This document shows positions 1 to 64,000 of a stretch of 64,000 nucleotides of DNA, piece by piece. The stretch covers positions 51,094,624 through 51,158,623 of the forward strand of contig CM049308.1 in assembly GCA_026874595.1 (NCBI GenBank). Direction: 5' to 3'. Each line of letters begins with the position of its first letter. The first letter of the stretch is position 1. Source of the stretch: Sipunculus nudus (Eukaryota; Annelida; Sipuncula; Golfingiida; Sipunculidae). Below the pieces are notes generated by a model that was not told the origin of the DNA, did not search any database, and saw only the letters and a list, made by a program, of their open reading frames with translations. Both the position numbers and the translations under genes were made by a program.

Positions 1-2410
1 TAAGGAGGCTTCATATAATCCATTCTAAGTTAGTCCATCAAGAGACAAACCAGACAGATGAAGATTTATGTTCACTGATAATTTAACTGGAGTTGCTATT
101 AGACCTTTTTAGGCCATGGCATTTTCATAAGGGTGTTACAAATAGCTTTATTATTTTACAGATTATGTCTACTGACACTGTCAACTGAACAGTAATGAAT
201 ATAAGGATGCTATATATAACTGTTAAACCTTCTAATGTCAAGTTTTCTATGCCCAGGTCTAGGGATACTTCAGTCCAAGGAGCAATAAAACTGAACAAGT
301 TGGTGACATATTGTAAAAAAGCTTTGCAGAGAACAAATATGGCAGCTGGGATCAGGGAACTGCTGTATTATACAGATAGCCCTCAGGCCAGATTTCACTG
401 AGTGACTCTCTTGTCAAATTGTAAAAAAGTACTCAGAATCACACAGTTTTATCAGGCTTGTAACAATTTTCAAGTTACTTTCAAGAAGAATATCAAGAGT
501 ATTAACTATTTATATATAGCTGGATTCTTTATCATGCATTCAGCACAAGCTTACATATAACAGGCCATACATAGAATGACCTACATTTAATACAGTACCA
601 CCACAAATTACAGATACCCCTCCCCTTCAGACTATTTTTATAACCTCTCTAGTATGTACAGGTCTGGCCTTAATGTGTTCCCCTTATGTAGGACATGTAC
701 ACAAGGTACACAGAATACAGTACATATATAGGATCAGGCTAGATGATAATCGGTCTGGCTCCCTGCTGTGTATAGAAGCTTTATCTGAAAATGTCCGTTC
801 AAGTTTATCAGTAAGCCAAGGTCGCATGAAGGAGATTTACAATATGTGAGAATCAAATAAAACAATTAAGTCTTCATGAACTAATATGGGTTATTTAATC
901 ATGCACCTACCTGAGATAAAAATAGTCAGAGCAGAACGTCCAATAAGAATAAATGTTATGACTATTATCAACTCCAAATGGATGTGTGTATTATCAATGC
1001 ACTCCAGGACATGCGGCCGGAAATAACTGTTTGTTATAGGTTCTTAACAAATACCACTCCTTGAAAGTTTGTCTACACATGCCATTCTGATAATAACAAT
1101 CCATGTACCGTGGGAAAATCCACAGAGAGGAATAAATATAAATTACAACCTACAGTCAAACTGACCTTGCACAGAAAATGCCAGGAGCTATCTTTAATAC
1201 ATGAGAATATTTGAACAGCTCAGTTTGAAACTTAGCAGGTCATATATATTTATTTATCTGTACAAACATATGCATTTATTAAGCATCTGATTGACTTGTT
1301 CAAACTTATTTTTGGATGTTAATTGCCACTCACCGTCTTGCCATGATTGTAGCTTTTTGACACAGGACAACAAGAAAGTCTTACACCTTTAACAGTCTGT
1401 GGCTCTACTAACACGTCAAAGTACAAACGGGTCATGTGACTTAGGAAGTGACAGCGACATCAAAATATACCCAGGGTAGAAAAAAGTAACAAATTATCTT
1501 TTTGATAATTAATCACTTATAACATCATTAATAATTGTTTAAGTTACTTAAATTGCTGATAAGCTAATCAGTGCAAAACAATAATTACAATTATAAGTTT
1601 TCTGCTCGTCCTAATCAAGATCCTATTTGTCAGGGCTATGTTCCAGGCTCAGACATGTTTGCATGATAAGGGATTTTGTTTGCCATTTGAACCCAGCCAA
1701 GAGTTAGGTCTCCGTTACTATATGATCAAACATGGCAGATCTGGATGTTATACAAAGGGCTTTATATTACAGCTTGATAAATAATAACAAGTAAGTTGTC
1801 ATACTTACTTTCATAAAATCAATTAATCGGTACATAATGATGTAAAGTAATTTCACAAACAAACATAAATTATGATGTGCAAAACAGTTAATTATTGTCT
1901 GAAAGAAGGCAGATAGCAAACAGTATGGCACAGGTTGTGATAATACAGGAAGTAATCAATATTAGAACTTTGCTGATGTACATTGCACAAAGGCATCAAA
2001 TATTAATTGTTGAAATCAGTGTCTGGATGAATGAAAGTCGTGTTAATTCATACCTGATGATGTAGGTCCAATCAATATTGCATAGGGTCAGTAGTTTAAA
2101 CAAAGAGCCCTTTGACTTCAAGCAAAATAATTTACAACTGCTGGTAAACTAGGAATTATACTGAACTGAATAGTAATGATAGGAATACAATTCATCAAAC
2201 TTAAACTGTCTGCTGTCTTCCTCACTGGAAGGTGCAGTTATCTGACACACACTGCCTCATTTACAGTCAGCATCCCCCTCCTCATCTTGCCTATCTTAAA
2301 ATAATATTTATCTTTCAAACACTTTCACTTTCTTTATACTTAGTTACAAGGTAATCTGTGTCTGTCCAATGGTCTCCCCTCCCTGCTACTTAATCTACCT
2401 CTGGGTGTAA
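1..2410. other. AT-rich non-coding stretch, nothing recognised
   Basis: Both strands show only short open frames without recognisable domains, splice-bounded coding blocks or terminal repeats. It may be intergenic or part of an intron of a gene lying mainly outside the window. No function is assigned. Confidence 0.5.
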
Positions 2411-3470
2411 TGCTACGGTCACAAATCACTAAATGCCTCCTGCCAGCGTGGTAACTGCCAGTTTTCACTAAAATTCATCAGGTGGCAGCTCGGTGGCAGG
2501 CACAATCGGCAGTCGGCATTTAAAACGCCGCTAGGACGCCGCTGAAATTTTAAGAAAAAGTTAAAATTCTGTCTGCCACCGGCCGATTTTTTCCAATTAT
2601 GCCAGTCATCAGGTCCCCGGCCGGGCGCATTTCGAAGTTGCACGGTGGCTATCAAGTGGCAGGCGGGCAGCAGCGCGATTTTTATTCGGTCGTGGGGCTC
2701 GAGGTCCTTCAAACTTCATCCGGCGATCGGTAGGATCTAACTGCCACTCTCTAGCATACGGCCTGCTGCCGTTATGCTACTGACATGCCACCGTACGATT
2801 TCAAAATATCTGCCGGCGGCAGGGCGGAGATTGAAAGGCAGCTGGGAGGCGGCTGTCGGTGTTGGTAGGTGGCAGGACAGCGATCTGCCGATTGCAGACT
2901 CCCGGACCCCTGAATATAAATCCGAGGCCATCTACCATACAACATACTCGCTTTGGGGCTGGCGCCTTGTCCTTTCCCTTGCCTTTAGGGGGCATCTTGT
3001 TGGAAGGAAATGGTTGATAATAATGGTTGATGGAAAATGGTTGATAATAAATGGTTGATGGTACACTTTGTAGTGATACGAGAGCAATCTAGGTTTATAT
3101 ATCCAACCGGGAACCAGACTGCCGCGGTCAGATTATCGGGCGGGCGCCGGCCGGTGGATATTAGAACGCCTGATCGTTGGCTGGTGGCAGGTGTAAATGG
3201 CCGGTGTCCGCCAGGTCACCGGAAGGTGGCAGGTAAAATCTGACGGCTGCCAGCCTGTCGCCTAACTGCCAACACCCTGATGACGTCACACACACCCTCG
3301 AACTTAGACACTGCCTTGGGCTGCCCTGAGCCCGTCAGGCGGCCTTTTACTGGCAGTTATTTATGACCACTCACACCGATTTGCAAAAAATCGGCCGGCG
3401 GCATGTAACTTTAAGAATCCGCCGATGTCTAAAAATCGGCAGGCGGCAGTTTCACATTGTGACCGTAGCA
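2411..3470. mobile_element. GC-rich non-autonomous TIR element, ~1.06 kb
   Basis: The element starts with TGCTACGGTCACAA (2411-2424) and ends with its exact reverse complement TTGTGACCGTAGCA (3457-3470). It is flanked by a TAA trinucleotide on both sides (2408-2410 and 3471-3473), consistent with a 3-bp target-site duplication as made by PIF/Harbinger transposases. The interior is far more GC-rich than its surroundings and full of GGTGGCAGG, GCCGCCTGCC and AAAATCGGC-like sub-motifs in both orientations, plus a GGTTGATAATAAATGG-type repeat near 3010-3060. Open frames inside are short and encode no recognisable transposase, so it is read as non-autonomous. Superfamily assignment rests only on the TSD length and is tentative. 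Confidence 0.75.
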
Positions 3471-3473
3471 TAA

Positions 3474-4530
3474 GGTATAATATCAGGGGTAGCTGCTACA
3501 GACTGCTGCATTCACCTGCATGAGTAATAATGTCAGACTATATATGTTGGAATCTGTCTTTGGAGATTCAATAATATTAGTAAAAACTCTCAATTAACTT
3601 ATGGATTAGCAGCAAGTACTTAAGTTGGGGAGTTTTGACATATCTTAAGTGATGATAAGTTTACACTCAGGGATTCATGTTATCTGTATAAGGAGCTGGA
3701 AAATTGGTTTATGGACCCTGGATTAAACACAGATGATATCTGTAATTTTATTTTAATTTATGGTTTGGTAATTTTTATCCTGGTCAGGTATTTATAAATA
3801 CCCTATAAAATTACAACTAAGTCACAACAGTGTCTGACATTTATATTAAATTGTTTTAATGGATATAGTATGTACTGGTAATTACAATTCTTGCAACCAT
3901 CTTGGAAGTTTTCAAGAAGCATTTTTGTTACTCATATGTATATGTATATGTCAAGGCCAGAAGACTGAATCCCAATCTTCAATTAATGACAAAGATAATG
4001 ACTTCCTGTTTTATCAGTTGAAGATTATGGCTAGCCATACCCCTGTTCCAGCTCAAAACTATATCTACTTTCTAACTTTATGTCCACAAGGCTTTTTGTA
4101 TCCAGTCAGTGTAAAATTATTTATATTTATAAATTTTTTTGTTTTTGTTAAGTTTAGATACAGAATTTACTTATTTTGATTCATACATACATGATGCATA
4201 TAAGTAATACAAGCCAGAAAAAGTTTCATTCATCAATTTTTACATATTTTTAATTTTTACACATGTTAAGTTGTGCCACAAAAGTCAATATAGTGTTCTT
4301 TCAATCTAAATTAATTCATGTCAGGTTCCAGTCCTTCTAATATTCATTTATTCAACTAACTCATTGTATTATTTTACTTGCTCATTGTATTATTTAACTA
4401 ACTCATTGTATTTGAAATATTTAAAAATATTTGTCTTGATGAAATTAGATTTTAGTTTATGAGATAGCTGAACTAAAGTGAATTTTCCTTAATAAAATCA
4501 GAAGTATGTGTTGTTTATTTTTATGTTAAC
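3474..4530. other. AT-rich non-coding stretch
   Basis: No gene, splice-bounded coding block or terminal repeat is seen. A short tandem motif built on CTCATTGTATTATTTAACTAA repeats a few times around 4361-4410. The open frame at 3859-4179 is hydrophobic, AT-driven and has no recognisable features. Confidence 0.45.
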
Positions 4531-4740
4531 ACAGTCTGAACCAGGATTTGGCTGGGCCAGATCTTGATCGGGTTTGGACTGGTCAAGATCTCCATTGGGG
4601 ATTTGGTCTGGACCAATTCCCGATTGGTCCAGACTTAACAGCAATTGGTCCAGACCAAATCCCGATTCGGATCAGTCCAGCCTTAACCCTGATCAGGATC
4701 TGAGCTGGATCAGGGCTGGATCAGGATCTTGGCCTTGACA
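4531..4740. repeat. Degenerate GGTCCAGACC-type repeat block
   Basis: A stretch of short alternating direct and inverted motifs (for example TTGGTCCAGAC, CTGGACCAATTCCCGAT, GGATCAGGGCTGGATCAGG) lies directly outside the left arm of the foldback element at 4743. It resembles the motif style of the arms but does not align cleanly with them. It may be an older or diverged outer part of the same element. Confidence 0.5.
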
Positions 4741-4742
4741 CA

Positions 4743-6791
4743 TATAATATATATATGTCGAGGCCCAGATTAGAATCTGGCCCAATTTAAAACTAGGCCA
4801 GCCCAGATCAAAATTTTGATTTGGACCGGCCCAGATCAAAATTCTAATCCGGGCCAGACCAGTTTTAAACTGGGCCAGCCCAGATTAAAATTTTGATCTG
4901 GGCCGGTCCAGATTAAAATCCTTTGGTGAAGCCTTCAGGATTTAAATCTGGTCTGGACTGATTTGAAACTGGGCTGGCCCAGATTAGAATTTTGATCTGG
5001 GCCAGTCAAGTTAACAATCCTGTGGTGGCCTGATTTTAAACTGGACCAGCCCAGATCAGAATCCTAATCTACTCCTAGGCTGGCTTCAATTACACTAGAT
5101 TTAACCAGCTGGCCTTTCATCAATTCAAAGAATTTGTAAAACATTGTGAGACTGTAAGTCAATAAAAATTAATATTTAATGAATTTATTTTATATTCTTT
5201 GAAAATATCATTTGTTGGATCCTGTCATATTTATTTTGTAATTTCACCTCTTATGTGAAATGTCTAATATATAATTATAAGATAATCATGTTAAACATTG
5301 GTATTTTACAGCTAAAAAATACATATATAGCTTGCAGAACATTTGCATTAATTCAAGAAACTAAAACAAAAATTAATCAATAATAATTAATACATATCTT
5401 TCTCAATGTTAAGCTTGTGATCCAAGACCTGTAAATTCAAAATTTTATTTGTTATGTTATTTATCATTTATCATTAGTTGGTGTTTTTTGTCTGTGATCT
5501 CCCCCCCCCCCCCCCCCCCCAGTCACCTATTAAAAAATGTGCACTTATTGTAACATTGGACATAGAACTTATAACGTACTACATTTTAAGGAAAGAAGGC
5601 CCTGAAACATCTATTTAGATAGAACAGTGGGAACAATATTCACCAGCTCAGCATTTTAACTATTGAAGGTAGAGAATATTTGTATTGCAGCTTTTAACTA
5701 TCTTCAATTTACATTAGTTATCAGTTAATAGATTAGCTTTTTTTAGGTTATTCACTCCAAAGTGAAAACTCCACCATGTTTGTCACCCTCTGAAATAAAA
5801 TTCTAAATCCAATTTTCACTCATGTTTACCTCTATTTTTGAGACTGACAAATGACAACAATCATATCATTTTCTCAGCTGTTGATTTTTTGCTATTGTAA
5901 ATTACAGAAATTGTATCACAAACCTCCCCCTTGCCCCATGTTAGGGCACAATGTCATGCTGCTCACCCAAATGAGCATCAAGACTGATAAATTACTTTTG
6001 TTAACTTATAAATGGGTAAAGCTGGTATTAAATTATGCATGTATATATTTAATATTACACATGAAATTTTGATATTCAGAACAGAAAATTATCTCAGTTA
6101 AGTTGAAAATTTTGATATTAAGTCAAGTTGATGTCTCAGAACTGACACATATTCTAAACTGTGGTTAATTATGGTAGATGGTTTAGGTGAAGTTCAAATG
6201 TGAAGTTGTATGCTTGAAGAATAGATGAAACCAAAGAAGCACATCAAATTTGTTCATTAGCTTTTTCCTCACTAAAATATTTTAAATGATCTTGTTCATT
6301 ATGTGTTTTGTGCCCTTTAAAATGGTGTATCTGGAATAAATGTTTACTGTATTATCTGATTTAAGATGATGAAAATCAAGCCAGCCTAAGATTAGATTAG
6401 GATTCTGATCTGGTTAGGCCCAGTTTAAAATCAGTCCACCACAGGATTGTAATCTTGACTAGCCCAGATCAAAATTTTGATCTGGGCCAGCCTAGTTTTA
6501 AATCAGTCCACCACAGGATAATAAACTTAACCAGCCAAGATCAAAATTCTAATCTGGGGCAGCCCAGTTTAAAATCAGTCCAGACCAGATTTAAATCCTG
6601 AAGTCTTCACCAAAGGATTTTAATCTGGACCGGCCCAAATCAAAATTTTAATCTGGGCTGGCCCAGTTTAAAACTGGTCTGGCCCAGATTACAATTTTGA
6701 TCTGGGCCGGTCCAAATCAAAATTTTGATCTGGGCTGGCCCAGTTTTAAATTGGGCCAGATTCTAAACTGGGCCTCGACATATATATTATA
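4743..6791. mobile_element. Foldback-like element with long inverted arms
   Basis: The left arm (about 4743-5090) and right arm (about 6379-6791) are inverted copies of each other. The left arm opens with TATATATGTCGAGGCCCAG and the right arm closes with CTGGGCCTCGACATATATA. Inside, the arms remain largely colinear, passing through the same CCAAAGGATTTTAATCTGG and CCACAGGAT landmarks; the right arm carries one extra repeat unit. Each arm is itself made of short palindromic units alternating CCCAGATCAAAATTTTGATC with GGGCTGGCCCAG-like motifs. The ~1.29-kb spacer is AT-rich and shows no transposase. This design matches the general foldback class of transposons; the family is not recognised. Confidence 0.7.
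5501..5520 (+). repeat. Poly(C) run, 20 nt
   Basis: Uninterrupted run of 20 C within the spacer of the foldback-like element. Run length is likely polymorphic and prone to sequencing error. Confidence 0.9.
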
Positions 6792-9700
6792 ACACCAATA
6801 ATGTAGTAATTGTAATATTTTACAATTAACAGTTACTGTTATTGTATATAAACTGTATTATATTTAGTTGTGTAAACAGAGCTGACACCCTCAATGCTTA
6901 AACTGTATGTAGTACGCAGCAGTCTGTGTGGAAAGTGTTTTAAAATCATCCATAACTCATACACAAGACACACCCCTGGCCTACACATGACTGTGGTAAA
7001 GATGATTCATAGCACAGATGTCCTATTTACCCTCCTATGTACTCACAGCACAGAATAGCTTAGCCCAGTTTTTTTACACAACCACTGCTGGGTGCACGCA
7101 AGTACAGAACATGATCACTGTGGTGTAGCATACAGCACAGGGTCATATATCATATTTCACTCAATGCAGTAGCTCACAGCTCATGTTTAATCCTGAAATA
7201 TAACTATTAATCTTCTAGGAAATTTTATATGTTTCATGAATAATTAAGTATTTCATGTATTTTAATGTGATCACCTGAAAATTAAAACATTTGTTGGATC
7301 TACCAAATTTTGAACTGGAAAATTGGACATGTTATATAATCCAAAATATCGATGTTTAGTATCCTTTTTATTTTGGCAAATGATATCTGCTTCAATTCCT
7401 ACTATTAAAAGAAAGTTTTAAATTATGTACATATTGAATTTTACAAGTAAGCTTAGAAAAAAAACATTTATAACAGACTAGTTTCCCTTGAGGAGTACAA
7501 CTAATGAAATTTTGTGATTCAAGAAGAATGATTCATTTCAACTGAAACCCAGTGCAGGATAACATGAAAGTCAGTAAAAATTTGATACAAATTGGATGAT
7601 TAAGACTGAACTGGTGACCAAGTGATTAAAAAGGTTGATTTTTTATGTCACTCAAGATGTTAAATTGGTCAGCTTCTTAGGTTTTCCTTCATTAACCATG
7701 TCCTACTGCCAGTGATACACAAACTGCCCCTATCTCTCTTCTGTATGTTCTCAAATGGAACTAACCCTTTATACCTACTATAATTCACCATCCATCTTAC
7801 TCAAGACAATTAATTAGCACATAACAAACTCTCAGAGAGCATAGATGACCATTTGTTAGTCTGTGTGAAATATAGAAGAACATATACAGGACCTTACTGA
7901 TTGGTTTTAACTTCTCATGAAATAAGTTAAGAAATCCTAATGGAAATACCACTTGATTGATGTCAGATCAAATGATGTCAACATATTTATTAAAAGAAAT
8001 TGTAACAACTTAAAGAGTAGGTGGGAAGCTGCTCAGTAGTAAACTTCATGGTGAGGGTGCATGTTTTAAATCTCTCTACACCTCTAAGTGCAACATTGTG
8101 AAATTATATGTTAGAAACAAATAGAAACAAGGAAGAACTGTTGATGTCTTAAATACAGGTTTTGACTTTTAGAAATATTAAAACCTAATATTTAGGAGGC
8201 TTAAAAATAACATCTATAGAATCCTTGAACTCTATACGGCTGTCTCCAGCTTTTTTCAAGACACACTGTCATTAACAGACCATGGGGTTATCCTTTAACA
8301 GAATTGGAAAAAGAAAATAACTGATCCTGGGAGCTGGCTGTATCATATATGACAACTTCATCACTGAAACTTGTCTGTCAGCTGAGGCGTCTCATTATTT
8401 TTTCATGAGTACAACATCCTATGATTCCTATCAATGAGAATTATTCAGTCAGTCAGGTCATGTCTGGCTAACACATGTACATCTAATGGATAGCACAATA
8501 TAATACAGGAAATGTGTTGATACTGTTATTCTCTCTGTTTACTTAACTATTAAACAAAGCCAGTCAATTGATTCCCAGGAAATGAATTATGCCCTGGGTG
8601 CAATTTTTTTTATAGATACAGTTCATACTCTCAGGCATTACTTATTTTTCATAAAATTCATTTCTACTGCCAACAATACTACAACTTTCTACATATATGA
8701 CTTAAATATTGTCTCACATAATCCTAATTGTATATTTTAGCAATTTACATAAAACAATACTAAATGGGTTACTTTATACTTAATGTGTGGTTTCCTCTCA
8801 GGCTGGTAACTCAAGACAAGTAAGGGATCTTGACATCAAAGCCAATAAGGTAACATTAAATGATAATGCCTACTTCATCATTATGAGCTGCCGGGATTCT
8901 GGTATTACCCTCACAGTCAAGGTCCACATTATCTCACACTTGCACTCATCTCATGTGCTTGAACATGTCTGGATGGCAGGAACGGCACTTCAGTGAAAAG
9001 CCTGGCTCAGGGATATTTGTATGAGGATATAACATCTAATTTTATTGACTAGTCTTACCTAGCACCCTCAGTATAAAGTATGTGAAGCCCAGCACACTTC
9101 CACAGCCAGCAGCAGTCAGTGATAATCAGACCAGTGTCGAGACAGATAAATGTGGCACATCAAATCAATCCTTGAAATCCAGACACCAGGTGATATAAAC
9201 CGTAGTTACAGAAATCCTCACACCCACAGAATGCTTAATCCTCAGCACCTTGCCCTGGCTTTCTGACTCACTGATAATTATCAAATAAGGTAAATAAGGC
9301 TTATTAACCTTGATGGCCAGTTTAAGTGTTTTCAAGTAAATAAATGCTGATTTAAGCAATTTGCACTAAAAAAGTGCATTCTGAGGAATGCAAGCCTCTG
9401 CCATATGGTGGCAGAGCGGGGTCCTTATTGTTGGATGATCCCCTCCATGTGTTTGCATTCACTTATGTGCCCCAGGTTCATTCATGGATAAGTGACTCTA
9501 CATTTGTGAATATTCCTTGATGATTTACCGAATCCATATCAAAATTCTATGTGATTCCACTCATGATTGATTGTGTGAGTTATCTTATGTGAACAAATAC
9601 AAACACACACACGAAGGCAAATAATGAAGACAATTATATTCATGTTGACATTTGATCTGGTTTTCAAATAAGAGTGATTGATATTCTGTTCCTCCTTTAC

Positions 9701-10269
9701 TTTTTTTATATTTCTGTGTTTAAATAACAGAGGGTATTATAGATAAATGAAACAAAATCATATTTTAATTTGTATGTACTTAACATCAGCATGAGCTCTT
9801 GGAAAGTAATTTTTAAGGACTTTAAAACCACTTGACATAAAACTGAAGTTCTAAAATAAAAAGAGTATCAAGTAGGTACTCTGAATGATTAAGTATGAGT
9901 ATTGTAGTAACTGTTAACTCCCCCCCCCCCCCCCCAACCCAATGGTTTCAGCAAGCCAGGTAGCTTTTGTAACTTACACTTACAAGGAACAAACTCACAG
10001 CATGCTACCATTAACTACTGATTAAATTGTGCCCTTGTTGTAAATATATCAAAAAGGAAGTGTCTACAGAATTCTTAGAGCTTCCTGGAAGTGGATATAA
10101 TGATTCATCAGAATATATTAGTTCTTAAACATTAAGGTCAACAGCAAAATAAATAAAAATGGATCAATCCTTACACCTTGAGGGAATTATTGTAACTACT
10201 GTGTCAGTGTACCCAGGACTCAACATAAGCAATAACATGACAGGTAATCACAAATGATTCAAACGAAAG
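6792..10269. other. AT-rich non-coding stretch
   Basis: No gene could be supported on either strand. A C run occurs at about 9920-9935. Two exon-like patches were examined (8799-8816 plus, about 9045-9110 minus) and not accepted, as recorded in the rejected list. Confidence 0.45.
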
Positions 10270-12885
10270 AACAAGGGACCTATGGGTCACGACGCTCAGC
10301 TGTTATATATGATAAAAAAATATTATTTAGAAATGAGACACATGCTGGTTTTGTGTGGTAATTTATATAAGCTGTATTATGAGTTGTTGTTGTTTAGCTT
10401 ATGTATGATTTTGATAGTACCTTTGGAGACAGGGAAGAGGATTGATTTCATTTATTTTATTAACAAATGGAGTACTATTGTCACACAGATTTTGACTTGT
10501 CCATATAACTTATAAGCAGAACATATAATATAAGAGTTTAACTATTTATTAAAAAAAATTACAAATATTGTCCCAAATATAATTTTTATTAAAAATAATA
10601 AGAGAATCATATGAATTTTTAAAATGAAATATAACTGATATGATTATTAAAATAATATTAAAGAATATATTCATGAATGCACTCATGAATACATTTTGAA
10701 AGTATTTGCACTGGTATTCACATACTTTCATTTTTACCTGAATTCCCATTCTTTATGCAAGAAATTTTATAATGGAGTATATAATCATATTCGTATTTAA
10801 ATACAATTACAAAGTATTCGCACCATGTCTGGTATTTATTCAGTTTTCACCAAACAATGATGTTGAGAATCCAGAATATACAAAATTCACACATTTAAAT
10901 AATGATCATAAGTACCTGGTTTTATGGCTTTTATTTATATTAAAAAATAACTGTAAAAAATTCATTTTGGACTAATTTCACATCAATGTACACACTAGAC
11001 ACAGTAGGAATCTAGATTAATATTATCAACTGCTTCTTTGTCTATCATTAATTTCCTTCATATGATCCCTAATGATTAGTAATGAATAATATGATTTACT
11101 TCTTTATCATTAAAATTGAACTGAAAAATGCCATAGGTGACTGCATGGTGTTATTTGGAATATGTGACATTCTACCCATTGATACAAGATTCTTATATCA
11201 TCAGTAACTGCAAGTTAATTTCCTGTTATTATAAACTAACAAATTCCTTTTCTATTTTTCTTTAATTTGTTATTAAAAACCAATAAAAATTTATTAATTT
11301 ATTGTTTATTGTTATGTTGTTGGTTAAAACTACTAGATGAGTTAGGTTGGACACCTGGATCAACTGTGGCTGGCCATAAGCTGCCTGGATTCCTGTATGC
11401 CTCGCCTCAAGCGTGCATAATTTGATGAAAGGTCAACAAGGTCAACATACAGGTGACTCAAGAGGGGCTGGAGAGAGCCAAAGTCTGACAGGGTCTCATA
11501 AAAAACATTAATAAAAGCTACAATTTTTGGCCAATTTCTTTCAGCTTTCCAAACTAAAAAGCTGAAATCCTTATGTGTGCATGATATGAAAATTATATCA
11601 ACAGTGCTCACGGGAAACAAACGTGCCATGGTCACAGTTGGGCAAAATTTAAGGTACTAATTTTATATTTATACTAATAACTTATAAAATTTGAAAAATT
11701 CAGAACTAATTTTTGGTATTCAATTGAATCTTGATTAAAAAATGTTACATCCCTGACAAAAAAATCTCTAGCTTCAGCAATGCCCTTGTTAAGGGATAAA
11801 TATATTTCTTGATTTTTTACAAAGTGCATTATGTTTGGGCCCATAACTTAAAACAATTAAGCAATACTGACATCATTCTGGCATGTGCATAGAGAATGAA
11901 AAATATGTATATTATTTATGATTAAAGTCAGATCAGTGGTTTTGATATTAGGCAGTCTTAAAGTGTAACAATGGGTTTTTAATTGAAAAATGAAGTTTTT
12001 CATTAATATCTCGAAGGTATTAAGTCCTAGTGACCAAATTCTTGGCATGGTAGGGGATTTTGGAGACATCTAACTGTATGCCGAATTTAAGGAACTTAGA
12101 GCTGAAGCTGGGGAGCCGAGCTCTTGCAAACTGCATAATACTAGCTTGATGTAAACAATATGTTACATGGTGCTTGAAAACTTGATTAAAATCTACAGTT
12201 TTTGATCAACTGGTTTCAAATTTTTGGTGTTAACAGTTGAAATGCTAACAAAAACATGCTGTGAAAATTAAATCCACAGTACTTACAGGAAAAAAAACGT
12301 GCCATGGTCAAAGTTGGGCAAAATTTAAGGTACCAATTTTTTATTTTTATTAATATTTTAAAAAATTTAAAAGATTTTCATCTAATTTTGGGTATACAAT
12401 TTAATTTTGATTAATTAAAGTTATATTACTGGAAAAAAGGTCCATAGCTTTAACATTTTTTGTGTTAAGTGATCAAATATCTTTCCTGATTTTTTACAAA
12501 ATGCATTATGTTTGGGCCCATAACTTTTTTAAATTAAATAATACAGACATAATTTCTGGCATGTACATAGGAACTATATAGAGGAATATTTATGGTAAAT
12601 ATGAGGAAAAACAGATGAGTGGTTTTGATATTAGGCAGTCCTGAAGTGTGAAAATAGGTTTTTAATATAAAATTGAGGTTTTTCCTTAATTTCTCAAAGG
12701 AACTAAGTTGCAAAGACCCAGTTTTCGGCTTGGTAGGAGATCTTGGGGACATCTAACATTATGCCGAATTTTGGATTCCTAGGTCTTACGGTTTCAAAAC
12801 GTGCCACATCTACGGACGGACGGACGGACGGACGACGGACAATGGACCACGACTATAGCTCAGATGACTTATAGTCAGCTGAGCT
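10270..12885 (-). mobile_element. Family A hairpin-ended element, copy A1 (minus)
   Basis: Read on the minus strand, the element begins with a hairpin built from AGCTCAGCTGACTATAAGTC and its complement (12857-12885), followed by a GTCCGTCCGTCC run (about 12815-12840). It ends near 10270 with GCTGAGCGTCGTGACCCATA then GGTCCCTTGTT. These ends match the four other copies in this window. The ends carry inverted versions of GCTCAGCTGA. The interior contains a ~677-bp direct repeat (from about 11621 and again from about 12298) and no recognisable transposase or helicase. The two related open frames at 11857-12069 and 12534-12752 are products of that repeat, not genes. Confidence 0.65.
11621..12790 (-). 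repeat. ~677-bp tandem repeat inside copy A1
   Basis: ACGTGCCATGGTCACAGTTG at 11621 recurs as ACGTGCCATGGTCAAAGTTG at 12298, and the following several hundred bases stay colinear (for example CATTATGTTTGGGCCCATAA and GGTTTTGATATTAGGCAGTC in both). The copies are visibly diverged, so the duplication is not recent. Confidence 0.8.
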
Positions 12886-14942
12886 AAAAACACTCACACC
12901 AGGATTATCGGACTTTTGTTAATGCATTTTAGCAAGTTTCTCTATGATTGAATACAAAATTAATTGCAAAATTGCACAATAATGCAGCTATCACCTCAAT
13001 CAACTTCAGAATTTTCACAATGATTCATAAATTGATAAATCAAACACTTAAACCTATTAACAGTCCTGATGGAGCTGGAGGATATCAGTAGAGTCCTGGA
13101 CACCATGTGATTACTGACCAACCTTTCATAATTAACTACAATATACGTAGCTGTAGGTGCCCTAGTTTCTTAGATTAACAGCCTATATACCGCCCTACCA
13201 TCAAGCAGATTAGTACACGACTATCAGCCAATGTTAGCCAAGAGGAGACATTTTCTGACCTGCTATCACCCTTGATAAGGATAAAGTCATGACTCTATGG
13301 TCAGAGAGTGACCACTTACTGTTTGCGTGGCGCCCACTGAGCCATTTTGGTGGCTGTGAAGTTCACGCCCAAGCAGCAACTGTATGCTTATAATTGTGCT
13401 CCTAACAGGCAGTGCCACTCAGCATTAACTAGGACTGTATAACCCCGACTGTGACAGCACTTGGCATAGATCACAGTACCTTCCCAGCTTCCCCGATGAT
13501 GTTTATCTGACTGTTGTGTAATATGAAACCTATGTGTACATTTACTGTGATATTTACTTATGTCAGTCCTGATGCTGTCTTGTTCAGGATATATCATTTG
13601 ATGAAAAGCACTGGGTTTGATGAACAGCAACAGAAACAAAAATAGTTACCATTGCATGTATATCATGCTAAATGTCCTATAATAATGCACAGTCCCGAGT
13701 TTACAGCTTAACATGTTTCATCAAGAACATTCCACTTTCAACGACCAAATTACAAAAAACTAGAAAACATATACTTTTTATCAACATATATCTAATTTAT
13801 AATTATGATTTATGTAGAAATAAATTTATAAATATAGAATAACCATTCATAATTAAAATAACTGAGATGAAAACACTTCATATCTTTGAGTGTCAAAATT
13901 TGTAAGAACACAAACTTCTGCCCATTACTCTTGCCTAAATACAGGTTCAAGTTACTCACTGCTGACATCTGCAACAAAATGTGGTACTATCAAGAAATGT
14001 GAGTCTTCAGACAGTAGTAATATAACCTAATAAGTGGTGGTCTGCAAATATTGACCAGTGGTGGGTATGCACATAGTTCTATCCATTATTTGAAAAGGCC
14101 AGATTTGAAATTAAATGTAAGTTCCTGCCATTAGGAAATCTGCTCAAGTACTCAGATGTACAGTGGTCACTGAATCAGTCTGCTTAATACTCAAATATAA
14201 CAGGTAATATATGTAGTTTAATCAAATAAAGGTCAAGAGCCTTTAAGATAAAAGAAACTTGGACTGTTTATAACAGGAAATATGACCTAAACCTCAGGCC
14301 AGCTGCTTACTTGTTCACCTAACTCACAACGTGTCAGAGATCACAGCCACCATGGAGGTGTAGTCATCAGGACATTAACATGTTTGCCACACCTGTTTAC
14401 CAGGTATCTTTTTAGAGCCAGGCTCTGTGATCATGTAACGCAGTTCTCTGGTAACACACCTGTGGCCTAAAAAATCAACTCTTGTTATTGTGAGGCCCCA
14501 GGTGAACACACTGGTGAATACACAGCCATGTTTTGTGTGCAGGATACACTAATTTGTTCTGTAGGTGAACCATGCTTTTTTTTCAATATCCTCTCTTGAT
14601 AAATGTGCTTTATTTCCATTTCATTTAAATGAATACATGATTCATGTCCATTCATGTCCATACACCTGTGCTTATATATACATGTACATACTTACATACT
14701 CAGTTTAAATTGTAACAGTAAAGTCTAAAGTTAAAGTTTGAAATGTTACATTTTAAAGTAGCAAACATTGCAAAGGAACAATCTACCATAACAATGAAGT
14801 CAAAAGTATGTCATATGTTTTTATATTTGGATACTTTTTTATATTTAAAGTATCCATACCATATATTTAATTATCATGGTGACTTTAAGCAACTTAAAGG
14901 GGCCTAGCTGCCTCTGTTATGTTATACTTGCAGGGACATTTA
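12886..14942. other. Non-coding stretch, nothing recognised
   Basis: No exon structure or terminal repeat was found. The minus-strand frame at 13388-13639 (83 codons) lies in somewhat GC-richer sequence but shows no recognisable domain and no paired splice sites. Confidence 0.4.
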
Positions 14943-16664
14943 AACAAGGGACCTTTGTGTCACAGCACTCAGCTGTAATTAATTTTGAGAATTTTCCTAC
15001 TCCATAACAATATAATCAGCTGAAATTGTCATTAAGGATTTTTTTATGAGCTGTTTCACAATGTGGGTCCTGTGATCAAGTTTGATGCTTTAGTAACAAA
15101 ACTTGAGTTATCATCTGTTAACTTATTTGTGAATGAATTGGCCCTGTAACCTTGACCTTTAAGCTAATGACCCAAAAAATCCATCCGTTTCTTCCACTAT
15201 TGGCAGGTTGAAGAAGAAAGGTTTTGGATGAAAAGTTTAGCTTAAAAAGCATCCACAATCTTTCTAAATAAGTGGAATCTGTGACCTTGACCTTTGACCT
15301 CACTAATGACCCAAAAATTAATAGAGTTCTTGCTTTATAGGTGGACCATATATGATTCATGTTTGTAATTGTTCTAAATTGATTTATCAATCCAAACTGG
15401 GTTATCATAAGGAAAAAAATCTGACAGACATTGGCCTACTGAAAGACAAACAGATTGACAGACAGAACGGACAGGGTGATTACTAAAGCACATCTGCTTA
15501 TTCAAGTGGGGCCATAATAAAACACAAGGTTTCAGGACACTAGATGAAACCACAGTTGCAAATCTGATAGTATCAATATAATTTGGAAGTCTCAAAATAA
15601 AGAAAAAAATTCATAAAAAAATAGTAAAAATACAGGTATTGCCAACCGTATTCAGGAACTGAGGAAACCAGTCATAATCCATAAACACACCAGGTTTCAA
15701 GTCACTGGATGAAACCACAGTTGAGAAACTGATATTATTAGTGTCATTTGACGGTCTAAAAAAACAGGAAAAAATCGTAAAAATTAGAAAAAACCAGGTA
15801 GTATCAACAGTCCTTTGGAACTGACAACCCAAGTCATGGACAATATTCAAAGCAAGATTCACTGTAATCCATCCATTAAATATCAAAATAATGGAGGTTT
15901 TGTATAAAATTTTAAAGATGCCCAATCACCTATAAAGCATATTGAGTTAACACAAAAAATAGCTTCTTCCCTTTAAAATAAATCTGTACCTGCCAAAATA
16001 TTGCCTTGAAACCGTTTTCTTACACCTGTGAACAAGTGTTAAAAACAGTGAACCGGGCGCGATCGCCTGTATAAACATAAACATAGTGCGCCGGGCCTTG
16101 TGCTACACAGAGCCCCAACACGTGTCAATCAGGAGATACCCTACCTGACTTGGCTAAAAAAAATGTAATTCATGTTCCCGCTGGCTTAAAAACCGCGCGT
16201 TGCCCCTCTTTATCAGACCTCCGGTCAAGCGGCCTTGTTATGGTAAACAGACTGTGTTTACAAACACGCAAGGCTAAAACAAGGTGTTAAACAGTCGTAT
16301 GCGAGGAAATGAAATTGTGGGCTGGAATGGTTTTGCTGGGAAACTTTTGTATAAAGCAAAACTGAACAAATAGTGTGAAAGAATATGAATAATGTGGCTC
16401 CTGATTATATCCCTTTAAATTATTTGGGGTGGGGGGAGGAGGGTACTTTCAAGCCCCATAGCACAGAGGATATAGGTCACAGTGACCTATTTTCAGGTTT
16501 CCAGGAGATTTATATAGGCCTCCTTAGATATTCAGTTACAGGTTTCTAGGTTCACTGATGTCAAAACATGCCTGTCTTATGTACCTACAGACAGACAGAC
16601 TATCAGATGGACGATGGATGCTGACTGATCACTATAGCTCAGTTAAATTACAGTCAGCTTTGCT
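14943..16664 (-). mobile_element. Family A hairpin-ended element, copy A2 (minus)
   Basis: The minus-strand start is a degenerate AGCAAAGCTGACTGTAATTT hairpin (about 16635-16664) followed by short GTCTGTCTGT repeats. The minus-strand end is GCTGAGTGCTGTGACACAAA then GGTCCCTTGTT (14943-14975). The ends align with the other A copies but are more diverged. It contains a CpG-rich patch at about 16050-16260 and GGTCAAAGGTCAAGGTCACA-like direct motifs, the same motif style as the core of copy A3. No coding capacity is recognised. Confidence 0.55.
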
Positions 16665-17228
16665 AAAAAGCAACAAATTCAGTCCAAGTTCAGTCCAATT
16701 GTACAGCACAACCCGTCACTCAGTGTTTCCACCCTAACAGTGAGACACCAGTAAATGTTAAAACCTCTGTGCACCAGCTGAGCCCAAGCACCTGATGTAG
16801 GTGACCTTCTCCTGAGCAAACAGACAAATATAAACCAACAGTAACTCAACAGTGATCAAATTAGCACAGACTTTGCTCCTTATTCTCCTTCAAATAACTA
16901 CATTATTGTTGAAGATGCACCAAGTGATCACTTATGATAAGAGACCAGTGTTAATATGTATCATATATCACTACACATTCTATCTTGGGGATAATGGAGT
17001 CAAAGGTCACAACCCTCATCACTAATGGAACCTTCCATGCTATAAACTAATGCATAGCAATAGCTATTTATGACAGCTAGCTCACATAATTTTTCACCAG
17101 CAAATAGTTTATGAATAGTTGGGAATGAATCCTTCATATTACATGTGATAAAAAAGTGTATCCCTTCAAACAATTGCTCATTTATTATATATGTGTATAT
17201 ATATATGCAATGTTACAGTGTATATATA

Positions 17229-17276
<48 letters not shown>

Positions 17277-18018
17277 ACACACACACTTGCTTGAACTTAT
17301 TCCTTATATATCAACAAGTATTCAGTCAGCAGATAATAAAGAAAACAGGCTGGTAGTGCCAGTAAAAAAATCATTTTCACATGAAAAAGAACAGTAAACA
17401 TTATAAATTGTGATAACTTGACTAAGAATTGTCCATACCTAACCAGAAGATAATCTGACCACAATATCACTGAAATTATGGCATACTCCTTTCAAGCAAT
17501 AAGCCTATATATGTGGCAAGCTATGTAAATAAAATTAATTTGCATAGTATAATGAGTATATCTGCATAGTATATGAGCTCATTTGGAACAAAGGAAGTAT
17601 ACACTTATCACAATTTTGTGATTGTAACTTTTTTAAGTTCAAGAAAAACCTACATCAAGAAAATGTAGGGCTCTCAGGAAATGTGAGTCATATTTGTATT
17701 TTTATATATATACCACTTTAAGCTAATATCCACACCTTATGTGTCATGAGAGGCCTGTATGTATGTACTGCCTACTTTCCACATCATTAACAAACATGAC
17801 AAAGCATGTCATTATCTCCGTCACCATGCACAGAAAAGAGGTGTTTTGCTACACCACTGTACATCTCTGCTTCACTGCTCAGTGTAAGTTTTTATGTCCA
17901 AGGGGAAAACTGTTGACTCAAGTACCTGCCTATATATCTATAAAATTCCTTGCAGACACCTGATTTATTTCACACTCACAAGCAGACATAAACACAGACA
18001 CTTCATATATATATATAT

Positions 18019-18110
<92 letters not shown>

Positions 18111-18500
18111 GGTAGTGTTACCCTCCGATGTAAAGTGCTCTATGGCCTACAGACTAGGCCAGAGCGGTATAACTCTGAAGAATTCAGAGTTCTTCAGAGT
18201 TATATATATATATATATATATATACTGTATTAAATGCACATAAGATTAGACAGCTGTTACAGCCATATATAGAACTAGTCTTTAACAATGTAGAATCCAG
18301 TGCTGGTACTCTTTGCATGTGTAAATGGAAAATTACAATATTTCATTCATTTTTTGTATATGGACTGTTACAGATTCCTCCCAAACACAAGTCTGGATAA
18401 AGATTAAGGTGTACAATTAAATCTATAAATCTTCTTAAAAGATTTGGGCTGCAATATATATATAAAAAATGAAGAATAAAACTTTTATTGCATAAGCCCA
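16665..18500. other. Non-coding stretch with (TA)n arrays
   Basis: AT-rich sequence with long dinucleotide arrays at about 17221-17277, 18005-18107 and 18200-18224. The frames running through them (poly-Tyr/Ile) are translation artefacts of the TA repeat. Just before the third array, AACTCTGAAGAATTCAGAGT forms a short palindrome. No gene is seen. Confidence 0.6.
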
Positions 18501-18539
18501 TATAACAAACACCACTATAAAACTGTTCTCATTTACTAA

Positions 18540-19400
18540 AACCACGGAAGGGATATAATAAAATTATGAATGATGGACGGACACGTACGTGCCCGTTACT
18601 ACCTCTGGCTTGGATGCTGGGCCAGTTACTAGAGGCAGCCTGTACGTAACCGCAACGCCAGCCTCATAATACCAGGCCCCGATCTGAAAACCAGGGCTCG
18701 CCCGTCCCTGGTCAAAACATCAATATATATTAATGTCCCCCTAACCCGGGGACGATTCAAGGGCATCCGTTATCAATAAAGGGCAAAGCAATACAAAGCC
18801 CTGATGATAGTGAAGCCTAAAATCACCCTGTCCTTAAGCAAGAGGTGTTGGGTTTTATTTGTACCAATTCACAATAAAAACCATACATTACACGGTGTCC
18901 GCTGTTTATTTATCCCTGATGGAGTCCATTATCATCTTGACAACCTGACATTCATCATTTTAAAATCCTTACCTTGTGCGTGAAGCGTAGAACAATATAA
19001 ACACCTGCGCACGAGAGCGTGGACCTCTTTGAAATGTGCTGGTAACTACACTCCCTCAATCTGGGGTTCACAGTTCACTAAGGTCATTTCAGGCCACCCG
19101 CTCGTCGGGGCAGCTCGGGTCAGTTCGGCTGTTATCGACTTTTTTCTAGGAACCGTCGTCTCATTCCAGTAATACACGATAACTCGAATATATGTACAAC
19201 GTCCAATGTTCACCGTTCACAAGAGCAAAATATACTCCAGCTGCCCTGAAATGAATAAATAAACACGTGTATGGATGCGGGGTTAACTAGATGGCGCTGT
19301 GTACTCGATCCCGTTGAAGGATTGCGCGGGTAAATTAGTTGGCCGTCTGGTCTGGCACGCCTCCTCTATCAGGCTCTATGTAATATGATCTGTGATGGGT
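18540..19400 (-). promoter_or_regulatory. CpG-richer patch, possible promoter/first exon
   Basis: This patch has clearly more CpG and GC than its neighbours. On the minus strand it contains a consensus splice donor, CACGCACAAG followed by GTAAGGATTT (junction at about 18975). That would fit a non-coding first exon of a leftward gene. No downstream coding exon was identified, so this is only a candidate. It could equally be an unrelated GC-rich insertion. Confidence 0.25.
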
Positions 19401-19612
19401 CACTTTCGTATCGATTGTTTCAGTCAATTCCTGTTAAAACACTCTTGCAAACGATGATGGCCTCATGGTTTAACCACGTACGGATATGATGCAAGCAGGA
19501 CGCAACTGGGTGGCAGATAGTATATTATGCTTCCCGAGAGTTCATTATATATATTAGGCTATTCACATCAAAATGACATGTAGGCTATACATGTACTTGA
19601 CTTGACAAGTCA

Positions 19613-19755
19613 CAGGCACGGATCCAGGATTTTTTGCAGAGTTGGGTCAACGGGTGTCATGCATAATATCCCTTAAAAAGGGTCGTTGGTTGAGAGCGGG
19701 GGGGGGGGGGGGGGTCCCCCCCCCTTCTCGACTTCCCCCTCTGGATCCGCGCCTG
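19613..19755. mobile_element. Small hAT-like MITE with CAGGCRCGGATCCAG ends
   Basis: The 143-bp segment begins CAGGCACGGATCCAG and ends CTGGATCCGCGCCTG, reverse complements apart from one base. CAGG...GGATCCAG termini are typical of short non-autonomous hAT-like elements in marine animals. The interior holds a G run (19698-19714) followed almost at once by a C run (19716-19724), which can fold into a G:C stem. A clear 8-bp target duplication was not found (only AGTC is shared), so superfamily assignment is tentative. Confidence 0.6.
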
Positions 19756-20303
19756 AGTCCTTCCACGTTTTGAATTACATTGCTTTAAATATAACGGTTG
19801 TTAAATTCTAACAGTCTGCTCTAAATCATTGACAAATTATATTTTGTCTTTTGAATTGAGGGTAAGATAAATTATAGCCGACAAGACATAAACCGAATAG
19901 CCTTGTAAGTTGCTTTCTAATTCTTTGGGGAAATAGGGGCTGGGCAGTATGTACTTGCATAATTCAAAGAAATAAAACAACACTGTTTTAACTAAAATAT
20001 TATTTAAACCATAGACTTAACTGAGAATAACTTGGTACCCCCCCTCCCCCCCCCCCCCCCCCCAAAAAAAAAAAAAAATTTAATACTAGCTGCAGAAGGT
20101 AGGGTAAACCCGCTGCCTTGTAACTGGCTTACTTGGTCAGGACATTCGTTGACTAACAGGTAAACAGGTATACGCTGGGACACAGTCAGTCATGGACAAC
20201 CTGTCCCTTGACTATACCAAAGGTTAATTAGTCTAAAGGTTTAACATTATGCATGTAGGGCCGGATGTCAGAGCCTAATATAGCCTACACCAGGGCTTGT
20301 ACA

Positions 20304-20371
<68 letters not shown>

Positions 20372-20795
20372 TGTAGGCCTATATACACTTGTTGTTTGTA
20401 TCAAACCTTGGACTAAAAACACAGCTTTGACATCCTGTATAGGCCTATCGGTCTCATCAACGAAATATCCGGTTAAAAAAAGAGAACGTCATATGGCATG
20501 TCCGAATAAATCGATATAAACAAATAAGTATACAGTATATATACAGACTAAGTATATATGTATATAAAAATGTATATATAACCGAATTGTTTTTGTTAAT
20601 TGATTTTTTTAGGTCTGGGATGGTGTGTGTTTATGTGTGTGACACCGTCCTTCTCCAAGTAGAGGAAAAAAAAAAAAGAAACGCGTGTATTTTTTTACAG
20701 ACCTGATAATATTAAGCGATGAATATCTCTGTAACTGGATGTTGTTGTGTAAAACTAGAAACAATAATAATTATGGAAGTACGAAAATAACATTT
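19756..20795. other. Non-coding stretch with homopolymer and (TA)n runs
   Basis: Contains a C run followed by an A run (20046-20078) and a (TA)n array (about 20307-20368). No coding exon or terminal repeat was seen. Confidence 0.5.
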
Positions 20796-20797
20796 TA

Positions 20798-21178
20798 CAC
20801 TCTAAAAACACATCGGTTAAAATCAACTGAAAAAACAGTTAATTTTAACCGATTCAATCGGTCAAAATAGCCCCAACCTAAATATCAGTTGACATAACTG
20901 TTTTAAGATCAGTAACCATAACAACTGATAGGATCAGTTAACATTTAACTGATATTTCGTTTGACAGCAACTGATATTTTAGGTTGAATATAACTGATTT
21001 ATTATTAACCTTTTTCAATAGGTTACTTTCAAACGGTTAAATTTAACTGATCTCTCCAGTTGCACGTAAAATATTTAACCGGTGGCTTTCTGGCTGAAAA
21101 ATATGAAATTTTTTTGCTAGAAGCTAACGAATACATTTGATTTACTTCGTGGGTATATAAATTATATCTTATATGTAT

Positions 21179-21229
<51 letters not shown>

Positions 21230-22447
21230 CCATAAAAAAAAGATCACAAGCAAAACTTAAAACCAAATTTACTAAATGTATCAAGCTGGGCCACCTTTAT
21301 AATTTGAACAATAGCAAAATCAACCACACCAAATTCCATATTCTACAATTTTTATGAAGAAACAACTGCTTCATCAGCAAAGTTTTATTATTTCTAAACA
21401 AAATAAATATACAAGATTTTTTTATATATCTTATATATGATAAGATGGGGGTATCATATATATATTAGGATAAAGAAAAAATGGGAAGTTATATCCTATT
21501 AATGTTTCTATATACATGCACTAAAAAAACATTCATATATGAGTTGGGCTATACGCAATATATGTGTGAATACATTCACTCACTATTAGGTTAAAAACAG
21601 CAAATGTGGCTAGCTTCACACTCGATTTGAATGTGCCCACCTTCACTCTCCATAAGATATCAAGAAGAAATGAGGTTGACTTCACTCAGTATGTGCCTGC
21701 CTTCACTCGCTCTTAGACATCAACAGTAAATGTGACTGGCCCCACACACAAAATGCATGTTCCAATCTTCAATTGATAACAAAGCTCAGATGACTTCAAG
21801 AAGAACATAAAGCTGGTCATATCGGTCAAGGACAACTGTAACCTATTATAGATAATCATACAACATTGCACAAACACTGAAACGGGTTATAAATAATCAT
21901 AAAATATATAACAAATGTAAAGTTTATGACAATCAGCTCAGCGCTGGATTTCTTTTTTGCTGGGATTATTATTTTTTTTTTCATGCTGCATACGTTTTGG
22001 CACTTTGCTTTAGTACTTCCACCATGACGAATTTCAACACGTGTCTTCAGCTCTTCATACTTAATATCTAGTCATTGGCGTGTGCCAAAGAGTATTTACT
22101 CATCCTGAAAATATAGAACAATATTTATTTAGATTGAGTGTGAATTGTGCCATAATTTTTTTTTTATTTCAGTAAAGCAAGTTACCTACGAATCAGTATG
22201 TTCATTTAGATGTATATCTTGCCTAAATGACATGGAAATATGTAACCCATGGGTCATGACGCTCCATATATAACAATGAATGATCCATCATCTACAGTGT
22301 TGCATGTGTATTATATTAACTGATATCAACAGTACCCCTGTTAACCGACCAATCAGTTAGATGCCAACGGATTTTTCAGTTGAAATCAACTGATTTCAGT
22401 CAACCTATTTTATCAGTTACCATTTTAACCGATGTGTTTTAAGAGTG
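20798..22447. mobile_element. 1.65-kb TIR element flanked by TA
   Basis: The left end CACTCTAAAAACACATCGG (20798) and the reverse complement of the right end, CACTCTTAAAACACATCGG (ending 22447), match over about 19 bases with one mismatch and extend as GGTTAAAAT. TA dinucleotides flank both ends (20796-20797 and 22448-22449), consistent with a Tc1/mariner-type duplication. Both end regions are filled with short AACTGATA, AACCGAT and CAGTTAA sub-repeats in both orientations, and a (TA)n array lies inside (about 21171-21227). No transposase frame is seen, so it is read as a non-autonomous MITE-like element. Confidence 0.65.
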
Positions 22448-22449
22448 TA

Positions 22450-24036
22450 TAAAGTTCTATGATCCTATTTAAGTTTTGCATTGTTGTATTCTCCAACTCA
22501 CGCTCCCATGCACACACGATTTTGTGGCACACTGCCACAACCGACGAATTCAGCAACTTAAGTAATAGGTAACCATTTTTCATACTCCATTGGTGAGAGG
22601 GTTCCGTTGAACTCCACCACGTATACTGGCCAATCAAATAAAGGGGCAGTTTGTTGATAATACTCCTGACAAATGCAAAGTCAAAGTCCACATACAGTAT
22701 AATTATACATTACACGTATCTATATCGTGACATCAGCTGTCTGTGCATGTGTGCTCATGGCTGACCGAACATCATGCTCACCCCCAATAGTGTAAACCTC
22801 GCCTGTACAAACAAGGGGCCAGTAACCATTGTCAGGAGATAATGCAATCTGTACCCGGTATCTGGGAACAAAGGCCTGTTGTATGAAATGTCACACGGTA
22901 ATGCAAAAGTTTGAATGTAGGCAAGATAAAACTCACAAAATCAGTAAAATTATAATAATAATTAAAATATTCATATTACCGAGAAAAGCTGCAAATGAGA
23001 GAAAGAAGCCCATTGAACTCATTTAGTGTAATATGAAATAAAAAGAATATACAGGTTATCATGCCAAATCTTACATTTTTTTGCCAGCATTGTATTTAGA
23101 TCAGTACTTATTAACCGAAATTTGTAAAATGGGCCCAAAGACGCATAATGTATGTATATGCAAAGGTGTTGTAACCTCCACCTTTCCCCCGCCCCCTCCC
23201 CCCCCCCCCACACACACACCATTGAGTCCTTCCACCTGAGCACTGGGGAAAATAGTTTAATTGCAACTGCACAACATTTATTAAATAAACAAAATATATA
23301 TAAAGGTACGGAGGAGTTGTAACTCCCATCTGTATCATCCCCCCCACCCCCCCACACATACACACACCGCTCTACTATCAAGTACTTCCAAATAGGGACT
23401 TGGAACTTATTTCAACTGTTCACATTTTATAAAATTGAAAAAAAAAATGTTTAATAAAAAAATGGAATCCTATTGAATAAATGTGTAAACTACTGAATTG
23501 TCAATACCTTATCAAAAAGCCAACCAATGAGCATGGTATAGTATAGATCTTATTCAAAAACTGCCTACATGCTTCAGTTTCAACATTAGGAAATATACGG
23601 TCAGATCACAAAATATTATTTGCAACATTATCTTTAATCATGTCAACCGTCAAAGGCCTATTCCTGTTATTACCTGTTCCTCTCAGTCTTTATTTCCATT
23701 TGATATTATTTTAGATGTTTAACTTCAAGGCCAACTTCAGCTGAGCACAGTGACCCATGGGTCCTTGTTTTGTGTTAAAATTTCACCTGGACCTGTACTT
23801 TTCCCCATGTGTAAAACACACACGCACAAAACAGGCAATAAAAAGTCCTCCATCATAAATACGTGTACGTAGTTTTTATGAGAATCTGTTCAACCGATAT
23901 TTGCTGTATGGGAAGAGCTACTAACAGACGGGCGGAAGGCGACGGATGGACTTGGCACAATGTCTACAGGGAGAAAGGGAGCCAAAATAAGGAAAAATGT
24001 GAACATACATAAATACTATAGGCAAATTACTCCTAA

Positions 24037-24105
<69 letters not shown>

Positions 24106-24403
24106 CGAAACCGGTCTATTTATGCACGCCGAATTCCTAAAAAATCCTGTTTCAGTCAATTTACTTATATTTGCTGAATTCTAAATGTTTGCCATATTGT
24201 TAAAGGCAGCCGTTCATCTACCTGTTTGTAGACGTTATGTGATTTCTGGCTTCCTATGTACAGCTTTGTACATATTAATTAACTGTAGGTAATCCCTATA
24301 ATGAAAAGATCTTTAACGCCTCTGTGACAGATTTATGAGCTTGTTTATCTACAAGCTGTCGGTAAAGAAGGTACATGCGCAGTTATTGATATATATATAT
24401 ATT

Positions 24404-24459
<56 letters not shown>

Positions 24460-24486
24460 TATATATATATATATATATATATATAA
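22450..24486. other. Non-coding stretch with a stray family A 3' end
   Basis: No gene is supported. Around 23739-23765 the motif CAGCTGAGCACAGTGACCCA then TGGGTCCTTGTTTT matches the family A 3' terminus, but no matching 5' hairpin was found upstream, so this may be a truncated copy. C-rich and CACACA runs occur at about 23190-23218 and 23338-23366, and (TA)n arrays at about 24041-24103 and 24389-24485. Confidence 0.45.
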
Positions 24487-24917
24487 ACCATGTAATCTAT
24501 GGTTGTTGTTTGCACATGTGCGGAAGCTGAAAGATTACTTATTCAGAAATTCCTTTGCAAACCTCTTGTTCGTCTGACCTGCCGCCAGATGCTGGACGTG
24601 TACCCCACATGTTACAAACACGTGGATATAAAAGAAAACGAACAGCCTGTGTTCGGTTAGCCATGAAAACATAACATTCAGACTTTTAGTAAACTAGAAT
24701 ACCATGTAATCTATCGTTGTTGTTTGCACAACCTGAAGGATCACTTATTGCGAAATGCCCTTTGCAAACCTCCACCAGATGTCCCTATTGAACGTGTACG
24801 GGTTATTTTGGCACAGCCCCCCCCCCCCCGCATGTTACAAATACGTGGATATAAAAGAAAACGAACAGCCTGTGTGCGGTTAGCAATGACAACATGACAT
24901 TCAGGCCTTTATTAAAT
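24487..24917 (+). repeat. ~214-bp tandem duplication upstream of CHURC1
   Basis: ACCATGTAATCTATGGTTG at 24487 recurs as ACCATGTAATCTATCGTTG at 24701, and the copies remain colinear through ACGTGGATATAAAAGAAAAC, a GAACAGCCTGTG block and a GACATTCAG-like end. The second copy contains a C run (about 24819-24829) absent from the first. Each copy includes GGATATAAAAG, which looks TATA-like, but the start of CHURC1 is about 1 kb away, so a promoter role is unproven. Confidence 0.8.
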
Positions 24918-25837
24918 AAACTGATAAGGGCCTAGGAGTCATGATACAAGTCATAATAAAATACCCATTCCAAGGAATAGATCAAAATATTTGCTGTGTG
25001 GTATAGTATTTGATATCAGAGGCTTATATGGTCATGTTTTATTTGCTAAATAATGAAGAAAAAATGTGGTTGGAAAAAATGTTTGTGGTTACAATTAACG
25101 GAAGTTTGAAGCAGTTTCAGGAACTGCAATTTCTGCTGTCAAGCCGTCATGACGGACGGAGAGATAAACTTTTCGAGTAAAAACAGCCTCGTTATTAATA
25201 ACTGCCGCGTGAATACACTGAAAGTCAGTCATGAATGTAATATTTATTACTTTTATCAACATAAAACGCCACTTTTTGTCTTACCTCGGGTAAATGAAAG
25301 TTCGAAAAGCAGATGAAAATGAAAAATTACCTTAAAAATGGCGTGCACATCTACTTATATAGGCATACTAGAATTGATAAGCTTGTTCTGTCACCTAGAC
25401 GTCTTCAGTTAATTAAAACGTTTTGGTAGCAGGCTGCCGCTAGTGTGCGGTGAATTTAGTATCTTTCGTAAATATCGGAATAGGCCCCTTTCAATTAAAT
25501 TATTTAAAGTAGACCTATGATCAACCGTAAACACATAACATTTCATGAAAAATTGTCACTTTTTTTCAAGCCGTCCCGAAGAAACCTGGCATTGGCATTT
25601 ATTTTTGCAAACAAACATATTACAGAAACTTCTTTGGTGCAAAAAGCGGAGATTTAGGTTCTAAAGGCATTTCCAAGGGAAAAGGGGAAAGGAAATGGGA
25701 CTTGGTGGATTTGTTTATTTACCGGCCAGCAGATGGAGCTATTTGACGATAAGACTAAGCCCTGGGCGATAATTGGGCGAGTTTTAGCGTTTGACAACCC
25801 TTGTTAATGATCAGTGGGAGACTCATTGCCTGTCAAG

Positions 25838-25876
25838 ATGTGTAAAGACTGTGTAAAGCAGCAGTATCCAGACAGG
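25838..25876 (+). CDS. CHURC1: CHURC1 exon 1, residues 1-13
   Basis: Encodes MCKDCVKQQYPDR and ends in phase 0 at donor GTAGGT. It carries the first CxxC pair. Human Churchill starts MCGDCV and also reaches an R-G junction at this point. Confidence 0.93.
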
Positions 25877-28800
25877 GTAGGTATACCTGTAAATGAACAT
25901 TGTAGAACTGGTGGAAAGACCGCTTTGACATATGATGTAACATGTGACTCATATGCATCATCAGATTCATCAGTGATCATACAAAAATATACGGAAGCAA
26001 TCCTCAATTATGCTGTTTTAGTGTTTCAGTATCGGGTAATTGTAGACAAAGACGTTATGCATTATGGAAATTTCATAATTTAAATAAATAGTCAGAAAAC
26101 CCCAAACTTGCCTTTCATGGAACGTTACCTAACATATTAAAATAATATCATAACACTTAAATTACAATAATCATATAAAAGGAAAATTAAGTTATTAAGA
26201 TAAGATAACATAACAATTATTAGTCTTCATTTCAAGGAATATCTTGTTGACTTGCAATTCATTACATAAAATAAATAAATACATGACAATAACACAGAAC
26301 ATAATAGACCATGCATGTTGAAATAATAAGCATGTAAAATAATGATAAAACAGATAATTCTGCAGGTAGAAAACATTATTAAAAATATTGTATATCTAGA
26401 GGGTTGTGAGTTAAAAAGTTAAATACTGTATGGCACAAGAGATTTTTTAAAGCGAGTAGTTCTGCAGAATGTTACATCTAATGTTTACCTGAAGGTAAAA
26501 AACTGAACTCTGAATGTAGGGGCTGTAGTGTGTCATTCAAAACTTTGATATGAAGGCCATTGATTTGGTTTCACAGATTCCTGGTCAGTGTGGCAAGAGC
26601 AGTACTAGTTATTCTACAACTTTTCTTCCTGGTATTATTTAGTTGTTTCTTTAACTTATCAGATATATTTGTAAACCAGCACTCAAGTGCATAAGTTATG
26701 ACACTGGAAATTACTGAATAATAAAACATGGTAATAATGGTGTCGTCAATTTTTAAGCTTTCTTAGATGATATAGGTAATTTATCTTTTGTTTGCTTTCT
26801 TGGATTGATTCCACACATGTTCTTTCCCATTCAGATTTCTGTCAATAGTACATCCTAAGTATTTATAATTTCCACAATATCTACTTCTTCATTGATAGCA
26901 GCTGTAATAATAGATTATTAACTGACCTAGAACTAGCCATTTTAAAGAACTCCACTCAAGTGATGTAAGTAAAGTTTAATGTGACTGAGGAAATATAAAA
27001 AGTAGGGTTATCAGAATATCCAGGTGACTCTATACCTTCTTTCTTAAAAATGTCTATGGTTTTTTTCTGTTAATGGAATGCAGGCAAAAGAAATGTGCTG
27101 CAATGAAGGATTATGGAGACTGATGATATATACACTATCTATAGCCAGGGCATATTAAATTCTGAGGTTCATTTATATGTATTAGTTTCATTAGATCATG
27201 GCATTTAGTATCAGGTTAATGTTTTCAGGGTTCAATATGTCTGGAGACTGGATCGTACTTGATGAACTTTGTTGGGTGTGCTGCCTGCCACCGGAAAGAA
27301 CCAATGAGAGTAGAAAATAAGGAGGAGGATGAGGAGGATGGAGAGGAAATCGTGACATACCAGCGTGAGCAGCTTGATGTATTCGGAAACAACCCTTCAC
27401 ATAAATATTGAGAACATGCCACTTTCAAAGGAAAAATGTTACTAATTGCATGTTAAAACCTTTATTGGCTACCAGTATGGATAAAATTAGTACTTTTTAC
27501 AAGGCTGAATTTAAAGAAAAAAACATACTTCATAAAAAGCAATAATGATATGAAAATATGACACAAAGATGTCCAGTGGTTACTTGTGAATATTTTTTCC
27601 TTATGACCAAGTAATGGTTACAGCTATCAAAATGAATGAAATAAAAAAATAATTTTTTTTTGTTTAGCTGAGATTACATTGAGCATTACATACAGTTTAT
27701 TAGAAAAATACAAATTCTGTTTAAAAATTTTAAGAATTTAGAGGATTCAACACTGAAAGGAAGAAATGTGTCCAGTCTTGGCATCAACCAATAGTTGTAC
27801 AGTGATTTAAATACAAGTTTAATACAAGGTTGTACATTTCTATAGTCTGGAGCACATAGAGGGAGGGAATGCTGGAGACAATGCAACCTTCCCCCCCCCC
27901 CCCCCCCCTCCGTGACCTAAAAATCCTAAAATATCCTGACAAATTTTAAATGTTGCTTTTCAACTACCCCCAGCCATTACTGCCTCAATTTTTCAAAAAC
28001 TTGCAGCACCATAACCCATTTCATACAACCCCACTCTACTAATTGGTGTCTTAGATAATCGAATCCTGTATGATTCACCCTACATCCCTTGTTAGTAAAA
28101 ATTTTCTGTAAGTTTATACATCCAGGTTTTTTCCTTGATGTTTCTATAGAACTGGTTTTGGTTAAATTTTCTTCATATTGTGCACCATTATGTGGGCCAG
28201 CAATTTATTGTTTTACCTTTTTCACTTTGACAAAAATTAAGTTGATATAATCCTGGCTGAATAGAAGCTTAAGCTTTGATTGAACCAGTTTCTATTGCAT
28301 CATTTAAATTGAAATATATGCTTTTTTATGTTTTACTCGCAGATGTTTGTGATAACTGTGGCCATATGATTGCAAATCATGAATATAAATTTGAAGTAGA
28401 TGAAGAATTCCAGGTAATTCATTAAGTTTTCATCAAGATACAAGATAATAGAAAACTAATTTACATGCACCTAAAGGCAGTATGGATTTTATGAACAAAA
28501 CAAACTATTTCTGGAAAGAAAAATGACAAAATGTTCTGTGTTATCATTTTATGTCAGAAGGTTGTTTCATAGTTTGTGGATAGAAACAAAGGAAATGTGG
28601 AGAAAAAATTTGGATTGAAATGCTCTTTCATCATGGGAAAAGTATATTTATATATTAATTTTTATATTGAGGATGACATTTTGCTAGAGTATGTCTAATT
28701 TAATCCTTTTTTTAACATGATTTTATGAAACATTTCTTGTTCAAAATCATTGTAAAATATATAAACAAAACGCATAGGTTAAGTAGAGACACCATCTTTT

Positions 28801-28972
28801 GTTTAGAATGTAGTTCCATACCATATTAATTCAATGGCCATCTGCAGTTTACAGACTAGGGGGTACAGCTTATATTTTATATGATATTTTACAGTTGTAC
28901 GAGATGTACTGTCTGCTGTGTGGACGAGGAGAAGATATGAGAAGTTGTCTGCCAGTTGATCCTCGAAAATAA
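25838..28972 (+). CDS. CHURC1: Churchill domain-containing protein 1 (4 exons, 107 aa)
   Basis: Exons 25838-25876, 27229-27364, 28343-28413 and 28895-28972 join to a 107-codon frame, close to the ~112 aa of vertebrate Churchill. All introns are GT-AG. Churchill is a small zinc-binding protein, described in vertebrate embryos as an FGF-induced regulator; its role in invertebrates is not established. The model has four CxxC pairs (C2/C5, C30/C33, C61/C64, C88/C91) plus H59, H66 and H71, matching the family zinc ligands. Family signatures are MCKDCVKQQYPDR, CLETGSYLMNF, DGEEIVTYQHVC, NHEYKF and YCLLCG. Exon 2 is unusually acidic just before DGEE. The start ATG at 25838 was chosen because the family begins MCxDCV; an in-frame GTG at 25814 is upstream but is not needed. 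Identification is by remembered family similarity, not by a search. Confidence 0.93.
26571..26875 (-). pseudogene. Decayed LINE reverse-transcriptase 3' fragment
   Basis: On the minus strand within CHURC1 intron 1, broken frames read NYKYLGCTIDRNLNGKEHVW, then SLKIDDTIITMFYYSVISSV and ITYALECWFTNISDKLKKQL, ending at a stop (26571-26573). The order YLG..ID..L, then MFY.SVI.SV....CW, is typical of the C-terminal part of non-LTR retrotransposon reverse transcriptases. Internal stops and a frameshift show that it is dead. The upstream polymerase motifs are not seen, so it is a truncated fragment. The clade was not determined. Confidence 0.75.
27229..27364 (+). CDS. CHURC1: CHURC1 exon 2, residues 14-59
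   Basis: Acceptor TTTTCAG, donor GTGAGC after a single C that begins the codon for H59. The donor was chosen over the GT at 27370 because it restores TYQHVC, matching human TYDHLC. It encodes CLETGSYLMNF, the C30/C33 pair and an acidic run ending DGEEIVTY. Confidence 0.92.
28343..28413 (+). CDS. CHURC1: CHURC1 exon 3, residues 59-82
   Basis: Acceptor CTCGCAG, donor GTAATT. Encodes HVCDNCGHMIANHEYKFEVD followed by EEFQ, containing C61/C64 and the conserved histidines H66 and H71. It aligns closely with the human NCHHVIARHEYTF segment. Confidence 0.93.
28895..28972 (+). CDS. CHURC1: CHURC1 exon 4, residues 83-107 and stop
   Basis: Acceptor TTTTACAG. Encodes LYEMYCLLCGRGEDMRSCLP then VDPRK and a TAA stop. 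It holds the final C88/C91 pair of the conserved YxxYCLLCG block. Confidence 0.93.
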   Translation: MYEMYCLLCGRGEDMRSCLPVDPRK

Positions 28973-29095
28973 GCAATATTTTAACACCAGCAACTCATCC
29001 ATCAATACTTTTTATAATATGACAAACAACAACCTTCATGTGCCAAATCATCCCCATCAGAGTGCTGGACAGAGCCACCTGGTGACATTTTGGGA

Positions 29096-29101
29096 AATAA
29101 A
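29096..29101 (+). terminator. AATAAA polyadenylation signal for CHURC1
   Basis: AATAAA lies about 125 nt after the CHURC1 stop codon and is followed by a GT-rich stretch (GTGGTGGTG), the expected arrangement for 3'-end cleavage. Other downstream signals cannot be excluded. Confidence 0.55.
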
Positions 29102-29665
29102 ATTTAGTGGTGGTGCAGATTGTGAATGAAAATCTCAAAATGCAAAGGCAGCACTGCTAAAGGGTCTTATTTCTTCAGTGAGGAACGTATATATGTTACA
29201 ACTCAGGGGGTGTCTTCTGACAACCAGAGTTTGGATATACCATGAGTCCTCAGTGGGAGCAAAGCAAACTGATACAGCAGTGGAGTTTTCACAGCCATGT
29301 TCATCTTTAGTGAATGTTAGATCAATCAAATGGGGGACAATGATTCCTTGGCACAGCTGCCTGGATACAGTCTTTCAGCATGATATCTGTTATTGCATTT
29401 TAAAGGCAGCTTAGACATCCATTGTGCAGCAGGTTTAGGAAGTCCTTTACAGGCTTGTTGCATTAAAAATGAATTTATATTTATAAAAGGTTATCCATTA
29501 ATGAAGTGATAACTTATAACACTGATGGTCATACAAGGGAAATTAGTAAGCTGCTGCTCATTTATGTGTGAACCCTGATTTGCATTATCATGGGTTTAAC
29601 CATTAGTCTATCAGCCCGAGGGGTACCCTGGTACCAAAAGAGGGGCAATTGCTCATATTGTTTTT
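29102..29665. other. Downstream flank of CHURC1, nothing recognised
   Basis: May include the end of the CHURC1 3' UTR. Short frames on both strands at 29135-29414 overlap each other and show no family signature. Confidence 0.4.
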
Positions 29666-32600
29666 AGCTCAGCTGACTTTCAGTCATGCTGGGCTATAGT
29701 GATGGGTCTTTGTCTGGCGTCCTTCCATCTGTCCGTCTGTCCGTCCGGCCATCCGGCCATTAGCAGGGCACAAATCGTAACCATAGGGGCTAGGGCCATG
29801 AACCCTATGCAGTCTTAGAGGTTCTAAAAAGATCTCCTTGCAAACCTGAAATTAGGTCACTGCGACCTATATTCTCAAAGTTATGGGGTGTGTTTGCACC
29901 CCCCAGAAATAATTCTTTTAGCCAAAATTTTCGTCCCAAACCTTCCATCTTTCACATACAGCTCACCTACCAACAGGGGAAGAACCATAATTATTTTGAG
30001 GTCACAAGGTCAAAGGTCAAGGTCACAGAACCAACTTCTTTTAAAAGCCTCAGGATGCATTTTAAGCCAAACCTTTCATCCCAATTCTTTGATCTTTCAC
30101 ATGTAGCTCACCTACTAAGTGGGAGAAGAATCCTATAGATGTTGAGGTCACAAGGTCAAAGGTCAGGGTCACAGGATCCAATTTTTTTAAAAGGTTGTGG
30201 ACATATTTCAAGCTAGACCTTTCATTCCAAACCTTTCAGCACTGATATCGCTTCTCTGCCAACAGGGGAAAAGACCTGTTGATTTTGAGGTCAAAGGTCA
30301 AGTTCACAGCACCCTCTTCTTGCGTGGAGCCATTTTCAGCAAACTTTTCAATCTATACTTTCCATCTGTCATATATGGCTTACCTACCAATAGGAGAAGA
30401 AGCCTATTGATGTTGAGTTCAAAAGGTCAAAGGTCAAGGTCACAATATTGTTCTAAATGCTTGTGAACATATTTCAAGTGAAACTGTTCAACCCAAACCT
30501 TCAGTCTTCCACATATGCCACATCTATGCATCACTGAATTTGATTCAAACTTCATATTTATGGGTCTTTTTGCATGAAGAAATAACTAATTGATTTTTAG
30601 GTCAGCTGGTCAGGAGGTTAAAGGTTGCAGGTCTAAGTTATTCACTCATTGGTTGCCAAGTAATTACACCCGGCCAGATGTAAGTGGTTAGTAATTACCC
30701 ATCATTTAGAAAGAATCCAGTTGATATGTGGGCAAAAGGCCAAGGTCATAGGTCAGGGATTGTTCACAATAACTTATTTTGTAGACCATCTCTATTTTAA
30801 TGCCCCCGCCACAAGGTGGCTGGGGCATATAGTTTAACCCATGTCCGTCCTTCCGTCATTCCGAAATCAAACAGTTGTACGGACTTTTTTTTGCAATGCC
30901 TGCAGATATTGGCCTGATTTTTGGTGTGTTGGCAGATATAGACCAGTTACAGATCAAGTTCGAGTTTCTTCCCGGTTGACCTACTTTTGACCGTTTTACG
31001 GCTCCTGAACATAGAAAATTTCATGAAAAATATGAAATTTCATGACAGATACACATGTACAGACTTTTTTTCGCAATGCCTGCAGATATTGGCCTGATTT
31101 TTGGTGTGTGGGCAGATATTGACCAGTTACAGGTCGAGTTCACGTTTCGTCCCAGTTGACATACTTTTGACTGTTTTACCGCTCCTGAACATAGAAAATT
31201 TCATTTAAAATATAAATTTTCATGACAAATACATTTGTACAGACTTTTCTTCGCAATACCTGCAGATATTGGCCTGATTTTTGGTGTGTGGGCAGATATT
31301 GACCAGTTACAGGTCGAGTTCACATTTTGTCCCGGTTGACATACTTTTGACTGTTTGACAGTGCTCTAACATAGAAAATTTCATAAAAAAGTGCACATGT
31401 ATGGACTTTTTTTCGCAGTGTCTGCAGATACGGGCCTGATTTTTGGTGTGTAGGTAGATAATGACCAGTAACAGATCGAGACTGTTTTGTCCCAGTTGAC
31501 CTACTTTTGACCATTTGACTGCTCCTGAACATAGAAAGTTTCATAAAAAATAGAAATTTCATAACAAATGCATATGTACTGACTTTTTTTCCTCAATGCC
31601 TGCAGATACCACCCTGATTTTTTATGTGTGGGCAGATAATGACAGTTACAGGTCAAGTTCGCGTTTCCTCCTGGTTGACCTACTTTTGATTGTTTTACGG
31701 CTCCTTAACATAGAAAATTTCATGAAAGACAGAAATTTTTGTGGAAAATGCACATGTATGGACTTTTTTTTCACAATGCCTGCATATACTGGCATGATTT
31801 TTGGTGTGTTGCTTGATAATGACCCGTTACAGATTGAGTTTGCATTTTGCCCTTGTTGACCTACTTTTGACCATACGACACCTCCTGAACTTAAAAAATT
31901 TTTCAAAATTTTTCAAATGTTTCTAATTTGCCCCAGGCGGGGGCATTTGTGTCGTTCCGACACATCTAGTTCTTGTTTTCTTGTATATATAACCATATGG
32001 CACTCACAACTGGTACATCTCACTATATACCCATAATTGTCAGTGACACTTGTAATATATGACTCCCTTTTGTATCAGCTCATGGAGTGATAAGGATATA
32101 TCATTAGTGCATAACAAAAACACTGTTGCCGGAATGCTTTGGCCAGGCATTAAGACTGTAAGAGTTAAGTGTTAAGTTTAGCTACTGATTTATGGGAACA
32201 TTTTGCAGTTTATATCATGGAATCATAGCAATAAACTTAGTTTTCTAGATATCTGAATATTATTATACAAATCATCAGATATACCAGCAAGTGTTTGTTC
32301 TGATAATATGTGGGTCTGTACCTGGATTTAGGATGGCTTTATTTGATTACAAGACTCTTAGTGATGCTTTCTGCATTTCTTTTCTTTTAGGTTTTGCAGT
32401 TTACCTACCCTGCTGACCCCATTCAATAGCAAGCTGATAATTAAAACAAATTGGGCTTTCACTTTTTACATTTGCATGTTCATAAATCTGATATGAGAGC
32501 TCTCCAACCTGATCATGCCTTTTGAATTGTTTTGGACATTCATAACTGTTACATTCTTTGAAGCAATTGCTACAAGTTTAGTGTCTTATTGGAGGATGTG

Positions 32601-33265
32601 CGACTTGTCAGAAAACCATTATGTCTGCCAGGTAGCCATTTTAGAAATCCTTTTACCAGGACAGTTTCTGTGATTTTTTTATGATGTTTGGTCCCTTTTA
32701 GAGGATGTTTGTTGTTCAATTTCCGACCTGTCAGAAATCCAATATGGCCACCAGGACGCCATCTTTAAATTCCTTTAGAACATATTTTCTCAAGAACTAT
32801 TAAAGTGAATGCAGTGGGATGTATATTAATGTAATCTTGCATTGGGTCAAAGATTTCTTAATAAATATGACCATCATTTATGAAAGCTCAGTACAGTTGG
32901 CTTGTATTGAATAAAAATTAATATGGAAGCACCCGTTTCACAATAATTCTTGCATGGATTTCCTTGATCTTTTGCTATATTTTGATCTTATATGTGGCCT
33001 GTGTGGTATTCCTTTTGAGACTGACAGGTATCGAGCAAGCTGTGGGATTAGTTCCTGATAGCTCAACAACCATACATTTTGCCTCAGACCATCATTCACT
33101 ATGTTTTAACCAGACATATATGATAAGAATTTATTGCAATGTAGAAAGTTTAAACAAAATTGGCATATAGGTTCTGCAAAATTTTACTAGAAGTTGTGAA
33201 TTGCAGCCCATGATGTCGCAGGTCATGCTTGGCAGCTGAGCGTCATGACCCATGGGTCACTTGTT
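29666..33265 (+). mobile_element. Family A hairpin-ended element, copy A3 (interrupted)
   Basis: The 5' hairpin AGCTCAGCTGAC...GGGCT (29666-29695) is followed by GTCCGTCTGTCCGTCC. The 3' end CAGCTGAGCGTCATGACCCA then TGGGTCACTTGTTT reaches about 33265. The core (about 29990-30450) is a set of ~120-145-bp units, each containing a GAGGTCACAAGGTCAAAGGT-like motif. The element is interrupted at 30801-31969 by a Helitron-like element, which therefore inserted later. The 32-33.2 kb interior shows no recognisable gene. Confidence 0.65.
30801..31969 (+). mobile_element. Family H Helitron-like element H1 with 180-bp core
   Basis: The 5' end is a perfect-looking hairpin, TGCCCCCGCCAC-AA-GGTGGCTGGGGCA. 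The 3' end has a TGCCCC/GGGGGCA stem, then TGTGTCG-TTC-CGACACA, and stops at TCTAG before T. A short 3' hairpin followed by CTAG (CTRR) at an A/T target is the Helitron hallmark; the 5' TC start is not obvious. Between the ends lie about six diverged ~180-bp units containing CTGCAGATATTGGCCTGATT and TTGACCTACTTTTGAC. No Rep/helicase is encoded. Tandem-core, non-autonomous Helitron relatives are known in bivalves, which supports but does not prove the assignment. Confidence 0.65.
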
Positions 33266-34148
33266 TCTAAAGGCATTGATCTATAGATTACAAAAATGCA
33301 TGATAGCAGTTTGGGAGTGGTGGCTTTCTGTAAAATAACAGCCCGTTTCCATGGTAACAATGGTTATATTGGCAGTAATTATGAAAATTACAAAGAAGGC
33401 CATAGCATTTTTAGTTTTTAATATAAAAGGATGAAAATGTCTATTGATCTTTTTTATGACCCAAGCCCTTTTGACTGATTATAGGTGTTCTGCAAATGCA
33501 ATGTTATGTAAATCAGGAATATTAAATTGATCATACTGAGTGGAAATATTGATGCATAATACATATATTCATACAACTGTCGTGACACGTATTTAAAACT
33601 ATCATCATCATCAATTTTATCATCAAAATCAGCTCTTTGTATTAATAATTAGGTAGTTTTGCTTCTCAGGTGCATTAATCCATGTAATAAAGTTTGTCCC
33701 TCTCCTCAACTTCTTAATAGAGAATTTTAGTTAGTCCCACGATATCAGAAGAAACAATAAAACACTAAAATTCTACGGAGACAAGAGGTTGCCAGCATGT
33801 GAACTTTTCACTGTCGGTCTGTAACTTTGTTAAACTACTCATTAAAGTCTGTAGCATTCCAGAGGTTGTCTGTCTCCATAATTCCGTCCAAGAGTATCTC
33901 TGTCTTCAGCAGCGTATGTACAGTCTTCTAAGTCGCGTGTCAACGTGACAGTTCCTCAAAAACGTGACAAGAAGGAGTTGGAGCCGTCTGATTATTTTTT
34001 TGTCAAGCCTGGTCTTGTTTGTATCAGAATGGACCAATGATGTGACACTTGATGGAGTGATTATTACTTTTGTTGTGCATGTCACCTCAAAACCCGTATC
34101 TCCCAACCTCCCCTAATATCATATGAAACGGGACCTGTATGTATATCG
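33266..34148. other. Non-coding stretch
   Basis: No gene or repeat boundary is seen until the hAT-like element. The frame at 33906-34106 has no recognisable features. The final eight bases, GTATATCG, are the left copy of the target duplication of the next element. Confidence 0.4.
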
Positions 34149-34964
34149 GGGTCTATCTAAAACGCGGAGAATCCGCGGAGAGATGGAGAATTCGCGGAGA
34201 ATTTTAAATGCAATGATATTTTTAAATACACTTTAAAATCACTTAAATCTCCAACTATATTACCCTTAACATATTTGCGCCCTGTTAAATGACCGATATA
34301 ATTAAAACATATGTACATTATTAATGCTTAGACTCAACGCCGAGTTAATGTGTTACACAAAACGTAACAATCGTCCGAGTCACAAGCTGACACTGACAGA
34401 TCTAAAGACGAAACCGTAACACTCTTAAATTAATGTTTCAACAGTTTATTGTGCAAACCATAACTAAACCATGCAGGTGTTTATAGGTGGCGAACGAAAT
34501 ATTTAATATAATAAATAAATCATACGTTTACCTACATTTACTGGTAGATATAAAACACAATCACCATTAATAGTGTATAGGCCTAGACCCAATTTACGTG
34601 ACATGCACAAATAAAAGTTGTTTAATTTCTGGAATTAAACAAAAATCAACTGCATTTGCAATTGCAAATAGTCCACAGTCTCCTGATGCTGTGCGTTGTC
34701 TCTGGCATGGCATTAATGAAATTTTATATCGGAGAAGAACTTGCTTGTCCAAACAACTGAGAGCTGAATTTTACGTGAATGTACAGATTTTTAATTATTT
34801 CGGTCATTTAACAGTGAAAAAAAATATGTTACCAGTAGTATAGTTGGAGATTTTAAGTGATTTTAATGCGTATGTAAAAGAATCATTGCATATAAAAAAC
34901 TCTCCGCAAATTCTCCGCGAATTTTCCATCTCTCCGCGGATTCTCCGCGTTTTAGACAGCCCCT
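34149..34964. mobile_element. hAT-like element with long GC-rich TIRs, 816 bp
   Basis: Left CTAAAACGCGGAGAATCCGC then GGAGAGATGG is mirrored at the right end, and similarity between the arms continues inward through AAAATCACTTAAATCTCCAA to about 34280 and 34830, giving arms of roughly 130 bp. The element is flanked by the exact 8-bp direct repeat GTATATCG (34141-34148 and 34965-34972), the target-duplication length of hAT transposons. Right-end CAGGGG-type terminal bases also fit hAT. The middle holds no recognisable transposase. Confidence 0.75.
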
Positions 34965-34972
34965 GTATATCG

Positions 34973-37900
34973 CAATGACGCTGGAAAGTAACCTTTCTCT
35001 GCATGGAAAGTTTCATGTCACAGGCTGGTCAGTGTTTAAGGTTCTGCTCAGTGCTGCTCTGGTGAGCAGCCAGTTTCCTTAAAGACGATTTCGCTTTGTC
35101 TGATTTGAAGTTCCTGGGTTGTCAGCCGCGTTACAACATCCTAAACTGTCGGGCTTTTTTTAACCGACGAACATATGGAAATACCGAAGGCCAAGCCAGA
35201 TATATATCTTTTAGTGTCTATATGACACATTTCAAATATATTACAGTTAAGTACAATGTTCCAGAATATATTTTCTAAACCAGGTTTTGATGTAAAATAT
35301 TTCACCGTAAACTCATCAGTGGAACCAAAGTCTTTATTTCAGATTATTAATATATTTAATTTCCAAAAAATAAATATTATTCTCTGAATATTAGGGAGTG
35401 GGGATGATTACATTGACCATCCCTCCTTGCTAAAAAGTGGGGGGAGGGGACCTCAAATATTGACGCACCTGCCGCAGAGGTTTTCTTTAAATCCGTTCCT
35501 CTCCCTTTAAAAAAAATGTATGAAGCACGAGGTCATTGTATTGCGCCTCCACAGTCGCATAGATTCAACGCCAATTGGTACAGGTTCATCTTAAAGGAAG
35601 TTTGTTCGTTTTCTCCTGGTGTTACCATGAAGTCTCTGAGGAGGGGGGTCAGTCTTTTACCGGGTAGCCAATAAATGTTGGCGCGTTTTCCTCTGCAAAC
35701 TACCAAGTCAGTGTAAATTCCTGAATTCGGAGTTGTTCTCTGAATTTGCCTAACCATACAGACCTAACTGTTTGCTAACAATTCTCTGCCTGATCTGTTT
35801 TCCTTTAATTAGTAAGATAATCAGCTGCATTTGTTTTGAGGTGCCGGATGCAAAACAAAAGTGCGTACTATTTAGACATTTCGCTTTTCTGAGAGCCCCT
35901 TCATCATCCGATGCAATTTACAGGGTCATTGGGTGTATGTTCGACTACAACAGTCGATAGTTGTGAAAGGAAGTTAGCAGAGAAGGTAGACTAACCATTT
36001 AGGGATATTGGGTCAATTATGATTGATCATCCAAAGAAAGAATTTCAAACCTGCTACGTTGCTACGGGGCATTCACAATCAGTCTGATCTTTTCCTTTGA
36101 AGTAAGAAGACTTTCACTTTTGGCCTCGATCATATGCCCTGGATAGGTCCGTGAACGTTTCAGGAGGGCATATTTGTTTCTTTATTCCAAATCCATATTC
36201 CTGAAGTCTTGGTATTCCTTTGTTCAAGTTGTCTGTGTTCCTGGTCAGTTTTCCGGTGCCTACGGTGTCGTCTTAGAAGCACCGAACCCCTTAGTGCTGG
36301 AAGTACCTGCTTTACCATGTGAACTGGCGTGCAGCAACTGTGAGTTCCGGAGATTTTTGGTCCAAGGGTCTTTCACAGACTGCAGCCCCTTTTGAATATA
36401 GCCCCCTTTGGATGTTTCTTGTTAGGAATATATTTAATTCGTCCTCTTCTTTCATAAGGGGTCAGGCGTCGGCGAGGTCAGCCTTTTAGAACAGCTGCCT
36501 GCCTGTCAGTATTTAAAATATCTTCTACACATGGCATCGGATACTGAATATGATAAACTATAAAACATTATAATCCAAATTCTAACTGAACCTTCAGGTT
36601 TAACCAAGGAGGATGGCAAGATATATATGGTATAACCTATGTACTCTTTTAGGGGATATTTTATCTCTGCATAACCTTTCTGGGTTATCATAAACCTTTC
36701 CTAATGCACTTGAGGAATTGTCAGAATTTCGGTTGGTTAGTTCTTATGCAAACACTGCTTTTATTTTGAAGTCTAATTCATTGTTCCCAGCTCATCCTTG
36801 AATAAATCCTCCATGGATTATCCAGGATTTCTTTTGGTTTTCTTTGAAAGACTTCTTCCGCTTTGTTAATTGCTTTCATCGACTGCAAGATGAGCTTATC
36901 ATTTCAGGCCATGAACAAGCAAAACGTATGGGTCCATATGTGTCAGCAGCAAATGGCTGCAGATGTGCATCTATCTTGTTCTTCATTTCTATGACTCCGG
37001 CTGGAAAGCAAGCTTTATACATGTTATATTGAACCAGTTACTACTGAACAACAAATGACCGATCCAGTGTCCGAATCCATAAGGTTTTTGATAACTTACT
37101 TCAGGATATACCCAGATAGATATGCTTTTGCTTCTTGCACAAAGACTTTTATGCAACACTCGTCTTCAACTCTCTGTTGCTGCTTCGTCACTTGAGCTGG
37201 CGTCGGTCTCGACATGGTGATTTTTTTTTTATTTCCATAGCTTTTCATGTAATGTTATTTTTGCACGTCTCCTATGCTGGATGGCTTCACGTGGCATGCC
37301 CTGATAATATGACCTTGTGTATTTACATGTAGCACAAACTGCATAATGTATATGATAAGCAGACTCATCTTTAGTGTGGTTCCTGCCGCTCCATCACGGA
37401 CACCCCTTTGTTACGATTGGACCCGTGTACCAGTTCCTTTTCTGCTTGTGGCTCCCTGCATCTTTTTCTACGCCTCATTCGACCATTTCCATAGCTGTTA
37501 CTGCATCAGCAGCTCTTTTGAAGATTTTCTGCGAGGATGAGACCGGTTTGTATGGTCTCATGTAACAGTCAATCACAATGTGGCCTACGCTCTTTACACA
37601 GCGCTTTACCTATAGGGCTACTTCCTATATCGTAAGGCGCTGTTTGTTATGACCTCGTATCCTGCTTTGCAACACCAGAGGGGAGCACTGTATTTTTGTC
37701 CAATCAGATGAAACTTTGTGCTGGAAGACAAAGCCAAGCGAGGAATACACGGAGCCAATCATATTCATTTTTTTTTGAGTGACAGCTCATCCCCCAGCGT
37801 AACCGTCTAAACAGGCCACAGGCTCAGAGAGAATTGCCCCTGACGTGGTTTGCTTAGGGCCTTGGGCACATAGGATGCTCGGCCGGTGAGCTGTAATTCA

Positions 37901-38498
37901 AACGAAACGTAACAACAAAGGCTGCGTGCAAACCTCGCTGGCTGGTTTCAGTTCTGCAGACGACAGATACATGGCTACGCTAACACAGTCATAATGTCAT
38001 AATCGAATCGGTCGATGATGCGAGAATGCAGAGGGAGCAATTTAAATTCGACCGGAAACTCATCAAACGGCGCTTGAAGCGCGGCAGTGGGCGGAGCCAG
38101 GATGCCTGTTGAGTGTTTGTTTATTGGCATCTGATTGGCTGCTTGTCACATCGTACGCACGTTTATTTCAGTGGACAACAAACCGCCATCTGGTGTCTAA
38201 ATATATCATAAACGGTCAAAGCTGGCAGCGTGGAAATCAGTTGCTTCTTTAGAAGCGCAAGATTTCCGCTGCCTCGGGAGCGTAAATGTGGCCAATAAAG
38301 GCATCATTTATTGTATCTTTGAACTTCCTCTTCAAATTCTCCTCAGCTATCTAAAAGTTCCTCCGGGTGATATACCTCGTTGGCTGTTGTTGTGAAAGGT
38401 GGTGGTGGCTTTCCATACAGCATTAGACAAATATTGTACTGGGAATAAACTACATGCACTTCCTTCTGTTACAATCCACCATCCATGGGTGTTGGTGA

Positions 38499-38565
<67 letters not shown>

Positions 38566-39137
38566 TATATATAAATATATATATATATATGACCTAGTGT
38601 TCTGATGTCCATTGCAGTTATACTAAGGCTTTATTGTTTCTTTGTGCTATCATTGTTGGCTTAACAAATAATTTACTATTAGCTTAGGAGAGGAGAAAAG
38701 CAAATTTAATGATAGGGATTCAAGCCCTTATGCAACCTCCTCCTATGTTGGTATATGGTGTGGAAATTTACTAAAAGCAGTAACTCCTGTAAAATTGCAT
38801 TTATACATATATAGTTTATACATTGCATTCTCGGTGATGATAGGAATATTGCCTCAAGAGGGAATTTATTTTATTTTTTTCTATTGCACAGGATCCCTAT
38901 TTTAAGATAGGTCTCCCTTACATGTAATTCATCTTATTTTATCCTTATACATCTCAAAAAGTGTCATTACTCTCTTTATCACATTCAGAAAAAGCTACAG
39001 TTATCCTATATTTATACTGTAAACTTGTGAATGCATACATACCAACATGGTGCATGTTAGTGGTATTTTCTTGAGTAAATTCTTGAATGCATGACACTCT
39101 AATTTAGTCAGTTATTTATAAAAGTTATTCATGTTGC
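34973..39137. other. Unassigned region, no confirmed gene
   Basis: Mixed-composition sequence. On the minus strand about 37561-36000 there are broken, protein-like frames (see findings) that may be a decayed retroelement. A promoter-like patch lies at about 37900-38240 and a (TA)n array at about 38503-38590. No splice-bounded conserved coding block was found. Confidence 0.35.
38085..38150 (+). promoter_or_regulatory. GC-box and CCAAT-like motifs in CpG-richer patch
   Basis: GTGGGCGGAGCC (about 38088-38099) resembles a GC box, and GATTGGCTGC (about 38135) is an inverted CCAAT motif about 40 bp away. The surrounding 37.9-38.25 kb is CpG-richer than its neighbours. No transcript start or downstream exon was identified, so this is only a weak candidate. 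Confidence 0.2.
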
Positions 39138-39211
39138 ATATGCCACAGAGGAACACCATCTTTATCAAGTTCATGATTCTTTTTTGATGATGGTGTTCCT
39201 CTGTGGCATAT
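39138..39211. repeat. Perfect 23-bp-stem hairpin, 74 nt
   Basis: ATATGCCACAGAGGAACACC then ATC (39138-39160) is exactly reverse-complementary to 39189-39211. The stem continues by 5 bp (ATCAA/TTGAT) past a 3-nt bulge, closing on a 15-nt loop (39169-39183). The size fits a small-RNA precursor, but the perfect long pairing is also what a young MITE or palindromic duplication would give. Strand of any transcript is unknown. Confidence 0.85.
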
Positions 39212-39679
39212 TGTGCTAGAGAACAATTTACAACAATAAGAGTGCAATTTCTTAAGGAGTAAAAATCTTGTTTTGTAACATCGTAGTCACAGAACATAAT
39301 AAATCATTGAAACCAGTAATTGTGTTGGTATAGACCTCAAAACTTTGTCCCCCACTTTGCGAATGGAGGGGACATCGATTTGGGTTTGTCTGTCTGACCA
39401 TCTGTCTGTCCATCCATTAGGTTTTTCATTTCCGTTGGATAACTTTCCAAATTTTTTTTTTGATTTTATTCAAATTTGGGTCAGTGATTGCTCTCATGCA
39501 TACCTTGGTTTGGATGGTTTTGGAATGTCTATCTTAGAAATAATTCTCTCCAGCTCAAATATTATCAAATTTTGGTCCAATTACTCAATGTTTTTTTAGC
39601 TCAGCTGACTGAAAGTCATCTGAGCTATAGGGATCACCTTTTGTCCGTCGTCCGTCCGGCCGTCCGGGCGTCTGTCCGT

Positions 39680-42600
39680 TAACAGGGCACAAATCATAAC
39701 CGCTAGAATTGGAATCTTCTTACTTGACATCCTGGGAGGTCCATGAAAAATCTCCTTGGAAACCAGAAATTAGGTCTCTGTTACCCATATCCTTCGAGCT
39801 ATGGGGCCCCAAAGTACCCCCCAGAAAAGTCCAAAATTTCATACAAAAACTTCAATATCTCATTAACTACTTGACTGATGGTCATGATTTTTGGCATACA
39901 TATTGATCATGAGAGGTTCCATCAGTTCCTGAAGACTGGTGGCGCCACCTGTATTTTTCGATTTTTTTACGAATTTTTTTCTCTATTTTTGAGACCTTTA
40001 AAAATGTGAACATCTGTTAACAAGGCACAAATCGTAATGACTGGACTTAGAATCTTCATTCTCAACACACTGAGAGACCTATGAAAAGTCTTCATGGAAA
40101 CCAGAAATTAGGTCTCTGTTACCCATATCCTTCCAGCTATGGGGCCCAAAACTACCCCCCAGAAAAGTAGAAAATTTCATACAAAAACTTCAATATCTCA
40201 TTAAATACTGGACTGATGGTCATGATTTTTGTCATACATATTGATCATGAGATGTTCCATCACTTCCTGCCGACTGGTGGCGCCACCTGTATCGTTCAAT
40301 TTTTTACGAATTTTTTTCTCTATTTTTGAGACCTTTCAAAATGTAAACATCTGTTAACAAGGCACAAATCGTAAAGACTGGACCTAGAATCTTCATTCTT
40401 GACACACTGAGAGACCTATGAAAAGTCTCCATGGAAACCAGAAATTAAGTCTCTGTTACCCATATCCTTCCAGCTATGGGGCCCCAAACTACCCCCAAGA
40501 AAAGTAAAAAATTTCATACAAAAACTTCAATATCTCATTAACTACTTGACTGATGGTCATGATTTGTGGCATAACTATTGATCATGAGATGTGTCATCAC
40601 TTCCTGCAGACTGGTGGTGCCACCTTTATGGTTCGATTTTTTACGATTTTTTCCTCTATTTTTGAGACCTTTAAGGATGCTGTCATCTGTTAGCATGGCA
40701 CAAATCGTAACGACTTGACCTAGAATCTTCATTCTTGACACACGAAGAGGTCCATGAAAAATATCCTTGGAAACCAGAAATTAGGTCTCTGTTAACCATA
40801 TCCTTTCGAGCTATGGGGCCCCATAGTACCCCTCCCCCCAGAGTAGTCAAAAATTTCATACAAAAAATTCAATATCTCAATAACTATATCACTGATGGTC
40901 ATGATTTTTGGCATACATATTAATTATGAGATGTTCCATCAGTTCCTGCAGACTTATGGCGCCACCTATATTGTTTGATTTTTTACGATTTTTTCCTCTA
41001 TTTTTGAGACCTTTAAGGATGCTGTCATCTGTTAACGTGGCACAAATCATAACGACTAGACCTAGAATCTTCATTCTCGACACACTGAGAGACCTATGAA
41101 AAGTCTCCAAGGAAACCAAAATTAGGTCTCTGTTACCCATATTCTTCGAGCAATGGAGCCCTAAAGTACCCCCAAGAAAAGTAAAAAATTTCATACAAAA
41201 ACTTCAATATCTCATTAACTACTTGAATGATGGTCATGATTTGTGGCATAACTATTGATCATGAGATGTGTCATCTGTTCCTGCAGACTGGTGGCGCCAC
41301 CTGTATCGTTCGATTTTTTACGATTTTTTCCTCTATTTTTGAGACCTTTAAGGATGCTGTCATCTGTTAGCATGGCACAAATAGTAACGACTGGACCTAG
41401 AATCTTCATTCTCGACTCACAAGAAGACATATGAAAAGTCTCCATGGAAACCAGAAATTAGGTCTCTGTTACCCATATCCTTCGAGCTATGGGGCCCCAA
41501 AGTACCCCCCCCCCAGAGTAGTCAAAAATTTCATACAAAAACTTCAATATCTCAATAACTACATCACTGATGGTCATGATTTTTGGCATACATATTGATT
41601 ATGAGATGTTCCATCAGTTCCTGCAGACTGGTGGCGCCACCTATATTGTTTGATTTTTTTACGATTCTTCCTCTATTTTTGAGACCTTTAAGGATGCTGT
41701 CATCTGTTAGCCTGGCACAAATCGTAACGACTGGACCTAGAATCTTCATTCTCAATACACTGAGAGACCTATGAAAAGTCTCCATGGAAAACAGAAATTA
41801 GGTCTCTGTTACCCATATCCTTCGAGCTATGGGGCCCCAAAGTACCCCCCAGAGTAGTCAAAAATTTCATACAAAAACTTCAATATCTCATTAACTACTT
41901 GACTGATGGTCATGATTTGTGGCATAACTATTGATCAAGAGGTGTTCCATCAGTTCCTGCAGACTGGTGGCACAACCTGTATTTGTTCGGGGGTTTTTTT
42001 TACGAATGTTTTATCTATTTTTGAGACCTTTAAAGATATGAACATCTGTTAACAGGGCACAAATAATAAAAACTGGACCTAGAATCTTCATTCTTGACAC
42101 ACAGGGAGACCCATGAAAATTCTCCATGGAAACCTGAAATTAGGTCTCTGTTACCCATATTCTTTAGGCTGTATGGCTCCAAAATACCCCCGAGAATAAT
42201 GGAAAATTTGATACAAAAAGTGCAGTATCTCAATAACTACAACACTGATGGTCATGATTTTTGGCATACATATTGATCATGAGCTGTTCCATCAGTTTCT
42301 GCAGAGAGGGTGCGCCACCTCTATTTTTTTTCAAATTTTTACGAATTTTTTTTCTCTTTTTTCGAGACCTTTGAAGATGTGGTTATCTATCAAGAGGGTA
42401 CAAATTGCAACAACTGGACCTAGAAACTTCATTCTTGTCATGCAAGGAGGCCCATGAAGAGTGCCTGTGGAAACTTGAAATTAGGTCTCTGTTACCCATA
42501 TCCTTCAAGCTATAGGACTCTGAAGTATCCCTCAGAATAATGGACAATTTGATACAAAAGCTGAAGTATCTGAACAACTAATACGGAGATCATCATGATT

Positions 42601-43560
42601 CTTTGCATGGATATTGACCATTAAGTGTTTTTAGCTCAGCTGACTGTAAGTCATCTGAAGTATCCCTCAGAATAATGGACAATTTGATACAAAAGCTCAA
42701 GTATCTAAACAACTATTGCAGTGATCACCATGATTCTTTGCATGGATATTGATCATGGAATGTGTCATCAGTTTCTGCAGTATGGTGGCGCCACCTGTAT
42801 TTTTTTTATTTTTACAAATTTTTTTCTCTATTTTTGAGACCTCATAAGATGCGGTCATCTGTTAACATGGCACAAATCGTAACAACTGGACCTAGAATCT
42901 TCTCTCTTGACATGCTGAGAGGCCCATGAAAAGTCTCCTTAAAAACTTGAAATTAGGTCTCTGTTACCCATAACCTCTGAGCTATGGGGCTCCGAAGTAC
43001 CCCCCAGAATAATGGAAAATTTGATACAAAAGCTCAAGTATCTGAACAATTATTATATTGATCACCATGATTCTTTGCATGGATATTGATCATGAAATGT
43101 TTCATCACTTTCTGCATTCTGGTGGCGCCACCTGTATTTTTTCAATTTTTAGCTCAGCTGACTGAAAGTCATCTGAGCTGTAGGGATCACCTTATGTCCG
43201 TCGTCCGTCCGGCCATCCAGGCGTCTGTCTGTTAACAGGGCACAAATCGTAACCGCTAGAACGGGAATCTTCTTACTTGAAATCCTGGGAGGTCTATGGA
43301 AATTCTCCCTGTAAACCTGAAATTAGGTCACTGTGACCTATATTCTTCAAGCTATGGGGTTCTGAAGTACCCCCTAGAATAATGCAAAATTTAATACAAA
43401 AGCTCAAGTATCTGAACAACTAATGCATTAATCACCATGATTCTTTGCATGGATATTGATCATGGAGTGTTTCATCAATTTCTGGAGATTGGCGGCGCCA
43501 CCTATTTTTTTTTTATTTTTTTACGATTTTTCTTCTCTACATTTGTGATCTTTAAACATT
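39680..43560 (+). repeat. ~338-bp tandem array with GGTGGCGCCACC in each unit
   Basis: Landmark GGTGGCGCCACC or a one- to two-base variant recurs at about 39938, 40276, 40613, 40955, 41290, 41630 and 41966, spacing 336-342 bp, and continues less regularly to about 43490. Other constants per unit are GGCACAAATCGTAACGACTG, ATTAGGTCTCTGTTACCCAT and CAATATCTCATTAACTAC. Units near 40.3-41.8 kb are the most alike, suggesting recent homogenisation in the middle. Confidence 0.9.
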
Positions 43561-44250
43561 TGGTCATCTGTAAACAGGGCACAAATCATAATGACTGGAC
43601 CTAGAATCTTCTGTCCTTACCTCCAGGGAAGCCCAAAAAAGGTCTACATGGAAACCCGAAATAAGGTCCCTGTTACCCATATTCTGTGAGCTATGGGGCT
43701 CTGAAGTACCCCCCAGAATAAAGATTTGGTCATATATTAAGAGGGCACAAATCATAATGACTGGACCTATAATCTTCTGTCCTCACCTCCAGGGAAGCCC
43801 ATAAAAGGTCTACATGGATACCCGAAATAAGGTCCCTGTTACCCATATCCTTCATGCTCTGGGGCTCGGAATTACTCCCCAGAATAAAGATTTGGTCATC
43901 TGTTAACAGAGCACAAACTATAATGACTTGACCTAGAATCTCCTTTCTTGATATGCTGGGAGGCCCCTGAAAAGTCTCCTTGTGCACCTGAAATTACATC
44001 TCTGTTACATATATACTTCATCCTATGCGGCTTTGAAATACCCCCCAGAATAAACATTTGGATTTGTTAACAGGGCACAAATCATAATAACTGGACCTAG
44101 AATTTTATTTTTTGACATGCTGGGAGACCCCTGAAAAGTCATCTTGTAAACCTTGAAAATAGGTGTCTGTTACCCATATCCTTCATGCTACAGAGCTCCA
44201 TAGTACCCCAATGAATATTGGATGATTTTATACAAAAGGTCAAGTTTGGA
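43561..44250 (+). repeat. ~170-bp short-unit repeats at the 3' side of copy A4
   Basis: After the 338-bp array, units become shorter (about 170-180 bp): GGCACAAATCATAATGACTG at about 43578 and 43743, with related starts at about 43908 and 44074. They keep the first half of the longer unit (ACCTAGAATCTT... ACCCATATCC... CCCCCAGAATAA) but lack the half with the palindrome. Confidence 0.75.
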
Positions 44251-44346
44251 AAAAGTATTTCATTCAAATTTGACATTCAGATGATAAAATTACTTTTGTC
44301 AATGTCTTCCTGGTCAGCTGAGCGTCATGACCCCTGGGTCACTTGT

Positions 44347-45174
44347 TAGTTTTTATGGTCGCCTGCAGATGTCTCCACATTTCATAGTGGGTCTTTTTAA
44401 GCGTTCATGTGCCCTCAAGATTTCTCCACGTTATAATTTTGGTTGCTAATCAAGCATGAAAGACAACAAGAGCCCAAAGCGGTTGACATTAATTCCACAT
44501 ATTTGCTTGGTTCAGGAGCATCTGTCATATTTACAGGACTGGTTCTTCCCTGCAAAGTACCTTAAAATTTGAAAAAGTAAGCAGCCGGGTTGCCATTGTA
44601 TTCCGAGCCTGAGATACAAAATGAGGATACGTACATTTTTAACAATGTTTTAAATGCAGGTCAGTGTAAATGTAAATTATCTTTGCAAAGGAAACAGTTT
44701 TATAACTAACAAGATCGGTTGATTGGTGGAACAAATATGGTTTGTTCCCCACCTGACATGGAAGCAGCTTCCGGAAAGGTTTTGAATACCGTAGGGAAAT
44801 TCAGGAGACACTTAAAAAAGACTGATCAGTGTAATATCAGTAACAAACTGTGGCATGGTCATCCATGTTCAAACTTGACCTTGCCCTGCATCAGATGCAT
44901 AATTGGTCAATCAATTGTAATTGAGCCTCAAATTCTTTTCAAGTTATTGCAATAACATCATTTCAGCAAAATCATATCTGTGACCCAGAAAAATAAGTCA
45001 AGGTCATCCAGATTTGAACTTAACCTAGCCCTTTATAAGATCCAGCTTCTTCATCAATGCTAAGTTTACAATTACAGTAGTCTATTGTGAAGTACATCTG
45101 CTATGGTTAGCAAAAAGCTCAGTTGTTTTGCTTAATAAGTATTGTTTTTAAATTACTTTTTTTATGCCCCCGTA
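44347..45174. other. Unique-looking gap between two mobile elements
   Basis: No gene is supported. The frame at 44719-44955 has no recognisable family features or splice signals. Confidence 0.4.
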
Positions 45175-45239
45175 ACAAAGTGGCCGGGGCATATAGTTTT
45201 ACCCAAGTCCGTCATTCCGTCAGTCCGTCATTCCGAAAT

Positions 45240-46690
45240 CAAACAGTTGTACGGACTTTTTTTTCGCAATGCCTGCAGATATTGGCCTGATTTTTGGTGT
45301 GTGGGCAGATAATGACCAGTTACAGATCGAGTTCGCGTTTCGTCCCGGTTGACCTACTTTTGACCGTTTTACGGCTCCTAAACTTAGAAAATTTCATGAA
45401 AAATATAAATTTTCATGACAAATACACATGTACGGACTTTTTTTCGCAATGCCTGCAGATATTGGCCTGATTTTTTGTGTGTGGGCAGATAATGACCAGT
45501 TACAGATTGAGTTCGCGTTTCGTCCCGGTTGACCTACTTTTGACCGTTTTACGGCTGCTAAACTTAGAAAATTTCATGAAAAATGGAAAGTTTCATGACA
45601 AATACACATGTGCGGACTTTTTTCGCAATGCCTGCAGATATTGGCTTGATTTTTTGTGTGTGGGCAGATAATGACCAGTTACAGATTGAGTTCGCGTTTT
45701 GTCCCGGTTGACCTACTTTTGACCGTTTTACGGCTCCTAAACTTAGAAAATTTCATGAAAAATAGAAATTTTATTGACAAATAGACATGTACGGACTTTT
45801 TTTCGCAATGCCTGCAGATATCGGCCTGATTTTTGGTGTGTGGGCAGATAATGACCAGTTACAGATCGAGTTCGCGTTTCGTCCCGGTTGACCTACTTTT
45901 GACCGTTTTACGGCTCCTAAACTTAGAAAATTTCATGAAAAATAGAAATTTTCATGACAAATACACATGTACGGACTTTTTTTCGCAATGCCTGCAGATA
46001 TTGGCCTGATTTTTTGTGTGTGGGCAGATAATGACCAGTTACAGATTGAGTTCGCGTTTCGTCCCGGTTGACCTACTTTTGACCGTTTTACGGCTGCTAA
46101 ACTTAGAAAATTTCATGAAAAATAGAAAGTTTCATGACAAATACACATGTGCGGACTTTTTTCGCAATGCCTGCAGATATTGGCTTGATTTTTTGTGTGT
46201 GGGCAGATAATGACCAGTTACAGATTGAGTTCGCGTTTTGTCCCGGTTGACCTACTTTTGACCGTTTTACGGCTCCTAAACTTAGAAAATTTCATGAAAA
46301 ATAGAAATTTTATTGACAAATACACATGTACAGACTTATTTTCGCAATGCCTGCAGATATTGGCCTGATTTTTGGTGTGTGGGCAGATAATGACCATCTA
46401 CAGATCGAGTTCGCGTTTCGTCCCGGTTGACCTACTTTTGACCGTTTTACGGCTCCTAAACTTAGAAAATTTCATGAAAAATAGAAATTTTATTGACAAA
46501 TAGACATGTACGGACTTTTTTTCGCAATGCCTGCAGATATCGGCCTGATTTTTGGTGTGTGAGCAGATATAGACCAGTTACAGATCGAGTTCGCGTTTCG
46601 TCCCAGTTGACCTACTCTTGACTGTTTTACGGCTCCTAAACTTAGAAAAATTCATGAAAAATAGAAATTTTCATGACAAATACACATGTA
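45240..46690 (+). repeat. ~180-bp tandem array with a 539-bp higher-order unit
   Basis: Units share CGGACTTTTTTTCGCAATGC, CTGCAGATATTGGCCTGATT, CAGTTACAGATCGAGTTCGC and CTAAACTTAGAAAATTTCAT. Variant-bearing units (for example ACGGCTGCTAAAC and ACATGTGCGGAC) recur every 539 bp (45477 and 46016), about three monomers, so the array has higher-order structure like some satellites. Confidence 0.85.
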
Positions 46691-46701
46691 CAGCCGTTTT
46701 T

Positions 46702-47385
46702 AGCCCTCAGCTCATAGGCTGATGGGCTATTGTAGTCACCCAAGCTGTCCGTCTGTCCATCTGTCTGTCCGGTGTCTGTCCGTCCGTCCGTCCGTTCCGC
46801 GTCTGTTAACTTTCACCTTGTGAGCGGGATATCTCTAAAAGGATTCACCGTTGGAATTTTATTTCATCAGTGAAGATGTATATTGATAAAATCTCGGTCA
46901 AGTTCGAAGATGGGTGACCTTGACCCATTTTTCTACTTTTTAGAGCTGATTATAGAAAAACACTCAGAAGTTTTTATCTCAGGAACCATTGTGTGGAATT
47001 TCACAAAACTTACTATGATCATTGGGACTGATGGTCTGTATGTGCTGCACAATTTTGGTGGCGCCACCTGCAATTTCTGATTTTTTAATGAAATTTTATC
47101 GGATTTTTTCAATTTTGGCCTTTTGTGCAGGATATCTCTAAAGGTATTCAACACAGGAACTTCATTTCTTCAGTGCTATTGCATTATATTCACAAAATCT
47201 TGGTCAAGTTCAAAGATGGGTGATCTTGACCTACTTTTCAATATCACAGAGCTTAGTATAGAAAAAAACTTAGGAGCTTATTTCTCAGGAAGCATTTGGT
47301 GGATTGTTATGAAACATGGTATATACCTCTCCAATTTAAATTTATAAATGATTATCAACTTTTGCTAATATTCTAGTATCGCAAT
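46702..47385 (+). mobile_element. Family B hairpin-headed repeat, copy 1
   Basis: Begins with AGCCCTCAGCTCATAGGCTG then ATGGGCT (a hairpin), followed by GTCCGTCTGTCC and CCGTCCGTCCGTCCG runs, the same order as in family A although the sequence differs. It contains GGTGGCGCCACC at about 47057 and a short internal repetition (GATATCTCTAAA...GTTCAAAGATGGGTGA appears twice with changes). The right end merges back into family H sequence near 47386; no matching 3' hairpin was found, so it may be truncated. Confidence 0.55.
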
Positions 47386-48282
47386 ACAAAGCTTACAGAT
47401 ACTGGCCTAATGTTTGGTCTGTGGGCGCATAATGACCACTTACAGATCGAGTTCGCGTTTCGTCCCGGTTGACCTACTTTTGACCGTTTTACGGCTCCTA
47501 AACTTAGAAAATTTCATGAAAAATAGAAATTTTCATGACAAATACACATGTACGGACTTTTTTTCGCAATGCCTGCAGATATTGGCCTGATTTTTTGTGT
47601 GTGGGCAGATAATGACCAGTTACAGATTGAGTTCGCGTTTCGTCCCGGTTGACCTACTTTTGACCGTTTTACGGCTGCTAAACTTAGAAAATTTCATGAA
47701 AAATAGAAAGTTTCATGACAAATACACATGTGCGGACTTTTTTCGCAATGCCTGCAGATATTGGCTTGATTTTTTGTGTGTGGGCAGATAATGACCAGTT
47801 ACAGATTGAGTTCGCGTTTTGTCCCGGTTGACCTACTTTTGACCGTTTTACGGCTCCTAAACTTAGAAAATTTCATGAAAAATAGAAATTTTATTGACAA
47901 ATACACATGTACAGACTTATTTTCGCAATGCCTGCAGATATTGGCCTGATTTTTGGTGTGTGGGCAGATAATGACCATCTACAGATCGAGTTCGCGTTTC
48001 GTCCCGGTTGACCTACTTTTGACCGTTTTACGGCTCCTAAACTTAGAAAATTTCATGAAAAATAGAAATTTTATTGACAAATAGACATGTACGGACTTTT
48101 TTTCGCAATGCCTGCAGATATCGGCCTGATTTTTGGTGTGTGAGCAGATATAGACCAGTTACAGATCGAGTTCGCGTTTCGTCCCAGTTGACCTACTCTT
48201 GACTGTTTTACGGCTCCTAAACTTAGAAAAATTCATGAAAAATAGAAATTTTCATGACAAATACACATGTACAGCCGTTTTT

Positions 48283-48966
48283 AGCCCTCAGCTCATAGGC
48301 TGATGGGCTATTGTAGTCACCCAAGCTGTCCGTCTGTCCATCTGTCTGTCCGGTGTCTGTCCGTCCGTCCGTCCGTTCCGCGTCTGTTAACTTTCACCTT
48401 GTGAGCGGGATATCTCTAAAAGGATTCACCGTTGGAATTTTATTTCATCAGTGAAGATGTATATTGATAAAATCTCGGTCAAGTTCGAAGATGGGTGACC
48501 TTGACCCATTTTTCTACTTTTTAGAGCTGATTATAGAAAAACACTCAGAAGTTTTTATCTCAGGAACCATTGTGTGGAATTTCACAAAACTTACTATGAT
48601 CATTGGGACTGATGGTCTGTATGTGCTGCACAATTTTGGTGGCGCCACCTGCAATTTCTGATTTTTTAATGAAATTTTATCGGATTTTTTCAATTTTGGC
48701 CTTTTGTGCAGGATATCTCTAAAGGTATTCAACACAGGAACTTCATTTCTTCAGTGCTATTGCATTATATTCACAAAATCTTGGTCAAGTTCAAAGATGG
48801 GTGATCTTGACCTACTTTTCAATATCACAGAGCTTAGTATAGAAAAAAACTTAGGAGCTTATTTCTCAGGAAGCATTTGGTGGATTGTTATGAAACATGG
48901 TATATACCTCTCCAATTTAAATTTATAAATGATTATCAACTTTTGCTAATATTCTAGTATCGCAAT
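48283..48966 (+). mobile_element. Family B hairpin-headed repeat, copy 2
   Basis: Carried by the 1,581-bp duplication, so it is a segmental copy of 46702-47385 and not an independent insertion. It has the same hairpin head, CCGTCC runs and GGTGGCGCCACC palindrome (about 48638). Confidence 0.6.
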
Positions 48967-49660
48967 ACAATGCTTACAGATACTGGCCTAATGTTTGGTC
49001 TGTGGGCGCATAATGACCACTTACAGATCGAGTTCGCGTTTCGTCCCAGTTAACCTATTTTTCACCATATGACAGATCCTGAACATAGAAAATTTCATGA
49101 AAGACAGAAATTTTCATTAAAAATGCACATATATGGACTTTTTTTCACAATGCTTGCAGATACTGGCCTGATTTTTGGTGTGTTGCTTGATAATGACCCT
49201 TTACAGATCGAGTTTGCATTTTGCCCTTGTTGACCTACTTTTGACCATACAACACTTCCTGAACTTAAAAAATTTTACAAAATTTAACAAATGTTTCTAA
49301 TTTGCCCCAGGCGGGGGCATTCGTGTCGTTCCGACACATCTAGTTTAAAGTAATTGTTAACCTACATAACAGAGTAGTATTATAGTATTGTTAGAACTAA
49401 AGTTTTTGTTAAATTTGTATTTGTGATTTTCCTTTGTAAACATGTAATGGATTTGGGCTAGTTATCACATTAAGAAGGCTGAATATAAAATGTGGGTTGG
49501 TTGATCCATTCATCCTTGAAAATCAATTGGTAGTCTAGGAAGTGTCAAGGGGATATTTTAGATGAGTGCTGGCAATTCTCTTAAAATCTTTACTGAAAAT
49601 GTGATGACATCGAGAAAATATTTTTACATGAATAGCAAAGACAACAACAGTAAACATTTC

Positions 49661-49666
49661 TTTAAT
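49661..49666 (-). terminator. Candidate ATTAAA polyadenylation signal for TRMT6
   Basis: ATTAAA on the minus strand about 155 nt beyond the TRMT6 stop. No AATAAA was seen between the stop and the end of element H2, so this variant hexamer is the best nearby candidate. The assignment is weak. Confidence 0.25.
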
Positions 49667-49821
49667 TTCACTGAGCATTTTCTCACTTTCATAGAAATTT
49701 TTCATAGATATTGTCTTTGTGGATGAACTGGTTACTTTCAGATATAAACAGTACTCGTACACGGGGAACTACATCTGTTTTCTCCAACAGATGTGTGGTG
49801 ACAGACTGACAGGACATCAGT

Positions 49822-49905
49822 TTAATCCAATACAGTTGTCCCTGTTAGTAGGTAGCCACTGGCAGCATTCATGTTGATGTCAGGATGTGTTCTGTTTTGA
49901 AGAAC
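49822..49905 (-). CDS. TRMT6: TRMT6 exon 11, residues 494-520 and stop
   Basis: Acceptor TTGTACAG. Encodes VLQNRTHPDINMNAASGYLL then TGTTVLD and TAA. It aligns with human VLPDRSHPKLLMSGGGGYLL followed by SGFTV; the longer human tail after this point is absent. Confidence 0.93.
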   Translation of the reverse strand, partial: VLQNRTHPDINMNAASGYLLTGTTVLD

Positions 49906-52900
49906 CTGTACAAAACAAAAACAGCTGAATACCACTCATGTAATGGTTCACTCTGTGACAAAGTTAAAGACTCCATACTGTTACTTTCATAATGAACATA
50001 GAATTTGTCCTGTATATGAATTAAATGTTAAAAGGAAAAAGCTGACAAGGAGTCCAAAATGTAACCCCCAAGTGAGTGAAAAAGCTGTCAAAGAGCTCCA
50101 TAATGTCACCCTCAAATGAGTTAGTGGATAACATTTATGAATCACCACAGCAGGTATATCTTGAGTTTCTTAGAGCATACTTGTCCCTCCCCTGTCATTT
50201 GGTGCTTGATAGTCTACACCTGAAACTGAGACCTTTGGATAATGCAAAGACAAATCAACCATATTGATGGCATTATATATGACAGTTGACACTAGTTAAG
50301 CTACAATAGGATGAAAATACAAGTACTGGTTTGTTTACAGCATACTGGTTAGTCCAGTGTTGATGTGTGTTCATGTGCAACACACACACTGGAAACCCAG
50401 CCCAAATAGAAAACCAGACATTTCTGGCTTTTTCACCACATACCCCAATTTACTTTTACTCGGAGAAAGGCATATTAAGACTTTTGTGACACAATTTCTG
50501 AAATCCCTGCAAAACTGACCAGACAGAGAAATCGGTTCCAACTAAATAAAATATGTTCTACCATCAAGTGCCCATTGAAGTTTGATCAGTCCCTTAAAAT
50601 TAAAATTATCAGTTTTATATTAAAGCTTAAGAGATCAAAGGTCTAATACAATATCGAAGTTTTCATAACAAAAACAAAAACCTGTATTTTCTGACCTTAT
50701 GGTCCTTGATCTGGTAGCCAAGTGACATGTGGTCTGTCATGGGTTGGCAGCCTCACTTTGACAGTTTCATTTTTTAGAATATTACGACACTAAACAACCA
50801 ATCAGCAGCTTTTAAATTAATGTATATGTAGTTGTTTGAGCATGTGACCAGTGACCCTGACCTTCATCGATGGGGTTGAGATGTTGTATAAAAATACTGT
50901 TTTATCAGATATTGATCATAATGAATAACTAAATTATTGCACCGACCTGTCAATTTAAGAAAGATTAAAAAGTTTCAATGGTTTGCCTAATGTTGGACAG
51001 ACTATAACATCACAAAAACTGCAAATCCCCTGGTGTTAATGTCTCACCTGGTACCCTCTGAACCAGGTCTCTGATACCCGGAGGTTTATGACTCCACCAC
51101 GGACGTTACGAAGCTGATGATACAGGTCAAGCAGCGGCTCCTTCTGGCTGCAGTAAACAACAAACTGTCGGCTCGGAGCCAGGAAATCCAGCAGCTTCAT
51201 CACCAGGGGTGTTGGGTAGAACTTACAGGCCACGATCAAACTAAAGGTGAACAGCAAACATGTCATAATCAGGAGCTGGCCAGAAACTGTCAAGACTTCT
51301 AGTATATTTTGCTGAAAATGCTTTAACATGATAAAGGACATACACCTCAGTACCAATGACAGATAAAGGAAAAGCATCATTTGATTATTGAGAAGTTTTT
51401 TTTTTTAATGACAAAAGTCATTTATAAAACTTCATCTAACAGCATGAATTTTGATGAGAATGTAATTCGGGTGAGAAACTCTATTGGTAAATATGTATAA
51501 TGAGTTTCATGAAAATTCATAGGATTTTTGGCAAGTCACCAAGGTGCCCCCAAAGTGCGGTGACCTCTGACCTCATAAAACATGCTTGGATTTCAATGGA
51601 ATTCGATCTTGGGCGTGATATTTTATGGATTAACACTTCTGATGAATTTTATCAAAATTCTTCTAATTTTTTTATAAGTTATCGTGGCAACACCACTAAG
51701 TAGTTGAGTGACCCATGACCTTATAAGATATGTGTGGACATTGCCAATAATCCAACTTGGGCAAGATAATCTGTTGGTAAGTACTTATGGTGAGTTTTGT
51801 GCTGACACTAAAAGTTAATGGACGGATGGACAGTGGGTATACCGTAATACTCCTGTCATATGACGAGCGGATAAAAATATCTGTTATTATTTCCAATGAT
51901 TAATAATTACATGGAACACAATATTTAACATGAACATTTTAAATCTGTGTAAAGAGAAGACGTCTGAAACTGAACACCTACATTATCCTATATGTGACAT
52001 AATTACATTATACTGGTCTGTTATCACGGAATTCCCACTCAAACCTAGTGGCATTCTACCCCTACGAAATAACAATACGTCAGAGTGGCATGCTTCCAAT
52101 TCTCAATAACCAGGATGAAAATCTCAATAAGATTTTGAAATGTTTTAATTATTTTTACAGTTCAAAACTGTCTTCTAGAAAACAAGACCAGCCACAAGAT
52201 ATGATTGAACTTTCTAACCACACCAAACATGTGAAAAGATTGTTTAGACACGGCAAATTGGTAAAACTCCCTGCACATTTGTTCAATTTCTGACACTGTA
52301 AAAGCATGATGGAAGTGAAGGCAGTTGGATTTACACTGTGGGTTGTATGTTAACATGTATTCTTTTGTGTTAAAACCTGACTTGTAGCCTAATATAACAT
52401 ATGACTGGCATCATGAGTATTAGTAGCCCTATCATTCCAATACACTCACCAGTCCATGTCTCCTTTCTCAATGATACTCCTGGCATGGTCTAATTTTTCT
52501 TGTCTAACTCTTCTTCTTCTCTCGATCTCTTCTTCCTGTCATATCAAATTATCGATGTTTCTTTACCAATTTTAGTATTATTATTACCTCACATATAACA
52601 AGAACATTTTAAATTTACAAGTAGCAGCCAAATTATATATACTGCTTATCAGTATAATCTTATAATATATAAATTAGACAATTAGGTCTAGAATGGCAAA
52701 AATTGGTATCAGATCCTTACAACATACATTCAAATTATTGTAATAAACAAGGATTCACTCAAATAACAGCCTGTTTACCATGAACATTAACTAAATTATT
52801 TCACTTGCATTTTGTCCATAATTATTAATAAAGAATATCAGTTTTTAGTTCATTGGAAATTGTAAACCAAATCAGCAAATGATTATACCAATAGCTCAGA

Positions 52901-55900
52901 ACAGACCAAATAGCACGTCCCCCTTCCCCCTATAGTGACGTGTACTTCTGAATTGCCTACAGTACACAAAATTTCTGAATTTTCAAGATGGAACCACAAG
53001 CAATGTTTAATATTATTAACTACAGTGCTGGTAACAATTTGGGATGTTTTGGTAATGCATGTCTGCTGAGTAAATTATGACTACTTGTATGACATTTAAT
53101 GTTACATAAATTATCAAAGATTATGTCAATGTAAGAAAACTATATATTAACATATACTAACTGGGAGCACAATTTTTTTCCTCTTTTGACCTTTGCCTTG
53201 CCAAAGTCGTATATTCTCTAGGGATTGTGATTGGCTGTCCACCTGGTCTGATTGGTCATTCCCTTCACTGCTCTTCTGTGATTGGTCAGTCCCTTCTGTA
53301 TCTTGCTGTGACTGGTCAGCAGGACTAGTTTTAGTTTCTTGCTGTGACTGGTCACTCCCTTCAATAATATTCTGTGACCGGTTATTCCCTTCTTCCTCAG
53401 GATCTTTATTATGTACTGTTCCTTCCTCACAGTCCATTAAACATTCTACATTTTTAGTTATATTTGTTGATTCCAAGTCTGTATTATCTCCTGATGAGTC
53501 TGCATGACCTGACAGTGTAACTGAACTGTCCTTGACCTTTGATTCTGGGTCACAAACAGTACTTTGTGATTCTGTTATATCTTCTTGTCCTATAGTTTGA
53601 GAATTTTTCTGCAATGAATTTACTTGATCCATTGGGAAAGTTTCCAAAATGTCCATGTGCTCTTTTGGGAAGTTAAATCCTGCCAATATAGGTCTGAAAG
53701 GAAAACAAGAATGCAAACTTTTAAACACACTGGATAACTTCAACCTTGTTATGACAGGCACAACATATAGTTATAAAAGGTATGAATCTGAATTTACCTT
53801 GTAAACATTTATTTGTTAGCTTATCAATCAAACAAAAAAATACCAAAACTTTATGGTATAAAAAATTTCCCAAAATAATGTTTTAGCTCAGCTGACTGAA
53901 AATCATCTGAGCCATATCAATCACTCTTTTTCCTTCGTCCTGTCTGTCTGTCCATTAACAGGGCACAAATCTTTACTGCTGGACCCAGCATCTTCTAACA
54001 GAAAACCCATGGAGGTCCATAAAAAAATCTAAGAAACCTCAAATCATCTCACTGTGACCTATACCCTCTTAGCTATGAGGCTTGAAAGTACCCAAAGAAT
54101 AACTAGAATACGGGTAGTCGACAAGCGACTACGTGTATCCGCCTAAATCAGAGTGGAACGGGTGAAGTGAGGCATGGATTGAGTGGCAAGGGGAAATAGA
54201 GTGAAGTGTTGCATATTAGCATGGATGTCTGCAGCCAAATTGTGTATGTAGGTTGCTCCACCTACCACAAAATCCAGAAAGCCGTCCAAGTTGTATATAT
54301 ATGCAAAATTTAAGGCAGATAAGTCAAACCACTACATGTATATGAGTGATTTTTGCCCTTGGCAGACAAACAGATGGACGCTGTGCAAAAATGGTTGCAG
54401 GTGGCGCCACCAGTTTTGCGTATGATAAAGAGCTATGTGAGAACTATACACATGCAAAACTTTGGCCCAATCGGTCAAACAGTTCCCAAGATATGAGCTT
54501 GGATATCTGTTGCATAAACTAGAATGTAGGTGGCGCCACCTGTAATAAAATCAAGAGAGCTGTCGGGGATGTATAAACCTGGAAAATTTTAGGCAGATAT
54601 GTCAAACCACTGCCGAGATATAAGTGATTTTATCCCATGGCAGACAAATAGACGGGAGCTGTGCAAAACTGGCTGCAGGTGGCGCCACCAGTTTTGCGTA
54701 TGATAAAGAGCTATTTGAGATCTATACACATGCAAAATTTTGGCCTAATAGGTCAAACGGTTCCCGAGATATGAGCTTGGATGTCTGCAGCGTAAACGTG
54801 AATGTAGGTGGCGCCTCCTGTCATAAAATCAGAAAAGCTATCCAGGATGTATACGCATGGCGAATTTCAGGTGAATTAGTCAAGTCACTGCAGAGATATG
54901 AGTGATTTTAACCCAAGGCAGACGAACAGATGGACACTGTGCAAACATGGTTGCAGGTGGCGCCACCATTTTTTGTGTATGTTATAAAGCTCTCCAAGGG
55001 CTACATTTGTGCAAAAAAATTCTCCTGATCGGTCAAACGGTTCCCGAGATATGTGGGTTTATGTGTGGAAACAGACGCACAAACAGATGCAGAGCGCAGA
55101 GGAAAGGTCAGAGGTCATAAACAAAATCAGGGCGCAGCAGTTCACATGTGACCCGAACATAATCCCGGGTTTCATAAAATTCCGCCCAGCGGTTACGGAG
55201 TTCTCCGGACACCTACGCGGCGGTGGCGGCAGGGTGAAAACATAGTATCCGCAAAACTCTGTTTTGGCGGATACAATTACACATTTGATACAAAAGCTCC
55301 AGTATCTGAGTAACTAATGCATTGATTGCCATGATCGTTTCTCATTTCCAGAAGACTGGAGATGCCACCAACATTTTATCTACTTTTTAGCATTTTTTGT
55401 CCTTTTTTTAAGACCTTGAGATGAAGCCATCCATCCTTTAACAGGGCACAAATCGTAACCGTAAGACCTAATATACATCCAAGGAGGTCCTAAGCAAATC
55501 TCCTTGGAAACCTAAAATTAGGTCATGGTGACCTATATTTTGAAAACTACAGGCTGAAAACCTGATTTTGACCTACCAGTCAGTCAGATTGGGCACAAAT
55601 AGTATCTGCTAGGCCTAAAAACTTCAAACAGGCCATTTAGGTAGGTCCTCGGTAATTCTGCCTGGAAAACTAAATTAGACCATGGTGACCTACACTCTGT
55701 GAAACATGGCCCTAGAATGGTCAAAGTAATATACAGAGAAGTCTTGAGCAATCTCCATGGAAACTTGAAATTAAGTCATAGTTACCTATATTGATGACCA
55801 AAATAATTGTAAGCACCCAGTCAGTCAGACAAGGTATAAAACTTTACTGTTGGACCTAGATTCTTCTGTGTTGTTATCCAGGGATGTCCTTAAAAATGTG

Positions 55901-58900
55901 CATGTTCATGTTTATCTCAGCTGACTGCATACAAAAAGGCTAGAATTCATGGGAATGGCTAGACAAATTATCATAAAATATATTTTCTTCTTGTTGAGTT
56001 TGAAGAACTTTAATTGCTAGAGTTGAATGGGGATACCACCTTCAAAATTTGGCATTCTGATTCAGATGATAAAACTCCTTTAGTGAATGTCTTCCTAGTC
56101 TGCTGAGCACAATGACCCACAGATCACTTGTTTATGCTTGATCTAGTTAATATTCAATAATCAATGTTCATTATTAATAATCAATGTTCTCTTGAAAATG
56201 TTATCACATGCAATTAGAAATGCAAAAACAGAATTAATCAGCACCGAATATACACAGGTAACTAATTAGATATTCAAATATTAAAACAAAATCCAAAGTT
56301 TAATTGGTTTAAAGCATTAATTATGAAATAATATATATGAACTGATAATGTGATGATCATACTTTTTCACATACTCAAGCTTTATTTATTTTAGTTTCTG
56401 TCCTTTATCCATGTTCCTTGATATGGGAATGATAATCTATATGTATTACTTACCCCTGAGGAGCTGACCCATGTCTGATTTGTATTATCCGTCCATGTCC
56501 TGTAAGATGAATTAAAACTGCTGGATAAAAGTATCAGGTTTCCCCAAGCATGGCAATATGTAATATGGCTTATAATGGGGAACTGATTTAGTTACAGAAC
56601 CACAGAATAACTACTTTTATAAATGCTTGTTCATCTGATACGTGCATGATCAGTATTTCTATTGTAATTGTTTATGGTGGAGTTAACTTTTGATTAAAAC
56701 AAAAAGTAAAATTAAATGTTTCACAAAGATTTAATGTTTTTAATAAAAATATAATTTTATAGAATAACATAACAAAATGTAAAATTTCTTTCAAGGATCA
56801 TTCAAAATCATACTTAAATATTTTAAATCAAATTAAATTGCACAATGGGACCAATCAAAATATGAAATTTTCTGTGACGGGGCAAGCAACATATTGTATA
56901 TTAAACTTTTGATCATACATTCAATTTCAATCAAGAAAAAGTATTATTTTCAAAAATGAATCAGAAAAGAAATGTTTTTAAATTAATGAAAAGCAACCAA
57001 AGGAGACTGCTGTCAGATATGATGTAACAGTGGCTAGGAAAAGATAGCCCACTTGCTGGAGGAAAAGAGAGCAAGGAGAAAGGTGAGACAACGGAAACAG
57101 CTGATCCTGCAACACCACTCAGACATAAACTGCAAGAAGTGTAGCAGAGACTGCCTTGCCAGAGTAAGACTTCAGACACTGCTCACATGTGGACTGACTG
57201 ACAAGCCACGGTGCTAAAATTGTCTATTAGATAGAAGGATGCCTTCCGAAGTTCCGGTACATTACTGTTAACTCAGAGTACTGCAGGGCGTAAAGAAAAA
57301 CACTTTAATGTCACAAGGGATGCTTCTTACCTGCTAACCTCTCCATGATGGCCCCAAGCACCAGGCCCTGACAGGTCTCGACCAGCAGCACCTTGCTTCC
57401 TGCTCGAACATTACCCTGCGTCAACATCTGACTCAGGGTGTCTAACCTCAGATGACTGTAGTGTGGAACATGGTGAATGTAAAACACAACTTATGAGTGT
57501 CAAATTATATAACATTGTATAATATGAGCAGCTGTTAAGTATTTTGACAATGAAATCATAGCTTGTGAAGAAAACTTGCTGTAATTGCAACAAAACTGAA
57601 TACTAGTATGTTAATTAGCCCTGCCTGGGCTTTAGTGTATTGTTTACTGCTAAAATGCTTCAAATGTAATGTGATTCCATGTACCGATAGACGCGACGTG
57701 ACTCAGTTCTAGCTCTTATCACTGATGCCCTGTAAAGTCTGTATGGCGAATCCCTGATATTTGCATATTAGGGTGTCACAAGGCTCCTGACCATTCCCTT
57801 GCATTTGCATATCAGACCCCCTGGCCTTCTGTGAATGGCATCGTTGCTATGAGGAGGCTAACAGCTTGGTAATATTCGCACTGAAAACATGCATATTTTT
57901 AAAAAGTCCATACATGGACTTTCATGTCCTATGATATATCTCTGCTGTTCGAACATATGGTCCACTGGCAAATTTAAGTATATTGTAGACAATGTCACAT
58001 CGATTTTGTACTGTGTATTTGTTAGTGTTCAAGTTACACATGAAAGTTCTGCCACTGTTGAGTTGCCAACACGCTGAACTGTGATCGTTTCAGTCAGCTG
58101 ATACATAAATAACAGTTTTACTGCGTTCGTCGCGTGTGGACCTAAATATCTCATGCTGATTGGATGACCTGGAGACACATTTTTAAACCGGCCTGCAGCA
58201 ATGAGCACTGGTCTAATAAACAGTGACACACTGACTCACTGAGGCTTAGGGTTTTATATAGTGTTAAAAATCTAGCCGTACTCAACTAGCCGAGGACCTA
58301 AACATATTAAGACTGATAAAATGGGAATATATATATATATATATATCGCAAGCTGGTAGCCCATAACAGGCTGTTAATGAATTAACCATGTTGGTTTTGA
58401 TAAAAAGATCCTGGGAAAGACCACTATAATTACTCCTTACGTCACTGGGAAAGACCTTCGTTCAGCGAGGCGGTGATGTGTGGTGCTGACTGTCAGGTAC
58501 GGCCCAAGTTTACCAGTGGATGAAATAAGAGGGTCAGAGAATGGTAAGTAGTTATGTAAGTTGCTGCAGGGTAGCTGTACCAAAAGTAAGTGCGACACAG
58601 TGAGAGCTGTTTGATATCTCTGTCAGAGCCATTTCATTGACTGGGCCAGTCTAATGATAATTGATGAAGTGTTACCAAGAAAATCCTAATTTCTTATTTC
58701 TTTAGTTCATGCTAATCATTATTACAAACACAAGAGTAATTTACTCAACCTTTATATTCTGATTGGTTAAATATTCCTGAAAGAAGACCATGAAATTGGT
58801 TAAAATTCACTTGGTCTTACATGACTCACCATATTTTTGATGGTTTCTGACAATAGTAGGTTTCTGCAAGGAGTCGTGTTGTAGGCCTCAGTATTGTGAT

Positions 58901-61900
58901 CAGATGTGTATGTCTGAAATATAACATTAAGAGTACTCTTAATTTAAATATCATGAAAAACTATCAAATACGAAAAGACTGAAAGGAATTACTTAAGTAT
59001 ACAAAAAATATTGTCATACAATGGCAATTTATGTTACAATTTTCAAAGATTGAACGGTCTAAATGTTAAATTTTAACTAAAGTGATAATTCATCAGTTAT
59101 GGAACAGCCACAGCTTAAACTGGCGTGATATGATAAATTCATATTTCTCAATTTACAATTAAAAGAAGCATCCACCATGGGGGTGCAAACCCTGCACAGA
59201 AGAAAGTGTTTAAAGTTTGTGCCACGGAACGTTAATTACAAGTAAACCTGTGTTATTCCTGGGAATTTTTCAACTGAAATTTTTGTTTAAAACACCCTGG
59301 ACATTGATGTACGATGGTTTACTGACAGCTCTCAATGAAAACAATAACCTTCGCTTCAAGCAGGTTAAATTAATGAAATATTCTTACATCTGTATTAAAG
59401 AAAGGAGGCATCTAGTTTTATCATATGTCTGTTTAGTGACATGAACATGATTGACATACATCAGCATTGGTCACATACTTTTGTTTTTTCTTCTTGATGT
59501 ACTTCTGTTGGGAATACTCATTTTTCGCACTAAAAGTTGAGCTGTTTTCTATCAACTTGTCCACAATTGTCTACAAAGAAAAATCATTCTCTAATATATA
59601 AAGTATCAACATTTTAAGGTATAAAAACTTTAAATGATGTTAAAATATCAATATCTAAATATTAATATTGGAAATGAGAAATGCTAAACTATCTGTTGTT
59701 TTAATCTGATTCTGAGCTAATGCAAGACAGGCATGACAAGAACTGTATGAAAAACTGAAAAGAAACAAAATATTATAGTTTAATCTTCTCTACCTTTGTA
59801 ATGCAAGCCCTGATTAGCATATGGAAAAGGATGTGTATTTATCAATAAATTTGAGTGACGGCACTGAGCTCCAGTTTAAGGAACTGCAATAATAACTAGT
59901 AGATTTTGTCTGGAGTGACAGTTCATGAATGTATCAATAAGTCAGGCTTAGATCTGACTTCTAAGTCCTAGATAGAGGACTATGGAGGTGTAGAACCTCT
60001 CCAGTAGCTCCTGTTTTCCGCATGGCCTCAATATCTTCTTTGGACAGTTTCTGGTTCTTCTGGATATCATGCAGGTTTCTGTTGTCTCGTCTCTGTACTG
60101 CTTCTCCCTCTGAAAACAGCCAGACAATTTACATTAAATACAAAGACCATACTTAAAGTAACTGTATACAACCAACACATTTCCAAATTATTTTGAAGCT
60201 GGTTTACATTTATTTCCTGGTCACATAACTGAAGAAAATAAACAATAAAAAGTTTTTGATAAACCTTGTAATTAAACAATTTAACTATGTAATTCTTTTC
60301 TTATTCATATACTGATAAAGGATACATCAAACCAATGATTATCATAGAATACATAATAAAAATGGTCTTATTAACACATGACAAGTTGCTCTTTAATTAA
60401 AATGAACTAATATTTATTTGACAATAACAATCCTGGAAAATTAATTTATTAATACAATTCCAGGAGAAATAAGTAAGTCCACCCAAAAAATTATTGTTCT
60501 ATGGGCTCTGGGTACAAAAAAATATGGTGTGAGGGGGTGATTTATTTTCTTTTTATTTCTGGTCAAAAAATCTGCTCAAGTTCTTAAAATGGTGTATATG
60601 ATCAACAAAACATTTAGTCAATTTTTCATACCTTTAAGATTTCTAAAAAGGAATTCATGCCATAGCACAAATTAGCAACATTACCAAAGAAATTGTCTTC
60701 ATTTGCAAAAAAAATTAGATCAACAAAAAATGGGAGCAGTGAATCTGAAGAATGAGTAATTATGTTTTTATGGTCCAATGCAGATTTATATATGAAATCA
60801 AGAAAAGCACAAGTATGAAAAAATAAACCTCAGAAGTGGAATCCCTTAGAAATGATAAAGAACAAAATACAATATAGCATTGAAGGTATGGTAGATGCTA
60901 CACCTGTTTTCTCTTTGAGTGCCTTTCTTGAGATCCTAATGAGCTCCTTGTTTCGCACCTCAAACAGTGATCCGTACGGATGACCCACCGCTCCATCCAG
61001 CTTCAGTGTCACAGTTTTCATCCAAAATTTTCTGTAATATATATGAAGATCCTTTTGGTGAGGCAAAAAAAAATAGAAGGTATGGTTCTCAGGCACCGCC
61101 CGCGTCAATTTTAAACCCCCGCATCAAAAAATTTATTTTGATTTTCAATAGAAACTTACCAATGTTGAGCTCCAGCTGCTCGGACATTTCTTTCAAGAGG
61201 ATAACAATCATTCAATTTTGATAAGATTTCCTTTATTATGCAGTGCTTTTACTTGTTTAGCAAAATAAATCTGTCTTTATCATGCTTTTCCCTTATCATT
61301 TGACATTTTTATTGAAACATACAAAAAAAAATTAAAAATAAAAAAAAACGCCCGCCCGCATTGATTTCTGAAAACATACAAAATGTATACAAAACATACC
61401 ACTTTGATTGAAAAACATTTATCCATTTAAATATCAATTTGGGTTAGTTATTGTCCATAAGTAGTGAGTGCTAGTGACTTGTGTTAAAAGGCAAAAAATA
61501 TGTCTGCCCTTGGTTTCCTCCACAACCACTCATACATGACACCTACGGCCATCTCCTAGTCACAGCTGGGTAAGGATTGTTCAGGCGCATAACAAGGTTT
61601 CTACTGCCAGCTGTGCAAATTATGTCCCCCCTCTTAGTAAACTGGATGTAATCATTGTAAAAGCTTCTATGCTCACATCACACTCAGTTCACTTGCCTTT
61701 TAATTTGATGGTGCATTCCTGGTTCTCAAGTTCTATAAGTGAGACAAGCTTTTGTGGCTAAGGGACTCAAAAATGGGAGATCGCGAGTTCAAATCTCATC
61801 TGAGGAGCAGTGAGATTTTTCACGGTCGGCCCAAACCAGTGGTGAGCACTCTGCAGGCTAAATGGGACGGCTCTGCCACACAGCCATGTTTCACTCACAA

Positions 61901-63721
61901 ACAAGTGCATCTTTAGGGGGTTTCTAGGTGTTATGACCCAGCTATTCGGATGATAACACACCTAGGACCCGCAGGTGCATTAGACACTGGGCTTGGGTGA
62001 CACCAGTATGCAAAATAATGTGATAGGAAGGGAGTGCTACTGCTCAGTCCCAAACCGTAATGCCAACTCTGCAGATGTAGGCCTTAATACTTATGGTCAA
62101 AATTAGATAAGTTAACATTAAAAAAATGGGGGCATTTACCTCCACCAAAAACATTAAAAAAAGTCCTATGAGTGAATGTCAGCTGTTTTCATTCTTAAAC
62201 AGAAAACTGAGTCAAATTTCTTTGTAATTTAAATATATTATTTATTTCTGACCCAAGAATTCCATAAGTTTCCATGTCATAAAAACAATATTTCTTTCTT
62301 ATTATTATTTCACTGTAGCAGTGAGCCTGTTAAGAGACATCAGACAGAAAAGTAACCCTTAGAAATATTTTATATTTATTAATCAAATTATACCGGTATC
62401 ACATCTTAATTTTTTAGCAGCCTCTGTGTAACTGTGAGGTTCGGCTTATGAAGCAGTAGCAAGTGCTCCTAAGGGGCCGTTTCCATGTGCGTGGAAACGC
62501 GCGCATTTCCGCGCGCCGAAAATTTGCGCATGTGTAAATCATGTGTCCCTTTTCCATGCACATGGAAACGCGCGCGGGTAGGCCTTCTTCTGTAGGTCAA
62601 GCCTTCTTCTGATGCGCGATTTTTCAACGCTCGTTTCCGCATGCGGAAAAGTCGCAACAGTGTAAATCATGTGTCCCTTTTCCATGCACATGGAAACGCG
62701 CGCGGGTAAGCCTTCTTCTGGAGGTCAAGGACAAGAATGCAGTCTGTTTTAGGACGCCCAGCATAGACCTATATCATGCATGGTGAAAAATCATACTTAA
62801 CTGCTGTTCTGCTTGTCTACTTTAATGCATGATTATATATATTTTATATAAACATATATATGTGCTGCGGGGTGTTAAATATCTTATTACGGACAATGAA
62901 TAATCTCTTAAAGCCTATATGGCCTATATAGGACCCCCATCGGACTGTCAGTAGCACACTATATCATTATAATAAAATCTGCATGTTCCTGCAAATATAA
63001 CAAAACTTTAAATGTAAACACGCATACAGTGAACTGTACATAACAGGCACATGCTCAACATGGTGCTGGGAAGGCCTTGGGGAGGGGAATCCCTTGTAAA
63101 ATCACGTCACAGGGAGGTGGATTCTGCGGAAACACGTGCGTTTACGCGCAAATGGAAAAGCTCAATTCAGCGCGATTTTTCCAGCACGCGGAAATGCGCG
63201 CATGGAAAAGGGGCCTTAAGGAGCAAAATTATTTGAACTACTAAGTGCAAGCACTTAAAAACATGTGCATGTGAAGAAATAAACACTAAGTACTACAATC
63301 CTTTTAAATTATAAAGTATTTCATTATTCGGAAATGTATTGAAACGCCAGGTTTCTCTTAACGGGACTAAAAATAAAATGGTCATTGCATTTAGTCTTTT
63401 AGAGTATGTCTGTTTAAGATTTAACATGACGTAAAGAAGGCTATCACAGGTAACTGTGGCCGGATCATACTAGGCAGTAAGCAGGTGATGGGCTTGTTGC
63501 GGAATACACAACTGTTGTTGACGGAGAGGAGCAGAGCGGATCGGAATCACACGTCTTGGGACGAGACAAGTGATGGACAATCTGGAGAGGATTTGGGCGA
63601 TAATGAAGGATTTGCAGGTTTTACTTGTTTAAAATACATACTTGTCCTTTCCGATCTGAACAACCTTCGGTGCCTTGTCTTGGTCGTGTTTCAACACGAC
63701 GTAGTCCCCTTCTTTAATCAT
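49822..63721 (-). CDS. TRMT6: tRNA m1A58 methyltransferase non-catalytic subunit TRMT6 (11 exons, 520 aa)
   Basis: Eleven GT-AG exons on the minus strand: 63721-63642, 61031-60904, 60109-59997, 59570-59479, 58913-58830, 57455-57331, 56499-56454, 53693-53162, 52535-52450, 51240-51048 and 49905-49822. Together they give 1,563 nt, one frame of 520 codons plus stop; human TRMT6 has 497 aa. TRMT6 (yeast Gcd10/Trm6) pairs with catalytic TRMT61A in the nuclear tRNA m1A58 methyltransferase and contributes tRNA binding. Family blocks seen in order: GDYVVLK (exon 1), GHPYGSLFEV (2), KLSKEDI (3), LIENSSTF and KYIKKKK (4), ILRPTTRLL (5), LDTLSQMLTQGNVRAG and VETCQGLVLGA (6), FYPTPL, LLDFLAPSRQFVVYC and GGVINLRVSETW (10), SGYLLTGTTVL (11). 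Exon 8 adds a long polar linker. The start ATG gives MIKEGDYVVLK, fitting the family N-terminus. Family assignment is from remembered similarity. Confidence 0.95.
51048..51240 (-). CDS. TRMT6: TRMT6 exon 10, residues 429-493
   Basis: Acceptor CCTTTAG, donor GTGAGA. Encodes the most conserved C-terminal block: LIVACKFYPTPLVMKLLDFL, APSRQFVVYCSQKEPLLDLY and GGVINLRVSETWFRGYQ. In this family the C-terminal half is a Rossmann-like methyltransferase fold without a catalytic cofactor site. The open frame continues past the donor to 51036 and past the acceptor to 51380, but those parts are intron. Confidence 0.95.
52450..52535 (-). CDS. TRMT6: TRMT6 exon 9, residues 401-429
   Basis: Acceptor ATATGACAG has a weak polypyrimidine tract; donor GTGAGT is good. 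Encodes EEEIERRRRVRQEKLDHARS then IIEKGDMD, a charged helix matching the human EKQRRQEEQRKRHLEAA region before the C-terminal domain. Phase joins exactly to exon 10 as MDCLIVACKF. Confidence 0.88.
53162..53693 (-). CDS. TRMT6: TRMT6 exon 8, residues 223-400, with low-complexity linker
   Basis: Acceptor CTTTCAG, donor GTTAGT. Starts PILAGFNFPKEHMDILETFP, the conserved end of the N-terminal domain (human FGFPKSFLSGLYEFPLNKVDS). The remainder is an acidic, polar, probably disordered linker with repeats of DQSQQ, TDQSQ and NDQSDQ (about residues 340-385), ending in KGQKRKKIVLP. Human TRMT6 also has an acidic linker here, but the Q/S/D repeats are not part of it as remembered. Confidence 0.9.
53885..56132 (+). 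mobile_element. Family A hairpin-ended element, copy A5, in TRMT6 intron
   Basis: The 5' hairpin AGCTCAGCTGACTGAAAATC then ATCTGAGC (53885) is followed by a GTCTGTCTGTCC run. The 3' end CTGCTGAGCACAATGACCCA then CAGATCACTTGTTT ends near 56132. Orientation is opposite to TRMT6. It is interrupted by a family C element at about 54106-55276; parental sequence (AGAATAAC...ACATTTGATACAAAAGCTC) resumes on the other side. Confidence 0.65.
54106..55276 (+). mobile_element. Family C hairpin-ended element nested in A5
   Basis: The 5' side carries a GTAGTCG-ACAAG-CGACTAC hairpin (54114-54132) and GTATCCGCC. The 3' side ends in a long stem, GTATCCGCAAAAC...GTTTTGGCGGATAC (55245-55274). Between them are about three ~280-bp units with GCAGGTGGCGCCACCA at about 54398, 54677 and 54954 and further palindromes between. 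Uniform units recite GTCAAACGGTTCCCGAGATA. No coding capacity is recognised; frames at 54624-55245 are array artefacts. Confidence 0.65.
56454..56499 (-). CDS. TRMT6: TRMT6 exon 7, residues 208-223 (46 nt)
   Basis: A very short exon found by phase and similarity: acceptor TCTTACAG, donor GTAAGT. Encodes HGRIIQIRHGSAPQG with split glycines at both ends, aligning with human FGSIIQLYPGGGPVR. Without it the flanking exons would not stay in frame. Confidence 0.9.
57331..57455 (-). CDS. TRMT6: TRMT6 exon 6, residues 166-208
   Basis: Acceptor CACTACAG, donor GTAAGA. Encodes HLRLDTLSQMLTQGNVRAGS then KVLLVETCQGLVLGAIMERL, a close match to human MRYDTLAQMLTLGNIRAG and METCAGLVLGAMMERM. This is one of the strongest identifiers of the gene. 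Confidence 0.95.
57456..58829. other. TRMT6 intron 5
   Basis: No exon is missing here, because exons 5 and 6 join in phase as KICHLRLDTL. The intron contains a short (TA)n run at about 58327-58346 and otherwise unique-looking sequence. The frame at 58029-58229 is not supported as coding. Confidence 0.6.
58830..58913 (-). CDS. TRMT6: TRMT6 exon 5, residues 138-166
   Basis: Acceptor ATTTCAG, donor GTGAGT. Encodes HTHLITILRPTTRLLAETYY then CQKPSKI, matching human AIITVVKPSTRILSIMYYAR followed by EPGKI. Confidence 0.93.
59479..59570 (-). CDS. TRMT6: TRMT6 exon 4, residues 108-138
   Basis: Acceptor TTTGTAG, donor GTATGT. Encodes TIVDKLIENSSTFSAKNEYS then QQKYIKKKKQ. It aligns with human IVQQLIENSTTF and KYIKKKKKK; the lysine-rich end fits the tRNA-binding role of the subunit. 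Confidence 0.94.
59997..60109 (-). CDS. TRMT6: TRMT6 exon 3, residues 70-107
   Basis: Acceptor GTTTTCAG, donor GTTCTA (non-consensus at the later positions but a GT). Encodes GEAVQRRDNRNLHDIQKNQK then LSKEDIEAMRKTGATGE, corresponding to human NRNIVDDGKSQKLTQDDIKA. Confidence 0.92.
60904..61031 (-). CDS. TRMT6: TRMT6 exon 2, residues 27-70
   Basis: Acceptor TATTACAG, donor GTGTAG. Encodes KFWMKTVTLKLDGAVGHPYG then SLFEVRNKELIRISRKALKE and KT. The GHPYGSLFEV block matches human GHSYGTAFEV. Confidence 0.94.
61745..62075 (+). mobile_element. tRNA-derived SINE-like element
   Basis: TGGCTAAGGG (61755-61764) fits a pol III A box and GAGTTCAAATC (61785-61795) fits a B box, about 20 nt between them, so the spacing is short but tRNA-like. 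A non-tRNA body follows (about 61800-62075). The 3' boundary is not sharp and no target duplication was identified. It does not fold as an intact tRNA gene. Confidence 0.45.
62473..63215. mobile_element. GC-rich TIR element with internal direct repeat
   Basis: The left end GGGGCCGTTTCCATG (62473) and right end CATGGAAAAGGGGCCT (to 63215) are imperfect inverted repeats, with TAA on both outer sides (62470-62472 region and 63216-63218). The interior is rich in GCGCGC and CATGGAAACGCGCG motifs. A block starting GTGTAAATCATGTGTCCCTT occurs at about 62535 and again at about 62659 (spacing ~124 bp), each followed by CCTTCTTCTG. No transposase is seen. TSD length suggests a PIF/Harbinger-like non-autonomous element. 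Confidence 0.6.
63642..63721 (-). CDS. TRMT6: TRMT6 exon 1, residues 1-27
   Basis: Encodes MIKEGDYVVLKHDQDKAPKV then VQIGKD, ending in phase 2 at donor GTATGT. The GDYVVLK motif corresponds to human GDFVVLK. The ATG at 63721 is the start that best fits the family; human has a longer, poorly conserved leader. Confidence 0.9.
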
Positions 63722-64000
63722 TTTGTCACTTCAAAATAATCTTTTAGTTTCAGATGTGAAGTGTGTGAACAAACGTGAAACCAGCATGGGCTACTGGTAG
63801 TACCCGTATTCTCCGCTAGATCGCAGCAGGGTTATTGTCCTGTCCGTTCCTTTATATTATTAGTTACTTTCAAACCTTGCGCTGGTCATGCACTTACAAA
63901 ATGTACAGAACCTTATTTTCTTGTTTCCAGGTGTTTTAACAGAGTAAAATCTCATCAATGACTACTAGCCGAGTCCTTTAAAATGAGGAAACATTTAATC
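63722..64000 (-). promoter_or_regulatory. Likely 5' UTR and promoter region of TRMT6
   Basis: Sequence immediately upstream of the TRMT6 start (minus strand). It is moderately CpG-containing with no TATA box at a convincing position. The transcription start cannot be placed from sequence alone. Confidence 0.35.

Follow-up and report, generated by a model that had tools for sequence, protein, structure and literature searches.

The introns of several host genes of the sipunculid Sipunculus nudus contain copies of a tandem-core repeat family (family A) in near-uniform sense orientation, which suggests that insertion or survival of these elements depends on transcription. Family A is very probably a family of non-autonomous Helentrons (HINEs), gene-less rolling-circle transposons of known kind. 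Copies turned up in the sampled introns of eight protein-kinase genes, and in all eight most family A ends were in the sense orientation. Searches of an open-licence literature library gave no earlier report of this orientation pattern.

Five family A elements (E1 to E5) were identified in the window, a stretch of 64,000 nucleotides (GCA_026874595.1, contig CM049308.1, positions 51,094,624 to 51,158,623). The features are listed below, HINE being the probable assignment.

10270..12885, minus strand: E1, family A HINE, complete (5' end 88.0 bits, 3' end 47.6 bits)
14943..16664, minus strand: E2, family A HINE, degraded (5' end 48.1 bits, 3' end 25.2 bits)
29666..33265, plus strand: E3, family A HINE with a nested family B HINE (5' end 50.6 bits, 3' end 47.0 bits)
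30800..31971, plus strand: family B HINE nested in E3 (hairpin ATGCCCCCGCCACAAGGTGGCTGGGGCAT, GTCC run, 180-bp array)
39598..44347, plus strand: E4, family A HINE, composite (5' end 76.0 bits, 3' end 43.1 bits)
39598..39626, plus strand: 5' subterminal inverted repeat and complementary inverted repeat of E4 (fold z -4.4)
42633..42661, plus strand: third, partial 5' end inside E4 (37.4 bits)
43151..44347, plus strand: second complete 5' end inside E4 (70.1 bits and sequence)
44313..44347, plus strand: 3' subterminal repeat, palindrome region and CTTGTT terminus of E4 (first 20 bases match exactly)
45164..49345, plus strand: second family B region (repeated stretch of ~1.58 kb)
53885..56132, plus strand: E5, family A HINE in a TRMT6 intron, antisense to TRMT6 (5' end 53.1 bits, 3' end 23.5 bits; TRMT6 exons)

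An earlier note on this DNA had described five elements with fixed termini around a tandem core. This description was borne out at the positions given there, except that E4 ends one base later, with its final T at 44347. With at most two mismatches allowed and both arms and both strands counted, AGCTCAGCTGACT is matched 15 times in the window against 0.83 expected; with at most three mismatches, GTCAGCTGAGCGTCATGACC is matched three times against 0.01 expected. The 5' hairpin is exact in E1, in E4 and again at 43151 within E4, and degraded in E2, E3 and E5. E3 has a perfect copy of the 33-base 3' end, E4 one with a single mismatch and E1 one with three; the 3' ends of E2 and E5 are weak under the end model. 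The subterminal inverted repeats GCTCAGCTGAC and GTCAGCTGAGC are reverse complements, as proposed earlier, and are perfect in E4. The hairpin of E4 consists of 7 bp, a 1x1 C.T mismatch, 5 bp and a 3-nt loop, and it folds better than its shuffles, as does that of E1 (z -4.4 and -4.8, respectively). The palindrome near the 3' end is TGACCCATGGGTCA in E3, with one change in E4; the 3' end of E3 folds no better than its own shuffles (z 0.11). Pair 8 of the hairpin is non-standard in 50 of 51 hairpins and is C.T in 43; selected conservation of this mismatch was considered and dropped, and the mismatch is given as description only because a single master may be the ancestor of every copy. Neither the Rfam nor the tRNA scan of the window gave a hit.

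The family is far larger than the five copies of the earlier note. Exact 5' hairpins number 24,805 (12,206 + 12,599) in the 1.43-Gb genome, against none for the reversed-pattern control, and 5,522 exact 3' ends are present. The two ends also occur together in the proposed order beyond the window. Among 100 5' ends of one loop variant and 62 3' ends on contig C1, 31 pairs at 0.2-8 kb were in the right order, seven were on the same strand but on the wrong side and none were on opposite strands, whereas random placement gave a mean of 1.6 and a maximum of 8 in 2,000 trials. In the sampled gene loci and the TRMT6 stretch, 53 of 58 5' ends are accompanied by a 3' end on the same strand no more than 9 kb away. 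Frequent nesting and very high copy number were also observed for family A.

The assignment to HINEs was made because all the sequence features of non-autonomous Helentrons that were tested are present in family A. These are subterminal inverted repeats (HINE range ~11-15 bp), an adjoining 5' inverted repeat, a 3' palindrome, a microsatellite (GTCC) with a tandem core, and a T-rich target without target-site duplication. Insertion was into T-runs and without duplication at the empty sites seen, and the element boundaries hold there; for example, ATTTTT continues uninterrupted into AAAG in paralogous copies of ~91% identity. ATTTTT directly precedes 19 of 40 5' ends. The copies would need a RepHel-endonuclease supplied from elsewhere, which would move family A as single-stranded DNA. 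That family A is instead a foldback or MITE-like cut-and-paste DNA transposon is highly improbable: inverted repeats lie near both ends, and DINE-1-like elements were once annotated as MITEs in some genomes according to the description in PMC4067079, but the 3' repeat sits 24 bases inside the end, with a different palindrome after it. The mark of a cut-and-paste MITE, terminal inverted repeats at each end together with a target-site duplication, was not found, the empty sites seen showing no duplication.

Several relatives have been described. Cg_HINE of the Pacific oyster, in the account consulted (PMC7492417), is alike in its 5' subterminal inverted repeat with complementary inverted repeat, GTCC-type microsatellite, tandem core, 3' subterminal repeat with palindrome, and T-rich site without target duplication; it is likened here by description, and it integrates in both orientations, which that account does not relate to gene strand. 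HINE-Mo and the DINE-1 elements/Helentrons (PMC4067079), likewise compared by description, have the same architecture and a T-rich or TT target, with microsatellites or tandem repeats in some copies; an autonomous partner is known there, whereas family A is known here from non-autonomous copies. As far as these two sources describe them (PMC7492417, PMC4067079), an inverted repeat lies beside the 5' subterminal repeat in oyster HINEs and DINE-1, whereas mite HINEs have palindromic subterminal repeats instead, and a microsatellite with a tandem core is found in some, not all, HINEs. Helraiser is also a rolling-circle transposon and its de novo insertion favours transcribed gene bodies (PMC4778049); it is a Helitron with an AT target, whereas family A uses T-runs, and gene-relative orientation is absent from the account given of it. 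The composite E4 shows how copies accumulate in one another: the 5' ends at 43151 (complete) and 42633 (partial) share its single 3' end, and in front of the one at 43151 lies a T-run that belongs to the core of E4. Bivalve pearl elements have conserved ends around a tandem core and are likened to family A in both traits by description.

The cores had been reported as different and exchangeable between fixed ends. The cores of E2, E3, E4 and E5 align with one another in six of six pairs (63-81% over 103-246 bp) and are, as judged from their sequences, diverged versions of one monomer family, to which both E4 arrays (~340 bp and ~166 bp) belong. The difference therefore does not stand for these four mutually homologous cores. 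The E1 core, a repeat spaced at ~683 bp with a self-match of 76%, may be genuinely different, since the single segment tried did not match the other cores; the first ~190 bp of E1 align with E4 at 62-66%, and different HINE families with different cores are on record in the account of PMC7492417. The odd 180-bp array of E3 belongs to a separate transposon nested there, which has a hairpin, an array and a 3' palindrome of its own. The 3' part of this transposon comprises GCCCCAGGCGGGGGCAT, the palindrome GTGTCGTTCCGACAC and the end CTAGTT, which was placed by reference to another copy, the one that stops at 49345; family C hairpins lie at 46697 and 48278 within that second family B region. Capture between fixed ends is thus not needed for most of the core difference, and the claim of exchangeable cores proved mostly wrong: the unmatched E1 segment favours such capture, but with four homologous cores and a nested element behind the second array of E3 it is improbable.

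The orientation sample comprises nine genes, eight of them kinase genes. In the Raf-like gene (C1:144823-290000), the end models gave 60 sense and 4 antisense ends, and 25 of 26 exact 5' hairpins over 294 kb were sense. In introns of the seven other kinase genes, which lie on both strands of six other contigs, the sense:antisense counts were 2:0, 6:0, 8:0, 4:1, 2:0, 2:0 and 2:0, and element orientation follows gene strand. The exception is E5, antisense in TRMT6, so the sense rule is not absolute; by gene, eight of nine are sense (sign test, one-sided p 0.02). All 20 5' ends whose upstream flank was unmatched in the DNA compared were sense (0 antisense), 12 of them lying between exons of identified genes by their coordinates. 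Families A, B and C are all sense-biased in the Raf-like gene, with family B ends at 8 of 8; a fourth 5'-like motif, D, had one match there, in sense, and was dropped as of uncertain direction. The intron L032 on contig C3 is mixed, with four sense ends and one antisense; of the aligned pieces of its shared repeats, only 19 of 49 run in the same direction as in Raf and only 8 of 24 as in L031. The sampled intron stretches L034, L035, L036, L037, L039 and L041 have no ends and are neutral on orientation. A human TEX261 query against C1:90-290 kb gave no match.

Strand agreement was also found regionally. Families A and B, which are unrelated, agree in strand in 120 of 132 pairs 5-50 kb apart and in about half beyond 200 kb. 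Within family A alone, the sparse lists showed weaker same-strand agreement at 20-100 kb: 58% of 12 pairs and 53% of 15, and 65% of 23 and 65% of 46 with the pairing-list ends. On C1, 59 of the first 60 exact hairpins listed are on one strand over ~1.05 Mb. A runs test on the dense list found 11 runs in 100 places, which none of 20,000 shuffles reached; with copies collapsed, 259 (within 20 kb) and 882 (within 50 kb) of 20,000 did. The sparse list had 36 runs, reached by 43 of 20,000 shuffles and by at least 2,406 after collapsing within 5 kb or more. Segmental duplication behind the C1 same-strand run was rejected for the first eight loci, where the sequence just outside the hairpin differs, although farther out some of the flanking sequence is repeat DNA common to these loci. 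Strand supply of T-runs was ruled out, and cannot account for the sense bias because just 54% lie on the gene-sense strand (54:46). Retroelements were too few to use as a control: a Pfam scan of intronic ORFs found RVT_1 in two of the 58 antisense ORFs scanned and in none of the 74 sense ones. These were a chosen subset (~85 aa or longer) drawn from totals of 131 (antisense) and 180 (sense), and two long repeat-peptide ORFs of L032 were among those omitted. Of 339 genome-wide places with a reverse-transcriptase motif (reversed control 15), four lie in the usable part of C1.

Two explanations of the orientation are weighted equally. The reading put forward here, tentatively and with a probability of about 0.4, is that genes, when transcribed, expose T-runs on their non-template strand and that the HINE strand is joined to these. 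Such T-runs would become single-stranded in transcribed germline genes, family after family would enter them in the sense orientation, and introns would grow by same-direction insertions. It is just as plausible that insertion is blind to orientation and that selection removes antisense intronic copies, whose purine-rich (GGAC)n runs would act as splicing enhancers, or which would damage the transcript. The elements carry 121 GGACGGACGGAC runs in antisense and 3 in sense, an excess that fits splicing selection as well as insertion bias, and AGGTRAG numbers 19 against 2 (counts from 53 partly overlapping intervals). Human L1 favours the template orientation in transcribed regions, and the account of PMC10030826 names selection as contributing to its pattern. 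Against selection, AATAAA is similar on both strands (382 and 313), and 3' splice-like tracts are commoner on the sense strand (25 against 1), where they should be damaging to sense copies. Moreover, the exact-hairpin and presumably young Raf copies are as biased as the degraded ones, and the bias is common to families A, B and C in Raf, with A and B agreeing locally on C1.

The remaining two explanations are both unlikely. New copies could enter T-runs of older copies of the same orientation, the orientation of the founder being inherited by chance. Many of the empty sites listed are other HINE cores, 33 of 53 classified 5' ends of gene loci have repeat flanks, and E4 displays such insertion directly; yet this route is already disfavoured, since the unmatched-flank ends are also uniformly sense, founders placed at random with respect to genes do not predict eight of nine sense genes, and the agreement of families A and B at 5-50 kb reaches past the range of direct nesting. 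Orientation could also be set by the direction of the replication fork through a lagging-strand target, as in IS200/IS605, rather than by transcription. The co-oriented run on C1 extends beyond the mapped part of the Raf-like gene, but the fall of A-B agreement to about half beyond 200 kb speaks against this and against Mb-scale replication domains, and orientation tracks gene strand in the seven further kinase genes.

A near-complete alignment with transcription across several families would link target-strand choice by eukaryotic rolling-circle transposons, or their survival, with transcription. If insertion is co-transcriptional, element direction would be a fossil record of germline transcription. 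The alignment itself would make gene direction readable from repeats alone, and it would also help to explain how introns of hundreds of kilobases can be built from one repeat class with the gene unbroken.

By every sequence feature tested, family A is a HINE, that is, a non-autonomous Helentron (rolling-circle transposon), and its sequence features resemble those of the HINEs described in excerpts from papers on oyster (PMC7492417) and on mite and fly (PMC4067079). The window spans positions 51094624-51158623 of contig C3. All five elements are confirmed in its sequence where the earlier note placed them, with end motifs far above chance expectation. Further ends were detected by end models, for which the training set, taken from the window and contig C1:90-290 kb, comprised 40 5' and 34 3' ends; the better-scoring strand was kept for each palindromic hairpin, and reversed sequence gave 0 matches.

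10270..12885, minus strand: element E1
14943..16664, minus strand: element E2
29666..33265, plus strand: element E3
39598..44347, plus strand: element E4
53885..56132, plus strand: element E5
22242-22264 and 23735-23770: solitary family A 3' end matches (end models), no 5' partner detected

In its own direction, E4 starts with a T-run, followed by AGCTCAGCTGACT-GAA-AGTCATCTGAGCT and a GTCC-rich microsatellite. Its core is composed of a ~340-bp array and then a ~166-bp array, the latter being a shortened version of the ~340-bp monomer (79% identity over 149 bp), and the 3' part contains GTCAGCTGAGC, the palindrome region TGACCCCTGGGTCA and, last, CTTGTT. Two extra 5' ends were found within E4 by the end models, at 42633 (partial) and 43151. 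The claim that the cores differ between fixed termini does not hold for E2-E5, the cores of which are related; it may hold for E1, the tested core segment of which has no detectable relation to them. E3 contains an entire second element of family B, a separate HINE family, whose hairpin is unrelated in sequence to that of family A and identical in geometry (7 bp, then one mismatched pair, 5 bp and a 3-nt loop). At 45164, where the window has its other family B copy, the hairpin is degraded and lacks that fold, and the hairpin geometry of a third family, C, differs from that of family A. A ~1,581-base stretch of families B and C occurs twice in tandem at 45248-48272, and the copies look nearly identical (rows 46751 and 48332), which suggests recent duplication. 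An inverted repeat read by eye at 39130-39230, upstream of E4, has arms of ~25-30 bases (CATATGCCACAGAGGAACACCATC...GATGGTGTTCCTCTGTGGCATATTG) like a small foldback element.

The joined flanks of 57 copies were matched against the DNA at hand, yielding 354 junction-spanning matches. In the clearest case among the matches listed, several paralogous copies have ATTTTTAAAG where the filled site reads ATTTTT-element-AAAG, which bears out the proposed boundaries, and no target duplication was found there. The element limits from empty sites are AGCTC...CTTGTT, with up to 2 Ts ambiguous. Nesting is common, since some empty sites are the cores of other copies, including that of E1.

In the 1,426,538,692 bases (153 contigs) of the genome, the exact family A 5' hairpin occurs 12,206 + 12,599 times, its exact 33-base 3' end 2,788 + 2,734 times and the exact family B 5' end 1,203 + 1,196 times; reversed-pattern controls for the family A hairpin and 3' end gave 0 matches genome-wide. 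Exact family A hairpins total 24,805, whereas one LINE-type YADD motif pattern was found at 339 places; this genome may be dominated by rolling-circle elements, though a single motif cannot count all LINEs. Each search listed positions for its first 100 places, and end pairing used the C1 stretch that these lists share (62 3' ends, and 100 5' ends with a single loop variant). Among these listed matches, the ends co-occur in the proposed order in 31 pairs at 0.2-8 kb, involving 30/100 5' ends and 28/62 3' ends, against 7 same-strand wrong-side pairs, 0 opposite-strand pairs and a mean of 1.6 pairs under random placement. Six of the distances fall within 3,373-3,405 bases, which may reflect a common length class.

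The minus strand carries 59 of the first 60 exact hairpins listed on C1. A Raf-like gene lies on the same strand within that stretch. A human query matches its kinase exons between 210.8 and 144.8 kb, and its Ras-binding domain is matched at 438.7 kb (33.1 bits, cut-off 25.7) in a reading that ignores introns and contains stops. Inside the Raf bounds, 25/26 exact hairpins are sense, i.e., in the direction of the host gene. By the end models, 60 ends in C1 144,823-290,000 are sense and 4 antisense, one of these 4 being weak. The Raf ends of families B and C are sense in 8/8 and 2/2 cases, respectively.

Thirteen kinase-gene intron stretches (L029-L041), independent of the training set, were sampled, each bounded by a pair of exons that belong to a single gene and follow domain order on one strand. 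Ends were present in seven, with sense:antisense counts, leaving out weaker mirror matches on the same hairpins, of 2:0, 6:0, 8:0, 4:1, 2:0, 2:0 and 2:0; the end models found none in the other six. The sense call of a gene on contig C9 consists of two weak 3' ends. E5 is antisense in an intron of TRMT6 (Gcd10p family; window 63727-49831, minus; ordered matches between 63.7 and 49.8 kb, weak for the two furthest upstream), between exons 57329-57490 and 53150-53770. The balance is sense in 8/9 genes (one-sided sign test, 0.02). A CHURC1 (Churchill)-like gene (window 25838-28969, plus) was matched in four pieces by a human query, one with a Pfam match below its cut-off; E3 starts ~700 bases beyond the last piece. 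Long open frames at L032:143-2190, minus, that repeat a short peptide (FTDHLDMFCFDSVGL type) are an in-frame tandem repeat within the kinase intron.

The orientation bias is not only a matter of nesting, nor only of family A. The 53 5' ends in gene loci were sorted by upstream flank; those with flanks matching other DNA at hand are 31 sense and 2 antisense, and those unmatched within the ~0.36 Mb compared (not the whole genome) are 20 sense and 0 antisense. Fifteen of these 20 lie in C1:90-290 kb, 7 by coordinates inside mapped Raf and 8 beyond its last exon found. Repeats common to introns of different genes have the same gene-relative direction in 550/634 aligned pieces (243.7 of 266.0 kb by length). 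Agreement is uneven, being 19/49 pieces for L032 (contig C3) vs Raf and 8/24 vs L031, and 26/37 for TRMT6 vs Raf and 0/7 vs L038. With family A-like sequence masked, the remaining repeats agree in 92/95 distant pairs, the pieces of which are not independent; the 60 longest pairs lie within the Raf region or join it to L029, L032 or L037.

Strand agreement along C1 was measured between the family B places listed below 23.7 Mb (74 of 100) and 283 listed family A places (5' and 3' ends merged, some elements counted twice). Same-strand pairs among these matches number 14/17, 15/15, 27/30, 78/87, 86/117 and 168/216 at <5, 5-10, 10-20, 20-50, 50-100 and 100-200 kb, respectively, and 57%, 58%, 42% and 54% in successive bins above 200 kb. 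With the first 2.7 Mb dropped, the corresponding values are 7/9, 11/11, 15/17, 29/38, 36/62 and 88/132, then 53%, 50%, 43% and 57%; 27/35 family B places there match the strand of their nearest family A copy at 5-50 kb, a proportion reached by 23/2,000 circular shifts. As counter-evidence, clustering of the listed matches within the sparse family A list alone is not significant after close copies are collapsed; against listed 3' ends at 20-200 kb, agreement is ~65-67%.

T-runs of five or more in unmasked DNA number 380 vs 318 between strands; their supply is ruled out as the cause, because so near a balance cannot yield a bias above 90%. Joining of the single-stranded transposon to the non-template strand, which would be exposed while the gene is transcribed, is plausible, because in excerpts of PMC4778049 Helraiser prefers transcribed gene bodies and its authors suggest that transcription-linked supercoiling may supply ssDNA for the initial transposition steps. 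Removal of antisense copies, in which (GGAC)n runs perhaps disturb splicing, is the other candidate explanation; the strong strand asymmetry of these runs leans towards it, whereas a bias common to several families and to exact copies leans towards transcription-linked insertion. Oyster HINE integration is reported in both orientations in the excerpted text of PMC7492417, and no earlier report of the orientation rule was found in searches of the open-licence literature or in excerpts of PMC7492417, PMC4067079, PMC4778049, PMC9341512, PMC10030826 and PMC13286980.

Past mapped Raf, the minus strand carries all 29 of the exact family A hairpins listed at C1:438.8-1146.5 kb, and the 10 listed after them, at 1.24-1.47 Mb, are without exception on the plus strand. 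The hairpin strands beyond mapped Raf amount to a prediction of the gene strands in that part of C1.
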